Below are positions 1-64,000 of a stretch of DNA of 64,000 bases, piece by piece. Position 1 is the first letter of the stretch, and the number at the start of each line of letters is the position of its first letter. Source of the DNA: Clostridium sp. (GTDB lineage: Bacteria > Bacillota > Clostridia > Clostridiales > Clostridiaceae); contig NZ_JAKVOI010000001.1 of assembly GCF_022482905.1 (NCBI RefSeq), positions 3,349,958-3,413,957 of the forward strand. The letters are read 5' to 3'. A program made the translations under genes and the position numbers. The notes below the pieces were generated by a model. That model was not told where the DNA came from. It worked only from the letters and a program-made list of their open reading frames with translations, and did not search any database.

Positions 1-1
1 T

Positions 2-349
2 AAAAACCATTGTATTGAAACAAATCAAAAGGTCCCGGAAGAAGTTGGGGAGATTGCAATTTGTGTCTTTAACAGTTTGGCTTATAGTTATAAAAGTTCA
101 GTTGAATCTCTTGAAGAGATATTTGAAAAACCATTCAAAAAAATAAATATCTTTGGTGGGGGATGCAAAAATGATTTATTAAATGAAATAGTTGCAAAGG
201 TTACCGGAAAAACGGTATTTGCCGGTCCATCAGAAGCAACAGCTATAGGTAATATTTCAGCTCAGCTGCTAAGCTCAGGAGCATGCAAAGATCTGGGCGA
301 GGTAAGAAAATTGATAGGTAATTCTTTCAATATCAAAGAATTTAAATAA
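2..349 (+). CDS. rhaB: Rhamnulokinase, C-terminal end (partial at left edge)
   Basis: The reading frame is open from base 2, so the gene starts outside the window; about 115 C-terminal residues are present. The fragment has the FGGY sugar-kinase C-terminal signature: INIFGGGCKNDLLNE (the adenosine-binding FGGG-x-N loop) followed by GPSEATAIGNISAQ, as in RhaB. The enzyme phosphorylates L-rhamnulose to L-rhamnulose-1-phosphate with ATP. Identification as rhamnulokinase rather than another FGGY kinase rests on the adjacent downstream rhaA and rhaD genes. The gene is followed after 20 bp by rhaA, with AGTGAGG as ribosome binding site, so it is part of the same operon. Confidence 0.9.
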   Translation, partial: KNHCIETNQKVPEEVGEIAICVFNSLAYSYKSSVESLEEIFEKPFKKINIFGGGCKNDLLNEIVAKVTGKTVFAGPSEATAIGNISAQLLSSGACKDLGEVRKLIGNSFNIKEFK

Positions 350-369
350 ATTAAAGTGAGGTAAAGCAA

Positions 370-1626
370 ATGAGTGTTAAAGAAAAATATGAATTGGCAA
401 AAAAGGAATATGAAAGATGGGGAATAGATGTCGACAAGGCTTTGGAAGAACTTAAAAAAGTTAGAATATCCATACACTGTTGGCAGGGTGATGATATTGC
501 AGGATTTGAGGTGGATCAGAAGGAACTGTCTGGAGGAATTGCTGCTACGGGAAATTATCCTGGAAAGGCAAGAAATCCAGAGGAGCTTAGAAAAGATCTG
601 GATAAAGCATTAAGTCTTATTCCAGGGAAACACAAGGTAAATCTTCATGCCATATATGCTGAAACTGCTGGAAAATTTGTAGAAAGAGATGAAATAAAAC
701 CTGAGCATTTTGAAAATTGGGTATCCTGGGCAAAGAAAAATGACCTGGGCTTGGATTTCAATCCTACAATATTTTCTCATGACAAAGCAAAAGATGGACT
801 TACACTTTCCAATCCCGATAAAGAGATTCGTGATTTTTGGATAAGACATTGTATTGCTTCAAGAAAGATTGGAGAGTATTTTGGAAAGGAACTTGGAAAG
901 ACTTGTCTGACAAACCTTTGGATACCAGATGGTTATAAGGACATTCCAAGTGACAGGCTCGGACCAAGACAGCGTCTGAAAGACTCTTTGGATGAAATAT
1001 TTAAAGAAAAGATAGATAAAAAATATAATTTGGATTCTGTGGAATCAAAAGTTTTTGGAATAGGTGCTGAATCATACACAGTTGGTTCCAGTGAGTTCTA
1101 TCTCAATTATGCAGCAAAAAATGATGTGTTGTGCCTGATGGATACAGGACATTATCATCCAACAGAGGTAGTATCGGACAAAATTTCATCAATGCTTCTG
1201 TTTTCAGACAAAGTTGCCCTTCATGTAAGCAGACCGGTTCGTTGGGACAGTGACCACGTTATAATTCTGGATGATGAACTTAAAGAGCTTGCAAAGGAAA
1301 TAGTAAGGAATAATGCACTTGACAGAGTAATAATAGGTCTTGATTTCTTTGATGCGAGCATCAACAGGGTAGCGGCATGGGTTATCGGTACGAGGAACAT
1401 GATAAAGGCGCTTTTGAATGCAATGCTTCTGCCGAATGAAAAATTGAAGGAACTCCAGAATGAAGAGAACTATACTGACAGACTTGCCCTGCTGGAGGAA
1501 TTCAAAACATATCCGTTTGGTGCCGTATGGGATTACTATTGTGAGATAAACGATGTTCCTGTAAAAGAAAAATGGCTTGATGAAGTAAAAAAATATGAAA
1601 AAGAGGAATTATCAAAAAGGGAGTAG
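370..1626 (+). CDS. rhaA: L-rhamnose isomerase
   Basis: 418 residues, the usual RhaA length (about 419 in Escherichia coli). It interconverts L-rhamnose and L-rhamnulose in the cytoplasm using divalent metal ions. Typical RhaA segments are visible: [10 protein letters not shown] near the N-terminus, [29 protein letters not shown], the metal-site stretch [27 protein letters not shown] and [11 protein letters not shown]. Second gene of the rhamnose operon. Its stop codon overlaps the GTG start of rhaD by one base, which implies translational coupling. Confidence 0.97.
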
Positions 1627-2456
1627 TGATAAAAGTGAAAGTAGAAGAAGCGGAATTTGTAAAGGACTATATAAAGATAACCTATGATGCCTGGCTCAAG
1701 GGATGGCACGAGCGAAACGGCGGCAACCTGAGCTACAGGATAGCAGAAGACGATGTAGACGGCATAAGAGGGGAACTTGACGAAAGTTCAGAGTTCAAGC
1801 CAATAGGAGTCTCAGTTCCGAATCTTGCAAATGAATATTTTCTTGTAACCGGCAGCGGAAAATACATGAGAAATATAAAACTTGATCCTGAAGCCAATAT
1901 AGGTGTGGTGAAGATAGATGAAAAAGGTGAGAACTACAAGATAGTATGGGGACTTTTAAATGGAGCAAATCCTACCAGTGAGTTTCCATCACATCTCATG
2001 AGCCATTCGGTTAAAAAAGAAGTTACAGCAGGCAGAAACAGGGTCATATATCACTCGCATACTACCAACCTGATTGCGCTTACCTTTGTTCTGCCCCTTG
2101 ACAGCAAGGTATTTACGAGGCAGCTCTGGGAGATGGCAACGGAATGTCCTGTAGTATTTCCATCAGGAGTTGGAGTTGTACCGTGGATGGTACCGGGAGG
2201 AGCAGCCATTGCAAAGGAAACCAGCAAGCTTATGAGAGAATTTGATGTAGTAATATGGGCACATCATGGAACTTTTGTCTCGGGAGAGACGCTGGATCTT
2301 GCCTTCGGACTTATGGACACGGCAGAAAAATCAGCTGAAATTCTTGTAAAAGTACTGTCCATGGGTGGAAAGAAACAGACTATAACAGCAGATAACTTCA
2401 GAGATCTTGCAAAAGAATTCAAAGTTACCCTGCCTGAAAAATTCTTATATGAATAA
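1626..2456 (+). CDS. rhaD: Rhamnulose-1-phosphate aldolase (class II, zinc)
   Basis: 276 residues (E. coli RhaD has 274). It cleaves L-rhamnulose-1-phosphate to dihydroxyacetone phosphate and L-lactaldehyde. Class II aldolase features are visible: the RNGGNLSYR substrate loop, the catalytic glutamate in NPTSEFPSH, zinc-ligand histidines in VIYHSHTTN and the distal zinc histidine in WAHHGTFVSG. The GTG start overlaps the rhaA stop; the GGGAG just upstream is close to it, and a second GTG nine bases on is the alternative start. Followed after 25 bp by the lactaldehyde reductase that handles its product. Confidence 0.95.
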   Translation: MIKVKVEEAEFVKDYIKITYDAWLKGWHERNGGNLSYRIAEDDVDGIRGELDESSEFKPIGVSVPNLANEYFLVTGSGKYMRNIKLDPEANIGVVKIDEKGENYKIVWGLLNGANPTSEFPSHLMSHSVKKEVTAGRNRVIYHSHTTNLIALTFVLPLDSKVFTRQLWEMATECPVVFPSGVGVVPWMVPGGAAIAKETSKLMREFDVVIWAHHGTFVSGETLDLAFGLMDTAEKSAEILVKVLSMGGKKQTITADNFRDLAKEFKVTLPEKFLYE

Positions 2457-2481
2457 TTGATTTGACAAGGAGAGATTGCAG

Positions 2482-3642
2482 ATGATAAATCGTATAGTTC
2501 TTAATGAAACTTCCTATTTTGGCAAGGGAGCCATAAGCATAATTCCGGAGGAAGTAAAAAAAAGACAGTTCAAGAAGGCATTTGTCGTTACAGACAAGGA
2601 TCTGATCAAATTCAATGTAGCACAAAATGTAACGAAGAAGCTCGATGAAGCGGGAATACCTTATGAGATCTATGACAATGTAAAACCGAACCCTACAATA
2701 GAAAATGTACTTACAGGAGTTAAAAATTATGCCCAGTCGGGTGCGGATTTTATTATAGCAATAGGTGGAGGATCTTCCATAGATACCTCGAAAGCAGTGG
2801 GAATAATAACAAACAATCCGGAATTTTCAGATGTAAAATCCCTTGAGGGGGAAGCAGAAACAAAGAACAAGTCCGTTCCTATAATTGCAGTGCCGACTAC
2901 GGCGGGAACAGCTGCAGAAGTTACAATCAACTATGTAATAACTGATGAAGAAGCTACCAAGAAGATGGTATGCGTCGATCCGAAAGACATTCCAATAATG
3001 GCAGTAATCGATCCTGAAATGATGGCTTCAATGCCAAAGGGACTTACGGCATCAACGGGTATGGATGCACTTACCCATGCAATAGAAGGATATACGACAA
3101 AAGGAGCATGGGAACTTACCAACATGTTTGAACTAAAAGCAATAGAACTTATATCAAAGAATCTTGAAACTGCAGTTTTCGAACCAAAGAACATGGAGGC
3201 GAGAGAGGCAATGGGAGTTGCCCAGTATATTGCAGGTATGGGATTTTCAAATGTAGGACTTGGAATAGTTCATTCCATGGCACATTCACTCGGTGCATTC
3301 TACGACACACCGCATGGAGTTGCAAATGCCCTTCTTCTTCCGTATGTAATGGAATATAATGCACCTTCAACTGGAGAGAAATACAGAGAGATAGCCCGCC
3401 AGATGGGGGTTGAAGATGTAGATGGAATGAGTGCTGACGAGTACAGAAAGGCAGCAGTTGATGCAGTCAGGAATTTATCAAAGAAGATAGGAATTCCACA
3501 GACGCTATCTGAAATTGGAGCAAAAGAGGAGGATCTTCCAAGACTTTCGGAAATTGCCTTCAAGGATGTATGTACACCTGGAAACCCGAGGGATACTTCT
3601 GAAACTGAAATTCTTGACATATACAAGAAAGCCTTCAAATAA
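2482..3642 (+). CDS. fucO: Lactaldehyde reductase (iron-dependent alcohol dehydrogenase)
   Basis: 386 residues from ATG 2482, chosen because AAGGAGAG sits seven bases upstream; an in-frame TTG six bases earlier is too close to that site. Group III Fe-ADH: NAD-binding GGGSSIDTSKA near residue 95, PTTAGTAAEVT, and iron-binding histidines in THAIEGY, HSMAHSLGAFYDTPHG and neighbouring residues. It reduces L-lactaldehyde from the RhaD reaction to 1,2-propanediol, regenerating NAD in fermentation. The substrate assignment comes from its position right after rhaD; the family itself is broad. An overlapping pair of hairpins follows the stop. Confidence 0.9.
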   Translation: MINRIVLNETSYFGKGAISIIPEEVKKRQFKKAFVVTDKDLIKFNVAQNVTKKLDEAGIPYEIYDNVKPNPTIENVLTGVKNYAQSGADFIIAIGGGSSIDTSKAVGIITNNPEFSDVKSLEGEAETKNKSVPIIAVPTTAGTAAEVTINYVITDEEATKKMVCVDPKDIPIMAVIDPEMMASMPKGLTASTGMDALTHAIEGYTTKGAWELTNMFELKAIELISKNLETAVFEPKNMEAREAMGVAQYIAGMGFSNVGLGIVHSMAHSLGAFYDTPHGVANALLLPYVMEYNAPSTGEKYREIARQMGVEDVDGMSADEYRKAAVDAVRNLSKKIGIPQTLSEIGAKEEDLPRLSEIAFKDVCTPGNPRDTSETEILDIYKKAFK

Positions 3643-3673
3643 ATGATTTGATTTGTTAATTCATGGTTTTGTT

Positions 3674-3707
3674 ATTCTGCATCATTCAGTGATGCAGAAT
3701 ACTGAAT
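3674..3707 (+). promoter_or_regulatory. Two mutually exclusive RNA hairpins between fucO and rhaM
   Basis: A perfect 11-bp inverted repeat, ATTCTGCATCA at 3674-3684 and TGATGCAGAAT at 3690-3700, has a 5-nt loop. A second hairpin, ATTCAGT (3684-3690) with ACTGAAT (3701-3707), uses the loop and base of the first, so both cannot form at once. No T-run follows, so it is not a standard intrinsic terminator. It may be an mRNA stability or processing element, or an attenuator-like switch separating the enzyme genes from rhaM and the transporter. Confidence 0.5.
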
Positions 3708-3796
3708 CATCTACAGTACAATTTACATAATTGTATTTTGTATATGTTGAAATCGTATATATGTATTTTTATAAAATGAAATTTAGGAGGGATAAA

Positions 3797-4111
3797 ATGA
3801 TTAGAAAAGGAATTGTAATGAAGGTTTATGAAGGTTTCCATGATGAATATCAAAAAAGGCACAGTGAAATTTGGCCTGAGATGGTTGATATGATACATGA
3901 ATATGGAGGAAAAAATTATTCAATATTTTTAGACAAGGAAACTAATACTTTATTTGGATATCTGGAAATAGAGGATGAAGAAAAGTGGAACAAGAGTGCA
4001 GAAACAGAAATTTGTCAAAAGTGGTGGGCCTATATGAAGGACATAATGCAAACGAATCCAGACAATAGTCCTGTATCAGTGGATTTAAAAGAAGTATTTC
4101 ATATGGATTGA
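3797..4111 (+). CDS. rhaM: L-rhamnose mutarotase
   Basis: 104 residues from ATG 3797, which is preceded by AGGAGG six bases upstream; this matches the 104-residue length of E. coli RhaM. A longer frame opens further upstream but has no ribosome binding site. The protein interconverts alpha and beta anomers of L-rhamnose so the isomerase gets its preferred form. RhaM features visible are GFHDEYQKRHSEIWPEM (with the catalytic-region histidine) and the C-terminal QKWWAYMKDIM segment. It lies between the catabolic enzymes and the MFS transporter. Confidence 0.95.
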   Translation: MIRKGIVMKVYEGFHDEYQKRHSEIWPEMVDMIHEYGGKNYSIFLDKETNTLFGYLEIEDEEKWNKSAETEICQKWWAYMKDIMQTNPDNSPVSVDLKEVFHMD

Positions 4112-4140
4112 TGAACATATAAAAGATTGGAGGAATTCAA

Positions 4141-5403
4141 ATGTCTGATAAACAAGGTAATTTTAAAGAAACTTTGACGGTTTCAATGTCGAATTTCCTG
4201 GATGCAGGTGCAATTGTAGCAGGTGCAAGTGGATTGACATTGTGGATGAGCTTTCTGAATTTGGACGATATGGCTTTGGGACTTCTTGGAGCAGTTAGTG
4301 CCAATGGTTTTGGTGCAGCACTTGGAGCATTGATAGGCGGTCCTTTAGCTGATAAGTATGGAAGAAAATTTATTTATAGGTATGATTTATTGTTTTATAT
4401 GCTTGGTGTTGCACTTATAGCGTTATCATTTAATTTTCCTATGCTTTTAGCAGGTTATATCATCACAGGTATAGCAGTAGGTGCGGTAGTTCCTGCATCA
4501 TGGAGCTATCTGGGAGAACAGGCTCCAGCGGGAAAACGTTGCGCAAACATTGGATGGGGCCAATTTTCCTGGGGATTTGCTCCTATGACTATATTTGTTC
4601 TATCCATTTTTTTAAATAGATTGGGACTTTTAGGAAATAGAATCATGTTTGGAATGTTGTTTGTCATAGCATTGATTACGTGGATTCTGCAGCAGCAGAT
4701 TCAGGAATCAAAAATATGGGAGGAGCAGAAAGAAAAGGAAAAGGCAGAGGACTTTGTAAAGGCTCCAACTAGTGAGATATTTACAATTAAGGCAAACAGG
4801 CATGCATTTATTCTCTCCGCAGGGATTTACACTTTGTGGAACCTGGTTGCTGGATTACAGGGATATTTCTTACCATTCATCTTTACTAAAATAGGTAACT
4901 TGAACAATCTACAATCCAATGGTTTAAATGCAATTATATGGTTTATGACGATTTTGTTTACTTATCTGGTATTCATAAGAAAGGGAGATGTATGGAATCG
5001 TAAGGCAGTATTTGCAGTAGGATGTGTTATGGAAGTTGCGGCATGGCTTGTTCTTGTCTTTGCACCTGTAGGATTGGTTTCACTTATAATCTTTGATATG
5101 TTGTGGGGAATTTCAGCAGGCTTTAGTGCACAGTGCTTTTTCGCTCTTTGGAGTGTGGAACTCTTTAAAACGCAGTATAGAGGCAAGGCACAGGGAATCA
5201 TATTTTTCCTGGTACGTGCCGGAGTTGGAATAATTTCTTTGGTTTTCCCTACTATGTTGACGGCGCTTGGTTTCCAAAAGACAGGATTATTCCTTGTAGC
5301 AGTTTTGGCCATTCAGTTAGTTATAGGACTTATATATACGCCTGAAACAAGGGGAATGAGTGTTTACGAAATAGAAAAGCAAAGATATGGGAATGACTAT
5401 TAA
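4141..5403 (+). CDS. MFS sugar transporter, probably L-rhamnose uptake
   Basis: 420 residues, about twelve predicted transmembrane helices, with the MFS signature GGPLADKYGRKF between helices 2 and 3 and a charged central loop (about residues 190-215). The C-terminus ends in PETRGMSVYEIEKQ, typical of the sugar-porter subfamily. It begins 30 bp after rhaM with a GGAGG site, in the position where rhaT or rhaY stands in other rhamnose loci, so it likely imports rhamnose by proton symport. No second rhamnose transporter is seen in the window. Substrate is inferred from context. Confidence 0.8.
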   Translation: MSDKQGNFKETLTVSMSNFLDAGAIVAGASGLTLWMSFLNLDDMALGLLGAVSANGFGAALGALIGGPLADKYGRKFIYRYDLLFYMLGVALIALSFNFPMLLAGYIITGIAVGAVVPASWSYLGEQAPAGKRCANIGWGQFSWGFAPMTIFVLSIFLNRLGLLGNRIMFGMLFVIALITWILQQQIQESKIWEEQKEKEKAEDFVKAPTSEIFTIKANRHAFILSAGIYTLWNLVAGLQGYFLPFIFTKIGNLNNLQSNGLNAIIWFMTILFTYLVFIRKGDVWNRKAVFAVGCVMEVAAWLVLVFAPVGLVSLIIFDMLWGISAGFSAQCFFALWSVELFKTQYRGKAQGIIFFLVRAGVGIISLVFPTMLTALGFQKTGLFLVAVLAIQLVIGLIYTPETRGMSVYEIEKQRYGNDY

Positions 5404-5606
5404 TAATCTGTTTAGTTGTAAATATAGAAGTATTATTTCTATAAAATAAAAATTAAGTATGGCATACTGTGCCCGACCATGTTATAGAGAATTTATTACG
5501 AGAAATATGCATGGAGGTGATCATGGTATGCCAATTAACATATTAAAGATCAAATAAAAAACACCGATTAATATAAATAAATATACCTTTAGAGAAGGTG
5601 ATGCAC
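5404..5606 (+). promoter_or_regulatory. Intergenic leader with inverted repeat and a mini-ORF candidate before the AraC gene
   Basis: The 203-bp gap contains TGGCATAC (about 5460-5467) and its inverted partner GTATGCCA (about 5526-5533). Around the second arm is an unusually perfect Shine-Dalgarno GGAGGTGATC (5513-5522) followed by ATG codons at 5523 and 5528. These open 7- and 9-codon frames (MVCQLTY and MPINILKIK) that end before the AraC gene. This could be a leader peptide or regulator binding sites. No good -35/-10 pair is obvious. Confidence 0.35.
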
Positions 5607-6608
5607 ATGAATATTAGGGATTTGGATAAAAAGCTCAGGGAAATGAGTCCCAGTGAAGAAAAACTGAAAAAATTATCGGGATTTAAAAAAGATAAAAGCT
5701 ATGATATGGAGCTGGAAAGGCATTTTTCAAACAGGATTATAAAGAACAGCTGGGTTATAAACAATGAAAAGCTTATGAAAAACTCAGAGGATATATCCAT
5801 CCGTAAGCATGACAGATTTGTTAAATTCAACAAGCATAAGCATGATTATCTTGAACTGGTCTTTGTTTATTCTGGAAGTATAAGACAGACTGTTGATGAC
5901 AAGTCCATTGAAATAAAAAAAGGTGAAATTTTAATTATGGATATGAATGTGGAGCATAGTATTGAAGAGTCGGGAGAAGATGACATAGCCATAAATGTAC
6001 TTATAAAAAAGGAGTTTTTTGACTGGGTATTCATGCACCAAATTGCAGATAATGATTTGATGTCAAATTTTATTGTCAAATCATTGTATGAAAAAAATAA
6101 ATTCAAACAGTTTTTGTATTTCAAAACATCAAAAAACAAAAAAGTATGGAATTTTATGATCAGCATATTAATGGAATATCATGATAATAAAAATGGTATG
6201 GAAACTGCAATAAGGGCATATATGATACTGTTGTTCAATGAACTGCTGAGAGACTATAACAAATATCTGCCCCATAATGTAGTATACAAGATAGATTCAA
6301 GCATAGCTGTTGAAATTATGAAATATATAGGAAATGATTATAAAAATGCAAATCTCAAGGATTTAGCTGAACACTTCAATTATAGTACTGATTATATGGG
6401 AAAACTGGTTAAAAAAGTTACAGGAAAAACATTCAAGGAACTTCAAAAAAATATAAAGATAGAGCGTGCCAAGTATCTGCTTAAAAATTCAAACACATCA
6501 ATATCTGATATCGTTTCAAAAGTTGGATACTCAAATTTAAGCTATTTTTACAAACAATTTAAGGAAGATACAGGTATTACTCCTGATGAGTATAGAAAAA
6601 ACTTATAA
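5607..6608 (+). CDS. AraC-family regulator with N-terminal cupin, probable rhamnose-operon regulator
   Basis: 333 residues from ATG 5607 (AGAAGG is eight bases upstream; an earlier in-frame GTG abuts that site). N-terminal cupin-type sensor domain, roughly residues 70-150, with KHKHDYLELVFVYSG and KKGEILIMDMNVEHSI. C-terminal double helix-turn-helix, roughly 235-333, with LAEHFNYSTDYMGKLVKKVTG and the signature VGYSNLSYFYKQFKEDTGITPDEYR. Placed at the end of the rhamnose genes, it probably activates them on rhamnose binding, like RhaS/RhaR; the inducer is inferred. A strong terminator follows. Confidence 0.85.
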   Translation: MNIRDLDKKLREMSPSEEKLKKLSGFKKDKSYDMELERHFSNRIIKNSWVINNEKLMKNSEDISIRKHDRFVKFNKHKHDYLELVFVYSGSIRQTVDDKSIEIKKGEILIMDMNVEHSIEESGEDDIAINVLIKKEFFDWVFMHQIADNDLMSNFIVKSLYEKNKFKQFLYFKTSKNKKVWNFMISILMEYHDNKNGMETAIRAYMILLFNELLRDYNKYLPHNVVYKIDSSIAVEIMKYIGNDYKNANLKDLAEHFNYSTDYMGKLVKKVTGKTFKELQKNIKIERAKYLLKNSNTSISDIVSKVGYSNLSYFYKQFKEDTGITPDEYRKNL

Positions 6609-6627
6609 ATCAAATCCAGTAATATTA

Positions 6628-6681
6628 TACAAAGGACTGTAAAGGATTACCTCCAAGGTTAATCTTTTACAGTCCTTTGTA
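6628..6681 (+). terminator. Long hairpin terminator after the AraC gene
   Basis: A near-perfect inverted repeat with 22-nt arms (TACAAAGGACTGTAAA on the left, TTTACAGTCCTTTGTA on the right) encloses a short loop. It is followed by a weak T-rich stretch. It separates the rhamnose operon from the polyol region. Confidence 0.85.
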
Positions 6682-6697
6682 CTTATTTTCTACAAAA

Positions 6698-6720
6698 TCG
6701 GCTAAAATTATTGGAGCCGA
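6698..6720. promoter_or_regulatory. Dyad upstream of the levR1 sigma-54 promoter (candidate activator site)
   Basis: TCGGCT at 6698-6703 and AGCCGA at 6715-6720 form inverted arms separated by 11 bases. They lie about 40-60 bp before the -24 element at 6759, where a sigma-54 enhancer-binding protein could bind. It is GC-rich against a very AT-rich background. I did not find the same dyad before the other two sigma-54 promoters. Confidence 0.35.
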
Positions 6721-6758
6721 ATATATAATAATAATATGGTACAAATTCTGCCGCTGTT

Positions 6759-6775
6759 TGGAATAAATATTGCAG
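6759..6775 (+). promoter_or_regulatory. Sigma-54 (-24/-12) promoter of levR1
   Basis: TGGAAT, five bases, then TTGCAG: the invariant GG and GC dinucleotides have the 10-bp gap required by sigma-54. It lies about 25 bp before the levR1 start, suggesting autoregulation of levR1 by a sigma-54 activator. Confidence 0.65.
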
Positions 6776-6799
6776 TAATAAAATCAGGGGGTGCTTATT

Positions 6800-9739
6800 T
6801 TGTATAATAATGAAAAAAGAGATATATTCTCAATAATAGGAGGTGAAGATAAAAAAAATCCACTTACAGACGAAAAAATTGCAAAATTATTAAATACTAC
6901 AAGAGAAAAAGTAACTGAAGCAAGACTTTCCAATAATATACCCGATTCGAGAGAAAGAAGAAAAGCATTTATATTAAAGGATATTTTACACTTATTGAAA
7001 AGATATAAAAATATATCAGACAGGAAATTAACAGGTTACTTGAATGATATGGGATATAACGTATCTAGATTTACCGTGACTCAGCTTAGAGATGAGGTTA
7101 AAAACAGCGAGGAATTCAATAAAATGATGGTTGAAAATGTAGAGAATATGGATAAACAAACTGGTGATAATATGGGTTTTGATGTCCATGATCCCCATTT
7201 TTTCAAAGAACTTATAGGATCAAATGGAAGCTTGAAGCTTCAGATAAATCAGGCAAAAGCGGCAATACTGTACCCACCACATGGTCTTCATACACTTTTA
7301 TTGGGACCATCGGGGGTAGGTAAAAGTTACATGGCCGAGGCCATGTATAATTTTGCGGTAGCATCGGGAACCTTTACAAAGGATGCCCCATTTGTAATAT
7401 TCAATTGTGCCGACTATGCTGATAATCCGCAATTGCTTCTATCTCAATTATTTGGACATAAAAAAGGTGCTTTTACCGGTGCAGATTCTCAAAAAGAAGG
7501 ATTGGTAGAAAAAGCAGATGGAGGAATACTGTTTTTGGACGAGGTTCACAGGCTGCCAAATGAAGGACAGGAGATACTATTTAATCTACTGGATAAGGGG
7601 AGCTACAGAAGGCTGGGTGAAACTGAAAATCTTAGAAAAACCAATGTCATGCTTATTGCTGCTACTACAGAAAATCCGAAATCATCTCTTCTTATTACCT
7701 TTAGAAGAAGAATCCCAATGGTTATAGAAATGCCTTCACTTGAAGAAAGACCGATAATGGAAAGATATTATATAATAAAAGAGTTTTTTTTGAAAGAAAT
7801 GCACAGGCTTCAAAAGAAGATTATTGTAGAAACTGATTCAATAAAAGCACTTATGTTTTATGATTGTCCAGGTAATATAGGACAGATAAGGAGCGATATA
7901 CAGGTAGGATGTGCAAGAGGTTTTTTAAATTGCATGGCGGTTAAAACAGATGAAGTCATAATAACTATTTCTGATTTTCCCAATTATGTAAAAACAGGAC
8001 TTTTAAGAGTAGATAAAAGGGGACCTGAGATAAATAATATTTTGAATAAAGATCTTGTAATAAATGAAGATAAAACTTCTACAATAAATGCCATAAATGA
8101 TAGATATGTTATGACGGAAAATATATATCAGTTTATAGAGGAAAGATACAATGAATTGGAAAACAAAGGATTTTCGAAATCGGAAATAGAGGGCGTAGTT
8201 GGAAATGAAGTTGAGGAAGAATTAGAAAATTTCGCTAAAAATATAAATCATGGTACGGCTATATCAAAGGAGGAACTAAGAGAGATTGTAGGTGTTGATA
8301 TAATGAAAACTACAGAACAGGCAATTTCTATAGCACAGACTGAAAACCTAAACATAAAGGGTAATTTATTTTATTCGCTTGCAATACACTTAAGTTCTAC
8401 TTATGAAAGAATTGTCAATAAAAAGATCATAAAAAATCCTCACCTTGAAAGCATAATTAAAAACAATCCCAGAGAGTTTAATATAGCAAAAAAGATGTCA
8501 CGTGTAATTGATGATAATCTGCATATAATAATTCCAGAAGATGAAATAGCATTTATTGCAATGTATCTAAAAACATTTTCAAACGAGGAGATTATTGGGA
8601 AAGGGAAAGTCGGCATTATTGTAATTACACATGGACATGTAGCTGGAGGAATGGTGGAAGTTGCAAATAAACTTCTGGGAGTGAATCATGCTGTTGGTGT
8701 GGAGATGGCATTGAATGAAAGTCCAAAAGCTGTGCTGGATAAAACTATAAAATTAGTCGAGAGAATAGATGAGGGAAGAGGATGTTTGATACTTGTCGAT
8801 ATGGGATCTCTTGTAACTTTTGGTGAAATAGTAACGGAAAAGACAGGTATTCAGACAAGAGTTGTAGGCAGAGTTGATACAGTTATGGTTCTGGAGGCAT
8901 TGAGAAGGGCAATAATATTAAACAGCGGCCTGGATGATGTGGCCAATAATCTGGATGAAGATAAGAGATATGTGGCCAGGGTACAGGGAATACCAAATGG
9001 AAAAAAATTATCTAAAGCGATAATTACCATGTGTATTACCGGGAAGGGAACTGCCATTAAAATAAAGTCTTATATACAGGAAGTAATTTCTTCATTTGAC
9101 GAAGACATAAATTTGATTCCGTTGGGTTTTATAGACGAAAATGACATCCAGGATAAAATAAGAAAGATAAGAGAGACAAATGACATAATAGCATTTGTGG
9201 GAAGCATAAATCCTGAAATAGAGAATATCCCATTTATTTCTGTGGAAGAGATTCTTGGAGAGAGTGGAATAAGCAAATTGAGAAATCTTATAAATAGTGA
9301 AAAGGTTATATATAATCCCATAAGAGAAATTTTAGATGAAAATCTTGTAGTAGTCAATCTTAAAGCTGATACTAAGAATCAGGTAATAGACAGTCTGGTT
9401 GAAATTCTGGAAAAAAACAGCTATGTAAACGATAAGTTTATGTTAAGTGTTTACAAACGTGAAGCCCTAGGTAATACCTATTTGGAGGGAGGAATTGCAA
9501 TACCTCATGGTGAATCAATTTATACCACTAAACCTGCCATTGCTGTAGCAATACTTTACAAGCCTGTGGAGTGGGAGAGGGAATGTAAGGTGAAAATTGC
9601 ATTTATGCTGGCACTGAATGAAGATTCAAAATCCTATATAGATGGGCTCTATAGTATTATAAGAAACAAAGAAATATTAAATAAAATCAAGAATACAGTG
9701 GATAAAAGGGAATTAATAGATTTGCTGAGTTCAAGGTAA
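6800..9739 (+). CDS. LevR-family sigma-54-dependent PTS-regulated activator (cluster 1)
   Basis: 979 residues from TTG 6800, seven bases after GGGGGTG; the GTG at 6791 is inside that site. Domain order: N-terminal helical DNA-binding region; AAA+ sigma-54 domain with Walker A GPSGVGKS near 168, the sigma-54 contact loop GAFTGA near 222 and Walker B GGILFLDEVHR near 240; one PTS regulation domain (about 445-590, histidine in LAIHLSS); an EIIA-mannose-like domain with THGHVAGG near 609; an EIIB-like segment with CITGKG near 744; and a C-terminal EIIA-fructose-like domain with IPHGE near 900. It likely opens sigma-54 promoters of the adjacent galactitol-type PTS operon, with activity set by PTS phosphorylation. 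Confidence 0.9.
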   Translation: MYNNEKRDIFSIIGGEDKKNPLTDEKIAKLLNTTREKVTEARLSNNIPDSRERRKAFILKDILHLLKRYKNISDRKLTGYLNDMGYNVSRFTVTQLRDEVKNSEEFNKMMVENVENMDKQTGDNMGFDVHDPHFFKELIGSNGSLKLQINQAKAAILYPPHGLHTLLLGPSGVGKSYMAEAMYNFAVASGTFTKDAPFVIFNCADYADNPQLLLSQLFGHKKGAFTGADSQKEGLVEKADGGILFLDEVHRLPNEGQEILFNLLDKGSYRRLGETENLRKTNVMLIAATTENPKSSLLITFRRRIPMVIEMPSLEERPIMERYYIIKEFFLKEMHRLQKKIIVETDSIKALMFYDCPGNIGQIRSDIQVGCARGFLNCMAVKTDEVIITISDFPNYVKTGLLRVDKRGPEINNILNKDLVINEDKTSTINAINDRYVMTENIYQFIEERYNELENKGFSKSEIEGVVGNEVEEELENFAKNINHGTAISKEELREIVGVDIMKTTEQAISIAQTENLNIKGNLFYSLAIHLSSTYERIVNKKIIKNPHLESIIKNNPREFNIAKKMSRVIDDNLHIIIPEDEIAFIAMYLKTFSNEEIIGKGKVGIIVITHGHVAGGMVEVANKLLGVNHAVGVEMALNESPKAVLDKTIKLVERIDEGRGCLILVDMGSLVTFGEIVTEKTGIQTRVVGRVDTVMVLEALRRAIILNSGLDDVANNLDEDKRYVARVQGIPNGKKLSKAIITMCITGKGTAIKIKSYIQEVISSFDEDINLIPLGFIDENDIQDKIRKIRETNDIIAFVGSINPEIENIPFISVEEILGESGISKLRNLINSEKVIYNPIREILDENLVVVNLKADTKNQVIDSLVEILEKNSYVNDKFMLSVYKREALGNTYLEGGIAIPHGESIYTTKPAIAVAILYKPVEWERECKVKIAFMLALNEDSKSYIDGLYSIIRNKEILNKIKNTVDKRELIDLLSSR

Positions 9740-9759
9740 TACATTTTCAGCCTTACTTT

Positions 9760-9775
9760 TGGCATGGCATTTGCT
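9760..9775 (+). promoter_or_regulatory. Sigma-54 promoter of PTS cluster 1
   Basis: TGGCAT, five bases, then TTGCT, a very close match to the TGGCAC-N5-TTGCA consensus with correct spacing. It sits in the 83-bp gap between levR1 and the first PTS gene, about 48 bp before the IIA start. This is the expected target of the adjacent LevR-type activator. Confidence 0.8.
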
Positions 9776-9822
9776 TTAGTAAAATGGTGAAAAATGAATG
9801 ACGATTAAGGAGGTTTTCCCAG

Positions 9823-10308
9823 ATGGTTTTTGATTTAGAAAAATTCAAAGTAGATAAAAAAGTTGTATTGATAAATTTGGAAGATACCGACAAAATTGAA
9901 GTGCTCAAGAAAATGGCAGATAGGCTTTGTAAAGAAGGGTATGTAAAAAAATCGTATATACAAGGTATTTTAAAAAGAGAGAAAGTATTTCCGACAGGCT
10001 TACAGGCGGAAGGGTGTGGAGTAGCCATTCCACATACTGATGTCGAACACGTAAACAGTCCAATGATAGCTGTGGCAACTTTGAAGAATACAGTTGAATT
10101 CAACATGATGGGAGGTGAACGCGATGACAAGGTCGATGTAAAAATAATATTCATGCTTGCCATGAAGGATGGAAATGCACAATTGGCATTACTTCAAAAA
10201 TTGATGGAAATTATACAGGATCGTGAGTTGCTTGAGAAGATATGCAGGGAGGATGAAATCGATAGCTTAGTGTCATTGATAAATAGTGTATTTACAAGTA
10301 AGAATTAA
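9823..10308 (+). CDS. PTS IIA component, galactitol/fructose type (cluster 1)
   Basis: 161 residues forming a single PTS_EIIA type-2 domain. The phosphorylated histidine is in GVAIPHTDVEH (about residue 71). It passes phosphate from HPr to the IIB subunit encoded next. A ribosome binding site AAGGAGG precedes the ATG. First gene after the sigma-54 promoter, so it defines the start of the operon. It resembles GatA, but the transported polyol is not known. Confidence 0.88.
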   Translation: MVFDLEKFKVDKKVVLINLEDTDKIEVLKKMADRLCKEGYVKKSYIQGILKREKVFPTGLQAEGCGVAIPHTDVEHVNSPMIAVATLKNTVEFNMMGGERDDKVDVKIIFMLAMKDGNAQLALLQKLMEIIQDRELLEKICREDEIDSLVSLINSVFTSKN

Positions 10309-10343
10309 ATAAAATAATATTTTATAGTTGGGAGTGTGTAATT

Positions 10344-10643
10344 ATGAGTAAATTTAAAATTTTGGCTGTGTGTGGAACTGGAGTAGCTACATCTACCGTA
10401 GCTGCAGAGAAATGCAAGGAAATGCTTATCAAAAAAGGTCTGGATGTTGATGTTACAGAATGTAAAGCTATTGAAGTGGCTTCAAAGGTGGACATGTTCA
10501 AGCCAGATGTAATAGTTCACACTACACCTGTAAATGATGAAGCTGCAAAGGGAGTAAAAAAATTTGCAGGACTGCCGTTTCTGACAGGAATAGGAATCGA
10601 TAAGCTTACAGATGAAATCGTTGTATATCTGACAAATAAGTAA
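10344..10643 (+). CDS. PTS IIB component, galactitol type (cluster 1)
   Basis: 99 residues, the usual GatB length. The phosphocysteine P-loop is intact: ILAVCGTGVATST, cysteine at about residue 10. It receives phosphate from IIA and transfers it to the sugar alcohol bound by IIC. Separated from IIA by 35 bp and from the dehydrogenase by 17 bp, hence co-transcribed. A second IIB-like protein without the cysteine lies downstream of IIC in the same operon. Confidence 0.92.
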   Translation: MSKFKILAVCGTGVATSTVAAEKCKEMLIKKGLDVDVTECKAIEVASKVDMFKPDVIVHTTPVNDEAAKGVKKFAGLPFLTGIGIDKLTDEIVVYLTNK

Positions 10644-10660
10644 AACAAGGAGGAATAAGC

Positions 10661-11710
10661 ATGAAAGGAAAAATGAAAGCACAGATGTTCTATGCACCAG
10701 GAGATGTAAGATTTGAAGAGGTGGACATACCCACTCCCGGAGACAACGAGATACTGGTAAAAGTCAAAGCTGCCCTTACCTGTGGTACCGATCTCAAGAC
10801 CTACAGAAGAGGACATCCCACTATAATTACAAAAACACCTTCAACCTTTGGACATGAATTCGCAGGTGATGTTGTCGAGGCCGGTAAAAACGTTACCGGA
10901 TTTAAGCCTGGCGACAGGGTCGTAGGTGCAAATACCGCGCCCTGCTACCACTGTTATTTCTGCAAAAGAGGAATGTTCAGCCTATGCGAGGACCTTCAGT
11001 ATTTAAATGGAGCTTTTTCGGAATACGTTGTGGTTCCCGAGAGAATACTCAATTACAACTACTACAAGATTCCTGAAGGACTTGATTATAGGGAGGCCGC
11101 CCTTGTAGAGCCACTTGGATGTGCCGTCCATGGTATAGATAGAACCCCGATAAAAGTTGGTGAAACCATAGCAGTAATAGGTGCCGGTCCAATAGGCCTC
11201 ATGTTTGTAAAGCTTGCCACTTTGAAAGGTGCAAGGGTAATCTCTGTAGATCTGTCAGATTACAGGCTTGAACAGGCGAAGAAATTTGGGGCTGTATACA
11301 CGGTAAATGCATCCTCACCGGAACATATAGAAAAAGTAAGAAAACTCTCACAGGAAGGAAAAGGTGTGGACGTTGCAATTGAGGCTACAGGTTTCCCCCA
11401 GGCATGGGAAAATGCAATAAACATGATAAGACCTCGGGGACTTGTACTGGCCTTCGGCGGAACTAAAAAGGGATCACAGATAACAATTGACTGCCAGAAA
11501 TTCCACTACGAGGAAATACAGATAAAGGCAGTATATCACCATACACCATATCATATACAGCAGGCCCTGCACCTTCTTGCAACCAAGGAGATTGACGGCA
11601 GTATGTTTATAACGGGAGAATATCCTCTTTCAAAAACCATAGATGCACTTGAGAGCATTGGAAGGCAGGAAGGCATTAAATATGCCATATTGCCTGAACT
11701 CGACAGGTAG
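10661..11710 (+). CDS. Zinc-dependent medium-chain dehydrogenase (polyol phosphate dehydrogenase candidate)
   Basis: 349 residues of the MDR/threonine-sorbitol dehydrogenase family. Catalytic zinc ligands are seen in ALTCGTD and TFGHEFAG; the structural zinc loop has four cysteines in CYHCYFCKRGMFSLC; the NAD-binding motif is VIGAGPIGLMF near residue 175. It lies between the IIB and IIC genes, as gatD lies with gatABC, and so may oxidise the imported polyol phosphate to a ketose phosphate. Substrate unproven; direct oxidation of an unphosphorylated alcohol is the alternative. Confidence 0.82.
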   Translation: MKGKMKAQMFYAPGDVRFEEVDIPTPGDNEILVKVKAALTCGTDLKTYRRGHPTIITKTPSTFGHEFAGDVVEAGKNVTGFKPGDRVVGANTAPCYHCYFCKRGMFSLCEDLQYLNGAFSEYVVVPERILNYNYYKIPEGLDYREAALVEPLGCAVHGIDRTPIKVGETIAVIGAGPIGLMFVKLATLKGARVISVDLSDYRLEQAKKFGAVYTVNASSPEHIEKVRKLSQEGKGVDVAIEATGFPQAWENAINMIRPRGLVLAFGGTKKGSQITIDCQKFHYEEIQIKAVYHHTPYHIQQALHLLATKEIDGSMFITGEYPLSKTIDALESIGRQEGIKYAILPELDR

Positions 11711-11752
11711 ATTTGTAAACTCATAATAAAATAATGATTAAGGGGTGGAGAT

Positions 11753-13159
11753 ATGAATTTTTTAGAACTAATTAAAACGGGAGTTAATTGGGTATTAAAT
11801 TTAGGTGCAGCTACAATGCTACCGATTATAATGATTATCTTCGGGCTGATTTTAGGACAAGGATTTAAAAAGTCATTCAAGTCAGGGGTAACCATAGGCA
11901 TTGGATTTGTCGGACTTAATCTTGTTATTCAATTGCTGACTAATTCTGTAGGAGCAGCAGCCCAGGCATTGGTCAAAAATCTGGGCGTACATTTAAGCAT
12001 AATAGATGTAGGGTGGCCTGTGGGAGCGGCTATAACATTTGCAACACCTATAGCAGCTTTGCTGATTCCAGCTATTTTCATATTCAACATGATACTGCTT
12101 TATTTTAATATGACCAAGACTATGGATGTCGATATATGGAACTACTGGCATTTGATATTCCCAGGTGCAATGGTTTACTATGCTTTTGATAAGAATATAG
12201 TCTTGGCTATAGTTGTAGCCCTGATTAATACATTTGTTATTTTCAAACTTGCGGATTGGACGGCACCTGTTATTGAACACTATTTTGGACTTCCAGGTAT
12301 ATCATTGCCTCATGGTGAAACTGTAAACTTTGCTCCAATTATGTATACATTGAATAAAATTGAAGATAAGATTCCTCTTTTAAACAAGGTTGTAATCAAT
12401 GAAAAGATAATTGAGCAGAAAATGGGAGTATTTGGTGAACCCCTGACTATAGGGCTGATATTGGGACTGATATTAGGGGCATTGGGAAGATATAATGTGG
12501 CAAATACATTGACATTAGGAATTCAAATGGCTGCGGTAATGGTTTTAATGCCTAAGATGGTAGGGCTGCTCATGGAGGGTTTAATGCCTATATCGGAAGG
12601 TGCAAGGGAATTCATATCCAAAAAATTTCCAGGTAAGGAGGTTTATATAGGATTAGATGCCGCAGTTGTTGTAGGAAATCCTTCAAATATGGCTGTTGCA
12701 CTTATAATGATACCCATTACTATAGTATTATCAATTATATTGCCTTATAATAGATTGCTTCCTTTTGCAGATTTGGCTGCATTGCCGTTTACTGTTATTT
12801 GGGCGGTAGCAGCTACCAAAGGAAATATATTCAGAGGATTGATTAATTCTATTATAACCATGTGTGGAGTATTCTTTATTGCAACAAATTTAGGTGCACT
12901 TACTACGACATTAGGTCATGCGGTAGGTTTTGCTTTTCCTAAAGGAGCAACTATGATTTCAGGTATAGATATGAGCTGTCATGTTACGTTATGGATACTG
13001 CTGAAGATTTTTGATATTAAAAATTTACCTGTGTTTTTAGTTGGATTAATTGCTTTAATCGCTTATGCAGGAATGTGGTTCTGGGTTAGAAATGATATTA
13101 AAAAGCAATACAATTTAGATGACAATTTCAATAAGATAGAGGGGAAGCTTGAAAAATAA
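11753..13159 (+). CDS. PTS IIC component, galactitol (GAT) family (cluster 1)
   Basis: 468 residues, hydrophobic with about ten to twelve membrane segments, matching the EIIC-GAT family length. Family-like stretches include GPVGAAITF-type VGWPVGAAITF, FGEPLTIGLILGLILG and LMEGLMPISEGAREF. It is the membrane channel that binds and moves the sugar alcohol while IIB phosphorylates it. Start ATG 11753 follows AAGGGGTGGAG. It sits between the dehydrogenase and the cysteine-less IIB-like gene. Confidence 0.9.
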   Translation: MNFLELIKTGVNWVLNLGAATMLPIIMIIFGLILGQGFKKSFKSGVTIGIGFVGLNLVIQLLTNSVGAAAQALVKNLGVHLSIIDVGWPVGAAITFATPIAALLIPAIFIFNMILLYFNMTKTMDVDIWNYWHLIFPGAMVYYAFDKNIVLAIVVALINTFVIFKLADWTAPVIEHYFGLPGISLPHGETVNFAPIMYTLNKIEDKIPLLNKVVINEKIIEQKMGVFGEPLTIGLILGLILGALGRYNVANTLTLGIQMAAVMVLMPKMVGLLMEGLMPISEGAREFISKKFPGKEVYIGLDAAVVVGNPSNMAVALIMIPITIVLSIILPYNRLLPFADLAALPFTVIWAVAATKGNIFRGLINSIITMCGVFFIATNLGALTTTLGHAVGFAFPKGATMISGIDMSCHVTLWILLKIFDIKNLPVFLVGLIALIAYAGMWFWVRNDIKKQYNLDDNFNKIEGKLEK

Positions 13160-13185
13160 ATTCTACTGAAAGAAGGGACAAATAT

Positions 13186-13464
13186 ATGAGTAAAAAGATA
13201 GTGGTTGCAACAGGTACGTCACAGCATAAAATGGAATTTGCTGTAAATTATATAATGGAATATTGCAAAAAGAAAGGATTGGATGTGGAAGTCGAAGGAG
13301 TCAATGTGTATAAAGCAGATATTCAAGCATTAGATCCTAGTGTTGTTGTATTAATAGGACCCAATAGTTCTAGAATAGATAAACCTGTCGTTATGGGTAC
13401 AGCATTTGTCACTAAAATAGGTATGGAAAAAACATGTGAAGATATTATTAAATATTTAAAATAG
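13186..13464 (+). CDS. PTS IIB-like protein lacking the phosphorylatable cysteine
   Basis: 92 residues, aligning over its length with the cluster 1 IIB: KIVVATGTSQHKM matches KILAVCGTGVATST, with threonine where the active cysteine should be. The following helix and KKGLDVEVEGVNV also match KKGLDVDVTECKA. It cannot take part in ordinary IIB phosphotransfer, so it is either a decaying duplicate or a non-catalytic partner (for example a regulator or a substrate-specificity subunit). Good ribosome binding site (AGAAGGGA) and intact frame argue against simple decay. Between IIC and the GpsA-like gene. Confidence 0.75.
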   Translation: MSKKIVVATGTSQHKMEFAVNYIMEYCKKKGLDVEVEGVNVYKADIQALDPSVVVLIGPNSSRIDKPVVMGTAFVTKIGMEKTCEDIIKYLK

Positions 13465-13481
13465 ATTAGAGATGTATCAAT

Positions 13482-14522
13482 ATGGCAAAAGTGACTATAA
13501 TAGGCGCAGGAGCGATGGGTAGTGCTTTAACTGTTCCATTGGTTGAAAATGGACATACGGTTAATCTATGGGGAACGGAGTTGGACAAAAAAATAATCGA
13601 TAATCTGAAAGATGGAATGAAGCATCCAAAACATAAATGCAGGCTTCCTTCAGAAATAAACACTTTTTATGTTAATCAGCTTGATAAGGCCATGGAAAAT
13701 ACGGATCTTGTGATAATGGCTATAACATCAGATGCATTTAGAAAAATTTTCGTGAGGGTTATACCATATTTGCATGAGAGTATGATAGTTGGAAGTGTAT
13801 CAAAAGGTTTTGAGAGGAATAGCAAAGGAAAAGTAATAATACTTCCGGAAATGATGAAAGAAGCTCTTCCTGATAAAATGAAAAATAAAATTTCATTTGT
13901 AGCAGTTGGTGGACCATGCAAAGCAATTGAGGTTATATGGAAATCTCCTACATGGGTTACTTATTCAAGCGAAAATATAGAAAGCGCCAAATATATGCAG
14001 AATATTCTAAATACTACAGATTATAGAGTTCAAGTGAATGATGATGTAATTGGAACTGAGATATGTGCGGCAATGAAAAATGCATATGCGATATCCCTTG
14101 GAATAGCAGAAGGATTTAAAAACAGAACAGGCTTTTTTCATAAAAATGCAAAGGGAGCATTGTTTACTGCAGCTATAAAAGAAATGATGATACTTGTAGA
14201 AGCTCTTGGAGGAAATACTGAATCTGTTATTGGACTCCCGGGTATAGGAGATCTTGAACTTACAGGTGAGGCAGGTAGAAACAGAGTCATAGGTGAAGCT
14301 ATAGGTGGAGGTTTAAGCGGAAAAGCTGCTATGAAAAAGATGGATGATGAAGGCATAACTGTAGAAGGATGCCAGGCTGTGAAGCTGGGCTTTGATCTAG
14401 TAAAGCAGTTGGAAATAGATCAAAAATTAAGTGCTGAGGATATGCCACTTCTCAACAATTTATATGAAATACTTTATAAAGATAAATCAGGCTATGAAGT
14501 CATGACTAAATTATTACAATAA
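13482..14522 (+). CDS. Glycerol-3-phosphate dehydrogenase (GpsA)-like oxidoreductase
   Basis: 346 residues, the GpsA family length. Rossmann motif IIGAGAMGSALT at the N-terminus, SVSKGFE, the catalytic lysine context CAAMKNAYAISLGIAEG near residue 195, and the substrate loop LPGIGDLELTGEAGRNRVIG. Canonical GpsA reduces dihydroxyacetone phosphate to sn-glycerol-3-phosphate for lipid synthesis. Here the gene is embedded in a PTS catabolic operon, so it more likely handles a polyol phosphate or disposes of DHAP made by the following aldolase. Ribosome binding site is weak (TTAGAG). Confidence 0.8.
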   Translation: MAKVTIIGAGAMGSALTVPLVENGHTVNLWGTELDKKIIDNLKDGMKHPKHKCRLPSEINTFYVNQLDKAMENTDLVIMAITSDAFRKIFVRVIPYLHESMIVGSVSKGFERNSKGKVIILPEMMKEALPDKMKNKISFVAVGGPCKAIEVIWKSPTWVTYSSENIESAKYMQNILNTTDYRVQVNDDVIGTEICAAMKNAYAISLGIAEGFKNRTGFFHKNAKGALFTAAIKEMMILVEALGGNTESVIGLPGIGDLELTGEAGRNRVIGEAIGGGLSGKAAMKKMDDEGITVEGCQAVKLGFDLVKQLEIDQKLSAEDMPLLNNLYEILYKDKSGYEVMTKLLQ

Positions 14523-14548
14523 TATTTTAGATATGGAGGAAGATAATT

Positions 14549-15211
14549 ATGTTGGAAAAATTAAAGAAGGAGTTAGTAGAGATAGCGAAAGAGGCGGACA
14601 GCTCAGGGCTGTGCAGGCATAAATCAGGAAATTTCAGCATAAGGGACAGGAAAACGGGATATGTGGTTGTAACACCCACAGGTGTGGACAGAAAGGAATT
14701 GAGTTATCACGACATATGTGTGGTGGATATGAATGCAAGTGTAGTTGAGATAGAGACAAATGTAAGACCCACAAGTGAATTCCTGATGCACATTGCAGTA
14801 TACAGGACAAGAAAAGATGTGCATTCTGTAATCCATACACACTCCAAATTTGCAACGGCATTTGCGGTACTTGGCAAATCAATACCGTCAATAGTCTATG
14901 AGTGTGCAAACCTTAAGCTGAAGGATGGAATAATTCCTGTTGCGCCTTATGGCACACCTGGTACCACCGAGCTTTCAAACAGTGTAGTAGAGCCTATACA
15001 GAGAGCTGATGCAATACTTCTTGAAAGCCATGGAGTATTGACGGTGGATGAAGATCCGAAGGAAGCTCTCCTGAAGGCGCATTATGTAGAAGAGCTTGCT
15101 GAAATATATTATAGAGCTCTTATAATAAATGGAGGAAAGGAACCAAAGGTAGTTCCTGTTGAAGAAATTCAAAGATGGAAGTATCCTTCTCAGATAAAAA
15201 TGAACAAGTAG
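14549..15211 (+). CDS. Class II aldolase (fuculose-phosphate aldolase-like), copy 1
   Basis: 220 residues, the size of FucA-type class II aldolases. Visible features: KSGNFSIRDR (substrate loop), catalytic glutamate in RPTSEFLMH, zinc histidines in VIHTHSKFATAF, and a third histidine in LLESHGVLTV. It probably cleaves a ketose phosphate to DHAP plus an aldehyde; 3-oxo-acid phosphate decarboxylase (OtnC-like) activity is possible. A second copy at 26568 is about 91 percent identical at protein level and has exact shared DNA stretches of about 45 bases. Confidence 0.85.
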   Translation: MLEKLKKELVEIAKEADSSGLCRHKSGNFSIRDRKTGYVVVTPTGVDRKELSYHDICVVDMNASVVEIETNVRPTSEFLMHIAVYRTRKDVHSVIHTHSKFATAFAVLGKSIPSIVYECANLKLKDGIIPVAPYGTPGTTELSNSVVEPIQRADAILLESHGVLTVDEDPKEALLKAHYVEELAEIYYRALIINGGKEPKVVPVEEIQRWKYPSQIKMNK

Positions 15212-15238
15212 AATAATATTATTTTGGAAGTGGTGGGG

Positions 15239-15994
15239 ATGAAAGGTAAATTTAGTGGAAAGGTAGTGCTTGTTACTGGAGCAAGCAGGGGAATAGGAAT
15301 GATCACATCCCGAACCTTTGCAGAAAAAGGAGCTTCCGTGTATATGCTGGCCCGTAATGATAATTTGGGAATTGGTCTTCAAACTGAATTTAGAAACAGG
15401 GGACTTGATGTAAGGTACCTTCACATGGATATCACCGACAAAAACAATGTTGATTCAGTAGTAGATAAAATTATAAAAAAGGAGGACAAAATTGACATAC
15501 TTGTTCATAGTGCAGGTCAATCCATGAGAACCAGGTTTATAGATATGTCATATGAGGAATGGGCAAAAGTTATAAATGTAAATTTGAATGGAAGTTTTTT
15601 GATATGCAAGGCAGTTGGACAGCACATGATAAAACGCAAATATGGAAAGATTGTCATAATTTCGTCAGGTTCAGCTTTAACAGGCACTGGAGGGGGCGCT
15701 CATTATGCTACGTCTAAAGCTGGACAGATTGGATTTACAAGGGCACTTGCAAATGAACTGTCTAGGTACAATATAAATGTAAATTCTATAGCGCCAAGAA
15801 GTATTAATACAGAGTTGTTAAATAAATTATATCCTACTCAAGAAAAAAGAAAGATACTTATAGATAAGATACCTATTGGTAGAATTGGAGAACCAGAGGA
15901 TATAGCAAATATTGCGTTATTTTTGTCTTGTGAAGATAGTAGCTTTATATCTGGGCAGTATATACTCGCTGATGGAGGAAGAACATTTTCATAA
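15239..15994 (+). CDS. Short-chain dehydrogenase/reductase
   Basis: 251 residues from ATG 15239, preceded by GGTGGGG; an upstream in-frame TTG has no site. Classical SDR: NAD(P)-binding VTGASRGIGM at residue 11, NNxD region, NVNLNGSFL, catalytic serine in IISSGSAL and the YxxxK pair in HYATSKAGQIGF. The C-terminus ends in GQYILADGG. In this operon it may oxidise a polyol phosphate or reduce an aldehyde from the aldolase; the substrate cannot be told from sequence. Confidence 0.82.
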   Translation: MKGKFSGKVVLVTGASRGIGMITSRTFAEKGASVYMLARNDNLGIGLQTEFRNRGLDVRYLHMDITDKNNVDSVVDKIIKKEDKIDILVHSAGQSMRTRFIDMSYEEWAKVINVNLNGSFLICKAVGQHMIKRKYGKIVIISSGSALTGTGGGAHYATSKAGQIGFTRALANELSRYNINVNSIAPRSINTELLNKLYPTQEKRKILIDKIPIGRIGEPEDIANIALFLSCEDSSFISGQYILADGGRTFS

Positions 15995-16031
15995 TCTAAA
16001 CGAAAATAAAATTTTGTAGGAGGAATAAAAA

Positions 16032-17078
16032 ATGACAGAAAAAATGAAAGCATTGGTACTCGAGGGACCTGATGATATTTCACTGAAGGAAGTTGATAAA
16101 CCTATATGTGGAGACAATGATGTGCTGCTCCGTATCAAGGCTATAGGACTGTGCGGTTCCGACATGAGGACAATTACCTTTGGACATTATAAAGTGAAAT
16201 ATCCACAGATAATCGGGCATGAGATAACTGGACAAGTTGTTGAAACAGGAAAAAATGTAGCCAAATTTAAAAATGGAGACAGACTATTTGTTTCACCAAT
16301 TGTACCCTGCCATGATTGCAGGCCTTGTAAACTTGGCCTGGACGGTTTATGTGACGATCTCGTTGTCATTGGTACTCAGATACAGGGAGACTATGCAGAA
16401 TACATGCTTCTCACTGAAAAGATATTAAGCAAGGGGCTTCCACTGCTTATTCCGGATGATCTTTCCTATGAAGAAGCCGTTATGACCGAGCCGCTGTCAT
16501 CAGTATATGCCTGCCAGGAAAATGTGAATGTAACTTTGGGGGATACTGTAGCTATTATTGGAATGGGGCCGATAGGCAGCCTTCATACCGAACTGGCTAA
16601 AATAAGGGGGGCAAAAACAGTAATAGCAATTGAACAGTCTGAGAGCAGACTTGAAATGGCAAAGGAATTTGGAGCCGATTATCTTATAAATTCAAGTAAA
16701 GATGACCCGGTTTCCAGAGTCAGAGAAATAACAGGCGGCTGGGGAGCAGAAAAGGTAATAGTGGCCTGCCCGTCAACGGATGCACAAAAGCAGGCGGTAT
16801 CAATGGCATGCAAGGCAGGTACGGTTGTATTCTTTGGAGGAGTTCCAAAGGGAAAACTGACTGAAATTGATACAAATATTGTACATTATAATCAATTGTC
16901 ATTGGTCGGGCATTATGGATATAGTAATTTGCAGGCCAGCAAGGCTTTTTCCCTTATAGCCTCCCACAGATTGAAGGCAGGAAGATATGTGACTCATGAA
17001 CTGCCGCTGGAGGATATAAGAAAGGGTATAGAGCTTACAAGATCAGGAGAAGCAATAAAAGTAGTACTAAAACCTTAG
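16032..17078 (+). CDS. Zinc-dependent medium-chain alcohol dehydrogenase, second in cluster 1
   Basis: 348 residues, sorbitol/threonine dehydrogenase family. Catalytic zinc residues in IGLCGSDMR and IIGHEITGQ, structural zinc cysteines in CHDCRPCKLGLDGLC, nucleotide-binding VAIIGMGPIGSLH. Clearly diverged from the dehydrogenase at 10661. Last gene before a strong terminator, so it closes the cluster 1 operon. It may be a polyol (phosphate) dehydrogenase; its position next to the SDR suggests the cluster handles more than one alcohol oxidation step. Confidence 0.82.
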   Translation: MTEKMKALVLEGPDDISLKEVDKPICGDNDVLLRIKAIGLCGSDMRTITFGHYKVKYPQIIGHEITGQVVETGKNVAKFKNGDRLFVSPIVPCHDCRPCKLGLDGLCDDLVVIGTQIQGDYAEYMLLTEKILSKGLPLLIPDDLSYEEAVMTEPLSSVYACQENVNVTLGDTVAIIGMGPIGSLHTELAKIRGAKTVIAIEQSESRLEMAKEFGADYLINSSKDDPVSRVREITGGWGAEKVIVACPSTDAQKQAVSMACKAGTVVFFGGVPKGKLTEIDTNIVHYNQLSLVGHYGYSNLQASKAFSLIASHRLKAGRYVTHELPLEDIRKGIELTRSGEAIKVVLKP

Positions 17079-17107
17079 AAATATTATATATGGAAGTTTA
17101 ATTTTTT

Positions 17108-17145
17108 AAGAAGAGGCAATGAAATATGTTTGCCTCTTCTTTTGT
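17108..17145 (+). terminator. Intrinsic terminator at the end of cluster 1
   Basis: AAGAAGAGGCAA and TTGCCTCTTCTT pair perfectly over 12 bp with a 10-nt loop, followed by TTTGTT. It separates the cluster 1 operon from levR2, which has its own sigma-54 promoter. Confidence 0.92.
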
Positions 17146-17265
17146 TATACAAAATGTTAATTGAATTTCTAAAATTGTATTGTGATTTTAAATAAAGTAT
17201 ATATTATAATAGATAACGTTTGCGTATACATGTTTTAAAGAGAATTAATAGTTAAATTTTTTGTA

Positions 17266-17281
17266 TGGCATGAAAGTTGCT
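17266..17281 (+). promoter_or_regulatory. Sigma-54 promoter upstream of levR2
   Basis: TGGCAT, five bases, then TTGCT, the same core as the promoter before the cluster 1 PTS genes. It lies 29 bp before ATG 17310. Because only 34 bp separate levR2 from the next PTS gene and no other -24/-12 match is visible there, this promoter probably drives the whole operon including the activator itself. Confidence 0.78.
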
Positions 17282-17309
17282 GATTAATAAAAGTGATAGG
17301 GGTGAAGTT

Positions 17310-20183
17310 ATGAGTTTGGCAGACAGACTTTTGGACTTGATAAGTGTTGAAAACAAGAAGGATCCGCATACGGATATGAAACTTGCAAAAATGCTATCTA
17401 CTACGCGCGAAAATGTTACTGCTGTAAGAAAAGAACTTAACATACCTAATTCAAGAGAAAGGAGGAAACCGTATTTAGAAAATGCACTTGAAACGATACT
17501 GAGCCGAAATGATATGATATCAATTTCAGATATTACAAAACAGCTCATGAGCTATGGATTCAACATATCAAGACATATAGTTGAAGAAATGTTGAAGGAA
17601 AAGAAAACAGACAATAGATCCATTGAATTGAATTCAGATCCTTTTCAAAACTTGATTGGATATAATGGGAGTTTAAAAACCTGTATAACTCAAGCCAAGG
17701 CGGCAATATTGTACCCACCTCTGGGACTGCCCACCTTGATTATTGGAGAAAGTGGTGTAGGAAAGACTCAATTTGCCGAAACAATGTATAAATTTGCATC
17801 ACAGAGAGGTGCATTGACAAGTAATCTGCCTTTTGTAGTTTTCAATTGTGCAGATTATGGAGATAATCCACAGCTGCTGCTCTCCATATTATATGGTTAC
17901 AAAAAGGGAGCATTTACAGGGGCAGACAATGATAAGGAAGGAATTGTTGAAACTGCAAATAATGGAATATTATTTTTAGATGAAATTCACAGGCTCCCTC
18001 CAAAAGGTCAGGAAATGTTATTTTCGATACTGGATAAAGGAACATTCAGAAGATTGGGTGAAACGAATGTAGAAAGAAAAGTGAACATAATGTTGATAGG
18101 AGCAACTACTGAAGATATTCAATCCAATTTGTTGTTGACGTTTAGAAGGCGTATACCAATGATAATAACAATACCGGCATTGGAGCAAAGATCTGTTCTG
18201 GAAAAGGTTCAGCTCATACAATATTTTTTCCAGCGGGAGTGTAACAGAATAAACTTGAAAATTTTTGTCGAAGCAAAGGTTATTGAGATATTTGCCGTGG
18301 AAAAATTTAATGGAAATATTGGTGAATTGAAGAGTAAAATACAAGTCACCTGTGCCAGGGCATTCATGAAGTACATCAATAAATTTGATGAAATTATAAA
18401 TATAGGTACCAGTGAAATTTTTGAAATAACCAGAGATTACGAGGATATCAATATAGAAAATTCAAATATAATTCAGGCCAAAAATTATGTTAGGGATACG
18501 TTGTTTGTTCCCTTTGTGGATAATGAATTCAAATCTGTAAGATATATAGAAAATGATGAATATTCGCTTCCAAAGGATTTTTATAGACAGATAGAACAGA
18601 AATATTATGAGTTAAAGAAGTCACATAAGGATTTAAAAGATATAGAGAAAATATTGTGGCAGTTTATCAACAAACAATTTAAAAGACTGCAATTTACAGA
18701 CAATAAAGGTAATATTTTTTCACTGGATGAACTGGCAACAATTGTGGACAAGGATATATTGGAGAATATCAGAAAGCTGAGAAATGCAATGAAGGGAAAA
18801 TACTCCAATTGTCATTTTAATGAAAATGTTTTCCTGTATTTAGGTATACATCTGCAGGAAACTGTAAACAGGCTTAAACTGAGAAAACCCATAATAAATA
18901 TGAATTTATCCAAAATAAAAGAGGAGCTTCGTAAAGAGTATGAATTAGCTTTGGAATTCAGCATATCACTTGCAAAAGTAAAAAATATTTCAATACCTGA
19001 AGATGAAGTCGGATTTATAGCATTGTATATAAAGACGGCAATACAGGACAAACTTGTTAAAAATCATGTCGGGATAATAGTTATATCACATGGGAAAATA
19101 GCCACTGAGATAGTGAATGTGGTAAAAGAACTTTTGAATATAAATTTTCCGGTAGCAATTGACATGCCCCTGACTGAAAATCCTTCAGTAACCTATCAGA
19201 AAATCCTTCAAGTATCAAAAAAGTTAAATGAAGGAAAAGGCATACTGTTTCTTGTGGATATGGGATCTCTCGTAAATGTGGGAAATATGGCAAGTGAAAA
19301 TCTTGGGATAGATACCAGAACTATTGATAGAGTTGATCTGCTTACAGTGCTTGAAGCGGTCAGAAAAGCATCCATACCGGAAAATGATCTCGATAGTATA
19401 TATTTTAGTTTGGTCAAATCAAGATATGGATATTATCCTTTACCATTGAATATAAAGGAAAATGACAAACCGCCGGTAATAATTTCACTTTGCCTCACTG
19501 GAAAGGGAATGGCAAAACATATAAGTGAACAACTTTCAAAAAGGTACAGGGATGTAAAAATATTTCAGATTGGAATTATGGAGGAAATGATTTCGGAAAA
19601 AATAAAGAAACTTCAGAATAGTTATAAAATAATTGCGGTTGTAGGAACCATAAATCCTGAGATCAGCGGTATAAATTTTATACCATACGAACCCAATCTG
19701 TTTAATGAAGAACTTAAAAGAATTGATGTGTTTTTAGAATCAAAAAATAAAAACATTCTTGCAAATGTTATAAATGAAGATTTAATATTATTCGAACCCT
19801 GTGTGGAACACAAGCGGAAAGCCATCGAGCTTGGTTGTTCACTGTTAGTCAATAAAGGATATGTAGACAGGAAATTTCTTGATTGTGTTTTGCAGAGAGA
19901 AAAAATATCATCAACTTTTTCAAAGGGAGGCGTAGCGCTTCCACATGGAGATTTCTCTCATGTTATAAGATCGTCAATTGTGTTTGTCAAACTTAAAGAT
20001 CCTATTGACTGGGGGAAAGGCAAAGCACAGATCATATGTCTTCCTGCGTTGAAAGTAAATGATAAAAGGATTGTTACTGGACTTCTGAAGTTGTTTTTAA
20101 ATATGAATTTTATAAACACATTAAAAGAAGCAAAGGATGCTGTGGATTTTAAAAATATAATACTGGAAGGACTAAAACAGTAA
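17310..20183 (+). CDS. LevR-family sigma-54-dependent PTS-regulated activator (cluster 2)
   Basis: 957 residues from ATG 17310 with AGGGGTG upstream; a longer frame starting at 17277 would put its start codon inside the -12 element. Same architecture as the cluster 1 regulator: Walker A GESGVGKT near 145, GAFTGA near 200, Walker B NGILFLDEIHR, one PTS regulation domain with GIHLQETV, EIIA-mannose-like ISHGK near 593, EIIB-like CLTGKG near 727, and C-terminal EIIA-like LPHGD near 876. It should activate the PTS 2 operon in response to PTS phosphorylation state. The two regulators are clearly homologous along their length but well diverged. Confidence 0.9.
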   Translation: MSLADRLLDLISVENKKDPHTDMKLAKMLSTTRENVTAVRKELNIPNSRERRKPYLENALETILSRNDMISISDITKQLMSYGFNISRHIVEEMLKEKKTDNRSIELNSDPFQNLIGYNGSLKTCITQAKAAILYPPLGLPTLIIGESGVGKTQFAETMYKFASQRGALTSNLPFVVFNCADYGDNPQLLLSILYGYKKGAFTGADNDKEGIVETANNGILFLDEIHRLPPKGQEMLFSILDKGTFRRLGETNVERKVNIMLIGATTEDIQSNLLLTFRRRIPMIITIPALEQRSVLEKVQLIQYFFQRECNRINLKIFVEAKVIEIFAVEKFNGNIGELKSKIQVTCARAFMKYINKFDEIINIGTSEIFEITRDYEDINIENSNIIQAKNYVRDTLFVPFVDNEFKSVRYIENDEYSLPKDFYRQIEQKYYELKKSHKDLKDIEKILWQFINKQFKRLQFTDNKGNIFSLDELATIVDKDILENIRKLRNAMKGKYSNCHFNENVFLYLGIHLQETVNRLKLRKPIINMNLSKIKEELRKEYELALEFSISLAKVKNISIPEDEVGFIALYIKTAIQDKLVKNHVGIIVISHGKIATEIVNVVKELLNINFPVAIDMPLTENPSVTYQKILQVSKKLNEGKGILFLVDMGSLVNVGNMASENLGIDTRTIDRVDLLTVLEAVRKASIPENDLDSIYFSLVKSRYGYYPLPLNIKENDKPPVIISLCLTGKGMAKHISEQLSKRYRDVKIFQIGIMEEMISEKIKKLQNSYKIIAVVGTINPEISGINFIPYEPNLFNEELKRIDVFLESKNKNILANVINEDLILFEPCVEHKRKAIELGCSLLVNKGYVDRKFLDCVLQREKISSTFSKGGVALPHGDFSHVIRSSIVFVKLKDPIDWGKGKAQIICLPALKVNDKRIVTGLLKLFLNMNFINTLKEAKDAVDFKNIILEGLKQ

Positions 20184-20217
20184 ATAATTATTTATGTAAC
20201 TAAGGAGTGATTGTTAA

Positions 20218-20667
20218 ATGTTAGATCCAGATTTGATTTTATTAAATGTAGAAGCAAAAAAATCGGAAGATGTTATAAACATGTTAGGAAAAATTATGCT
20301 GTCAAAGAACTATGTAAAAGATAATTATATAGATGCAGTATTGGAAAGAGAGAAAAGTCTGCCTACCGGGCTTGATACTAAAGATATATGTGTTGCAATT
20401 CCTCATACGGATTCTGGACATGTCAATGTATCCAGTATAGGTATAGCAACTTTGAAAGATCCGGTTCAATTCAGTATGATGGTAGATCCTGAAAAGAAAT
20501 TGAATATAGATATAGTGTTTCTACTGGCAGTCAAAGATCCAAATTCTCAAATAAAGCTTCTAAAGAACCTTATGTCGGTTTTCCAAAATGAACAGCTGCT
20601 AAAAAATTTGAAATCAGCAAGAAATAAAAAAGAAGTTATAGACTTGTTAAGCTTTATAGCTGTATAG
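20218..20667 (+). CDS. PTS IIA component, galactitol/fructose type (cluster 2)
   Basis: 149 residues, a PTS_EIIA type-2 domain with the phosphohistidine in VAIPHTDSGHV (about residue 63). Starts 34 bp after levR2 with AAGGAGTG. It feeds phosphate to the IIB component encoded next. Homologous to the cluster 1 IIA (REKSLPTGL versus REKVFPTGL), so the two PTS loci share ancestry. Confidence 0.88.
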   Translation: MLDPDLILLNVEAKKSEDVINMLGKIMLSKNYVKDNYIDAVLEREKSLPTGLDTKDICVAIPHTDSGHVNVSSIGIATLKDPVQFSMMVDPEKKLNIDIVFLLAVKDPNSQIKLLKNLMSVFQNEQLLKNLKSARNKKEVIDLLSFIAV

Positions 20668-20720
20668 ATCAAATTTATATAGCTTAAGTATAAATATTTA
20701 TATGAAAAGGGGTTTTAATT

Positions 20721-21029
20721 ATGAAAAAGGCTTTTAATGTTTTGTCGGTATGTGGTTCAGGAACTGTAACTTCATCTATGATTGCAGAAAAATTAAAGGA
20801 TGCCATGGAGGAAAAAGGTATTAGAATTACTGCAACTGAGGCCAAGCCAACAGAGGCACTTAATCTTGCACAGGGAGGAGGATTTGATTTTATTACTCAT
20901 ACAAGTCCGTTGCCAAAAGCCGATTATGGCATACCAACTATAAATGCAGTAGGATTTCTTACAGGCTTTGGAGAAGAAGAGTTTCTGGAGGAAGTTATGA
21001 AAGTAATAGAAAAGTTGAACAGCAAGTAA
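20721..21029 (+). CDS. PTS IIB component, galactitol type (cluster 2)
   Basis: 102 residues with an intact phosphocysteine P-loop, VLSVCGSGTVTSSM. GatB-like fold length. Between IIA and IIC genes of the second PTS, with AAAAGGGG as ribosome binding site. The pair of conserved cysteine-containing IIB proteins in the window makes the cysteine-less third IIB at 13186 stand out. Confidence 0.9.
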   Translation: MKKAFNVLSVCGSGTVTSSMIAEKLKDAMEEKGIRITATEAKPTEALNLAQGGGFDFITHTSPLPKADYGIPTINAVGFLTGFGEEEFLEEVMKVIEKLNSK

Positions 21030-21052
21030 AAAATTTTACAGGGGGAATATAA

Positions 21053-22471
21053 ATGTTTTTACAAGATCTAAAATATATTTTTGATACATTTGGTGCTCCG
21101 GTTTTTGTGCCTATAATAATATTCATTATATGTAAGGTTTTGAAGGTTACAACAAAAAAGTCATTTTTTTCAGCTTTATATGTAGGTGTGGGCTTAGAAG
21201 GATTTAATCTGCTTATAAATTCTTTTACGCCGATTATAACACCTGTTGTCAGACAAATGGTAAAGGGGACAGGAATTGATCTTCCTGTATTTGATGTCGG
21301 GTGGCAGGCTACGGCATTGGTTGCCTATTCGACAAATGTCGGAATGATTTTCCTGTGCCTGGGTCTGGTTTTACAGATAGGATTGTTCTTGATAAAGTGG
21401 ACGGATATATTTCAGCCCTCGGATCTGTGGAACAATTACTCATACATGGTATGGGGGTCCATGGCCTATGCAGTCACCAAAAATATGTTTTTGGCCCTGG
21501 GACTTATGATATTTTTGAACTTGATTAGTTTATTGATATCTGAAGTCATGGCTAATAGGTGGTCAAACTATTATAAATATCCTAACTGTACGATAATAGC
21601 ACTTCACAATATAGAGCCGGCGATTTTTGCGGTAGTATTGGACCCGCTGCTTAATAAACTTGGTTTGAACAAGGTTAAACTGAATCCGGAAGAATTGCAG
21701 AAGAAGCTGGGATTTCTGGGCGAACCGGTTTCACTTGGCTTAATACTCGGTCTGCTAATTGGAATACTGGGAAATATATCACGAATAGGTACCGTTGCAG
21801 GATGGGGACAAATTGCAATAACAGGTGTTGCTACAGCCGCAATAATGGCTATATTTCCGAAGGTTGCAGGTATATTTGCCCAGGCTTTTCTTCCTATATC
21901 TCAGGCTGCAAGCAAGGCGGTAAAAGGTGAATCTGGAAACGGCCGTAAATGGTTTCTTGGAGTTAATGATGCAGCAGGGTATGGTGAGCCGGCTACGTTG
22001 ATATCGGGTATTGTTTTAATACCTATAATGGTAGTCATAGCTATGATTCTGCCTGGAAACAAGACTTTGCCTGTAGTGGATCTTGTAGCAATACCATTTA
22101 TGGTGGAAGGTATAGTGTGTCTTGTAAATGGGAATATATTGAAAGTATTGATTACGGGAATTATATGGTTTTCCATTGGCTTATTGATGTGTACGCATAC
22201 GGCTTCATTATTTACTCAAATAGCTGCCTCTGTTGGTGTAAAATTACCTGTTGGGGCACTTCTAATAACCAGTTTTAATATATTGGGTAAACCTCTGGTC
22301 GGTCTTATATTTATGGCATTTCTTACAGAATCACCTGTGCTTATAGGTATCTGTATAGCTGTATATTTGATAGTGTATGTCTTGTTTAAAAAGAATAAAG
22401 TTGCTGTATATGACTATCTGGAAAGGACTGCAGCCAAAAATGAAGAGGTAGAAGAGAAATTGGAGTCATAA
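21053..22471 (+). CDS. PTS IIC component, galactitol (GAT) family (cluster 2)
   Basis: 472 residues, strongly hydrophobic with about ten or more membrane segments; [19 protein letters not shown] and [15 protein letters not shown] correspond to the same stretches in the cluster 1 IIC. It forms the membrane transport subunit of the second PTS. The neighbouring araD-type gene argues that its substrate is a pentitol or a related compound rather than galactitol itself. Confidence 0.9.
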
Positions 22472-22505
22472 GTTTTGCAAATTTCAGAAAGGAGAATATG
22501 TAAGA

Positions 22506-23198
22506 ATGCTGGAAAAGTTAAAAGATGAAGTACTTCAGGCAAATTTGGATCTGCCGCGGTATAATCTTGTAAAGTTTACCTGGGGAAATGTAAGCGGTAT
22601 AGATAGAAAATCAGGACTGTTTGTTATAAAACCAAGTGGTGTGGACTATGACAAACTTTCACGAGATGATTTGGTAGTCATGGATCTGAAGGGTAATATA
22701 GTTGAAGGAAGTTTAAAACCATCGTCGGATACACCTACACATTTAGTACTTTATAATAGTTTCCCGGATATAGGGGGTGTAGTTCATACACATTCTACCT
22801 GGGCTACAATAATGGCACAGGCAGGTGTTGGAATACCGGCATTTGGAACAACTCATGCCGATTTCTTTTACGGGGATGTTCCCTGTACTAGAAAGTTAAC
22901 TCAAGCTGAAGTAGAAAATGATTATGAGAAAGAGACAGGCAATGTTATAGTTGAAACGTTTGAGCATGAAAATGAAAATAAGATTCCAGCTGTTCTTGTA
23001 AGGGGACATGGACCTTTTACATGGGGAAAAGACGCTTCTGATGCAGTTCATAATTCTGTAGTTCTTGAGGAAGTAAGTAAAATGGCCTACTATAATTTAA
23101 ATATCAACAGTCAACTTGATAAGTTAGATAGCTATATACTTGACAAGCACTATTTTAGAAAACACGGTAAAAATGCATATTATGGACAAAATATATGA
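22506..23198 (+). CDS. araD: L-ribulose-5-phosphate 4-epimerase
   Basis: 230 residues, AraD/SgbE/UlaF length. Diagnostic AraD segments: [35 protein letters not shown], zinc-site [41 protein letters not shown], and the C-terminal HGKNAYYGQ that carries the catalytic tyrosine. It converts L-ribulose-5-phosphate to D-xylulose-5-phosphate, linking the operon to the pentose phosphate pathway. Unlike arabinose operons there is no isomerase or kinase here, so L-ribulose-5-phosphate would have to come from oxidation of a PTS-imported pentitol phosphate. Confidence 0.9.
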
Positions 23199-23224
23199 AA
23201 TTATGTTCTTAAGGAGGGTAATAA

Positions 23225-24583
23225 ATGAAGGATTTAGCAAGCTTCAGTGTAGAGGAAATGACAGGACTTGAGTACAAATGTTCATGTGGAAGGACTCACA
23301 GGGTGGAAATAGATGATATAAAGGTGGGCAGTGGTGTCATAGATGAACTCCCAAATATAATAAAGGATTATGAAGGAAGAAGAATATTTATTGTAGAGGA
23401 TGTCCATACCTTTGAAGTGGCAGGGAGAAAAGTCCAAGAGCTGTTAAAGAAAGAGTTCAAAGTAAGCAGATATTTGTTTGACAATAAACATCTGGTACCC
23501 GATGAGACAGCCCTTGGAAGGCTGCTCTTTGAAATACCGAAGGATACGGAACTTGTTGTTGCAGTAGGTTCAGGGGTTATCAACGATGTTTCAAGATTTT
23601 TGAGCTACAAGGTGGGGATACCCTATGTAATTGTTGGGACGGCACCCTCCATGGACGGATATGCTTCAGTAGTTTCACCTCTCATATGCGACAGCGTGAA
23701 GGTTACCTATGATGCAGCATATCCAAGGGCCATAATCGGTGACACAGATATAATGAAAGAGGCACCCATGCAGATGCTCCAGGCGGGACTCGGAGATATA
23801 CTTGGCAAATACACTGCACTTGCAGACTGGCACATTGCAAATGTATTAAATGGAGAATACCTCTGCAGTGAGGTGGAAAATCTGGTCATGACCTCTCTTA
23901 AAAAATGTGAAGAGGCTGCCTCCGGCTTGACAGGCAGGAGGGCTGAAACTGTGAAGAATATAACGGATGCACTGATTATGTCTGGAATTGCCATTGGTAT
24001 GGTGGGTGCATCAAGGCCGGCCTCCGGCGGAGAACATCAGCTTTCACACTGTTATGAAATGATTTTTATGAACAGGGGTGAAGAAGAAAAGTGGACCCAC
24101 GGCAATACCGTAGGTGTGGGCGTTGGAATTGTGGCTTATGCATACAAATATGCAGCAGGAATTGACATCAATAAAGTACTTGAAAAAGGCGATTACCTGC
24201 ATCTTGACAGAGACAGGTGGACGCAGAATATAAAAGATGTGTTCACAAGAAGTGCCGAAAACATCATTGAATTCAAACAGGACAGCATCAATTTTGAACC
24301 CGAAAAGAGAAAGGCTCAAATGGACAGGATACTTGAGAAATGGGAGGACATAAAAAAGATATGCAGTGTCAACGTTCCAGAGCCGGAAAATATAATCGGA
24401 ACCCTGAAAAAATGCGGTGCCGTATGGAATCCACGGGATATAGGAATAGACAGGGAACTGTTTATAAAAAGTTTTGCTGCTGCAAAGGACATGCGCAAGA
24501 GATACGGCATCTTTCAACTCCTTGAAGATATAGGCAAGCTGGATGAGGCAGGCGGCTGTGTAGCAGATATTTATTACAATTGA
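23225..24583 (+). CDS. araM: AraM/EgsA-family dehydrogenase (sn-glycerol-1-phosphate dehydrogenase family)
   Basis: 452 residues. N-terminal KCSCGRTH motif typical of AraM-type proteins; NAD-binding VVAVGSGVINDVSRF; PSMDGYASVVSP; metal ligands in GDILGKYTA, GGEHQLSHCYEM and THGNTVGVG. Bacillus AraM makes glycerol-1-phosphate from DHAP with NADH and a divalent metal. It follows araD by 26 bp and is followed by an AraL-type phosphatase, echoing the araD-araL-araM block of Bacillus arabinose operons. As the only dehydrogenase directly beside araD, it may instead oxidise a pentitol phosphate; this is inference. Confidence 0.82.
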   Translation: MKDLASFSVEEMTGLEYKCSCGRTHRVEIDDIKVGSGVIDELPNIIKDYEGRRIFIVEDVHTFEVAGRKVQELLKKEFKVSRYLFDNKHLVPDETALGRLLFEIPKDTELVVAVGSGVINDVSRFLSYKVGIPYVIVGTAPSMDGYASVVSPLICDSVKVTYDAAYPRAIIGDTDIMKEAPMQMLQAGLGDILGKYTALADWHIANVLNGEYLCSEVENLVMTSLKKCEEAASGLTGRRAETVKNITDALIMSGIAIGMVGASRPASGGEHQLSHCYEMIFMNRGEEEKWTHGNTVGVGVGIVAYAYKYAAGIDINKVLEKGDYLHLDRDRWTQNIKDVFTRSAENIIEFKQDSINFEPEKRKAQMDRILEKWEDIKKICSVNVPEPENIIGTLKKCGAVWNPRDIGIDRELFIKSFAAAKDMRKRYGIFQLLEDIGKLDEAGGCVADIYYN

Positions 24584-24641
24584 ATTCTGTTTCAGAAACA
24601 GTTTGAATAAAAGGTTGTATTGAAAGGGGGAGGTAGTATAT

Positions 24642-25451
24642 ATGGCAGACAGGACGCAAGATATTTTGAAAAAGGTAAAATGCTTTATCCTCGATCTTGA
24701 TGGAACTGTTTATCTCGGAGATAAAATACTGGAAGGTTCCATGGAATTTCTTGAAGAACTGACGAAAAACGATATCGAGTTCAAGTTTTTCACGAATAAT
24801 TCTTCTAAAAATTCACAATTTTATGTAAACAAGATCAGGAAAATGGGGTATGAGCTAACGGACGACATGATGCTCACTTCAAATCAGGTAATAATAAATT
24901 ATATAAAACAGAACATGGCGGACAGGAGGATATTTGTCCTTGGCAATGAATACCTGAAAGCCGATTTCAGGGAGGCAGGAATAAATCCCGATGGAGATGA
25001 TGCAGAGGTGGTTGTTGCGGGATTTGACACATCACTTGTATATGAAAATATATCCAGGGCCTGTGAATTTATAAGAAATGGAGCTGTATTTCTTGGAGTG
25101 AATCCCGACTTCAACTGCCCTACTGAAAATGGTTTTATACCGGACTGCGGTTCCATATGTGCAATGATTACAGCTTCAACAGGAAGAGTTCCTGAATTTT
25201 TCGGAAAGCCCTCCCGTCATACCTTGAAATATATTCTTGAAGACACAGGATTCAAGGAAGAGGAAATTGCCTTTGTAGGAGACAGGCTTTACACCGACAT
25301 AGCCATAGGGAAGGGAAACAATTCTGTAACCATCCTTGTATTGTCGGGTGAAGCAAAGCTTCATGATCTGGATGATTCTGAAATACAGCCTACGCTTGTT
25401 TTCAGTTCACTGGGTGATGTGAAAGATGTATTGAGACAAATTTATAAGTAA
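24642..25451 (+). CDS. HAD-IIA sugar phosphatase (AraL/NagD-like)
   Basis: 269 residues. HAD motifs: FILDLDGTVYLGD (motif I, nucleophile aspartate), FFTNNSSKN (motif II), lysine in FFGKPSRHTLKY (motif III) and FVGDRLYTDIAIG (motif IV); the C2a cap between them marks the HAD-IIA/NagD class. AraL of Bacillus is a promiscuous sugar phosphatase that removes excess pentose phosphates or DHAP-derived products. Here it could detoxify accumulating phosphates of the PTS route, or dephosphorylate the glycerol-1-phosphate from the preceding gene. Confidence 0.82.
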   Translation: MADRTQDILKKVKCFILDLDGTVYLGDKILEGSMEFLEELTKNDIEFKFFTNNSSKNSQFYVNKIRKMGYELTDDMMLTSNQVIINYIKQNMADRRIFVLGNEYLKADFREAGINPDGDDAEVVVAGFDTSLVYENISRACEFIRNGAVFLGVNPDFNCPTENGFIPDCGSICAMITASTGRVPEFFGKPSRHTLKYILEDTGFKEEEIAFVGDRLYTDIAIGKGNNSVTILVLSGEAKLHDLDDSEIQPTLVFSSLGDVKDVLRQIYK

Positions 25452-25479
25452 TTTAGTAGGAAATGGAGATGGGTCTTAT

Positions 25480-26547
25480 ATGAAAATTGTGGTTGTAGGG
25501 GATACTCTGGTAAGTTCGGACTATATGGCAGAACAAGCCAAACTGCTTTTGCCCGGCAGGCAAAAAGAAATTATAAAATATGACTGGGAAATGACTTCAA
25601 AAGAAAAGTTCCAGCAAGTGATGTTGAATATAGAAAAAAATGGACCATATGCTGAAGCAGTTCCTGAAGATATTGAAAAAGCTATTGTTGAAGATGCAGA
25701 TATATTTATAGGGCATTTTTGTCCTCTTTCTGGTGAAATCCTGAAAAAGTGTAGAAAGCTTAAACTGATAGGAACCTGCAGGGGAGGTGTTGAGCACATA
25801 GATGTAGACACTGCTACAAAAATGAATATCCCTGTTATACATGTAATTAGAAATGCTGAACCTGTAGCTGAATTTGCAATAGGACTTATGATTGCTGAAT
25901 CTAGAAATATAGCAAGGAGCTATCTGGGAATAAAAAATGGAATCTGGAAAAAAAAATTCCCAAACAGTAAATATACTTCCTGTCTTAAGGACAAAAAGGT
26001 TGGAATTCTTGGCTTGGGCTATATAGGGAAACTGGTTGCCAAAAAGTTGACAGAACTTGGCGTGGAAGTAATAGGGCATGATCCATATGTATCCCAGGAT
26101 ATGTTGGATTCTCAAGGAATTAAAGTAAAATTGGTGCCTTTGGATCAATTGTTCAGTCAATCTGACATAGTATCCCTTCATATCAGATTTACAGAGGAAA
26201 CAAAAAATTTTGTTGACATGAAACTCCTTTCTAAAATGAAGCCAAGTTCTTATCTGATTAATACAGCCAGGGCAGGAATACTTGACCATGATTCCATAGT
26301 AAAAGTACTTCAGGAAAATAGAATAGCTGGAGCTGCAATAGATGTGTTCTGGGATGAACCTATCAAAAAAGAAGATCCAATATTAGAGCTGGATAATTTG
26401 ACCATGACGTCCCATATAGCAGGGGATACTGTAGACGCAATATCTAAAGCACCAAGACTTCTTATAAATGTTATGAATGAATTTTTTAATGAAGGCAAAA
26501 TGGACATGTTAGTAAATAAAAGTACGGCAGAATATTTAAATATATAG
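25480..26547 (+). CDS. D-isomer-specific 2-hydroxyacid dehydrogenase (phosphoglycerate dehydrogenase-like)
   Basis: 355 residues. Rossmann motif VGILGLGYIGKLVAKK near residue 175 and the catalytic triad: arginine in NTARAGILD, glutamate in FWDEP, histidine in MTSHIAGDT. There is no C-terminal ACT domain, unlike many serine-pathway enzymes. Its place in a sugar alcohol operon, just before a class II aldolase, suggests oxidation or reduction of a sugar-acid (phosphate), as in tetronate-type pathways. The substrate is not determinable here. Confidence 0.78.
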   Translation: MKIVVVGDTLVSSDYMAEQAKLLLPGRQKEIIKYDWEMTSKEKFQQVMLNIEKNGPYAEAVPEDIEKAIVEDADIFIGHFCPLSGEILKKCRKLKLIGTCRGGVEHIDVDTATKMNIPVIHVIRNAEPVAEFAIGLMIAESRNIARSYLGIKNGIWKKKFPNSKYTSCLKDKKVGILGLGYIGKLVAKKLTELGVEVIGHDPYVSQDMLDSQGIKVKLVPLDQLFSQSDIVSLHIRFTEETKNFVDMKLLSKMKPSSYLINTARAGILDHDSIVKVLQENRIAGAAIDVFWDEPIKKEDPILELDNLTMTSHIAGDTVDAISKAPRLLINVMNEFFNEGKMDMLVNKSTAEYLNI

Positions 26548-26567
26548 ATGATTGGGAGGAAACACTT

Positions 26568-27224
26568 ATGTTGGAAGAATTAAAAAAGGAATTGGTAAAT
26601 ATAGCAAAAGAAGCGGACAGCTCAGGACTGTGCAGGCATAAATCAGGAAATTTCAGTATAAGGGACAGAAAAACGGGATATGTGATTGTAACCCCAACAG
26701 GTGTGGACAGAAAGGAATTGACCTATCACGATATATGCGTGGTGGATACGGATGCAAATGTAGTTGAAATAGAGACAAATGTAAAGCCTACAAGTGAATT
26801 TCTGGTGCATATTGCAGTGTACAAGACAAGAAAAGATGTGAATTCAGTAATTCATACCCACTCCAAATTTGCAACTGCATTTGCGGTACTTGGCAAAGCA
26901 ATACCGTCAATAGTTTATGAGTGTGCAAACCTCAAGCTGAAGGACGGGATAATTCCTGTTGCGCCTTATGGAACACCAGGTACCACTGAACTTTCAAACA
27001 GTGTGATAAAACCTATACAGAGAGCTGATGCAATACTTCTTGAAAGCCATGGAGTAGTGACGGTGGATGAAGATCCGAAGGAAGCACTGCTGAAGGCACA
27101 CTATGTGGAAGAACTTGCCGGGATATACTATAGAGCTCTTATGATAAACGGGGGAAAGGAGCCAAAGGTAGTTCCTATTGAAGAAATTCAAAAATGGAAA
27201 TATCCTTCCCAGATAAAATTTTAA
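26568..27224 (+). CDS. Class II aldolase (fuculose-phosphate aldolase-like), copy 2
   Basis: 218 residues, about 20 substitutions from the copy at 14549. Active-site segments are unchanged: KSGNFSIRDR, PTSEF, VIHTHSKFATAF, ESHGV. Differences are mostly conservative, and the C-terminus is three residues different. The duplication is recent compared with the diverged PTS paralogues. It closes the cluster 2 operon and is followed by a terminator shared with the convergent galE gene. Confidence 0.85.
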   Translation: MLEELKKELVNIAKEADSSGLCRHKSGNFSIRDRKTGYVIVTPTGVDRKELTYHDICVVDTDANVVEIETNVKPTSEFLVHIAVYKTRKDVNSVIHTHSKFATAFAVLGKAIPSIVYECANLKLKDGIIPVAPYGTPGTTELSNSVIKPIQRADAILLESHGVVTVDEDPKEALLKAHYVEELAGIYYRALMINGGKEPKVVPIEEIQKWKYPSQIKF

Positions 27225-27241
27225 TATATGCAAAAAGAAAA

Positions 27242-27270
27242 TCCCTCACATTATAGTGGGGGAACTTTTC
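27242..27270. terminator. Bidirectional terminator between aldolase copy 2 and galE
   Basis: TCCCTCAC and GTGGGGGA pair (one T-G wobble) around a 6-nt ATTATA loop. The right flank AACTTTTCCTTTT serves the plus strand, and the A-rich left flank gives a T-tract on the minus strand, fitting two convergent genes. Confidence 0.82.
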
Positions 27271-27273
27271 CTT

Positions 27274-28260
27274 TTATTCTGAATATCCATCAGGATGATT
27301 TTTATGCCATTTCCATGCGGTATCGATAATTGTTTCAAGTGAATTGAATTTAGGTTTCCATCCCAATTCTTCAATGGCTTTATCTGAAGAAGCTATTAGA
27401 ATTGCAGGGTCTCCGGCACGTCTTTCTGCAATTTCGGATTTAATGTTTATTCCGGTAACTCTTCTGGCAACTTCCACTACTTCTCTTACTGAAAAACCTT
27501 TTCCGTTTCCCAGGTTGTAAATCCTGCTTTCACCTCCAGATTGAAGTCTTTTCAATGCCAGCAAGTGGGCTGATGCAAGGTCCGATACATGCACATAATC
27601 TCTTATGCAGGATCCATCTGGAGTATTGTAATCATCGCCAAAAATCATTATTTTATCTCTTTTACCTGAAGCAGCCTGCAGTATTATAGGTATCAGATGA
27701 GTTTCAGGATTGTGATCCTCACCGATTTTACCATTTATATGTGCTCCACAGGCATTGAAGTATCTCAGAGCCGTATATTTTATGCCATGGGCCCTGTCGC
27801 ACCATTTCAATATTTTTTCGACTGCAAGCTTTGATTCACCATATGGGTTTGTAGGAAGTGTTCTGTCTTTTTCCATTATAGGCACGTTTTCAGGTTCACC
27901 ATAGGTCGCAGCAGTTGAAGAAAATACAATATATTTTACATCATATTTTTTCATTGCTTTCAAAAGCTTTATAGTTGAGTATATATTATTTTCAAAATAC
28001 TTCAAAGGATTCTGGACGCTTTCTCCAACAAGTGAATTTGCTGCAAAATCTATTACTGCGTCAATATGATTCTCAGTAAAAACCCTATTCAATATTGAAT
28101 CATCTCTAAGATCACCAATATAGAGTTTACCTCCTAAGAGAGATTCTCTGTGACCGGTCTGGAGATTATCAAGTACTATAACATTATGATTATTTTCTAA
28201 TAAATGTGCTGCCATGTGGCTCCCTATGTAACCGGCGCCACCGCAAACTAGTATATTCAT
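27274..28260 (-). CDS. galE: UDP-glucose 4-epimerase
   Basis: 328 residues from the ATG at 28260, which is preceded by AGGAGG on the minus strand; the frame extends ten codons further without a site. Extended SDR: NAD motif GGAGYIGSH at residue 8, FSSTAATYG with the catalytic serine/threonine, and the YxxxK pair in PYGESKLAVEK. It interconverts UDP-glucose and UDP-galactose for galactose use and surface polysaccharides. It stands alone, with a TATAAT-like -10 near 28299-28304 on the minus strand. Not linked in function to the neighbouring PTS region. Confidence 0.93.
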   Translation of the reverse strand: MNILVCGGAGYIGSHMAAHLLENNHNVIVLDNLQTGHRESLLGGKLYIGDLRDDSILNRVFTENHIDAVIDFAANSLVGESVQNPLKYFENNIYSTIKLLKAMKKYDVKYIVFSSTAATYGEPENVPIMEKDRTLPTNPYGESKLAVEKILKWCDRAHGIKYTALRYFNACGAHINGKIGEDHNPETHLIPIILQAASGKRDKIMIFGDDYNTPDGSCIRDYVHVSDLASAHLLALKRLQSGGESRIYNLGNGKGFSVREVVEVARRVTGINIKSEIAERRAGDPAILIASSDKAIEELGWKPKFNSLETIIDTAWKWHKNHPDGYSE

Positions 28261-28337
28261 TTTAAATTCCTCCTGTCTGTAATTTAACAACTATATAAAT
28301 TATAGCAGGACATAGTGAATAAGTTAGGATATAATTG

Positions 28338-30056
28338 TTAACTGATTTTGAATTTATTTATCATACCTGCAAGCTTTTCTGCAAGTTCCGCCTGATTCTG
28401 AGAGGATGTAGATATATCTTCAATTGCCTTGGTTACTTCATTTATACTGCTTAATATTTCTTCTGATCCAGAAGAAGATTCTTCCGCCGTAGATGCGGCA
28501 TTTTGAATTGCAGCATTTAATTGAGATATTATGGACTTCATCTGTTTTGATGAAGTATCTATTTCCTGTGATATGGAGTTCATAAATTCTGCATCTTTCT
28601 CGTATTGCACCCCTGTATCCATGAGAAGCTGGTAACTTGGATTCACATTGTTTGCTATATAATCGAGAATCTCTTTGCTGCTTTGGGATAGGTTTCCAAA
28701 AGCGCTTTCCACTTCAAGAACCATTTTATTTATACTTTCTACAGCACTGGAAGACTGTTCCGCCAGTTTCCTAACTTCATCGGCTACAACTGCAAATCCC
28801 TTTCCATGTTCTCCTGCACGTGCAGCCTCGATAGCTGCATTCAATGCCAGAAGATTTGTCTGCTCGGCTATATTTCCTATAGAGGCTGACATTATTTTAA
28901 CTTCCGAAACAACTTTGCCGTGCTCGATTGTTTTTACGATATTGGTTTTCTTCTCATTATATATAAGTTCACCTTCACGTATATTCTTGGAGGCCGTTTC
29001 CTTTATATTTGCTGCACGATCTTTTATTTCCAGTGAGGATTTTGTAGACTCATCAGCCTTGTTCGATAGATCATATATATTGTTCTTCATATCTTCTGAA
29101 GCTGAACTTATTTCTTCTGTGATACTGCTCAGGTTTTGAGCACCATTTGCTATTTGATCCGTAGCCTGATTTACAGATAACATCATTGACGAAATTTCTT
29201 CAGTAGTAGCAGAAAGCTCTTCACTGGATGCACTCATGTCTTCAGTGGAATGCATTATTTCGCTCACTAACTTTTTTGTATTTATATTTGCAGCATTTAA
29301 TTCCTGTCCTATCAGAGATAATTCGTTATTTCCATACATTTGCAGGTTTTCACTTAAATCGCCTTTGCTTAACAGGTCTGTAAAGGAAAGTATTTTATCA
29401 ACACTTGATGATATTGAATTACTTATTTTAAGTCCCAACACTAGACTTAAAACCAACCCAAATATGGATACTATAAGTATTGAGTAAAAAGAACTCTTAT
29501 ATATCAACATATTTTGCGAATTAGTATTGTCAGCTTTTTGGTTTACAATTTTTATTAATTCATCTGTAGTATTTGTTAAGTTATTTCTATAATGAGCAGC
29601 TTCTTTGTTTAAAATCATTGCCTCATCATATTTACCTTCAGACATCAGGTCTGTAATTTTAGTACATATATTTCTCCAATCCGTAAGTTGACTTTCTAAT
29701 TTAGGCAGTATAGCTTTTTCCTGAGAATTCAAATTTCCATTTTTGTATGAGCTCAATATTGCATTATTGGATTGTTTCAGAGGTTCAATAGTTTTTAAAG
29801 CATCTGGAGTTTTATTCTTATTTCTGCTCTCTACCAGATTTATTATTTCAAGCCGTAAATTCAATGCATTGGAGTCAAATTTGTTTAAGGACTGTATTGT
29901 CCTTAGGTTGCTGCTGTAAAGTTGATTTGAGCCTGAATTTATTCTGTTCATGCCAAGTATACCTATAATTCCAGCTATTATTATAAATAAGGATATTACA
30001 AAAAAACTTGACTTCAGGATAGTTTTTAATTTCAAGTTGCTGATAAATTGAGACAT
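28338..30056 (-). CDS. Methyl-accepting chemotaxis protein
   Basis: 572 residues. N-terminal membrane helix (about residues 11-33), an extracellular four-helix-bundle sensor region of about 150 residues, a second helix (about 190-210), a HAMP linker, and a long coiled-coil signalling domain with the conserved hairpin tip [20 protein letters not shown]. It senses an external ligand and controls CheA in the receptor array. The ligand is not predictable. Transcribed away from manA from a shared AT-rich divergent region. Confidence 0.93.
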
Positions 30057-30099
30057 GTATATTCCCCCTGTATAATTGATTTTTAATTACAATATTTAT

Positions 30100-30150
30100 C
30101 TAATAATATATATTATTAGCTAATAATATATTGTGTTAATAATATAACAC
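30100..30150. promoter_or_regulatory. Palindromes in the divergent MCP/manA intergenic region
   Basis: A perfect 20-bp palindrome, CTAATAATATATATTATTAG, spans 30100-30119, and GTGTTA/TAACAC arms with a 6-nt centre lie at 30133-30150. They are candidate operators for either gene. The whole region is extremely AT-rich, so chance palindromes are not unlikely. Confidence 0.3.
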
Positions 30151-30233
30151 GATAATAACTTTTTTACAATATAAAAAACCAACAATTAATAAATAAAAAT
30201 TATATAATATATTTATACAAGGGAGATGATTTT

Positions 30234-31214
30234 ATGTATCCAATAAAATTTAAAAATCTGTATTATGAAAAAATATGGGGGGGAAGGGATTTTGAATTAT
30301 TTAGAGATGATCTTCCTGAAGGCAAAATAGGAGAAAGCTGGGATGTAGCATGCCATCCAAATGGCATAAGTATAGTTTCAAATGGAAAGTTCAGTGGAAT
30401 GAGATTTGATGAGCTCATCAGAAATGAGGGAGATAAACTTTTGGGAACAAAGATTGATAAGAATAGATTTCCACTGCTTGTAAAATTGATCAATGCTACT
30501 GACAAGTTGTCTATTCAAGTTCATCCCGATGATGAATATGCAGACAGGGTTGAAAAGCAAATGGGCAAGACTGAAGCATGGTATGTTATAGAAGCATTTC
30601 CAGGTGCCAACCTGATAGTAGGTGCTAAAGAAGGGTGTACTTATGAACAGTTTAAAAATGGGATAGCTGAAGGAAATCTGGAGGCTTGTATGAATAGAAT
30701 ACATGTAAGAAAAGGGGATGTATTCTTTATTAAGAGTGGTATGGTACACGCTATATGCGAAGGCGTAATTCTGGCTGAAATACAGCAGAATAGTGATGTT
30801 ACCTATAGGGTATATGACTATAATAGAGGAAGAGAGCTGCATGTAAAAAAGGCCCTGGATGTGGTTAACTTAAAGTTAAAGGCAAAAAATAGTACCGGTA
30901 TTAGAGTTTTGAGGAATGGATATTCTGAAACCTATTTGTGTCTTTCAGAAAAATTCTCCATGGAATTGTATGATATATGGAGTGAAGCTGAAGAATCCAG
31001 TGATGAAGAGAGATTTCATATATTTACTTGTGTAGATGGTAGAGGAGATGTAGTTTATAATAATGGTGCCGAACCGATAAAAACTGGTGATAGTATTCTT
31101 ATTCCCGCAAGCATGGGAAAATATAAGCTAAAAGGGAAATTTAAACTCATAAAAAGTTACGTACCCGATATCCATAAAGTTGAGAGGGAAATACTGGATG
31201 AAGTCGAGAAATAA
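30234..31214 (+). CDS. manA: Mannose-6-phosphate isomerase, class I short (Bacillus type)
   Basis: 326 residues, the length of Bacillus ManA/Pmi. Zinc-site motifs: LSIQVHPDDEYA, glutamate in GKTEAWYV, and histidine in GMVHAICEG. A C-terminal cupin-like half ends in TGDSILIPASMGKYKLKG. It interconverts mannose-6-phosphate and fructose-6-phosphate in mannose catabolism or GDP-mannose synthesis. Single gene with GGGAG upstream; no PTS mannose genes lie beside it. Confidence 0.92.
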   Translation: MYPIKFKNLYYEKIWGGRDFELFRDDLPEGKIGESWDVACHPNGISIVSNGKFSGMRFDELIRNEGDKLLGTKIDKNRFPLLVKLINATDKLSIQVHPDDEYADRVEKQMGKTEAWYVIEAFPGANLIVGAKEGCTYEQFKNGIAEGNLEACMNRIHVRKGDVFFIKSGMVHAICEGVILAEIQQNSDVTYRVYDYNRGRELHVKKALDVVNLKLKAKNSTGIRVLRNGYSETYLCLSEKFSMELYDIWSEAEESSDEERFHIFTCVDGRGDVVYNNGAEPIKTGDSILIPASMGKYKLKGKFKLIKSYVPDIHKVEREILDEVEK

Positions 31215-31243
31215 CACAAAATAAAAAAATTTTCAATAAACAC

Positions 31244-31272
31244 TTGATTTATAATAATAATTATTATATAAT
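31244..31272 (+). promoter_or_regulatory. Promoter with PerR-like palindrome before reverse rubrerythrin
   Basis: TTGATT (-35, 31244-31249), a 17-bp spacer, and TATAAT (-10, 31267-31272). The 14-bp palindrome ATAATAATTATTAT occupies 31254-31267, in the spacer, so a bound repressor would block RNA polymerase. The same palindrome with the same right flank occurs before the NADH oxidoreductase at 34169-35512, which supports a shared PerR/Fur-type regulator. Confidence 0.7.
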
Positions 31273-31349
31273 AAAAACTGTTGAAACAAACGATAACAGT
31301 TATAAATAGATTAACCAATAAAAAGATATTATAGGAGGATGATTTTATT

Positions 31350-31895
31350 ATGAAAAAATTTGTATGTTCTGTCTGTGGTTATGTATATGAAGGGGATAAG
31401 GCACCGGAGAAATGTCCTGTATGCGGTGCATCTTCTGACAAATTTCAGGAAAAGACCGACGATAATGAATCCTGGGCTGATGAACATAAGGTTGGAATTG
31501 CACAAGGTGTTGACCCTGAAGTATTACAGGGCCTGAGAGATAATTTTACTGGTGAATGCTCAGAAGTAGGAATGTATCTTGCAATGGCACGTCAGGCTGA
31601 CAGAGAAGGATATCCGGAAGTTGCGGCAACTTATAGAAGAGCAGCTCAAGATGAAGCAGATCATGCATCAAGGTTTGCAGAACTTTTAGGTGAAGTGCTG
31701 ACAAATGATACAAAGAAAAATTTGCAGATGAGAGTAGATGCTGAAAGAGGTGCCTGTGCCGGAAAGAAAAAGCTGGCAACTCTTGCGAAAAAATTGAATT
31801 ATGATGCAATTCATGATACTGTACATGAAATGTGCAAAGATGAAGCTAGGCATGGAGCAGCTTTCCAGGGAGTATTGAATAGATATTTCAAATAA
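31350..31895 (+). CDS. Reverse rubrerythrin (rubredoxin domain first), NADH-linked peroxidase
   Basis: 181 residues. The N-terminal rubredoxin-like domain has two CxxC pairs (CSVCGY at 6-9, CPVCGA near 22-25); it precedes the ferritin-like diiron domain, the reverse of classical rubrerythrin. Diiron ligand helices are seen in [34 protein letters not shown] and [12 protein letters not shown]. In clostridia this protein reduces hydrogen peroxide and oxygen using electrons from an NADH:rubredoxin oxidoreductase, which is encoded in this window at 34169-35512. Confidence 0.94.
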
Positions 31896-31900
31896 TCATA

Positions 31901-31942
31901 TAAAAACAATCTGTACTTTAAATTAAAGTACAGATTGTTTTT
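31901..31942. terminator. Bidirectional terminator between reverse rubrerythrin and the secreted protein gene
   Basis: A perfect inverted repeat: AAAAACAATCTGTACTTTAA on the left with its exact complement on the right. The flanking A and T runs provide T-tracts on both strands for the convergent genes. Confidence 0.9.
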
Positions 31943-33158
31943 ATGCAGTTGGATATAGAAAATAACTTATCTTGTCTTTTGTAGCTGTCTGAAAATTAAT
32001 GTTCCTTTCGTGATATGCATCATTTCCATATTCATTGCCTTGATTGTCACATATGTAGGCATAATTAAAGCTTTTAGGATCTACCCATTTCATAAAAGTA
32101 TAAGTATGAGTTGGACCGTTTCCATATCCAATTGTGAAACATATGTCCCCGGGAAGGAGAAGAGATAGATCGGAAGATTTTTTCCAGCCCATGTTTAAAA
32201 GTGTATTTGTAAGGCCAACGGTATTTGCAGTCCCGTTTGGTATATTGACACCAATACTTCTCAGTGCTTCACTTTGATAGAATGCACAATTATTGGCATT
32301 AGGATCGTCCCCGTAACCCTGGGCAGCATGTACTTTTATTGCTCTTGTCAAAACGTCATTTCTGTTTTCATAGTCCATCAGGTAGTTGTACAATTTAACT
32401 CCTGTACTTGATTGAGTTATTTTCCCATTTGATATGGTGTTTGCCGGTTCACCGGGTTTTATAGTAAGATTCAGTGTTATAGTTCCATAATCCTTTATGG
32501 TACCTTTAAATGTATAGTTTCCAGAAATATTTGTATTGACAGAAGGCTTGTCCCATGAAACAGCCACTTGGGAAGTTGTACCGTCAGACATATTTGCACT
32601 TACAGTAGTGTATAGATTGAAATTGTCGCCCTGGTTTATAGTTATATTTATATCATCTACTGAGGATATAACTGCAGCTGTTTTAAAATCCACTATAGTC
32701 GGATTTGAAAGCTGTTTTCCGAATTTTGAAATTATATCCTTTGATATTGACAAAACATATTCTGTCTGAGGATTTAATTTATCCAATGATGTTACAGTAA
32801 TTGTCTGGCATAAACTATCGGATGTCATGTTAATTGGAATCTCTATAGTGTCTTCTTTGTTGGTCAATTTTATTTTGTCATCCAACGTGGCGATATCAAC
32901 GGGTTCATTAAACTTTATTTTCCATGATTTAGTTACGGGAATATCTTCCTTTGTAACTATGGTACTTTCCGTATCGGAAGAAGTACTTGAATTAGTTGTT
33001 GCCTTAATTGACTCATTTTGCTTGATTTGTGTAACTGCTGGTTTATCAGTAAGCTTGTCTATAGAATTGGATGCAGCAAATGTGGTTGTATTTCCAGTTA
33101 ATTGAATTGCAGCATATATTCCACAAAATATTAAGAAATTTTTTGTGAAGTTTTTCAT
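31941..33158 (-). CDS. Secreted protein with Ig-like domains and a C-terminal cysteine-peptidase-like domain
   Basis: 405 residues. Signal peptide of about 28 residues ending near TTTFAAS. A low-complexity Ser/Thr linker is followed by a Big_5/SbsA-type Ig-like domain (about 75-160) and a second bacterial Ig-like domain (about 165-235, NITINQGDNF to GTITLNLTIKPG). The C-terminal 150 residues contain NNCAFYQSEALR, PGDICFTIG, GPTHTYTFMKW and AYICDNQG, a Cys-His-Asn order resembling NlpC/P60 or CHAP cell-wall hydrolases. It may act on peptidoglycan or bind the surface. I do not recognise a named family for the whole protein. Confidence 0.7.
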   Translation of the reverse strand: MKNFTKNFLIFCGIYAAIQLTGNTTTFAASNSIDKLTDKPAVTQIKQNESIKATTNSSTSSDTESTIVTKEDIPVTKSWKIKFNEPVDIATLDDKIKLTNKEDTIEIPINMTSDSLCQTITVTSLDKLNPQTEYVLSISKDIISKFGKQLSNPTIVDFKTAAVISSVDDINITINQGDNFNLYTTVSANMSDGTTSQVAVSWDKPSVNTNISGNYTFKGTIKDYGTITLNLTIKPGEPANTISNGKITQSSTGVKLYNYLMDYENRNDVLTRAIKVHAAQGYGDDPNANNCAFYQSEALRSIGVNIPNGTANTVGLTNTLLNMGWKKSSDLSLLLPGDICFTIGYGNGPTHTYTFMKWVDPKSFNYAYICDNQGNEYGNDAYHERNINFQTATKDKISYFLYPTA

Positions 33159-33295
33159 TTTAACCCTCCCCTGTTTTTTATTTATAGTTTAACCTTTTTT
33201 TTAATTCATTTCAATAAGATGTTCATATAGTAAGGGTATTAATTATATTCAATTGAATAAGATAGGTATATATAATTGTAAAGGTGGATATATTT

Positions 33296-34111
33296 ATGCA
33301 TAAAAAAATTTTTTATTGTTTAAAGTGTATTGTGATAAGGTTCATAAAAGATGATATTATGGCACTGTCTTCACAGCTTGCATATAGTTTGATATTCTCT
33401 TTTTTCCCGTTCTTGATCTTTGTTATAAGTATTATAGGATATATTCCGCTGGAAAGTGGTGATGTACTCACCATGCTGAATGGAATACTGCCATCAGACA
33501 TATTAAATCTCATAGATGATACTGTTATAAATATAGTAGATACTAAAAACAGCCGCATATTGTTTTTAAGTTTGATTTTTACAATATGGACTGCTTCAAG
33601 CGGATTCCAGGCCGTTATAAGAGGGCTGAATATGGCGTACAATTTGGAAGAGAATAGAAGCATATTGAAATTATATATTGTATCAATACTATGTACTTTA
33701 GGATTTATAGTTATAATTTTTATTACTGGTGTTCTTCTGGTTTTTGGGAGGTTGTTAGGTGAATTTTTGGTGTACAGATTACAGCTCCCCGGAGAATTTA
33801 ATTTTGCATGGAATATTTTAAGATATATAGTTATGCTTCTGGCCATAAATGTTATTTTTGCTGCAGTTTACAAATACACTCCGAACATTAAACTCAAGTG
33901 GAGGGAAGTAATATTAGGTACATGTGTATCCACAATCAGTCTTGTTCTAGTATCCATTTGTTTTGCATTTTATGTAAATAATTTTTCGAATTATTCAGTT
34001 ATTTATGGAAGTATAGGTGCAGTAATAGTTCTATTAACATGGCTTTTTATTCTTTCGAATATAATAATAATAGGTGGGGAGATTAATGCAATAATGTACA
34101 GAAAGAGGTAA
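33296..34111 (+). CDS. YihY/BrkB-family inner membrane protein
   Basis: 271 residues from ATG 33296 (AAGGTGG eight bases upstream; the GTG at 33284 overlaps that site). Six predicted membrane helices and family motifs SSQLAYSLIFSFFPFLIF, WTASSGFQAVIRGLN and the C-terminal GGEINAIMYRK. This UPF0761 family has no firmly established biochemical role, despite the old ribonuclease BN name. Single gene with its own downstream terminator. Confidence 0.88.
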   Translation: MHKKIFYCLKCIVIRFIKDDIMALSSQLAYSLIFSFFPFLIFVISIIGYIPLESGDVLTMLNGILPSDILNLIDDTVINIVDTKNSRILFLSLIFTIWTASSGFQAVIRGLNMAYNLEENRSILKLYIVSILCTLGFIVIIFITGVLLVFGRLLGEFLVYRLQLPGEFNFAWNILRYIVMLLAINVIFAAVYKYTPNIKLKWREVILGTCVSTISLVLVSICFAFYVNNFSNYSVIYGSIGAVIVLLTWLFILSNIIIIGGEINAIMYRKR

Positions 34112-34120
34112 ATTGTAAAA

Positions 34121-34157
34121 AGACCCTCTATATTGAATATTAATATAGAGGACTTTT
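34121..34157. terminator. Bidirectional terminator between yihY-like and NADH:rubredoxin oxidoreductase genes
   Basis: CCTCTATATT and AATATAGAGG form a perfect 10-bp stem with a 7-nt loop. It is flanked by AAAAAGA on the left and ACTTTTT on the right, fitting convergent transcription. Confidence 0.88.
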
Positions 34158-34168
34158 TCTGGCTCCGG

Positions 34169-35512
34169 TTATGTTAAAAAATTATCTTTTAATATATCTG
34201 CAAGTATTCTGCCATTTTGTATTGCGAGCATTATTTTACCAGATTTGCTTGTGTCCCCCAAAAGTATTCCACCTGCTAATTTGTCATCGTCAAAGAATAA
34301 TTTTAAATATTCTCCTTTAGATTGATCGGAATATGAAATATTTTTCAATTCTGGTGAAAATATTCCACAGGAAAATAGATTTGAATTCATTGAAGAAAAA
34401 ATAACCGATGATACAAATGAAGAAAAAATGGATTCCTCACCTGAAGAATTTGCACCGGCAATTTTGCCCATTTCAACAGCAGCAGGCCAGTTTCCATAAA
34501 CCTTACCGTTGTATTCACATATATCACCACATGCATAAATGTCTTTTAAAGAAGTTTCCATTTTATCATTTACCATTATACCCTTGTCTGTCTTTATACC
34601 TGCGCTTTCAGCAAGCTGTTTATTTGGACGTATGCCAACGGAAAATAGTACAATGTCTGCAGCTATTGATTTGCCGCTTTTTAATCTTACTCCGGAAACT
34701 TTTTCACTGCCGGTTATTTCTTCTACACTGTCTCCAAGTATTATCTCAACTCCAGATTTATCAATGGATTTTTTAAATATTACAGCGCCTTCATCATCAA
34801 GTTGTCTGGGTAATAGTCGGTTGGAAAATTCCACAACTGTTACAGAAAGTCCTGATTTTTTAATTTCCCAGGCAGCTTCAAGTCCCAGCAGTCCGCCGCC
34901 TACTATTACAGCACTTTTACTTTTATCTATATATGATCTTATGGTGTTGGCATCTTTTATAAATTTTAAAGTGAATACACCTTCTTTGTCGGTTCCGTTT
35001 ATAGGCGGGATAAAACTTACGCTCCCATTTGCAATAATTAATTTATCATAGCTGAGTTCTTCGTTATTTTGAAGCAGTATTTTTTTTGAGGTTGGAAATA
35101 TATTTTTTACTGAGGTGTTTAAAATAAGATCAATGTTATTATCAGCATACCATTTTTCATTTTTTACATAGAATTTGGCTTCCTCCATATCTGTAGAAAG
35201 ACATTTTGACAGTTCAGGCCTGTAATAGGTAATGCAGTTTTCTTCCGATACTATTTTTATATCGGCTTTTTCATTTCTGTTTCTTATGGATTCGGCAGCA
35301 TTTAATCCAGCAGCTCCATTTCCTATTATCACAAATTTATTTGAACTGGAATTTTTGAAGCCATCAGTAGTTTCTTTTACTTCTATAAATTGACTGGAAT
35401 CTGCCCCGCATACAGGACAGGTACTTGGAGGTTCAGGTCCTTCAAATATCACCCCGCAGATCAGACATTTCCACTTTTTTATTTCAGTTGATTCAAGTAT
35501 AGAACTATCCAT
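34169..35512 (-). CDS. Rubredoxin-fused NADH:rubredoxin oxidoreductase (FAD)
   Basis: 447 residues. An N-terminal rubredoxin-like domain (about 12-48; KWKCLICGVIF and STCPVCGAD) is joined to an FAD/NAD(P) disulfide-oxidoreductase-type module: FAD motif VIIGNGAAGLNAAESIR near residue 60, NADH motif AVIVGGGLLGLEAAWE near 205 and the FAD-contact DIYACGDICE near 325. NROR-type enzymes carry electrons from NADH to rubredoxin; fusion to its own rubredoxin is convenient for feeding reverse rubrerythrin. A PerR-like palindrome overlaps its promoter, matching that of the rubrerythrin gene. Confidence 0.9.
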   Translation of the reverse strand: MDSSILESTEIKKWKCLICGVIFEGPEPPSTCPVCGADSSQFIEVKETTDGFKNSSSNKFVIIGNGAAGLNAAESIRNRNEKADIKIVSEENCITYYRPELSKCLSTDMEEAKFYVKNEKWYADNNIDLILNTSVKNIFPTSKKILLQNNEELSYDKLIIANGSVSFIPPINGTDKEGVFTLKFIKDANTIRSYIDKSKSAVIVGGGLLGLEAAWEIKKSGLSVTVVEFSNRLLPRQLDDEGAVIFKKSIDKSGVEIILGDSVEEITGSEKVSGVRLKSGKSIAADIVLFSVGIRPNKQLAESAGIKTDKGIMVNDKMETSLKDIYACGDICEYNGKVYGNWPAAVEMGKIAGANSSGEESIFSSFVSSVIFSSMNSNLFSCGIFSPELKNISYSDQSKGEYLKLFFDDDKLAGGILLGDTSKSGKIMLAIQNGRILADILKDNFLT

Positions 35513-35532
35513 GCTAAACCCCCTATCATTAG

Positions 35533-35583
35533 ATAATAATTATTATTTAATACAATTATATTATATGACATATTGAAAATCAA
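35533..35583 (-). promoter_or_regulatory. Promoter with PerR-like palindrome before the NADH:rubredoxin oxidoreductase
   Basis: On the minus strand TTGATT (35583-35578), a 17-bp spacer, and TATAAT (35560-35555). The palindrome ATAATAATTATTAT at 35533-35546 lies just downstream of the -10, near the start point. Read in gene direction, this element and that before the rubrerythrin share AATAATAATTATTAT-N-TAAT. Confidence 0.7.
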
Positions 35584-35588
35584 TTCTA

Positions 35589-35617
35589 TTGACAAAAATT
35601 TATGGAATATATATACT
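35589..35617 (+). promoter_or_regulatory. Sigma-A promoter for the orphan PTS IIA gene
   Basis: Consensus TTGACA at 35589-35594, a 17-bp spacer and TATACT at 35612-35617. It is divergent from, and only six bases away from, the promoter of the NADH oxidoreductase. The predicted leader runs about 90 nt to the IIA start and includes a terminator-like hairpin. Confidence 0.75.
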
Positions 35618-35654
35618 TGAAATTAATAGTACAACTCTTTAAAGTGGCTTAGTT

Positions 35655-35687
35655 GACATAAGTATTTAACTTATGTCCTTTTATTTT
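35655..35687 (+). terminator. Terminator-like hairpin in the leader of the PTS IIA gene
   Basis: GACATAAGT and ACTTATGTC form a perfect 9-bp stem with a 5-nt ATTTA loop, followed by CTTTTATTTTC. It lies between a strong promoter and the gene, so it may be an attenuator rather than an end-of-gene terminator. I found no clear antiterminator RNA-binding motif overlapping it. Confidence 0.6.
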
Positions 35688-35714
35688 CAATATAATTTAG
35701 GAGTGAATTAGCCT

Positions 35715-36197
35715 ATGTTTAATTTTTCAGAAGACAGTCTTGTATTGGCTGCACCAGTTGACGGTAAAGCTGTGAATTTATCGGAGGTTGAAGATGAAGT
35801 GTTTTCACAGAGAATAGTTGGTGATGGAGTAGCCATTCAGCCTTCAGGAGAACTGATTGTTTCTCCGGCTTGCGGGAAAGTTGCTATTATATTTAAAACA
35901 AATCATGCTTTTGGTATAGAACTTGAAAATGGAATTGAAGTTTTAGTACATATAGGAATCAACACTGTAGAGTTGGATGGAAATGGATTTGAAAGATTGA
36001 TAGAGGAAGGGGCGGATGTTAAGCAGGGTGATGCGATTATAAAAATAGATAAAAAATACATAGAACATAGAGGATACTCTCTTATAACATCTGTAATAAT
36101 TACCAATACGGATAATGTAGATTATATAGATTATGTAAACCTGGGTTCAGATGTAAAAGCAGGAAAAGATACTATTATAAACTATAAAATGAAATGA
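35715..36197 (+). CDS. PTS glucose-type IIA (Crr-like) single-domain protein
   Basis: 160 residues with the glucose-type EIIA fold: APVDGKAVNLSEV, GDGVAIQPSGE, and two site histidines in FKTNHAFGIE and VLVHIGINTVELDG, the latter the phosphorylated one in the HIGxxTV motif. It is encoded alone with no IIB or IIC alongside, so it probably serves glucose-family permeases elsewhere or acts in carbon regulation. A palindromic T-rich terminator follows. Confidence 0.9.
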   Translation: MFNFSEDSLVLAAPVDGKAVNLSEVEDEVFSQRIVGDGVAIQPSGELIVSPACGKVAIIFKTNHAFGIELENGIEVLVHIGINTVELDGNGFERLIEEGADVKQGDAIIKIDKKYIEHRGYSLITSVIITNTDNVDYIDYVNLGSDVKAGKDTIINYKMK

Positions 36198-36454
36198 TGA
36201 AGTGTGAATAAGGAAACAAAAAAGCAGTTTACAATATAAAATAATTTCTGACAATGTTTGACAATAAAAAAATCAATATTGATTTTTTATTATCTAGTGT
36301 ATTGTTTTTTATGGAATTAGCTAATTTATGTTGTCATATAAAAGGGATAATTTATGATTCCAATTATCAGAAAGTGACAGGATTTTTTTATAATATGTGC
36401 TAACATTATCTTTATAAAAAAAATATATTAATTGTTTTATAGGGGGAGTAGCAC
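36198..36454 (+). terminator. Intergenic region with terminator palindrome at 36267-36288
   Basis: A 22-bp perfect palindrome (A6-TCAATATTGA-T6) at 36267-36288 can end the PTS IIA transcript. The rest, to the start of the next gene, is AT-rich with no clear gene or recognised element; a TATAAT-like box lies near 36390. Confidence 0.65.
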
Positions 36455-36811
36455 ATGATAATAGAGAATTTACTGAGAACAGAGGGAGAAGATTTAGAAG
36501 GTTCCATGAAAAGGGTTTACTCTTATAGACTTATTAAGAATCAGATGGATATTATCTGTGATTGGAATACTGTTCCATTGCAATCCTATGGCATTGAGAT
36601 AGAAAGACAGGATATATTGAATGATCACTTAATAGATGTATGCAGGGATTGTGTGAAAAATATAAGTCCGAACAGGTATAAAGTACATAACCTGCTCAAA
36701 TTATTGTATGATAGTCAGGTATCACCTATTTATCTGGTTGATGTAATTGGTGATTATGTGGATGAATATATTTTAGACTTTGACAAGCAGCTTAAATCAA
36801 TGGCATATTAG
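36455..36811 (+). CDS. Small clostridial protein of unknown function (DUF6514-like)
   Basis: 118 residues, soluble, no signal peptide or membrane segment. A conserved-looking N-terminal section (YSYRLIKNQ to YGIEIERQD) is followed by CRDCVKNISPNRYKVHNLLKLLYDSQVSPIYLVDVIGDYVDEY. The pattern resembles the clostridial DUF6514 family, from memory rather than a search. Monocistronic, with GGGGGAG upstream and a perfect terminator downstream. No function is proposed. Confidence 0.65.
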   Translation: MIIENLLRTEGEDLEGSMKRVYSYRLIKNQMDIICDWNTVPLQSYGIEIERQDILNDHLIDVCRDCVKNISPNRYKVHNLLKLLYDSQVSPIYLVDVIGDYVDEYILDFDKQLKSMAY

Positions 36812-36820
36812 AGGTTTGGT

Positions 36821-36852
36821 GGAATAAATATTGTTAATATTTATTCCGCTTT
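36821..36852 (+). terminator. Intrinsic terminator after the DUF6514-like gene
   Basis: GGAATAAATATT and AATATTTATTCC pair over 12 bp with a 3-nt loop, followed by GCTTTTC. Confidence 0.88.
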
Positions 36853-36919
36853 TCATTTAAAAATACATATTTTGCATTATTATATATATTGAAGTTTAAA
36901 TTGATATGGAGGTGTTGTA

Positions 36920-37333
36920 TTGATTATAGGTATCGGAACGGATATAGTTAAAATAGATAGAATAAAAAGTGCAGTGTTCAGGCATCCCAATTTTATTAAT
37001 AGATTTTTTGACGAGCAGGAAATTGAGTATTTTAACAGCAGAAATTTAGCACCGGAATCTATAGCAGGCAGGTTTGCAGCGAAAGAGGCTGTTTCAAAGG
37101 CACTTGGAACTGGTTTCAATGGATTTGGGTTTAAAGATATATCAATAGCCAGGAATACTTCGGGAAAACCTATAGTAATTTTAAGAGGTGAGGCAAAGTT
37201 CCTGGCGGAGAAATATGGTAATTATAAAATACATTTGAGTATATCGCATGAATTTGACAATGCTGTGGCATTTGCAGTAATGGAGGTTGATAAGATTGAA
37301 AATTGCCAGTGTGGAGATAATGAGAAATATTGA
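36920..37333 (+). CDS. acpS: Holo-[acyl-carrier-protein] synthase
   Basis: 137 residues starting at TTG 36920 behind GGAGGTG. AcpS motifs: GIGTDIVKIDRI at the N-terminus (metal aspartate), and ESIAGRFAAKEAVSKALGTG with the catalytic-site glutamate and lysine; LSISHEFDNAVAFAV completes the fold. It transfers phosphopantetheine from CoA to acyl carrier protein in fatty acid synthesis. Its 3' end overlaps the start of nnr by 38 bases. Confidence 0.95.
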   Translation: MIIGIGTDIVKIDRIKSAVFRHPNFINRFFDEQEIEYFNSRNLAPESIAGRFAAKEAVSKALGTGFNGFGFKDISIARNTSGKPIVILRGEAKFLAEKYGNYKIHLSISHEFDNAVAFAVMEVDKIENCQCGDNEKY

Positions 37334-38804
37334 TAGTTATTGTATAGACGAACTAAAAATACCAGGTATAATACTTATGGAAAATGCTGCTTTAAAAGTA
37401 ATAAAAAATATTGATATGAAAAATTTCAATTCTTTTTGTGTATTCTGTACCAAAGGAAACAATGGTGGTGATGGATTTGCCGTTGCAAGACATTTGTATA
37501 ATTCAGGAAAATCAATAAATGTATTTCTGATTGGAAATGAAAATAATATGAGTCATGATTGCAAGGTAAATTATGACATATTGAAAAAACTGGGTATAAA
37601 GATAAACAAAATAAATGATTATACACAAATCGAGTCTTTAGAGCGATATATAAAATTCAGTGATATGATTATCGATGCTGTTTTCGGTACAGGACTTTCC
37701 AGGGATGTTGAAGGTATATATGCAGAAGTTATAAAATCCATAAATGATAACAGCAAATATACACTTTCCATAGATATACCATCAGGATTGAATGGAAATA
37801 CAGGAAGTGTTTTAAAAAATTGTATCAGAGCTGATAAAACAGTTTCTTTCCAGATGTACAAAAGTGGATTTTTCAAGTATGGGGCAGATAAATTTATCGG
37901 AGAACTGATAGTTGAAGATATAGGTATTCCCGATTCTGCAATTGAGAAGTTTGATATTGGAGAGTTTATAGTGGATAACTGCTATATAAGAGGTGTACTT
38001 AAAAAAAGAAATAAATATTCTCATAAAGGAGATTTTGGAAGAGTACTTGTTGTTGCAGGATCAGATGGTTTTTCAGGTGCAGCTTATATAAGTACCCAAT
38101 CTGCAGTAAAAAGTGGTGCAGGACTTGTAACTCTGGCCTGCAGAGAAAACATACAGAAAATCATGAGCCAAAAACTTACTGAGGCAATGACCTTCAAGCT
38201 GGAAGAGGAAAAAAAATTGGAGAATTTTATTGAAAGGTCTGCTTCTATAGGGATAGGGCCAGGTATGGGAAATAATAAAGTTACTCTGGATATTTTAAAA
38301 AAAGTTGTAAATAAGGCAAGTAATACTGTAGTGATTGATGCAGATGGTATCAATGTATTGAGAGATAACCTGGATATCTTGAAAAATAGAAACTGCAATA
38401 TAATAATGACGCCCCATCCAGGAGAAATGTCCAGGATTACCGGCTTGGATATAGATTATATAGAGGACAACAGGATTGAAGTTGCAAAGAAATTTGCCAG
38501 AGATTATAATGTAATTCTCGTATTGAAAGGATACAATACTGTTATTACAGATGGATATACTACAGCTTTAAATTCCACAGGAAACAGTTCAATGGCTTCT
38601 GGGGGTATGGGAGATTGTCTGACGGGAATTATTGCATCATTTGCAGCACAAAAATATAAGGCTTTTGAAGCTGCTTGTATTTCTGTATATATCCATGGGA
38701 TCTGTGGAGACAGGCTCTCGAAGAATATGTTTTGTGTAAGTGCTTCTGATATAATAAATGAAATTCCATATGCCATAAAAGATATATTATGTAATACAAA
38801 TTAA
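37296..38804 (+). CDS. nnr: Bifunctional NAD(P)H-hydrate epimerase / ADP-dependent dehydratase
   Basis: 502 residues from TTG 37296, nine bases after GGAGG; an earlier in-frame TTG abuts that site. N-terminal YjeF epimerase half (KGNNGGDGFAVARHLY, DAVFGTGLSRDV, SIDIPSGLNGNTG) and C-terminal carbohydrate-kinase-fold dehydratase half (VLVVAGSDGFSGAAYI, SIGIGPGMGNNK, MTPHPGEMSRITG, ASGGMGDCLTGIIAS). Together they repair damaged NAD(P)H hydrates. Usual clostridial neighbour of acpS, with overlapping reading frames. Confidence 0.94.
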   Translation: MKIASVEIMRNIDSYCIDELKIPGIILMENAALKVIKNIDMKNFNSFCVFCTKGNNGGDGFAVARHLYNSGKSINVFLIGNENNMSHDCKVNYDILKKLGIKINKINDYTQIESLERYIKFSDMIIDAVFGTGLSRDVEGIYAEVIKSINDNSKYTLSIDIPSGLNGNTGSVLKNCIRADKTVSFQMYKSGFFKYGADKFIGELIVEDIGIPDSAIEKFDIGEFIVDNCYIRGVLKKRNKYSHKGDFGRVLVVAGSDGFSGAAYISTQSAVKSGAGLVTLACRENIQKIMSQKLTEAMTFKLEEEKKLENFIERSASIGIGPGMGNNKVTLDILKKVVNKASNTVVIDADGINVLRDNLDILKNRNCNIIMTPHPGEMSRITGLDIDYIEDNRIEVAKKFARDYNVILVLKGYNTVITDGYTTALNSTGNSSMASGGMGDCLTGIIASFAAQKYKAFEAACISVYIHGICGDRLSKNMFCVSASDIINEIPYAIKDILCNTN

Positions 38805-38853
38805 TGTAATGGAATAGTATTAGTAGTGAAATACATGAATTTGGAGGAATATA

Positions 38854-39477
38854 ATGTGTAAAAAGCTGCTGATTATTTTCATTATGTGTTTTGCTGCAAT
38901 ATGTGTTCTTGCATCCTGTAATAAAAGAATGAAGAATACGGAGGATGTAATAAATTACCTTAAAGATTTGGACAGCTACAGCTGCAATGTAAAAATCCAG
39001 ATAAAAAATGATAAACAGAATATAGAATATAATGGAACACAGTTTTATAGCAGGGAATATGGCAATAGATTCGAGATCGGAAAAGACAGAATAATGATAT
39101 ATAAGAAAAATAAAATATTTGTGCAGGATTTGAAAAACGGAAGTGTGTATAATACTGAGGATGACTTTGACAGCTTGTTTAAATTGTGCTTTATAGATGA
39201 ATATGTATATTTGATTTATACGAATGAAAAAGTTGATAATTCATTCAAAAAAATATATAATGAGGAATATCAAGTTATAAGTTTGGATATTCCCGGCAAT
39301 AATAAGAATATATGCAAAGCTCGACTATATATGAATTCAGAAACTGGTTCTCCAGGGTATCTGATAATCTATGATTCTCTTGGAGATGAAAAGGTAAAAG
39401 TCGAGTACAGCAATTTTAAACAAAATGTAAAACTTGAAAAAAAATTATTTGATATAGGCGGTGTAGATAAGCAGTAA
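38854..39477 (+). CDS. Lipoprotein, GerS-like
   Basis: 207 residues. Lipoprotein signal peptide with lipobox CVLASC (cysteine near residue 22). The rest is charged and looks like a single LolA-type beta fold (DLDSYSCNVKIQIKNDKQNIEYNG, IYDSLGDEKVKVEYSNFKQN). GerS of Clostridioides difficile, a germination lipoprotein, has this type of layout and lies beside an alanine racemase gene. In this window the racemase is absent. Assignment is by layout and neighbourhood, not by close similarity that I can measure. Confidence 0.6.
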   Translation: MCKKLLIIFIMCFAAICVLASCNKRMKNTEDVINYLKDLDSYSCNVKIQIKNDKQNIEYNGTQFYSREYGNRFEIGKDRIMIYKKNKIFVQDLKNGSVYNTEDDFDSLFKLCFIDEYVYLIYTNEKVDNSFKKIYNEEYQVISLDIPGNNKNICKARLYMNSETGSPGYLIIYDSLGDEKVKVEYSNFKQNVKLEKKLFDIGGVDKQ

Positions 39478-39845
39478 GACGCATTTTGTGAAATAATTTC
39501 TAATTACAGGGGATAAAGGTTATTATTGATATTTATCCATCAAGCTAGATGGACAAGAGCAGTTCATTGCAGGTAAAGCCCATAGCAATTTTTTAAAATA
39601 TTTAAAAATTAATATTTTCCTAATACATAAGATTTTAATAATATTGTAGAAATACATACTTTTATTTTAAATTTCCATAAATTGAGGTTATGTATAAACA
39701 ATGGATGTTTGTAAAAGATATCATGTCAAAAAATAGTAGAAAAATGAATGAATATGAAATTTTTTTGACATATGTGCCTAATATGACTATAATTATTTTA
39801 TGTTATTATCTTTTGCTTACGTCAATAGGAGGTATTAATTTTTAA
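39478..39845 (+). other. 368-bp intergenic gap with foldable sequence, upstream of the toxin-antitoxin pair
   Basis: No gene is visible on either strand. GGATAAA (39511-39517) pairs with TTTATCC (39532-39538); TCCATC (39536-39541) pairs with GATGGA (39548-39553), sharing bases with the first hairpin. ATTGC/GCAAT arms (about 39565-39588) are followed by TTTTTT, so a weak terminator after the lipoprotein gene is possible. The rest is AT-rich. Several related genomes carry alr at this place. Confidence 0.4.
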
Positions 39846-40166
39846 ATGTCAAATTCGAAAAGGTTAGTAGTGAGTCTTTCAGGAACGCTGTATGATGAAT
39901 TTAATAGGGCACTTAAAGAAGATTGCAAAAAAAGAAGTGAATTTATTAAGGAAGCTATCATATTATATATTAAGGAGAAAAAAAGGTTAAATAATATATC
40001 AGCAATGGAAAGAGGATATAGGGAAATGGCACAACTTAATCTTGAGTTTGCGGAAATGGGCTTTGCATGTGACATAAAGGAATTTAAAGAATATGAAGCG
40101 AAGCTTTCGGAGAGTGATTTGCCAAATGACAACGGTAGTGAAAAGAGGAGATATATTTTATGCTGA
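39846..40166 (+). CDS. ndoAI: EndoAI/MazE-type antitoxin (ribbon-helix-helix)
   Basis: 106 residues. N-terminal ribbon-helix-helix DNA-binding segment ([35 protein letters not shown]), then a longer helix and C-terminal tail that would bind the toxin ([14 protein letters not shown]). It neutralises the MazF-type endoribonuclease encoded next and represses the pair's promoter. Starts behind AGGAGGT. The last 41 bases overlap the toxin gene in another frame. Confidence 0.88.
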
Positions 40167-40476
40167 TCTAAGCCCCGTTGTGGGTTCTGAACAGGGAGGA
40201 ATCAGACCTGTTATCATTATCCAAAATGATGTTGGTAACAAATATAGTCCTACTGTTATAGTTTCAGCTATTACTTCTCAGATAAATAAGGCGAAACTTC
40301 CGACTCATGTAGAAATTTCATCAGAGGCCTATGGACTTAACAAGGATTCGGTAGTATTGCTTGAACAGATAAGAACTCTAGATAAAAGAAGATTGAAGGA
40401 AAAAATTGGCCATATGACGGATATAGATATGAAAAAAGTAGATAATGCTCTTTTGGTAAGTATAGGTATTCAATAG
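40126..40476 (+). CDS. ndoA: EndoA/MazF-type mRNA interferase
   Basis: 116 residues from ATG 40126, the length of Bacillus EndoA. Motifs: [60 protein letters not shown] and [21 protein letters not shown]. It cuts specific mRNA sequences under stress when antitoxin is lost. A longer start at 40093 would fuse 11 unrelated codons from the antitoxin region. Followed by a strong terminator. Confidence 0.95.
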
Positions 40477-40493
40477 GCTGTTCAATATTATTG

Positions 40494-40523
40494 ATAAGGG
40501 TAGGTTAAACCCTTATTTTTTTT
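40494..40523 (+). terminator. Intrinsic terminator after ndoA
   Basis: ATAAGGGT and ACCCTTAT form an 8-bp stem with a 7-nt loop, followed by eight T residues. Confidence 0.92.
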
Positions 40524-40569
40524 ATTCATAATAAATTAATAGTTTAATTTTCAATTATTTATCGGGGTA

Positions 40570-40578
40570 TGTTATAAT
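40570..40578 (+). promoter_or_regulatory. Extended -10 promoter of ftsE
   Basis: TGTTATAAT, a perfect extended -10 box, lies about 46 bp before the ftsE start. The -35 position has only a weak TTCAAT (17-bp spacer), which is typical where the extended -10 is used. Confidence 0.6.
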
Positions 40579-40623
40579 GAACAATGTAATGCAAGAAAAC
40601 ATTAATTTAGGGAGAGGTACACA

Positions 40624-41310
40624 ATGATAGAATTTAGAAACGTGAGTAAGGTTTATAACAACAACATATTTGCGTTATCCAATATAAATATCAAGATTGA
40701 AAAAGGAGAATTTGTATTTCTGGTAGGGCCAAGCGGAGCAGGGAAAAGTACATTTGTGAAGATGATGCTGAAGGAAGTTGAACCTACAAATGGGAGTATA
40801 TTGATAAATGAAAATGATATAACGAGTCTGCCTAGAAAAAAAATCCCTATGTATAGAAGAAAAATAGGAGTAGTTTTTCAGGATTTCAGGTTGATACCTA
40901 CATTAAATGTATATGAGAATGTGGCATTTGCCATGAGAGTTATTGAAGCTCCACCAAAAGAAATAAGAAAAAAAGTGCCTGTTGTACTTTCACTAGTAGG
41001 ACTGGCTAAAAAATATAAATCTTTTCCCCATCAATTATCGGGAGGAGAGCAGCAGAGAATATCACTTGCAAGGGCAATTGTAAATAACCCATCCATTTTA
41101 ATAGCAGATGAACCTACAGGAAATTTAGACCCTGATACTGCTATGGACATAGTGGATACAATAAGTGATATAAATCGTGCGGGAACTACAGTGCTCATGG
41201 CAACTCATGCAAAGGATATAGTAGATAATATGAGAAAAAGAGTCATAGCATTGGAAAAGGGAGTAATAGTAAGAGATGAACAGAGGGGTGCATATGGCTA
41301 TGAGGATTAG
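40624..41310 (+). CDS. ftsE: Cell division ATP-binding protein FtsE
   Basis: 228 residues, ABC ATPase. Walker A VGPSGAGKST near residue 36, Q-loop GVVFQDFRLIPTLNVYENV, signature LSGGEQQRISLARAI, Walker B SILIADEPTGNLDPDT and H-loop MATHAKDIV. With FtsX it forms the complex that activates peptidoglycan hydrolases during division or elongation. Its 3' end overlaps ftsX by 17 bp. Confidence 0.96.
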   Translation: MIEFRNVSKVYNNNIFALSNINIKIEKGEFVFLVGPSGAGKSTFVKMMLKEVEPTNGSILINENDITSLPRKKIPMYRRKIGVVFQDFRLIPTLNVYENVAFAMRVIEAPPKEIRKKVPVVLSLVGLAKKYKSFPHQLSGGEQQRISLARAIVNNPSILIADEPTGNLDPDTAMDIVDTISDINRAGTTVLMATHAKDIVDNMRKRVIALEKGVIVRDEQRGAYGYED

Positions 41311-42190
41311 TACCATAAGATTTTTCATAGAAAATTCTTTTAAAAGTTTAAAGAGAAATAAAACAATAAGTATTGCGTCGGCAGCGACGGTTGCAGCAAC
41401 TCTTTTCATACTTGGCATATCACTTCTCGCCATGTTGAATATACAGCAGGGTATATTGGAAGTGCAGTCAAAGGTTGAAGTGAAAATTTATTTGAAGGAC
41501 AATATAACTTCAGGACAGAAATCGGATATAGAAAATAAAATAAAGTCTGTAGATGGAGTCGTATCCGTGGATTATGAGACTAAAAAGGAAGCGGTAGACA
41601 AGTTCAGATCCCAATTGGGTGATCAAAATAAATCTCTCGTAAACGGGCTTGAAAAAGACAATCCACTTCCTAATTCTTACATAATCAAGGTCAGAACCCC
41701 GGAGACCGTTTCAGAAGTAGTTAATAATATAAAGGGTATGCAGGGCATTGAAAGCATTCAGGATGGAAGAGGCATAGTAGATAAAATTATAAAGATAACC
41801 AGAACTATAAGGTGGATAGGAACAATCATATTGGTCATATTGGTGGGAGTTTCATTGTTCCTGATTGGAAATACCATAAAGCTTACGGTATATTCAAGGA
41901 GAAGAGAAATTGGAATAATGAAATATATAGGAGCCACAGACTGGTTTATAAGGTGGCCTTTCATAATTGAGGGTATGATAATAGGGCTGGCAGGTGCAAT
42001 TTTTTCAGATATAATATTGTACTATTTATACAAGGTTATATATATGAAGGTATCTTCTTCATTTTTGCTGATGCAGCTTGTAAGTCCGCAGTATGTTTAT
42101 ACCAGCATACTTGGCATATTCATTATTGCCGGTATTTTGATAGGTGCATTAGGCAGTATACTCTCCATAAGAAAGTTCCTCATTGTTTAA
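41294..42190 (+). CDS. ftsX: Cell division membrane protein FtsX
   Basis: 298 residues from ATG 41294, with AGAGGGGT upstream; the frame begins earlier but inside ftsE. N-terminal helix after SLKRNKTISIASAATV, an extracytoplasmic domain (about residues 50-165) and three C-terminal helices, the usual FtsX topology. Partner of FtsE. A perfect terminator follows. In the Bacillus gene order, ftsEX is followed by an S41 protease and minJ, the same as here. Confidence 0.95.
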   Translation: MAMRISTIRFFIENSFKSLKRNKTISIASAATVAATLFILGISLLAMLNIQQGILEVQSKVEVKIYLKDNITSGQKSDIENKIKSVDGVVSVDYETKKEAVDKFRSQLGDQNKSLVNGLEKDNPLPNSYIIKVRTPETVSEVVNNIKGMQGIESIQDGRGIVDKIIKITRTIRWIGTIILVILVGVSLFLIGNTIKLTVYSRRREIGIMKYIGATDWFIRWPFIIEGMIIGLAGAIFSDIILYYLYKVIYMKVSSSFLLMQLVSPQYVYTSILGIFIIAGILIGALGSILSIRKFLIV

Positions 42191-42209
42191 TTTGTGATTT
42201 TGGTGTAAG

Positions 42210-42238
42210 GCATGCAGTGTATTCTGCATGCTGCTTTT
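42210..42238 (+). terminator. Intrinsic terminator after ftsX
   Basis: GCATGCAG and CTGCATGC pair perfectly with a 6-nt TGTATT loop, followed by TGCTTTTTATAG. Confidence 0.9.
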
Positions 42239-42336
42239 TATAGTTTTTGCATAATTGAATTTTTTAGTGTTATAATTATTGAATACATACATAAAAGTAA
42301 TTATATAGAGCGTTATTTGAAAGAGGTGGAATAGTT

Positions 42337-43512
42337 TTGAATAAAAAGAAAAAATGGATTCTCGCTACCATACTGATTATTGTAGTGACAAACATTGCAA
42401 CTATGATTGGTACTTATAGTTTTTGGAATGTGAGAAGAGGAAGCATAGTAAATAAGTTCGAAAAGATATTTGAGGTAAGGGATACGTTGTATAAATACTA
42501 TGATGGTAAAATAAGCGATGATGTTCTTCTAGAAGGAGCATTGAAAGGTATGACATCATCACTAAAAGATCCATATACTGTGTTTATGGATAAAAAGGAA
42601 TTTGAAGAATTCAATACTGAAACAGAAGGCAACTACAGTGGAATAGGAGTTCAGGTTACTTCAAACAACAACAAGATTGAAATAACAAAGGTATTTGAAG
42701 GGACACCTTCCGAGAAAGCCGGACTCAAGCAGCATGATATAATAGAAAAAGTAAATGGAACTGCTGTAAGTGGAACTGAGCTTGACAGGGCAGTTTCAAT
42801 AATGCGCGGTGAGACAGGGACAGAGGTTACACTTACTATTTTCAGACAGGACAAAGGTACTTTTGAGACAAAAGTAAAAAGAGCCAAGGTAAATATGGTA
42901 ACTGTAACTGGAGAAATGCTTGATAAGAATGTGGGATATATTCAGGTGTCCATGTTCGATGAAAATACATCGAAAAATTTTCAGAAGCAGCTGGTTGAAT
43001 TGAAAAATAAAGGCATGAAATCCTTGATAGTAGATCTTAGGGATAATCCAGGAGGATTGCTCGATCAATGTGTAAACATGGTTTCAAATTTTATTCCAGA
43101 TCAAAAGGTAATTGTTTCTACCGTTGACAAGTATGGAAACAAGAAGGAATACAAGTCAAAAGGCGGTGATTTCTATAATTTACCTATAACTCTGCTGGTA
43201 AATGGAAATACTGCAAGTGCTTCAGAAATATTCGCGGGTTCCGTACGTGACTATAAAATAGGAACTCTTGTAGGAGAGAAGACCTTTGGCAAGGGTGTAG
43301 TTCAGACTATGTTTGATACTGGAGATGGAACTGCCCTGAAGGTTACTATATCCAAGTATTACACTCCAAATGGTGAAAATATACACAAGAAAGGCATAAA
43401 GCCGGGTGTAAATGTAGCATATCCTGATAGTCTCAAGGGAAAACCATATGATAGGAATAAGGATCCGCAGTTTAAAAAAGCGCTTGATATTGCTGAAAGC
43501 AAGGCAAAGTAA
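42337..43512 (+). CDS. S41-family C-terminal processing peptidase (CtpA/CtpB)
   Basis: 391 residues from TTG 42337 (AGAGGTGG upstream). One N-terminal membrane helix, then a PDZ domain (about 100-190, SGIGVQVTSNNN to GTEVTLTIFR), and the peptidase core with catalytic serine in NGNTASASEIFAGSV and lysine in GEKTFGKGVVQTMF. It cleaves extracytoplasmic substrates; CtpB in Bacillus acts in sporulation sigma-K signalling, and this gene sits in the same ftsEX-linked position. Confidence 0.93.
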   Translation: MNKKKKWILATILIIVVTNIATMIGTYSFWNVRRGSIVNKFEKIFEVRDTLYKYYDGKISDDVLLEGALKGMTSSLKDPYTVFMDKKEFEEFNTETEGNYSGIGVQVTSNNNKIEITKVFEGTPSEKAGLKQHDIIEKVNGTAVSGTELDRAVSIMRGETGTEVTLTIFRQDKGTFETKVKRAKVNMVTVTGEMLDKNVGYIQVSMFDENTSKNFQKQLVELKNKGMKSLIVDLRDNPGGLLDQCVNMVSNFIPDQKVIVSTVDKYGNKKEYKSKGGDFYNLPITLLVNGNTASASEIFAGSVRDYKIGTLVGEKTFGKGVVQTMFDTGDGTALKVTISKYYTPNGENIHKKGIKPGVNVAYPDSLKGKPYDRNKDPQFKKALDIAESKAK

Positions 43513-43537
43513 AATATGATATAATATATTTGAAATT

Positions 43538-43569
43538 TAAATTAGACAGACAAAATTCTGTCTAATTTA
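43538..43569 (+). terminator. Hairpin between the S41 peptidase and MinJ-like genes
   Basis: TAAATTAGACAGA and TCTGTCTAATTTA form a perfect 13-bp stem with a 6-nt loop. Only weakly T-rich sequence follows, so it may be a partial terminator or a stabilising hairpin. Confidence 0.6.
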
Positions 43570-43606
43570 ATTTATGTATAGTTGAGGAGAGGGGCATTGA
43601 CTTTTA

Positions 43607-44902
43607 ATGAATATATTGATATACACTTTGAAGTCTGTAGCTTATGCGCTTACGGAGCCTTATCTGATAATGCTGCTGGCTATCATGGCTTTTGTACTAT
43701 ATAGAAAAAATATTCAAACTGCTGTTATGCAGAAGATGATAATTGGGGAAAGAATTAATTCACCACTTGAGTTGACTATATCTCAGGTTGTAATAGGAAT
43801 TTTTGCAGGTACCATGGCGAGTATTATAATGTCCTGCCTGGGAATAGTTTTCGAACAGAGCTCAGCTGTGGAACTGGTGTTTCTGACATCCATAGTATTC
43901 ATGTTTTTTAATTCAAGATTTATATGTTTTTCCTATTCTGGTGCGGTGATCGGCCTTTTAAGTGTGCTGCTTGGTAGTGCAGCTGTACATTTCAAGATGC
44001 CGGAATTGAATTTTTTAAATATAGATATAGTGTCACTTATGAGTATGATTGCGGTACTTCATTTTATGGAAGGCCTGCTTGTAATGATTGACGGAAAAAC
44101 TGGAAGTATACCAGTATTTACAAGCAAAGACGGGGAAATAATCGGAGGCTTTGCACTTCAGAGATATTGGATAATACCTGTGGCTATATTTTTTGTACTT
44201 CAGAACAAGTCCCTTGTATCTTCCTCCTGGCAGTTAACGTCGCCTCCATATTGGTGGCCTATTTTAAGAAGTTCCGCAATAATGAATATTTTAAGAGATG
44301 CAGTATTGATACTTATGCCATTTTATGCCGTAGTTGGATACAGTTCCGTAACATTTACAAGAGATACAAAAGGGAAATCTTTTACTTCAGGCATAATAAT
44401 AATGGCCTATAGTGCTGTCATATTTGTGCTGGCACAGCTGGCGGTCCTGAATATGTTCTTTAAAATATTTGTTCTGGTAGCGGCACCCGTTGCCCATGAA
44501 GGTATTATATTTTTACAGAGATATATTGAAACCGTTGGAAAACCAAAATACATAAGCAGTAATGAAGGCATTATGGTACTCGCTGTTGCACCGAACTCAC
44601 CGGCTAACGAGATGGGTATAAAGAGCGGAGACCTTTTAGTTGAAATAAATGATACCAAAATTGAAAATGAAGAAAAAATAAGCGAAATAATAAAGGAATG
44701 TTCAAATTTTATATGGCTTAAAGTCAAAAGAGTTACAGGCAATTTTGAACAGTTGAGCTACAATAAGATGAATGGAAACAAGAAATTAGGCATAGTTTTT
44801 GTACCCAGGAACCTTCCTAAGAACAGCACCATAGTGAAGTTGGACAAAAATAAATTTTCAGATGTACTGAACAAAATAAAAAATAATGATAAGGATGATT
44901 AG
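43607..44902 (+). CDS. Multi-pass membrane protein with C-terminal PDZ domain, MinJ-like
   Basis: 431 residues. Roughly seven or more membrane helices through residue 300, a positively charged link, and a C-terminal PDZ domain (about 315-395: GIMVLAVAPNSPANEMGIKSGDLLVEINDTKI). Bacillus MinJ has this architecture and lies in the same order, between the S41 protease and uvrB; it tethers MinCD to DivIVA at the septum. Homology to MinJ is inferred from layout and synteny. Confidence 0.7.
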   Translation: MNILIYTLKSVAYALTEPYLIMLLAIMAFVLYRKNIQTAVMQKMIIGERINSPLELTISQVVIGIFAGTMASIIMSCLGIVFEQSSAVELVFLTSIVFMFFNSRFICFSYSGAVIGLLSVLLGSAAVHFKMPELNFLNIDIVSLMSMIAVLHFMEGLLVMIDGKTGSIPVFTSKDGEIIGGFALQRYWIIPVAIFFVLQNKSLVSSSWQLTSPPYWWPILRSSAIMNILRDAVLILMPFYAVVGYSSVTFTRDTKGKSFTSGIIIMAYSAVIFVLAQLAVLNMFFKIFVLVAAPVAHEGIIFLQRYIETVGKPKYISSNEGIMVLAVAPNSPANEMGIKSGDLLVEINDTKIENEEKISEIIKECSNFIWLKVKRVTGNFEQLSYNKMNGNKKLGIVFVPRNLPKNSTIVKLDKNKFSDVLNKIKNNDKDD

Positions 44903-44905
44903 AAA

Positions 44906-46888
44906 ATGGGAGTTTTCAAAATACATTCTAAATTTAAACCCAAAGGGGATCAACCACAGGCTATAGATAGTATAACAAAGGGAATTCTAGAGGACGATAA
45001 ATTCCAAACACTTCTGGGAGTAACTGGTTCCGGTAAGACTTTTACCATGGCCAATATAATAGAAAAGATTCAAAAGCCTACCCTTGTGCTTGCCCATAAT
45101 AAAACGCTGGCAGCACAGCTCTGTTCTGAATTCAAGGAATTTTTCCCTGAAAACAGTGTGGAATATTTTGTTTCCTACTATGATTATTATCAGCCGGAGG
45201 CTTATGTTCCCCAGACAGATACCTATATTGAAAAAGATGCATCCATAAACGATGAAATAGATAAACTGAGGCATTCGGCCACATCGGCTCTCTTTGAGAG
45301 GAAGGATGTAATTGTGGTTGCTTCAGTTTCATGTATATATGGACTTGGAAATCCGGAAGAATATAAAAAATTGACTGTATCACTTAGGCCCGGTATGGTA
45401 AAGGATAGAGATACCATTATCAAAAAATTGGTGGAAATACAGTATGAAAGAAACAATATTAATTTTGTAAGGGGTACTTTCAGAGTTCAGGGAGATACTC
45501 TGGATATATTTCCAGCGTCATCTACAAATCATGCCATAAGAGTTGAATTTTTTGGAGATGAAATAGATAGAATAAAGGAATTTGACGCTTTGACCGGAGA
45601 TACTGTGGGTATTAGAAATCATGTTTCCATATTTCCGGCATCGCATTTTGCCACTTCAAAAGAGAAACTTGAGGCAGCCATAGAGAAGATAGAGCAGGAA
45701 CTGGAGGATAGGTTGAATGAGCTGACTGCCCAGGATAAACTCCTTGAAGCACAGAGAATCAGACAGAGAACCAATTTTGACATAGAGATGATGAGGGAAG
45801 TCGGATACTGCAGCGGTATTGAAAATTATTCAAGGATATTGGATGGAAGGGCAAAGGGAAGCCCGCCCCAAACGCTTATCGACTATTTCCCGAAAGATTT
45901 TCTGATGTTTATAGATGAGAGCCATGTTACGCTTCCACAGGTAAAAGCTATGTATGCAGGTGATAAATCCAGGAAACAGTCCCTTGTGGACTATGGTTTC
46001 AGATTAAAATCAGCTTTTGACAACAGACCTTTAAAATTTGAGGAATTTGAGAAAAAGATAAATCAGGTTGTATTTGTAAGTGCTACTCCTGCAGATTATG
46101 AAAAAGAACATTCGCAGAATACGGCGGAACAGATACTTAGACCTACAGGACTCTTGGATCCTGAAATTATAGTAAAGCCCATAAAGGGACAGATAGATGA
46201 TCTGTTTGCTTCAATAAATGAAACTGTCAAGAAGGGATACAGAGTCCTTGTAACTACACTTACCAAGAAGATGGCGGAAGATTTGACTGATTATTTTAAG
46301 GATATAAATATAAAAGCCAGATACATGCATTCAAGTGTGGTTACCATAGAAAGGATGAAAATAATAAGAGATCTCAGAAAAGGCGAATTTGATGTACTTG
46401 TCGGAATAAATCTTCTGCGTGAGGGACTTGATATACCTGAGGTTGCCCTGGTTGCAATACTGGATGCCGACAAGGAAGGCTTTTTGAGGTCTGAAAGGTC
46501 TCTCATACAGACTATTGGAAGGGCAGCCAGAAATTCAGAGAGCAAAGTTATAATGTATGCAGATAAAATTACCGATTCCATGAATAGAGCTATTACTGAG
46601 ACAAACAGGAGAAGAAAAATACAGATGGAATACAATAGGAAGCATGGAATAGTTCCAAAGACTATAAGTAAAGGAATAAGAGAAGTTATAGAAGCGACTA
46701 CGGTATTGGAGGAAAAAGGGGAATATGGCAGTTTAAATGAAGCCATAGCAGGCAATAATGAAAATATAGATAAGTTGATAGAAGAAAATTCAAAATATAT
46801 GAAACAGGCTGCCAAGGAGCTTAGATTTGAAGAGGCCGCACGATTGAGAGATATTATATTGAAACTGAAGAAGGAAAAGAAGCAATAA
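44906..46888 (+). CDS. uvrB: Excinuclease ABC subunit B
   Basis: 660 residues. Helicase motifs: Walker [13 protein letters not shown] at residue 39, beta-hairpin region [31 protein letters not shown] (motif II) and the late helicase motif QTIGRAARN; a C-terminal UVR motif ([13 protein letters not shown]) binds UvrC. Starts three bases after the preceding gene. It loads on damaged DNA with UvrA for nucleotide excision repair. Confidence 0.98.
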
Positions 46889-46907
46889 TTACTAAGGAGT
46901 TATAAAT

Positions 46908-49727
46908 ATGAAAAACAGCATAATTATAAAGGGTGCTAAAGTTCACAATTTAAAAAACATAGATTTGACTATACCAAGAGACAAACTTATAGTATTTACA
47001 GGACTCTCTGGATCGGGAAAGTCTTCTCTTGCATTTGATACATTGTATGCAGAAGGTCAGAGAAGATATGTTGAATCATTGTCTGCCTATGCAAGACAAT
47101 TCCTGGGACAGATGAACAAACCGGATGTAGATTATATTGAAGGACTGTCTCCAGCTATATCAATAGATCAGAAGACAACCAGTAAAAATCCACGTTCAAC
47201 TGTGGGAACTGTTACGGAAATATATGATTATTTAAGACTTCTCTATGCCAGAATAGGTGTTCCCCACTGTCCTAGGTGTGGAAGAAGGATAAGTCAGCAG
47301 ACAGTGGATCAAATGGTGGATAGGGTGTTTTCCCTGCCGGACAGGACAAGAATACAGATACTTGCTCCGGTCGTAAATGGACGAAAAGGCCAGCATGTGA
47401 AAGTACTTGAAAACATAAAGAAGAGTGGCTACGTGAGAGCCAGAATCGACGGTGAAATTTTAGACCTGGAAGAAGAGATAGCTCTGGATAAGAATAAAAA
47501 GCATACTATAGAAGTAGTAGTCGACAGGTTGATTGTAAAAAACGAAATTGAAGGAAGGCTGGCAGATTCTATAGAAACTTCTCTTAAATTATCAGATGGA
47601 GTAGTTATTATAAATGTTTTAGACGGGGAGGATATGCTTTTTAGTGAAAAATTTGCCTGTGTTCACTGCGGTATAAGCATAGGAGAAATTACTCCAAGAA
47701 CATTTTCATTTAATTCCCCATATGGGAAATGCGATACTTGTGACGGGCTCGGCAGTCTTTTGGAAATAGACGACAAACTTGTAATACCGGACAGAAGCAA
47801 GAGCATAATGCAGGGGGCCGTACTTCCCTGGGGAAGCGGAAGTTTGAAGGAAGGTTCATGGACATTCAGTATATTGAGGGCACTTTCAAATAAATACAAG
47901 TTTGGTTTAGATACTCCAGTAGAAAAACTTGGTGATAAAGTTCTGAACATACTTTTATACGGCATGAAAGGCGACAAGATAAAAGTCAAATATGAAAAGG
48001 AAGGCAGATTGATGGAATTCAGCCATTCCTTTGAAGGGATAATAAATAATCTTAAAAGAAGATACTTTGAGACCAATTCAGATTACATAAAGAGTGAAAT
48101 AGAAAATTATATGAGCAACAATCCATGCCCTGATTGTAAGGGTGCAAGATTGAGACCTGAAGTCCTTGCAGTTACGGTGGGAGAGAAAAATATACATGAG
48201 TTGTGCAGCATGTCTATAAAGGATGAACTTAAATTTTTTCAGGAATTGACTCTGTCTCAGAGGGACAGTATAATAAGCGATCAGGTACTCAAGGAAATAA
48301 ATGCAAGACTCAAGTTCTTGGTTGATGTAGGACTTGACTACTTGACCCTGTCCAGAAGTTCAGGTACTTTATCCGGCGGAGAAGCCCAGAGGATAAGGCT
48401 TGCTACGCAGATAGGCTCAGGTCTGGTAGGAGTACTATACATACTTGATGAGCCAAGTATAGGACTGCATCAAAGAGATAATGACAGGCTCATAAAAACC
48501 CTGGAGCATCTGAGAGATATAGGGAATACCGTGATTGTAGTAGAGCATGATGAGGATACCATGAGAGCTGCGGATTATATAGTCGATATAGGACCTGGAG
48601 CAGGTGAGTATGGTGGTGAAGTTGTCGGATCAGGTACAATGTCCGATATAATAAATAGTAAAAGATCAATAACGGGACAGTATCTGAGCGGGAAGAAAAA
48701 AATAGAGGTACCTGAATCCAGAAGGAGTGGAAATGGCAATTGTATAGATATAAGGGGTGCATGTGAAAATAACCTCAAGAATATAGATGTAAATATACCA
48801 CTTGGAGTTTTTAATTGTATTACGGGAGTTTCCGGTTCAGGAAAGAGTACCCTTGTGAATGAAGTGTTGTATAAAGGACTCAATAAAAAAATAAATGGTT
48901 CTAAAGATATGCCCGGTAAGCATAAAGATATATTTGGAACGGAAAATATAGATAAGATCATAGACATAAACCAAAGTCCCATAGGAAGGACTCCAAGGTC
49001 AAACCCGGCTACGTATACAGGTGTATTTGACATAATAAGAGATGTTTTTTCAAATACTCCGGAAGCTAAAATGAGAGGATACAAACCGGGAAGATTCAGC
49101 TTCAATGTAAAAGGTGGAAGATGTGAAGCCTGCAGAGGTGATGGAATAATAAAAATCGAGATGCAGTTTTTATCAGATGTATATGTTCAATGTGAAGTGT
49201 GTAAGGGAAAAAGATACAATAGAGAAACTCTCCAGGTAAAATACAAAGGAAAGAACATAGATGATGTTTTGAATATGACAGTGGAAGAGGCTCTGGATTT
49301 TTTCAAGAACTTACCTAGAATACACAGCAGACTTCAGACGTTGTCAGATGTGGGGCTCGGGTATGTTAAACTTGGACAGCCGTCAACGCAGCTGTCTGGC
49401 GGAGAAGCTCAAAGAGTCAAACTGGCATATGAACTTTCCAAAAGAAGTACGGGCAAGACACTTTACATACTTGATGAGCCAACTACAGGCCTTCATACTG
49501 ACGATGTGAAGAGACTCATAGATATACTCCAGAGAATTGTGGATACAGGCAATACGGTTGTAGTTATAGAACATAATCTAGATGTTATAAAATGTGCAGA
49601 TTATATAATAGATCTTGGACCGGAAGGTGGCGAAAGAGGCGGGGAAGTGTTGTGTACAGGTACGCCTGAGGAAGTGGCTCAAAATAAAGATTCATATACG
49701 GGACAATATCTAAAAAAAATGTTATAA
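46908..49727 (+). CDS. uvrA: Excinuclease ABC subunit A
   Basis: 939 residues. Two ABC ATPase halves: Walker [13 protein letters not shown] near residue 32 and [15 protein letters not shown] near 640; signatures [16 protein letters not shown] and [16 protein letters not shown]; CxxC zinc sites, CPRCGRR, CVHCGIS, CDTCDG and CEACRGDG. Damage-recognition dimer of nucleotide excision repair. Nineteen bases after uvrB, ending at a terminator, so uvrBA are cotranscribed. Confidence 0.98.
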
Positions 49728-49738
49728 TCTACATAAAG

Positions 49739-49773
49739 ACTAGCATAATCAGACTCATAGTGCTAGTTTTTTC
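49739..49773 (+). terminator. Intrinsic terminator after uvrA
   Basis: ACTAGCA and TGCTAGT pair over 7 bp with a 15-nt loop, followed by TTTTTTC. Confidence 0.82.
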
Positions 49774-49796
49774 ATCTTTAGGGGAGGATATTTAAA

Positions 49797-50234
49797 ATGG
49801 ATCTGAGTAAATTGAGTTTGGTTTTTAAGATTGTGATTATAGGTATAGTATATATTATAATATTCTGGTCATTAAGGATAATGTATAAAGATGTAAAAAA
49901 TGGTGGGAAAAAGTCCAAAATATCTAATAGAAGATCTTTTGGACTGGAAGTAATGATGCCTGGAGATAATTCAAACCTTCGAAAGGGAGCGGTTATTCCT
50001 ATAAGAAGGGAAATAACCATAGGCAGGAAAAATGACAATATGCTTAAGCTTGAAGATCCATATGCTTCATCCCATCATGCGAGATTGTATATAAAAAATG
50101 GAAAAGACTGTGTTATAGAAGATCTTGGAAGTACTAATGGAACACTGTTAAATGGAAAAAAATTGAATGGACGCCAGTATCTGAGCTCTGGAGACGAGAT
50201 AAAGATTGGCAATACTTGTTTTAAAGTTATATGA
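49797..50234 (+). CDS. Membrane-anchored FHA-domain protein
   Basis: 145 residues. One N-terminal membrane helix (about residues 10-28), a basic linker, then an FHA domain (about 75-145) with the phosphothreonine-binding pattern ITIGRKNDN, SSHHARLYIKNG and EDLGSTNGTLLNGKK. It should bind phosphothreonine partners at the membrane. Directly precedes FtsW/RodA and penicillin-binding genes, so it probably regulates cell-wall synthesis. No Ser/Thr kinase or phosphatase gene is in the window. Confidence 0.85.
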   Translation: MDLSKLSLVFKIVIIGIVYIIIFWSLRIMYKDVKNGGKKSKISNRRSFGLEVMMPGDNSNLRKGAVIPIRREITIGRKNDNMLKLEDPYASSHHARLYIKNGKDCVIEDLGSTNGTLLNGKKLNGRQYLSSGDEIKIGNTCFKVI

Positions 50235-50279
50235 TATGTGAATTTTTATGATCAAATAATTTAATAGGCGGTGGATGCA

Positions 50280-51482
50280 TTGGATACTACTCGAGATGAG
50301 AAAAAATTACTTAAGTATACATATTTTTTATGTTTGGTTTGTTTTTTCAATTTGGCTGTAATAAAGCAGCCATTTGACAAGGGAGCTATGATAATGGCTG
50401 TGGTTACATGCCTGCTCATAGGTTATTCATACTTTGTAATAAGAAAATTCTTTTCAGATGGTGATAAGTATATATTTATATTTTCAAGTATTTTAGCCGT
50501 TATAGGGATGGTTATGCTTTACAGAATGAATATGGCAGTTTCAATCAGGCAAATCATATGGTTTGCAGTTGGGGTTACAGGATTCATATTGATTGTAGTT
50601 CTAATGCCGGATACTGTAAGCTTCAGCAAATATAGATATATATATATTGCACTCACATTGATATTTATGGGAATGGGTACATTCCACGGCATTGAAATAA
50701 ATGGTTCAAAGAACTGGGTAAATATAGCAGGAGTCCAATTTCAGCCTTCTGAATTTGGAAAATTGACATTGGTTGCTTATCTCGCATCGGATTTGAAAAA
50801 TTACAGGAACTTTAAACATCTTATAATACCTGGAATTGTCGTAATGGTCTGCCTGGGTTTTATGGTAGTTCAAAAAGATCTTGGTTCTGCACTTATAATT
50901 TTTGGAATATCCATAACTATGCTGTATATAGCTACATCAAAATTTAAATATGTTATAATCTGTTTTGTGCTGGCAGCAGTTGGCGCCGTTTTTAGCTATC
51001 ATATGTTTGGGCATGTAAGGACAAGGGTTATGATATGGCAGAATCCATGGCCCTATGCAAATAATCAGAGTTACCAGATAATCCAGTCAATGTTTTCAAT
51101 AGCTTCTGGAGGACTTACAGGATCAGGCCTTGGGTTGGGGCATCCTGAATATGTCCCAATAAATACTACTGATTTCATATTTGCAACGCTGTGTGAAGAA
51201 CTTGGTATATTGATGGGATTTGCAATTATAATACTGTATTTCCTGCTTTTCTACAGGTGCATGAGGGCGGCAGTATATTGCAATGATGAGTTTTCAAGGC
51301 TTTTAGCAGTAGGATACAGTGCAATGATTGCATCACAGGTGCTGGTTATAGTAGGAGGGGTTATGAATGCCATTCCACTTACAGGAGTAACTCTTCCACT
51401 GGTAAGTTATGGTGGAAGTTCTATGCTGATAACATTTTTTTCTCTGGGTATAATTCAGAAAATATCAGAAGAGGGTAGGTAG
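50280..51482 (+). CDS. FtsW/RodA/SpoVE-family peptidoglycan polymerase
   Basis: 400 residues from TTG 50280; AGGCGG lies nine bases upstream, whereas the GTG at 50271 abuts it. About ten membrane helices. SEDS motifs: ILIVVLMPDTVSFSKYRYIY, GSKNWVNIAGVQFQPSEFGK, MVVQKDLGSALIIFG, YQIIQSMFSIASGGLTGSGLG and PLVSYGGSSMLITFFSLGI. It polymerises lipid II into glycan chains. The paired transpeptidase gene follows one base after its stop. Confidence 0.9.
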   Translation: MDTTRDEKKLLKYTYFLCLVCFFNLAVIKQPFDKGAMIMAVVTCLLIGYSYFVIRKFFSDGDKYIFIFSSILAVIGMVMLYRMNMAVSIRQIIWFAVGVTGFILIVVLMPDTVSFSKYRYIYIALTLIFMGMGTFHGIEINGSKNWVNIAGVQFQPSEFGKLTLVAYLASDLKNYRNFKHLIIPGIVVMVCLGFMVVQKDLGSALIIFGISITMLYIATSKFKYVIICFVLAAVGAVFSYHMFGHVRTRVMIWQNPWPYANNQSYQIIQSMFSIASGGLTGSGLGLGHPEYVPINTTDFIFATLCEELGILMGFAIIILYFLLFYRCMRAAVYCNDEFSRLLAVGYSAMIASQVLVIVGGVMNAIPLTGVTLPLVSYGGSSMLITFFSLGIIQKISEEGR

Positions 51483-51483
51483 C

Positions 51484-52911
51484 ATGAATAACATACTAAA
51501 CAATATAAAAAAGGTAATGCTTGTATTTCTGCTGTGCTTTATAGGATTGATTTCATATATGACATATTTTGAGATGCTTGTAGGTCCCAATATAGTCAAC
51601 AGCAGTTACAATAGGAGAATGTGGATCAAGAGAAATGAAGTGCTTAGGGGTACTATATATGATAGAAACGGGAATCCTCTCACTAAAAGTGAGCCCATAA
51701 ATTCAGAAACACAGAAGAGGGAATATACTGGAGGGGAAGTATTTTCCCATGCACTTGGGTATGTAGATGAAAAGTATGGGATAACCGGTTTGGAAAGAAA
51801 ATATGATGATGAGCTCATGTCAACGGATGTCAAGGATAACTTGAAGAGCCTTATTGAAAACAAGGGGAAATCCATAAAAAAGGTTGGAAATGGAGTCAAG
51901 ACAACACTCGATACGGCAACACAGAAAAAAGCCTATGATCTTTTGGGAGAGAACAGGGGTGCCGTAGTGGCGCTGAATCCAAAGACGGGAGAGGTAATAG
52001 CAATGGTTTCAAAGCCTTCTTTTGATCCAAATAATTTAAAAGACAGCTGGGCGGATATAAATAAAAATTCCAGCAGACCACTTCTCAACAGGGCAACCGC
52101 CGGTTTGTATCCTCCAGGATCTACTTTTAAAACTGTTACAGCTATAAGTGCTCTTGAAAATATAAGCGGTGTAAGAAGCAAGACTATCAATGATACAGGG
52201 TCTGTCCAGATAGGATCTGATTATGTATTGCACAACTACAACGGCGAGGTTCTGGGAAGCATAAATTTTGAAGAAGCTTATGCACATTCAAGCAATGTAT
52301 ATTTTGGAACGCTTGGATTGGAACTTGGAAATGACAAATTGAAAGAGACTGCGGAAGAATTTTACTTTAATAAAAGTATTCCTACAGATGGTATACCTGT
52401 GGAGCCAAGTCATTTTCCAGCATTGAAATCTTATGAAAGAGGCAGTATAGCACAGAGTGCCATAGGGCAGAGCAGCGATCTTGCAAGTCCCCTTCAAATG
52501 GCAGTTCTGGTAAGTACCATTGCCAATGGAGGAGTCATGATGAAACCGCATCTTGTAACTTCCGTAGTTACGAGTAAAGGGGAATTGGTAAAGACAATAT
52601 CACCTGAATCCATAGGACAAATCATATCTCCAGATATTGCAAATACGATGAAAAACATGATGAAATCTGTTGTGGATTATGGTACTGGAACAGGTGCGTC
52701 CATAAGTGGAATAGAAGTTTCAGGTAAAACAGGTACCGCAGACAACCAGGTAATGGGTCAAAATTCTCCACCACATTCATGGTTTATAGGTTTTGCACCA
52801 TATGAAGATCCACAGGTAGCAATTGCAGTAATTGTAGAAAATGGAGGGCAGGGTGGACTTATCGCAGCATCTATAGCATCACAGGTAATAGCTGCTTCGC
52901 TTGGAAAGTAA
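51484..52911 (+). CDS. Penicillin-binding protein, transpeptidase class (class B)
   Basis: 475 residues. N-terminal membrane helix, a short linker domain, and a transpeptidase domain with the three active-site motifs: STFK in PPGSTFKTVTAISAL (nucleophile serine near residue 220), SSN in HSSNVYFGTLG, and KTG in VSGKTGTADNQV. It crosslinks peptidoglycan made by the adjacent FtsW/RodA-type polymerase, with which it probably forms a complex. Shorter than typical PBP2 because the large N-terminal dimerisation region is reduced. Confidence 0.92.
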   Translation: MNNILNNIKKVMLVFLLCFIGLISYMTYFEMLVGPNIVNSSYNRRMWIKRNEVLRGTIYDRNGNPLTKSEPINSETQKREYTGGEVFSHALGYVDEKYGITGLERKYDDELMSTDVKDNLKSLIENKGKSIKKVGNGVKTTLDTATQKKAYDLLGENRGAVVALNPKTGEVIAMVSKPSFDPNNLKDSWADINKNSSRPLLNRATAGLYPPGSTFKTVTAISALENISGVRSKTINDTGSVQIGSDYVLHNYNGEVLGSINFEEAYAHSSNVYFGTLGLELGNDKLKETAEEFYFNKSIPTDGIPVEPSHFPALKSYERGSIAQSAIGQSSDLASPLQMAVLVSTIANGGVMMKPHLVTSVVTSKGELVKTISPESIGQIISPDIANTMKNMMKSVVDYGTGTGASISGIEVSGKTGTADNQVMGQNSPPHSWFIGFAPYEDPQVAIAVIVENGGQGGLIAASIASQVIAASLGK

Positions 52912-53043
52912 TAGTAGAAGGATAATTTATAGTGTAATTTCCCGGGGAATTTTATTGTAAAAAGTAATATTGTAATGGATTTAATGTTATAATATAGTCA
53001 CTATTGGGAAATACTATTACTTTTATTATGAGAAGGAGAGAAA

Positions 53044-53652
53044 ATGAAAGGTAAAACTCATGCAGGAATGGGTATACTTACTTTTTTATCTGTTTATGAA
53101 ATAATACCTGGAGGATTTAGTTATTTTGGGATGATTATAGTTGTATTTTCATCTGTACTGCCGGATATAGATCATCCAAAGAGTATAATCAACAAATATA
53201 TTCTTCCATTTAAAAATAAAATGACGAAAGTTGTACTGTATGGATGCATTGGCATAATATTATTATGGTATGATTATCTGTATTTGCATGAACCACTGAT
53301 AAGGGCATTGGGTATAGTATTTATTATAATAGCCATATCTTCACATAGAAGCGGGCTTACACACAGCCTTATGGGGATGGCTATGTTTTCATTCATAGCT
53401 GGATATCTTGGAAATATGTATGATATAAAGTATCTTGTCTATTATTTTATGATAGGTTATGGTATGCATCTTATCTGTGATATGTTTACAAATAGGGGAG
53501 TGCCGTTATTTTATCCCTTCAGGAAGAAGAAGGTGAAGTTTCCACTTACATATAGGACCAATTCTAAAATCGGTTCTGCTATAGAACAGCTTCTTATGAT
53601 AGGCGGACTTCTTTTTACTATCTATAAAATACCAGCTATATTTTATAGATAA
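53044..53652 (+). CDS. YdjM/DUF457-family membrane metal-dependent hydrolase-like protein
   Basis: 202 residues. Starts MKGKTHAGMGI behind AAGGAG; conserved VLPDIDHPKS and a SSHRSGLTHSLMGM motif with histidine and aspartate positions that mark the family, plus MHLICDMFTNRGVPLFYPF near the end. Four to five predicted membrane segments. Family members are called metal-dependent hydrolases, but a substrate is not established. In E. coli ydjM is LexA-controlled, and here it neighbours uvrC, but I see no clear LexA box. Confidence 0.82.
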   Translation: MKGKTHAGMGILTFLSVYEIIPGGFSYFGMIIVVFSSVLPDIDHPKSIINKYILPFKNKMTKVVLYGCIGIILLWYDYLYLHEPLIRALGIVFIIIAISSHRSGLTHSLMGMAMFSFIAGYLGNMYDIKYLVYYFMIGYGMHLICDMFTNRGVPLFYPFRKKKVKFPLTYRTNSKIGSAIEQLLMIGGLLFTIYKIPAIFYR

Positions 53653-53675
53653 TTGATGTATCTAGAGGTGATGGA

Positions 53676-55544
53676 ATGTTTGATTTTGATTATCAATTAA
53701 AAGTACTGCCGGATAAACCTGGTGTATATATTATGAAGGATTCTCTTGGAGGAGTTATATATGTTGGAAAGGCCAAAGTCATTAAAAACAGAGTCAGGCA
53801 GTATTTCCAGAATTCAAGAAATCATTCTAATAAAGTAAGAGCCATGGTGGAAAATGTGGCAGAGTTTGAATATATAGTTACTGATTCTGAAATAGAAGCA
53901 CTTATATTGGAATGCAATTTAATAAAAAAATACCGGCCTAAATATAATATACTGTTAAAGGATGACAAACATTATCCATTTATAAAGATAACTTTAAATG
54001 AGGATTTTCCAAGAGTTATGATTACAAGGAGAATAAAAAAGGATGGATGCAAGTATTTTGGACCATTTCCAAATTCATCTTTCGTATATGAAACTATAGA
54101 GCTTATAAAAAAAATATTTCCTGTGAGAACCTGCAGAATGAAAATAATAGATGGGAAAATGGCTGCAAGACCATGTTTAAACTATTTTATAAATCTATGC
54201 AAGTCACCCTGTACTGGATATATAACTAAATGTGAATATGACAAAATAGTTCAGGAGATTATAGATTTGCTGTCTGGAAAAGATAGAGATATAATGAAGA
54301 AACTGAAGCTTGAAATGGAAACTGCTTCGGAAGACATGGAGTTTGAAAAAGCTGCGGATTTGAGGGATAAAATATTTGCAATCAAGAAGATAACTGAGAA
54401 GCAGAAAATAATAACTGGAAATTTTGAAGATGAAGACTTTATAAACATATCTTCTGATGACAGGGACAGCTGTATACAGATATTTTTTCTGAGGGATGGG
54501 AAAATAGTTGGAAGAGAGCATTATATCGTGGAAAATACAGCCGGAATGCCAAAAGATGAAATAGTATCAAATTTTATCAAAGAATTTTATGGTGGAACTG
54601 CATACATAGCCAAAAATATATATGTTCCCTGTTTAGAAGACATGGAGCTTTTGACAGAGTGGCTCAGCATGAAGAAAGATTCAAAAGTCACTATTAAAAT
54701 TCCACAAAAAGGGGACAAAAAATCCACATTGGATCTTGTAGAAAAGAATGCCAGAACAACGCTTCAAAATTTTAAGATGAAACTCATTCACGACAGCCGG
54801 GGGCATAGGGAGGCGTTGCAGGAACTCGCCGATTTACTCGGACTTGAGGATATCCCGCATAGAATGGAAGCCTATGATATATCGAATATTCAAGGTGTGG
54901 ATTCTGTTGGCAGCATGGTGGTGTTTGAAGATGGACTGGCAAAGCATAGTGATTATAGAAGGTTTAAAATAGATACGGTTAAAGGGGCAAATGATTATGA
55001 CAGCCTGGCGGAAATATTGACCAGGAGATTCAGACATGGATTAAATGAAATAGAGAGAATACAGAAGAAAAATTTAAAATTAAGTGCAGGCAAGTTCTGT
55101 GTATTTCCTGATCTGATTCTCATGGATGGAGGAAAAGGCCAGATAAATACGGCTGTCAGAGTACTTGAAAATTTTGAAATAGACATACCTGTATGTGGTA
55201 TGGTAAAAGATAGCAGTCACAAAACAAGAGGAATTATATATAATAATATAGAACTTATGGTAAGTTCCCATTCTAGTTTGATGAAACTTATTACCAGAAT
55301 ACAGGATGAAGTTCACAGATTTGCTATAACCTATCATAGGAGTCTGAGGAATAAAAGAGTGCTGCATTCAATACTCGATGATATTCCCAATGTTGGTGAC
55401 AAGAGAAGAAAAGTACTTTTGAAGGAGTTTGGAAACATAGAAAACATAAGAAGTGCAACTTTTGAGAGACTTATGGAAACACCTTCTATTGACAGGAGGA
55501 CGGCGGAGAGTATTATAAATTATTTTAAAAATGAACCAGATTAA
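53676..55544 (+). CDS. uvrC: Excinuclease ABC subunit C
   Basis: 622 residues. N-terminal GIY-YIG nuclease ([30 protein letters not shown]), UVR motif ([19 protein letters not shown] near 225), RNase H-like endonuclease half ([37 protein letters not shown]) and a C-terminal helix-hairpin-helix ([20 protein letters not shown]). It incises DNA on both sides of the lesion with UvrB. Confidence 0.98.
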
Positions 55545-55558
55545 AGGAGAATGCAACA

Positions 55559-56473
55559 ATGAACAATTTTAGAGATTTTGCTGTTGATTTGAAAAATATA
55601 TTGGACGTGGAAGATATAAAAATAGATGAACCAATGAAGGATCATACTTCTTTTAAAGTTGGAGGGCCTGCAGATATTCTGATAACTCCAAAAAATCCTG
55701 ACGAAGTTTTGAATGCCTTAAAAATGTGCAAGGATAAAAATATTCCATATTACATAATGGGAAATGGATCCAATTTGCTCGTTAGAGATGGGGGAGTGCG
55801 CGGAGTCGTAATCAAGCTGACAAAATTGGACAGCATAGAAGTGCAGGATGAAAAACTTATAGTTGGCAGTGGTGCATCTCTTAAAGATGTTTCACAGGCA
55901 GCACTTGACAACAATTTGACAGGGTTTGAATTTGCATGCGGCATTCCCGGCAGTGTAGGTGGTGCTGTTACGATGAATGCAGGAGCTTATAATGGAGAAA
56001 TATCCAATATAATAGATAATGTGATTGTGATAGATAACTATATAAAAATAAGAAATCTTGACCTGAAGCAGCTGGAACTGGCGTATAGAATGAGTTCCAT
56101 ACTGAAATATGGATATACGGTCCTGAAGGTTGTTTTTAAGCTTGAAAATGGAGAGCATGACAAGATTCAGGAGAGGATTGAGAGCTTGAATAGGAGAAGA
56201 AGGGAAAAACAGCCTCTTGAGTATCCATCGGCAGGGAGTACATTTAAAAGACCTGAAGGATATTTTGCAGCCAAGTTGATAGAGGACAGCGAATTGAAGG
56301 GAAAAAGTGTTGGAGGTGCGCAGGTTTCCGAAAAACATTCAGGTTTTATAATAAACAAGGGGAATGCCACTTCAAAGGACATATTGGATTTGATAAAGAT
56401 AGTACAGAAGACTGTAAAGAAAAAGTTCGATGTAGATCTTTATACTGAGGTTAGAATTATAGGTGAAGATTAA
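55559..56473 (+). CDS. murB: UDP-N-acetylenolpyruvoylglucosamine reductase
   Basis: 304 residues. FAD-binding motifs [28 protein letters not shown] and [23 protein letters not shown]; catalytic serine region [12 protein letters not shown]-terminal glutamate in [11 protein letters not shown]. It makes UDP-MurNAc for peptidoglycan. Starts 14 bp after uvrC with AAAGGAG; followed by a terminator and the rapZ-yvcK-whiA operon, a common clostridial order. Confidence 0.97.
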
Positions 56474-56482
56474 TTATTGAGG

Positions 56483-56524
56483 AGAGAATCTAATGGATTT
56501 ATAGTTTAGATTCTCTGTTTTTTA
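56483..56524 (+). terminator. Intrinsic terminator after murB
   Basis: AGAGAATCTAA and TTAGATTCTCT pair over 11 bp with a 12-nt loop, followed by GTTTTTTT. Confidence 0.93.
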
Positions 56525-56537
56525 TAAAAATTTTTTA

Positions 56538-56546
56538 TGATATAAT
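56538..56546 (+). promoter_or_regulatory. Extended -10 promoter of rapZ
   Basis: TGATATAAT, an extended -10 element, lies 36 bp before the rapZ start. There is no recognisable -35; the upstream position falls in the terminator T-run. Confidence 0.45.
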
Positions 56547-56581
56547 TAATAAAGTAGTATTTATAAACGGGAGGGCTGACT

Positions 56582-57466
56582 ATGAGATTTGTTATAGTAA
56601 CAGGTTTGTCAGGAGCGGGTAAGACTCAGGCTGTAAGAAATCTAGAAGATTTAGGATATTTTTGTGTAGATAATCTTCCTCCTACTTTGATACCTAAATT
56701 TGCAGAGGCTTGCTATCAAACTGATGGTAAAATAGATAAAATAGCCCTAGTTATAGATATAAGGGGCGGACAGTTTTTTGATGATATATTTGAAAGCCTG
56801 AATTATTTGAAGAAGAGGGGCTACAAATATGAAATACTTTTTCTGGATGCTTCGGATGAAGTATTGGTGAAGAGATTTAAGGAATCCAGGAGAAAACATC
56901 CTCTGGCACCAGAAGGAAGAATACTAAATGGAATAAGAATGGAAAGAAACAGGCTCGGGGAACTGAAGGATAGGGCTGATAACATAATAGATACATCCAA
57001 ATTGGCCACAAGAGAACTTCGTGAGAAAATAACAAATATATATTCAGAAGAGGGTCAGCTTGAAACGGAACTTATGATAACTGTACTTTCTTTTGGGTTC
57101 AAATATGGCCTTCCTGTGGATTCGGACCTGATATTTGATGTGAGATTTCTTCCTAATCCATTTTATATTTCTGAACTAAGAAAATATTCTGGTAATGATA
57201 AACTTGTAGTAGATTATATAATGGGATTCAAGCAGACTGTCGAATTTATAAATAAACTTTCAGACATGCTGGAATTCTTGATACCATATTACATTAAAGA
57301 AGGCAAGAGACAGTTGATTATATCTATAGGATGTACTGGAGGAAGACATAGATCTGTCACAATTGCCAATGCCATATATAAAAGACTGAAGGAAAATGGA
57401 CATAAAGTCGGCATAGACCACAGGGATATCGAAGAGGATGTTAACAGAGGTGGTAAAAAACTATGA
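56582..57466 (+). CDS. rapZ: RNase adapter / nucleotide-binding protein RapZ (YvcJ)
   Basis: 294 residues. P-loop [18 protein letters not shown] at residue 8, [36 protein letters not shown], and the C-terminal [19 protein letters not shown]. RapZ/YvcJ binds ATP/GTP; in E. coli it guides RNase E to GlmZ, while in Firmicutes its role is less clear. It overlaps yvcK by 4 bp, in the conserved rapZ-yvcK-whiA operon. Confidence 0.97.
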
Positions 57467-58794
57467 GAATTACGGGTTGGCTGAGACCTGGAATAAAAGT
57501 GAAAAGATGGATTATGCTTGGGGCCATGGGTGGGCTCTTTATAATATTCGGAGTAATTGAATTTGTAAACAGGAGATTTTACAGCATCTATTATATTTCT
57601 TTTTATGTTTTTTTAATTATATCCGGAATTTTTGTAGTATACATTTCTGTTACACAGGGAATGAGATCCATAATAGCTCTTATAAACAAAGGATATCTTA
57701 ATGTTTCACTGAATTCAAGAAAACTTGAAAATTTGATATATGAAAAAAGGCTGCTTGTAAAAGGTCCTAAAATAGTTGCCATTGGTGGGGGAACAGGATT
57801 ATCCACAATGTTAAGGGGACTTAAATACTATACTTCCAATATAACTGCCATAGTAACTGTTGGAGATGATGGAGGCGGTTCCGGGGACTTGAGGGAGGAT
57901 CTTGGAATACTTCCTCCGGGAGATATAAGAAACTGTATTCTGGCACTTGCAGATACAGAACCATTGATGGAAGATCTGCTTCAATATAGATTTAAGGAAG
58001 GCAAGCTGAAAAATCAAAGTTTTGGAAATTTATTTCTGGCGGCCATGGATGGCATATCTTCAAATTTTGAGGAGGCTGTCCACAAGATGAGTTCCGTACT
58101 GGCAGTAACGGGTAAGGTTATGCCGGTTACACTTGACAATCTGTCATTAAAGGCTAGATATGAAGATGGAACTATGGCGGAAGGAGAGTCAAATATTCCT
58201 GAACAGGCAATAAAGCGAAATACAAGGATAGATAGAATTTTTATTGAACCGAAAGGTGCAAGAGCCCTAAAAGAGGCAATTGATGCCATAATGGAGGCGG
58301 ATGCCGTTATTCTTGGCCCTGGAAGTCTATATACAAGTGTCATTCCCAATCTTTTAGTTAAAGGAATAGCTTCCGCCCTTCAAAAAACCAGGGGAATAAA
58401 AATATATATTTCAAATATAATGACTCAGCCGGGAGAAACAGATGGATTTTCTGTAGAGGATCATATAAAGGCTATTTACAAACACGGGGGAAATGGCATA
58501 ATAGATTATGTAATTGTAAATGTAGGAAAAATAGATAAAAGTCTGGAAGGAAAGTACAAGGATGAAGAGTCCCATCTTGTAAAGATGAATGAGTCAGTTG
58601 TAAATAAACTGGGAGTAAAAGCTATAGAGGGAGATTTGATAAGTATTAAGAATGGACTTATAAGACACAACTCTGAAAGGCTGGCTTCTATTCTGATAGA
58701 AACCATTATGGACAAAAAACTTTTATTTGATAGAAGAAAAATAATTGAGTACTTCTACTTATCTGAAAGAATCAAGCAAAATAAAAAGCAATAG
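57463..58794 (+). CDS. yvcK: YvcK/GlmR, CofD-like regulator of cell-wall precursor supply
   Basis: 443 residues. A clostridial-type N-terminal extension holds two membrane helices (about residues 15-65), which Bacillus YvcK lacks; the CofD-like domain follows with [48 protein letters not shown] and [18 protein letters not shown]. It binds UDP-GlcNAc in Bacillus and steers carbon to peptidoglycan under gluconeogenic growth. Overlaps rapZ by 4 bp and is followed 13 bp later by whiA. Confidence 0.95.
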
Positions 58795-58807
58795 GCAGGA
58801 GATATAT

Positions 58808-59761
58808 ATGTCATTTTCAGTAAAAGTAAAAAATGAGATTTGCAGATATTCAAATATGAGCAGGGGGGAGGCTGTAGCTGAACTTTCAGCTATAATGAAG
58901 GTCAGTGGTACTCTATCCCTGGGTTCAAAAAGACAGTTCAGCTTTGGGGTAACTACGGAAAATCCTGCTATAGCAAGATTTATTTTTACGTTGTTAAAGG
59001 ATAAATTCAATATACACACCCAAATAATAATGAAAAAAAATAATTCACTGAAAAAGAACAATATATATGTAGTATTGATTACAAACAACATGCAGGTAAA
59101 GAACCTACTTGTAGAAGTGGGGCTTCTTAGATCCGGTGAAAATATTTTCTCACTGAATTATACCATACCTAAAATTGTGTTTGAAAGTGATAAATATAAA
59201 AGGTCTTATATAAGGGGGGCTTTTTTAGGCGGAGGCAGCATAAGCAATCCCGAGAAAACATACCATCTTGAATTTGTAACCCACAATATTGATTATGCAC
59301 GTGATCTGAGCAATCTGATTAACGGATATGATTTGAGTTCCAAAGTTATTCAAAGGAAAAGCAGTTTTATAGTATATTTGAAGGAAGGTGAGCAAATAGT
59401 AGATTTGCTTGGAATAATAGGTGCTCATTCATCTCTTCTGGAGCTGGAAAATGTTCGAATAATGAAGGAAATGAGAAACAACATCAACAGGCTTGTAAAT
59501 TGTGAAACTGCCAATCTTAGTAAAACTGTAAATGCATCAGTAAGACAGACTGAAAGTATAAAGCTGATTGAAAGAGAAATTGGACTTCTTCGTCTTCCAA
59601 ATAATTTAAGAGAGATTGCAGAATTAAGACTGCAGTATCCTGATGAATCCTTGAAGGAACTTGGTGAAATGTTAAATCCACCGGTAGGTAAATCAGGAGT
59701 AAATCACAGACTTAGGAGAATTGAAAAAATAGCAGAAGAACTCAGAAAAGAAGGAAGGTAG
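58808..59761 (+). CDS. whiA: DNA-binding protein WhiA
   Basis: 317 residues from ATG 58808 with AGGAG upstream; the frame stays open into yvcK but without a site. N-terminal LAGLIDADG-like domain (MSFSVKVKNEICRYSN to GAFLGGGSISNPEKTYHLEF) and a C-terminal helix-turn-helix (LPNNLREIAELRLQYPDESLKELGEMLNPPVGKSGVNHR region). It binds DNA and influences cell division and chromosome segregation in Firmicutes. Ends ten bases before the next gene. Confidence 0.96.
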   Translation: MSFSVKVKNEICRYSNMSRGEAVAELSAIMKVSGTLSLGSKRQFSFGVTTENPAIARFIFTLLKDKFNIHTQIIMKKNNSLKKNNIYVVLITNNMQVKNLLVEVGLLRSGENIFSLNYTIPKIVFESDKYKRSYIRGAFLGGGSISNPEKTYHLEFVTHNIDYARDLSNLINGYDLSSKVIQRKSSFIVYLKEGEQIVDLLGIIGAHSSLLELENVRIMKEMRNNINRLVNCETANLSKTVNASVRQTESIKLIEREIGLLRLPNNLREIAELRLQYPDESLKELGEMLNPPVGKSGVNHRLRRIEKIAEELRKEGR

Positions 59762-59770
59762 GAGCAGATT

Positions 59771-61075
59771 ATGTCGAAGCATGAAGATGTAATAAAGTAC
59801 ATACTCTCACTGGATGTAGGTACGAAAATATCTGTCAGAAGCATAGCTAGTGATCTGGGAGTAAGTGACGGAACTGCATACAGGGCAATAAAGGATTCTG
59901 ATACATTGGGAATTGTAACTACTATTCCAAGGGTGGGCACTGTAAGGATAGAAAAAGTAGAAAAGAAAAATGTAGAAGCACTTACCTATGGGAAGGTAAT
60001 TAATGTTGTAGATGGAACGCTGCTTGGAGGAAAAGACGGAATATACAAGGTGCTCCACTATTTTGTAATAGGAGCTATGACTATAGATGCCATGAAGAAA
60101 TATATAAAAAAGGATTGCTTGCTTATAGTCGGCAATAGAGAGGAAGCTCAGAGGCTTGCTCTTTTAAATGATTGCGGAGTTTTAATTACAGGGGGATTTG
60201 CATGCAGCGAAGAAATAAGGGAACTTGCAAATGAAAAGTGCCTTCCACTTATATCCACCACCTATGATACATTCACTGTTGCCAGCATGATAAACAAGGC
60301 TATTTCTGAGAATATGATCAAAAAGGATATACTGCTCATAGAAGATATTATGGAAAATAATCCTCAATACTTGGAGATTTCAGATAAAGTATCAAAATGG
60401 AGAGAAAATGTAGAGAAGACCCGGCATGAGAGATATCCCGTAGTGGATGATAAAAAAAGAGTGGTCGGTATAGTTACCTTAAAGGATATACCAAGCAGGA
60501 CATCCGATGACGAGATGATAGGTAGAAAAATGCATAAAAATCCTATAACTCTGACTCCGAAAACTACAGTGGCTTATGCTGCACATATAATGGGCTGGGA
60601 GGGGATAGACCTATTCCCTGTAGTAAATGGAAAAACCCTGGTGGGGGTAGTTACCAAGGGAGATGTAATAAAAGCCCTGCAGTATATGGCAAGACAGCCG
60701 CAGTCAGGAGAAACTCTCGAAGATCTGCTTCTTAAGGAATTTGAATTTGAGACAAACAATCAAAGTATATATTTTCATGGCAAGATAACGCCGGAAATGC
60801 TGGATCCCATAGGCACGGCTTCATGGAGTTCACTCAACATGCTGCTTTCAACTATGGGAATTATGACACTTAGACAAAAAAACAATATAAATGTACTTGT
60901 GGACAGTATAAATACATATTTTATGAGACCTGTACAGATAGATAGTACTATAGACATATGTTCGAGCATAATAGATATAGGGAGGAATTCCTGCAAGGTT
61001 GAAATAGATATGTACAATGACAAAAAGGATATAGTTGGCAAATGTATTTTGTCAGCAAGGATAATAAGAAGATAA
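59771..61075 (+). CDS. CBS/DRTGG/hotdog-domain regulator (YtoI-like)
   Basis: 434 residues. N-terminal helix-turn-helix (about 1-65: VRSIASDLGVSDGTAYRAI), a DRTGG-like middle region (about 70-185), tandem CBS domains (about 200-310: RYPVVDDKKRVVGIVT and LFPVVNGKTLVGVVTKGDV), and a C-terminal hotdog fold (about 330-434). CBS pairs usually bind adenine nucleotides, so it likely senses energy state. It is between whiA and dnaE as in other clostridia; the target is unknown. Confidence 0.88.
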   Translation: MSKHEDVIKYILSLDVGTKISVRSIASDLGVSDGTAYRAIKDSDTLGIVTTIPRVGTVRIEKVEKKNVEALTYGKVINVVDGTLLGGKDGIYKVLHYFVIGAMTIDAMKKYIKKDCLLIVGNREEAQRLALLNDCGVLITGGFACSEEIRELANEKCLPLISTTYDTFTVASMINKAISENMIKKDILLIEDIMENNPQYLEISDKVSKWRENVEKTRHERYPVVDDKKRVVGIVTLKDIPSRTSDDEMIGRKMHKNPITLTPKTTVAYAAHIMGWEGIDLFPVVNGKTLVGVVTKGDVIKALQYMARQPQSGETLEDLLLKEFEFETNNQSIYFHGKITPEMLDPIGTASWSSLNMLLSTMGIMTLRQKNNINVLVDSINTYFMRPVQIDSTIDICSSIIDIGRNSCKVEIDMYNDKKDIVGKCILSARIIRR

Positions 61076-61090
61076 GGAGTAGGATAGTCA

Positions 61091-64000
61091 ATGGATAAGA
61101 AAAGTATCCAATGGGTTAGTCTGCATCAGCATACTGAATATTCACTTCTGGATTCCTCTGCAAAAATTCCCGATTTGATAAAAAGAGCGAAGGAACTCGG
61201 CATGAAGAGCATAGCCATAACGGATCACGGGGTTATGTACGGCTGTGTAGACTTTTATAAGGAAGCTGTAGCTCAGGGAATAAAACCTATAATAGGCTGT
61301 GAAATATATGTATCCCAAAAGTCAATGCATGTAAAGAGGAACAATGGAGAAAATGAGAACTATCATCTGGTGCTTTTGGTGAAAAATGAAAGAGGATACA
61401 ACAATTTAATGCAGATAGTATCTACAGCCTCCATAGAAGGTTTTTACTATAAACCTAGAGTTGATCATGAATACCTTGAGTCCCACAGTGACGGTCTTAT
61501 TGCCTTAAGTGCCTGCTTGAGCGGGGAAGTCCAGTCGAATATACTCAAAGGAAATTTAAAGGGAGCTGAAAAAGCTGCAGAATTTTATAGAGATGCTTTT
61601 AAAGACGGATTTTATCTTGAGCTTCAGTATCATGGAATAGAGGACCAGCTTAAGATAAATAAACTTTTGAAGAAAATGTCAGCAGAACTGGGAATACCAT
61701 TGGTTGCAACAAATGATGTTCATTATATAAACAGGGAAGATTACAGAGCTCATGATATATTGTTGTGTATACAGACGGGGAAAACTGTAGATGACGAAAA
61801 CAGGATGAGATATCCTTCGGATCAGTTCTATTTAAAATCACCGGAGGAGATGTATGAGATGTTTTCTGATGTCCCGGAAGCATTGGAAAATACGGTGAAG
61901 ATAGCTGAAGAATGCAATTTTGACTATGAGTTTCATAAATCAAAATTACCTAAGTTCGAACTGCCGGAAAATGTAGTTCCCTATGAATATATGAGAAATT
62001 TATGCTACGATGGATTAAAAAAACGATATGCCAGCATAACTGATGATTTAATAAACAGGCTTGAATACGAGCTTGGAGTAATAAAACAAATGGGATATGT
62101 GGACTATTTTCTCATAGTCTGGGATTTTATAAGATTTGCAAGACAAAATGGAATAATGACGGGACCTGGAAGGGGAAGTGGTGCAGGTTCAATAGTTGCA
62201 TATACACTGGGAATAACTAAGATAGATCCAATAAAGTATAACCTCATATTTGAGCGCTTTTTGAATCCCGAAAGAGTATCCATGCCTGATATTGACAGTG
62301 ATTTCTGTTATGAAAGGCGTGGTGAGGTAATAGATTATGTAGTAGAAAAGTATGGGAAAAACAACGTTTCACAGATTATAACTTTTGGAACTATGGCGGC
62401 AAGAGCATGTATAAGAGATGTGGGAAGAGCTATGAACTATCCTTATGGTGAAGTAGACAGGATAGCAAAGATGATACCAGCCATATTGAATATAACTATA
62501 GACAAGGCACTGGATATAAACCCTGAATTCAAGGAAGCCTATGATGGTGAACCCAGAACAAGAGAACTTATAGATGTGGCAAGATCCCTTGAAGGTCTTC
62601 CGAGGCATACTTCCACCCATGCTGCAGGAGTGGTAATAGCATCTCAGCCTCTTGTAAATTATGTACCCCTCCAAAAAAATGATGATAATGTAGTAACACA
62701 GTTTACAATGGGTACATTGGAGGAACTGGGGCTTCTAAAAATGGATTTTCTGGGGCTTCGTACCCTGACCGTACTTAGAGATGCAGTTGCAATGATAAGG
62801 CAGAATAGAAATGTAGAGATAGATCTGGATAATATAAATTATGATGACAAAGCTGTTTACAACATGATAGGAGAGGGAAAGACGGTAGGAGTATTTCAGC
62901 TTGAATCTCCCGGAATGACCGTATTCATGAAGGAATTGAAGCCTGATTCCCTGGAGGATATAATAGCAGGAATAAGCTTGTATAGACCGGGTCCCATGTC
63001 AGAAATACCAAAGTATATAAGAAATAAGAATAACCCTGATGATATAGAATACATAACTCCAGAGCTTGAACACATTCTTTCGGTAACCTATGGATGTATG
63101 GTATACCAGGAACAGGTAATGCAGATAGTAAGGGATCTTGCAGGATATTCCATGGGCAGAAGTGATCTTGTGAGACGTGCCATGTCCAAGAAAAAGCACC
63201 ATGTAATGGAAGAAGAAAGGCACAATTTTGTATATGGAATAGTAGATGAAGCGGGTAAAGTTCTTGTTCCGGGATGTATAAGGAACGGGATATCAGATAA
63301 GATTGCAAATCAAATATTTGATTCCATGATAGATTTTGCATCCTATGCTTTTAACAAGTCACATGCCGCCGCATATGCAGTGGTTGCATTTCAGACGGCC
63401 TATTTGATGTATTATTATCCGGTAGAATTTACGGCAGCCATGCTCAACAGTGTAAAGGGTGACAGTGAAAAAGTTGCCTACTACATAAGATTTGCCAAGG
63501 ATATAAATATAGATACGCTTCCGCCTGACATAAATGAAAGCTATGCAAAATTCACAGTTGAGAACAATAGTATAAGATTTGGGCTCTCTGCACTTAAAAA
63601 TGTAGGAGAAAATGCAATAGACAGTATAGTGAAATCACGAAAAAAACACGAAAAATTTAAGGACCTTATGGATTTTTACAACAATATAGAAATAACGTCT
63701 GTAAACAAGAGGGTCATAGAGAGCTTGATCAAATCGGGGGCTTTTGACTGTTTCGGTGTATACAGGTCCCAGCTTATAGAAGTATATGAAAAACTGCTGG
63801 ACAGTGCAAGTAATTCGAAAAAAAGGAATATAGACGGACAGGTGAGCCTTTTTTCAACCATAGATGACAGAAGTATCAGGATACACTACCCGAATATAAA
63901 GGAATTCAAAAAGAAGGATAAACTTGCAATGGAAAAGGAAATGACGGGACTTTACCTGTCAGGGCATCCGCTTGATGAATATGAAAAGACGCTGAAACTT
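61091..64000 (+). CDS. dnaE: DNA polymerase III alpha subunit (truncated by right edge)
   Basis: The frame is open for 970 codons from ATG 61091 to the last base, short of the roughly 1,160-1,190 residues of DnaE. PHP domain at the N-terminus (VSLHQHTEYSLLDSSAKIP, SIAITDHGVMYGC, VATNDVHYI); catalytic aspartates in MPDIDSDFCYERRG near residue 398 and LGLLKMDFLGLRTLTVLRDA; GPGRGSGAGSIVAYTLGI; FNKSHAAAYAVVAFQTAY. It replicates DNA with PolC in low-GC Gram-positives. Start chosen by AAGGAGTAGG upstream. Confidence 0.97.
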   Translation, partial: MDKKSIQWVSLHQHTEYSLLDSSAKIPDLIKRAKELGMKSIAITDHGVMYGCVDFYKEAVAQGIKPIIGCEIYVSQKSMHVKRNNGENENYHLVLLVKNERGYNNLMQIVSTASIEGFYYKPRVDHEYLESHSDGLIALSACLSGEVQSNILKGNLKGAEKAAEFYRDAFKDGFYLELQYHGIEDQLKINKLLKKMSAELGIPLVATNDVHYINREDYRAHDILLCIQTGKTVDDENRMRYPSDQFYLKSPEEMYEMFSDVPEALENTVKIAEECNFDYEFHKSKLPKFELPENVVPYEYMRNLCYDGLKKRYASITDDLINRLEYELGVIKQMGYVDYFLIVWDFIRFARQNGIMTGPGRGSGAGSIVAYTLGITKIDPIKYNLIFERFLNPERVSMPDIDSDFCYERRGEVIDYVVEKYGKNNVSQIITFGTMAARACIRDVGRAMNYPYGEVDRIAKMIPAILNITIDKALDINPEFKEAYDGEPRTRELIDVARSLEGLPRHTSTHAAGVVIASQPLVNYVPLQKNDDNVVTQFTMGTLEELGLLKMDFLGLRTLTVLRDAVAMIRQNRNVEIDLDNINYDDKAVYNMIGEGKTVGVFQLESPGMTVFMKELKPDSLEDIIAGISLYRPGPMSEIPKYIRNKNNPDDIEYITPELEHILSVTYGCMVYQEQVMQIVRDLAGYSMGRSDLVRRAMSKKKHHVMEEERHNFVYGIVDEAGKVLVPGCIRNGISDKIANQIFDSMIDFASYAFNKSHAAAYAVVAFQTAYLMYYYPVEFTAAMLNSVKGDSEKVAYYIRFAKDINIDTLPPDINESYAKFTVENNSIRFGLSALKNVGENAIDSIVKSRKKHEKFKDLMDFYNNIEITSVNKRVIESLIKSGAFDCFGVYRSQLIEVYEKLLDSASNSKKRNIDGQVSLFSTIDDRSIRIHYPNIKEFKKKDKLAMEKEMTGLYLSGHPLDEYEKTLKL

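Follow-up and report, generated by a model that had tools for sequence, protein, structure and literature searches.

An AraM-type protein as candidate polyol-phosphate dehydrogenase in a clostridial PTS operon with AraD

Described PTS, ascorbate and arabinose systems

The arabitol-phosphate dehydrogenase of Enterococcus avium is an enzyme of the zinc type. The L-ascorbate (ula) route with UlaF combines PTS entry with an AraD-type 4-epimerase and does so without araA or araB. In B. subtilis, araL and araM are neighbours, and AraM is usually treated as the bacterial counterpart of the archaeal lipid enzyme, being counted as such in lipid-divide arguments. The accessible part of the account of Bacillus methanolicus describes a D-arabitol PTS operon, atlABCD, whose arabitol-phosphate dehydrogenase, AtlD, shares 51% identity with the E. 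avium enzyme (PMC6685057). As far as that part goes, atlABCD and an operon in the window (the whole 64,000-nucleotide stretch of Clostridium sp. DNA analysed here) have in common PTS IIA, IIB and IIC, then a polyol-phosphate dehydrogenase (in the window a proposed one), and a ketose 5-phosphate that leads to the pentose phosphate route. However, the AtlD product is D-xylulose 5-phosphate and no epimerase is needed, whereas in the window AraM is proposed for that role together with AraD. Unlike the ula route, the window operon has no lactonase, decarboxylase or 3-epimerase. At one other locus (L134) putative ula-like genes, assigned by reading, lie beside AraD and an EIIC of the window's type (C2-type).

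In the portions available of three reports, B. subtilis AraM is a Ni-dependent glycerol-1-phosphate (G1P) dehydrogenase of the arabinose operon (PMC4244643, PMC5059525, PMC13400652); the available text of two of them dates the report of this bacterial activity to 2008 and calls the function of the resulting lipid unknown (PMC4244643, PMC5059525). The window AraM shares its family and its metal-ligand positions. Unlike B. subtilis, this genome carries four AraM copies in four PTS operons, which either lack the customary polyol-phosphate dehydrogenase or have one of a different kind. Clostridium tyrobutyricum ATCC 25755 (L029/L034) has a 68% identical AraM in the order regulator-IIA-IIB-IIC-GpsA-like-AraM-AraL, but its operon differs from that of the window in having a 459-type EIIC (the type of the PTS operon at 459 kb) and no AraD. 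Literature on AraM from Bacteroides and Halomonas was set aside, as it concerns a namesake mutarotase, a different protein. In the open-licence PMC literature we found no prior proposal of AraM as a PTS-linked polyol-phosphate dehydrogenase.

The operon, its limits and its neighbour

Positions 17266-27224 of the window hold, on the plus strand, an operon of the LevR type that encodes a galactitol-family PTS, a complete AraD and AraM-type and AraL-type proteins, as the sequence-only reading had placed them; its further products are a 2-hydroxyacid dehydrogenase and another class II aldolase. Its limits are likely set upstream by the terminator stem-loop that ends the preceding operon (17110..17139, plus strand; a perfect 10-bp stem, then TTTTGTT, folding with 12 pairs from 17108 to 17141 at -17.3 kcal/mol) and by a sigma-54-like promoter site, TGGCAT-N5-TTGCT (17266..17281, plus strand; one mismatch to the consensus), and downstream by a terminator-like stem-loop (27242..27263, plus strand; the fold of 27236-27280 has -15.3 kcal/mol). 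A similar site lies 5' of the regulator in four of the seven C2-type operons checked (window, L040, L130, L132) and was not found there in the other three (L069, L123, L131). Across the whole window the sigma-54 pattern, with up to two mismatches, occurs 25 times against 26.2 expected, which is chance level, so it is place and conservation, not number, that support the site at 17266-17281.

All genes are on the plus strand, separated by gaps of 20-58 bases. The first encodes a LevR/DagR-type sigma-54 activator with PRD, EIIA-man and EIIA_2 domains (17310..20183; PF00158, PF00874, PF03610, PF00359); its reading frame spans 17277-20183, the ATG at 17310 being the likelier start. The three components of the galactitol-family PTS follow together: a galactitol/fructose-type EIIA (20218..20667; PF00359), a galactitol-type EIIB (20721..21029; PF02302, with a weak NF007643 match) and the C2-type EIIC-GAT (21053..22471; PF03611), which scores 243.7 bits with TIGR00827, under the cut-off of that profile. 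Next come AraD, the L-ribulose-5-phosphate 4-epimerase (22506..23198), the AraM-type metal dehydrogenase (23225..24583), the AraL-like HAD-IIA phosphatase (24642..25451), the D-2-hydroxyacid dehydrogenase family protein (25480..26547; PF02826, PF00389) and the FucA-like second aldolase (26568..27224; PF00596). The aldolase gene is 89% identical in DNA to 14521-15199, a duplication, and proteins 67-71% identical to it stand beside AraD in L130 and L132. No isomerase or kinase is found among the operon's genes (ORF calls, NCBIfam and Pfam profiles), in agreement with the earlier reading, and neither of the known types of pentitol-phosphate dehydrogenase, Zn-ADH and SDR, is present in 17310-27224.

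AraD had been called genuine-looking from its YYGQ C-terminus, and this judgement holds: the protein exceeds the NCBIfam equivalog cut-off (TIGR00760, 392.9 against 389.1) and ends in ...YYGQNI. Its translation contains VVHTHS, RGHG and YYGQ, motifs that presumably carry the zinc-ligand histidines and the C-terminal tyrosine of the 4-epimerase. It is 63% identical to a second AraD of the genome, whose gene adjoins the only araA match at 2.89 Mb; both of these exceed their NCBIfam cut-offs. The FGGY-type kinase next to that pair could not be confirmed as araB: it reaches no NCBIfam cut-off, the best match being XylB at 101 of 380 bits.

A zinc dehydrogenase just upstream (16032-17078) belongs to the neighbouring operon. 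Encoded on the same strand, some 190 bases before the sigma-54-like site, it has a 94% identical twin directly after araM-araL at 459 kb, and it might oxidise the pentitol phosphate in trans, leaving AraM an accessory role. We hold this to be very improbable: the terminator and the promoter-like site separate its gene from the operon, which is why it was rejected as a member; it is only 36% identical to the GatD-like zinc dehydrogenase of sister operons (ZnC2), and among NCBIfam profiles it matches threonine dehydrogenase best, below cut-off, rather than a polyol-phosphate enzyme.

AraM, AraL and the zinc dehydrogenases of sister operons

AraM carries the Fe-ADH_2 family domain (PF13685, 111.5 bits, cut-off 28), and its D191, H271 and H292, which we take to be the metal-ligand positions of the AraM/EgsA family, align with the same residues of solved G1P dehydrogenases; the Asp, His and His positions are kept in 25 of 25 PTS-linked AraM rows. 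The AraM proteins of this genome, at 452-463 amino acids, are longer than B. subtilis AraM. They could be ordinary G1P dehydrogenases, which with AraL would take DHAP through G1P to glycerol as an NADH sink, or would supply G1P for lipid, the pentitol-phosphate dehydrogenase being encoded elsewhere. The best NCBIfam match (NF002022) and the four best-matching solved structures, all named G1P dehydrogenases, speak for this, as does the activity attributed to the B. subtilis protein in the accessible text of two reports (PMC4244643, PMC5059525). Yet AraM scores 206.2 bits with the NF002022 equivalog, below its cut-off of 413, and this explanation leaves the operon without a polyol-phosphate dehydrogenase of known type.

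The role of AraM was compared across 40 PTS operons found through EIIC alone, 13 C2-type (at least 450 bits) and 27 459-type (at least 500 bits); six C2-like EIIC matches below 450 bits, from five genomes (L124-L129), were left out, and no AraM was seen there. AraM occurs in 14 operons, an intact ZnC2 in 15, both in none and neither of them in 11 (p=3e-4 by Fisher's test, without kinship correction). On the EIIC tree there are at least four changes between the AraM and ZnC2 states; three phylogenetically independent pairs can be formed, a number with which significance is unreachable, and on average 2.5 run in the expected direction, 0.5 show no difference and none goes against it. The best NCBIfam match of ZnC2 is galactitol-1-phosphate 5-dehydrogenase (291 bits against a cut-off of 550). 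Against the proposed role, some zinc dehydrogenase accompanies AraM in two of its 14 operons: in L011 it is of a different type and at the far end, and in L071 it is of another type, next to a split ZnC2. Sorbitol-type PTS loci behave similarly, with AraM in 2, an SDR in 15, both in none and neither in 2 of the 19 loci examined among 24 matches (p=0.035, uncorrected). An NADH sink would be expected beside the Zn-ADH and SDR versions too, but AraM stands with an intact ZnC2 in 0 of 40 operons and with an SDR in 0 of 19.

Four sister operons combine the C2-type EIIC with AraD and ZnC2 (L123, L130, L131, L132), ZnC2 directly following EIIC, while the window and one distant genome (L069) combine it with AraD and AraM. 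AraM takes the place of ZnC2 after EIIC in L069 and in L040, which has a C2-type EIIC without AraD; in the window AraD lies between EIIC and AraM. Between L069 and the window, AraM identity is only 35%, and the two proteins fall in different clades, suggesting separate recruitment. The four genomes with ZnC2 and AraD have no AraM match at E<=1e-10; on its own this absence says little, since AraM is present in just 29 of 146 family genomes (E<=1e-30). Of the 13 C2-type operons 7 have a full AraD, of the 27 459-type operons none, which ties an L-pentulose phosphate to the C2-type EIIC. Thus the core of the sequence-only reading, AraM as a PTS-linked pentitol-phosphate dehydrogenase, gains support from its mutual exclusion with ZnC2 and from its place in these operons.

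What does not survive is a single araD-araM-araL module. A stretch with araM and araL (23211..25471, plus strand) behaves as a mobile cassette, 96.1% identical by blastn to part of the 459-kb operon (L011 9178-11437), which is without AraD and whose AraM is 97% identical to that of the window; AraM is therefore not specific to the AraD route. The genome has four AraM-AraL pairs in four different PTS operons, AraM-AraL stands, without AraD, beside PTS genes of the GAT, mannose and sorbitol types, and AraM-AraL fusions exist; AraD with the C2-type EIIC occurs with ZnC2 instead. AraL itself (TIGR01460, 139.3 bits over a cut-off of 100.15; LDLDGT, the DxD motif, present) has a counterpart in 12 of 14 AraM operons and in 0 of 26 operons without AraM. 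Judged by this distribution, AraL goes with AraM and not with the AraD pathway. The linkage or fusion of AraM with AraL, and the near-identical AraMs of two PTS operons, are also what a general function would give, and so favour the G1P explanation, which we nevertheless consider unlikely on the whole.

In the AraM tree most copies, 56 of 81, belong to loci without a labelled PTS gene, which counts against a PTS-linked role. The loci retrieved represent a part of all AraM matches; L139 was omitted from the tree as a duplicate of L074, and no AraM ORF was called in L105, whose match has an internal stop. The idea that the tree follows PTS type holds only partly: G319 has four AraMs, of which three, from C2, 459 and mannose contexts, cluster together, and the window AraM has that of L011 as its sister although their operons differ.

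The D-2-hydroxyacid dehydrogenase offers one more way to assign the oxidation, the PTS substrate then perhaps being a sugar acid and not a pentitol. Five of the 13 C2-type operons have it, those of the window and L069 among them. However, it also stands beside ZnC2 in L123 and beside another zinc dehydrogenase in L137 and L138, and since it co-occurs with zinc dehydrogenases it does not replace them; L040, L130, L131 and L132 lack it. We give this assignment hardly any weight. The pentitol route proposed below uses neither this protein nor the FucA-like aldolase, a point against that route.

The proposed pentitol route and its meaning

With moderate confidence, we read the operon as serving the PTS-dependent use of a pentitol, L-arabitol being the likeliest, through oxidation by AraM followed by AraD. 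The galactitol-family PTS would import the pentitol and phosphorylate it at C5. AraM, of the glycerol-1-phosphate dehydrogenase superfamily, probably oxidises PTS-delivered polyol phosphates; here, with NAD, it would act on the C2 hydroxyl, turning L-arabitol 5-phosphate into L-ribulose 5-phosphate and substituting for the GatD-like zinc dehydrogenase of related operons. AraD would epimerise the product to D-xylulose 5-phosphate, which would enter the pentose phosphate or phosphoketolase route, and both isomerase and kinase would be dispensable. AraL probably removes an AraM by-product, for example sn-glycerol 1-phosphate made from DHAP. Stereochemistry, taken from Fischer projections, would fit: C2 has one and the same configuration, referred to the free CH2OH and the phosphate-bearing end, in sn-glycerol 1-phosphate, L-arabitol 5-phosphate, xylitol 5-phosphate, ribitol 5-phosphate and glucitol 6-phosphate.

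A wider possibility, which we put forward only tentatively, is that clostridia repeatedly recruited glycerophosphate dehydrogenases of both hands as polyol-phosphate 2-dehydrogenases. AraM, of the G1P hand, would serve xylitol, ribitol, L-arabitol and glucitol phosphates, and GpsA-like proteins, of the G3P hand, D-arabitol-type phosphates; AraL would be a dedicated repair phosphatase against G1P, the ancestral by-product of AraM. Ribulokinase phosphorylates pentitols too, and if this wider reading is true, the presence of araM in arabinose operons would be explained, with AraM returning pentitol phosphates to the pathway.

Elsewhere AraM is known only as the maker of a lipid precursor; as the sugar-alcohol-phosphate dehydrogenase of its operon, it would provide a testable answer to the question of its purpose. 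If the proposal is true, pentitol use would gain a new enzyme class, and a PTS route for L-arabitol by way of L-ribulose 5-phosphate could be tested. If the PTS-linked AraMs are polyol-phosphate dehydrogenases, annotation as a G1P dehydrogenase need not imply G1P lipids.

The window operon and its neighbours

The window belongs to a clostridial genome of 3.57 Mb on a single contig; Clostridium tyrobutyricum and Clostridium sp. cel8 are among its relatives within the genus. On the + strand, at 17266-27263, an operon-like gene set runs from a sigma-54-like site through a LevR/DagR-type activator, EIIA, EIIB, a galactitol-family EIIC (EIIC-GAT, 21053-22471), AraD, AraM (23225-24583), an AraL-like phosphatase (24642-25451), a D-2-hydroxyacid dehydrogenase and a second class II aldolase to a terminator-like stem, with intergenic gaps of 20-58 bases. 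The upstream PTS operon ends with a Zn dehydrogenase (16032-17078) and a stem-loop terminator (17110-17139). This terminator sets the Zn dehydrogenase apart, and the sequence-only reading, which held AraM to be the sole metal-dependent alcohol dehydrogenase of the operon, therefore stands on this point. The further dehydrogenase besides AraM is of the 2-hydroxyacid type, and it probably has another job, because it occurs together with Zn alcohol dehydrogenases (Zn-ADHs) in three compared loci (L123, L137 and L138). The whole genome has one araA match, at 2.89 Mb together with another araD; this stretch also contains a sugar porter and a kinase of FGGY type scoring below every NCBIfam cut-off, and no AraM was seen in it.

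The upstream operon (9760-17078) has a sigma-54-like site with one mismatch at 9760, and encodes another GpsA-like protein, two Zn dehydrogenases, an SDR and an aldolase. The class II aldolase genes of the two adjacent PTS operons (14521-15199 and 26539-27218) show 89% DNA identity, and relatives adjoin AraD in L130-L132. Long near-perfect inverted repeats at 31900-31944 and 6628-6681 (self-alignments over 45 and 55 bases) are perhaps terminators.

Dehydrogenases of related PTS operons

In the DISPLACEMENT test, a sample of genomes was searched with EIIC proteins rather than AraM, so that the sample is without bias towards AraM. The EIIC of the window (C2-type) gave matches at E<=1e-90 in 8/398 phylum genomes and 11/142 family genomes, and the 13 loci scoring 450 bits or more were kept. 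The EIIC of the PTS operon at 459 kb in the same genome (459-type) gave matches at E<=1e-150 in 8/398 and 20/142, for 27 loci. Genes were labelled by their best phmmer match to reference proteins, taken from the window's genome and a small number of further ones, so that RpiB, Rpe, Tkt, SDR and similar names are labels assigned in this analysis. For ZnC2, the phosphomutase and the GpsA-like protein, Pfam bore out the label in a single example apiece.

AraM is present in 14 of these 40 operons and intact ZnC2, a GatD-like Zn-ADH, in 15; none has both and 11 have neither. ZnC2 is always the next called gene after EIIC (15/15). The 27 operons of the 459-type have either a GpsA-like protein (10) or another Zn-ADH, ZnADH2 (16), never both, and one has neither. 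Fisher tests, which ignore kinship, give p = 3e-4 for AraM/ZnC2 and 1e-6 for GpsA-like/ZnADH2. The EIIC tree requires at least four AraM/ZnC2 changes; its independent pairs number only three (on average 2.5 as expected, 0.5 without difference and 0 against), with which significance is unreachable. The pattern reads as AraM and the GpsA-like protein taking over from ZnC2 and ZnADH2. One locus, L071 (genome G319), looks like a transition from ZnC2 to AraM: ZnADH2 is intact, ZnC2 lies in two pieces in different frames, and the AraM gene directly follows. Sequencing error or unrelated decay is also a possible cause of such splitting, because in L146 ZnC2 is broken in the same way without AraM.

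Full AraD occurs in 7/13 C2-type operons and 0/27 of the 459-type. It is found with ZnC2 in L123, L130, L131 and L132, with AraM in the window and L069, and with neither in L134, which adjoins genes resembling an ascorbate route; L040, also C2-type, has AraM and AraL without AraD. No AraM was found at E<=1e-10 in the four genomes combining ZnC2 and AraD. L123 and L130 come from different families, and their ZnC2 proteins share 57% identity. Against these two, the Zn-ADH upstream of the window operon reaches only 36%, and the top ZnC2 match anywhere in the window's genome reaches 40%. The AraMs of the window and L069 share 35% identity and belong to separate clades of the AraM tree, which suggests that AraM was recruited into this kind of AraD operon on two occasions.

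With the sorbitol-type IIB as query, 24 matches were obtained in 20/142 genomes. Among the 19 examined, 15 loci have an SDR dehydrogenase, two have AraM (L009 and L054), none has both and two have neither; the SDR is accompanied by a GpsA-like protein in four. In the sorbitol-type PTS operons of L167, L168, L171 and L173, which have the SDR dehydrogenase, a GpsA-like protein sits between SrlM and IIC.

AraL as the partner of AraM

There are four long AraM proteins in the window's genome; every one has an AraL homologue after it, and each pair lies in a different PTS operon. The window pair sits with a GAT-type PTS and AraD; the other three pairs lie elsewhere: at 459 kb (L011) with a GAT-type PTS, a GpsA-like protein and a Zn-ADH, without AraD; at 3337 kb (L010) after mannose-type IIA-IIB-IIC-IID; and at 3288 kb (L009) in a sorbitol-type PTS whose IIC is over its NCBIfam cut-off. 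The window and 459-kb pairs have 2.26 kb in common at 96.1% DNA identity, from near the araM ribosome-binding site to just past araL. The pair was probably copied recently into the AraD operon, because the window AraM is sister to the 459-kb copy inside a clade of mostly 459-type AraMs. Elsewhere in this genome (L160, 2264000-2282000), an orphan sorbitol-type IIC-IIB copy, 92% identical to the L009 DNA, has no IIA or labelled dehydrogenase alongside and lies upstream of genes resembling, from their protein starts, an acyl-ligase and carrier-protein cluster.

In the EIIC-found operons, AraL accompanies AraM in 12/14 and is present in 0/26 without it. Four genomes of the family (L050-L053) have long AraM ORFs of 727-744 aa; that of L050, which the Pfam scan covered, is AraM fused to an AraL-type phosphatase. 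A ribulokinase-like gene adjoins each (two ORFs in L053, over its cut-off in L050). In the AraM tree (81 proteins), 29 have AraL at most two genes away or are such long ORFs; the figure is 19/24 for PTS-labelled AraMs, and 56/81 have no PTS label. AraM and AraL are strongly linked in PTS operons and more loosely elsewhere. Because the phosphatase is seen in these PTS operons only with AraM, this co-occurrence suggests that AraL clears a by-product of AraM, the obvious candidate being glycerol-1-phosphate (G1P) made from DHAP. The AraM genes of L033, L036, L037 and L039 are 93-95% identical mutually and about 70% identical to the window copy; neither a PTS gene nor AraL is labelled close by, and in L033 and L039 a resolvase-like gene and a TetR-like one are in the vicinity.

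Proposed reaction and substrate

Since AraD belongs to the operon, the PTS product would have to be turned into L-ribulose 5-phosphate. For this step AraM stands out as the best candidate because it substitutes for ZnC2, and we consider it rather likely to be the polyol-phosphate dehydrogenase of the operon. In the other orientation, AraM may oxidise at the position adjoining the phosphate, and the second aldolase would then receive a ketose 1-phosphate. Were AraM to retain the hand of G1P dehydrogenases, its C2 hydroxyl would have to be placed like that of L-arabitol 5-phosphate, xylitol 5-phosphate, ribitol 5-phosphate or glucitol 6-phosphate, and opposite to that of D-arabitol and mannitol phosphates. 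L-arabitol is our best guess for the PTS substrate, a tentative one. PMC6685057 describes a PTS arabitol operon in Bacillus methanolicus: entry is by PTS as in the window, but the dehydrogenase is a classical arabitol-phosphate dehydrogenase, where we propose AraM.

Bacillus subtilis AraM is a G1P dehydrogenase according to three sources (PMC4244643, PMC5059525, PMC13400652), the first stating that the NADH hydrogen transferred by G1P dehydrogenases is opposite to the one that G3P dehydrogenases transfer. Its domain, its metal-ligand positions and the solved structures that match it best place the window AraM in the same superfamily. Because it nevertheless falls under the curated G1P dehydrogenase cut-off, it is not classed as one, and in our reading it would work like a polyol-phosphate dehydrogenase. 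A retained G1P-dehydrogenase hand would suit L-arabitol in the AraD operon and sorbitol with the sorbitol-type PTS, and in the 459-type operons it would suit a set of two enzymes of opposite hand.
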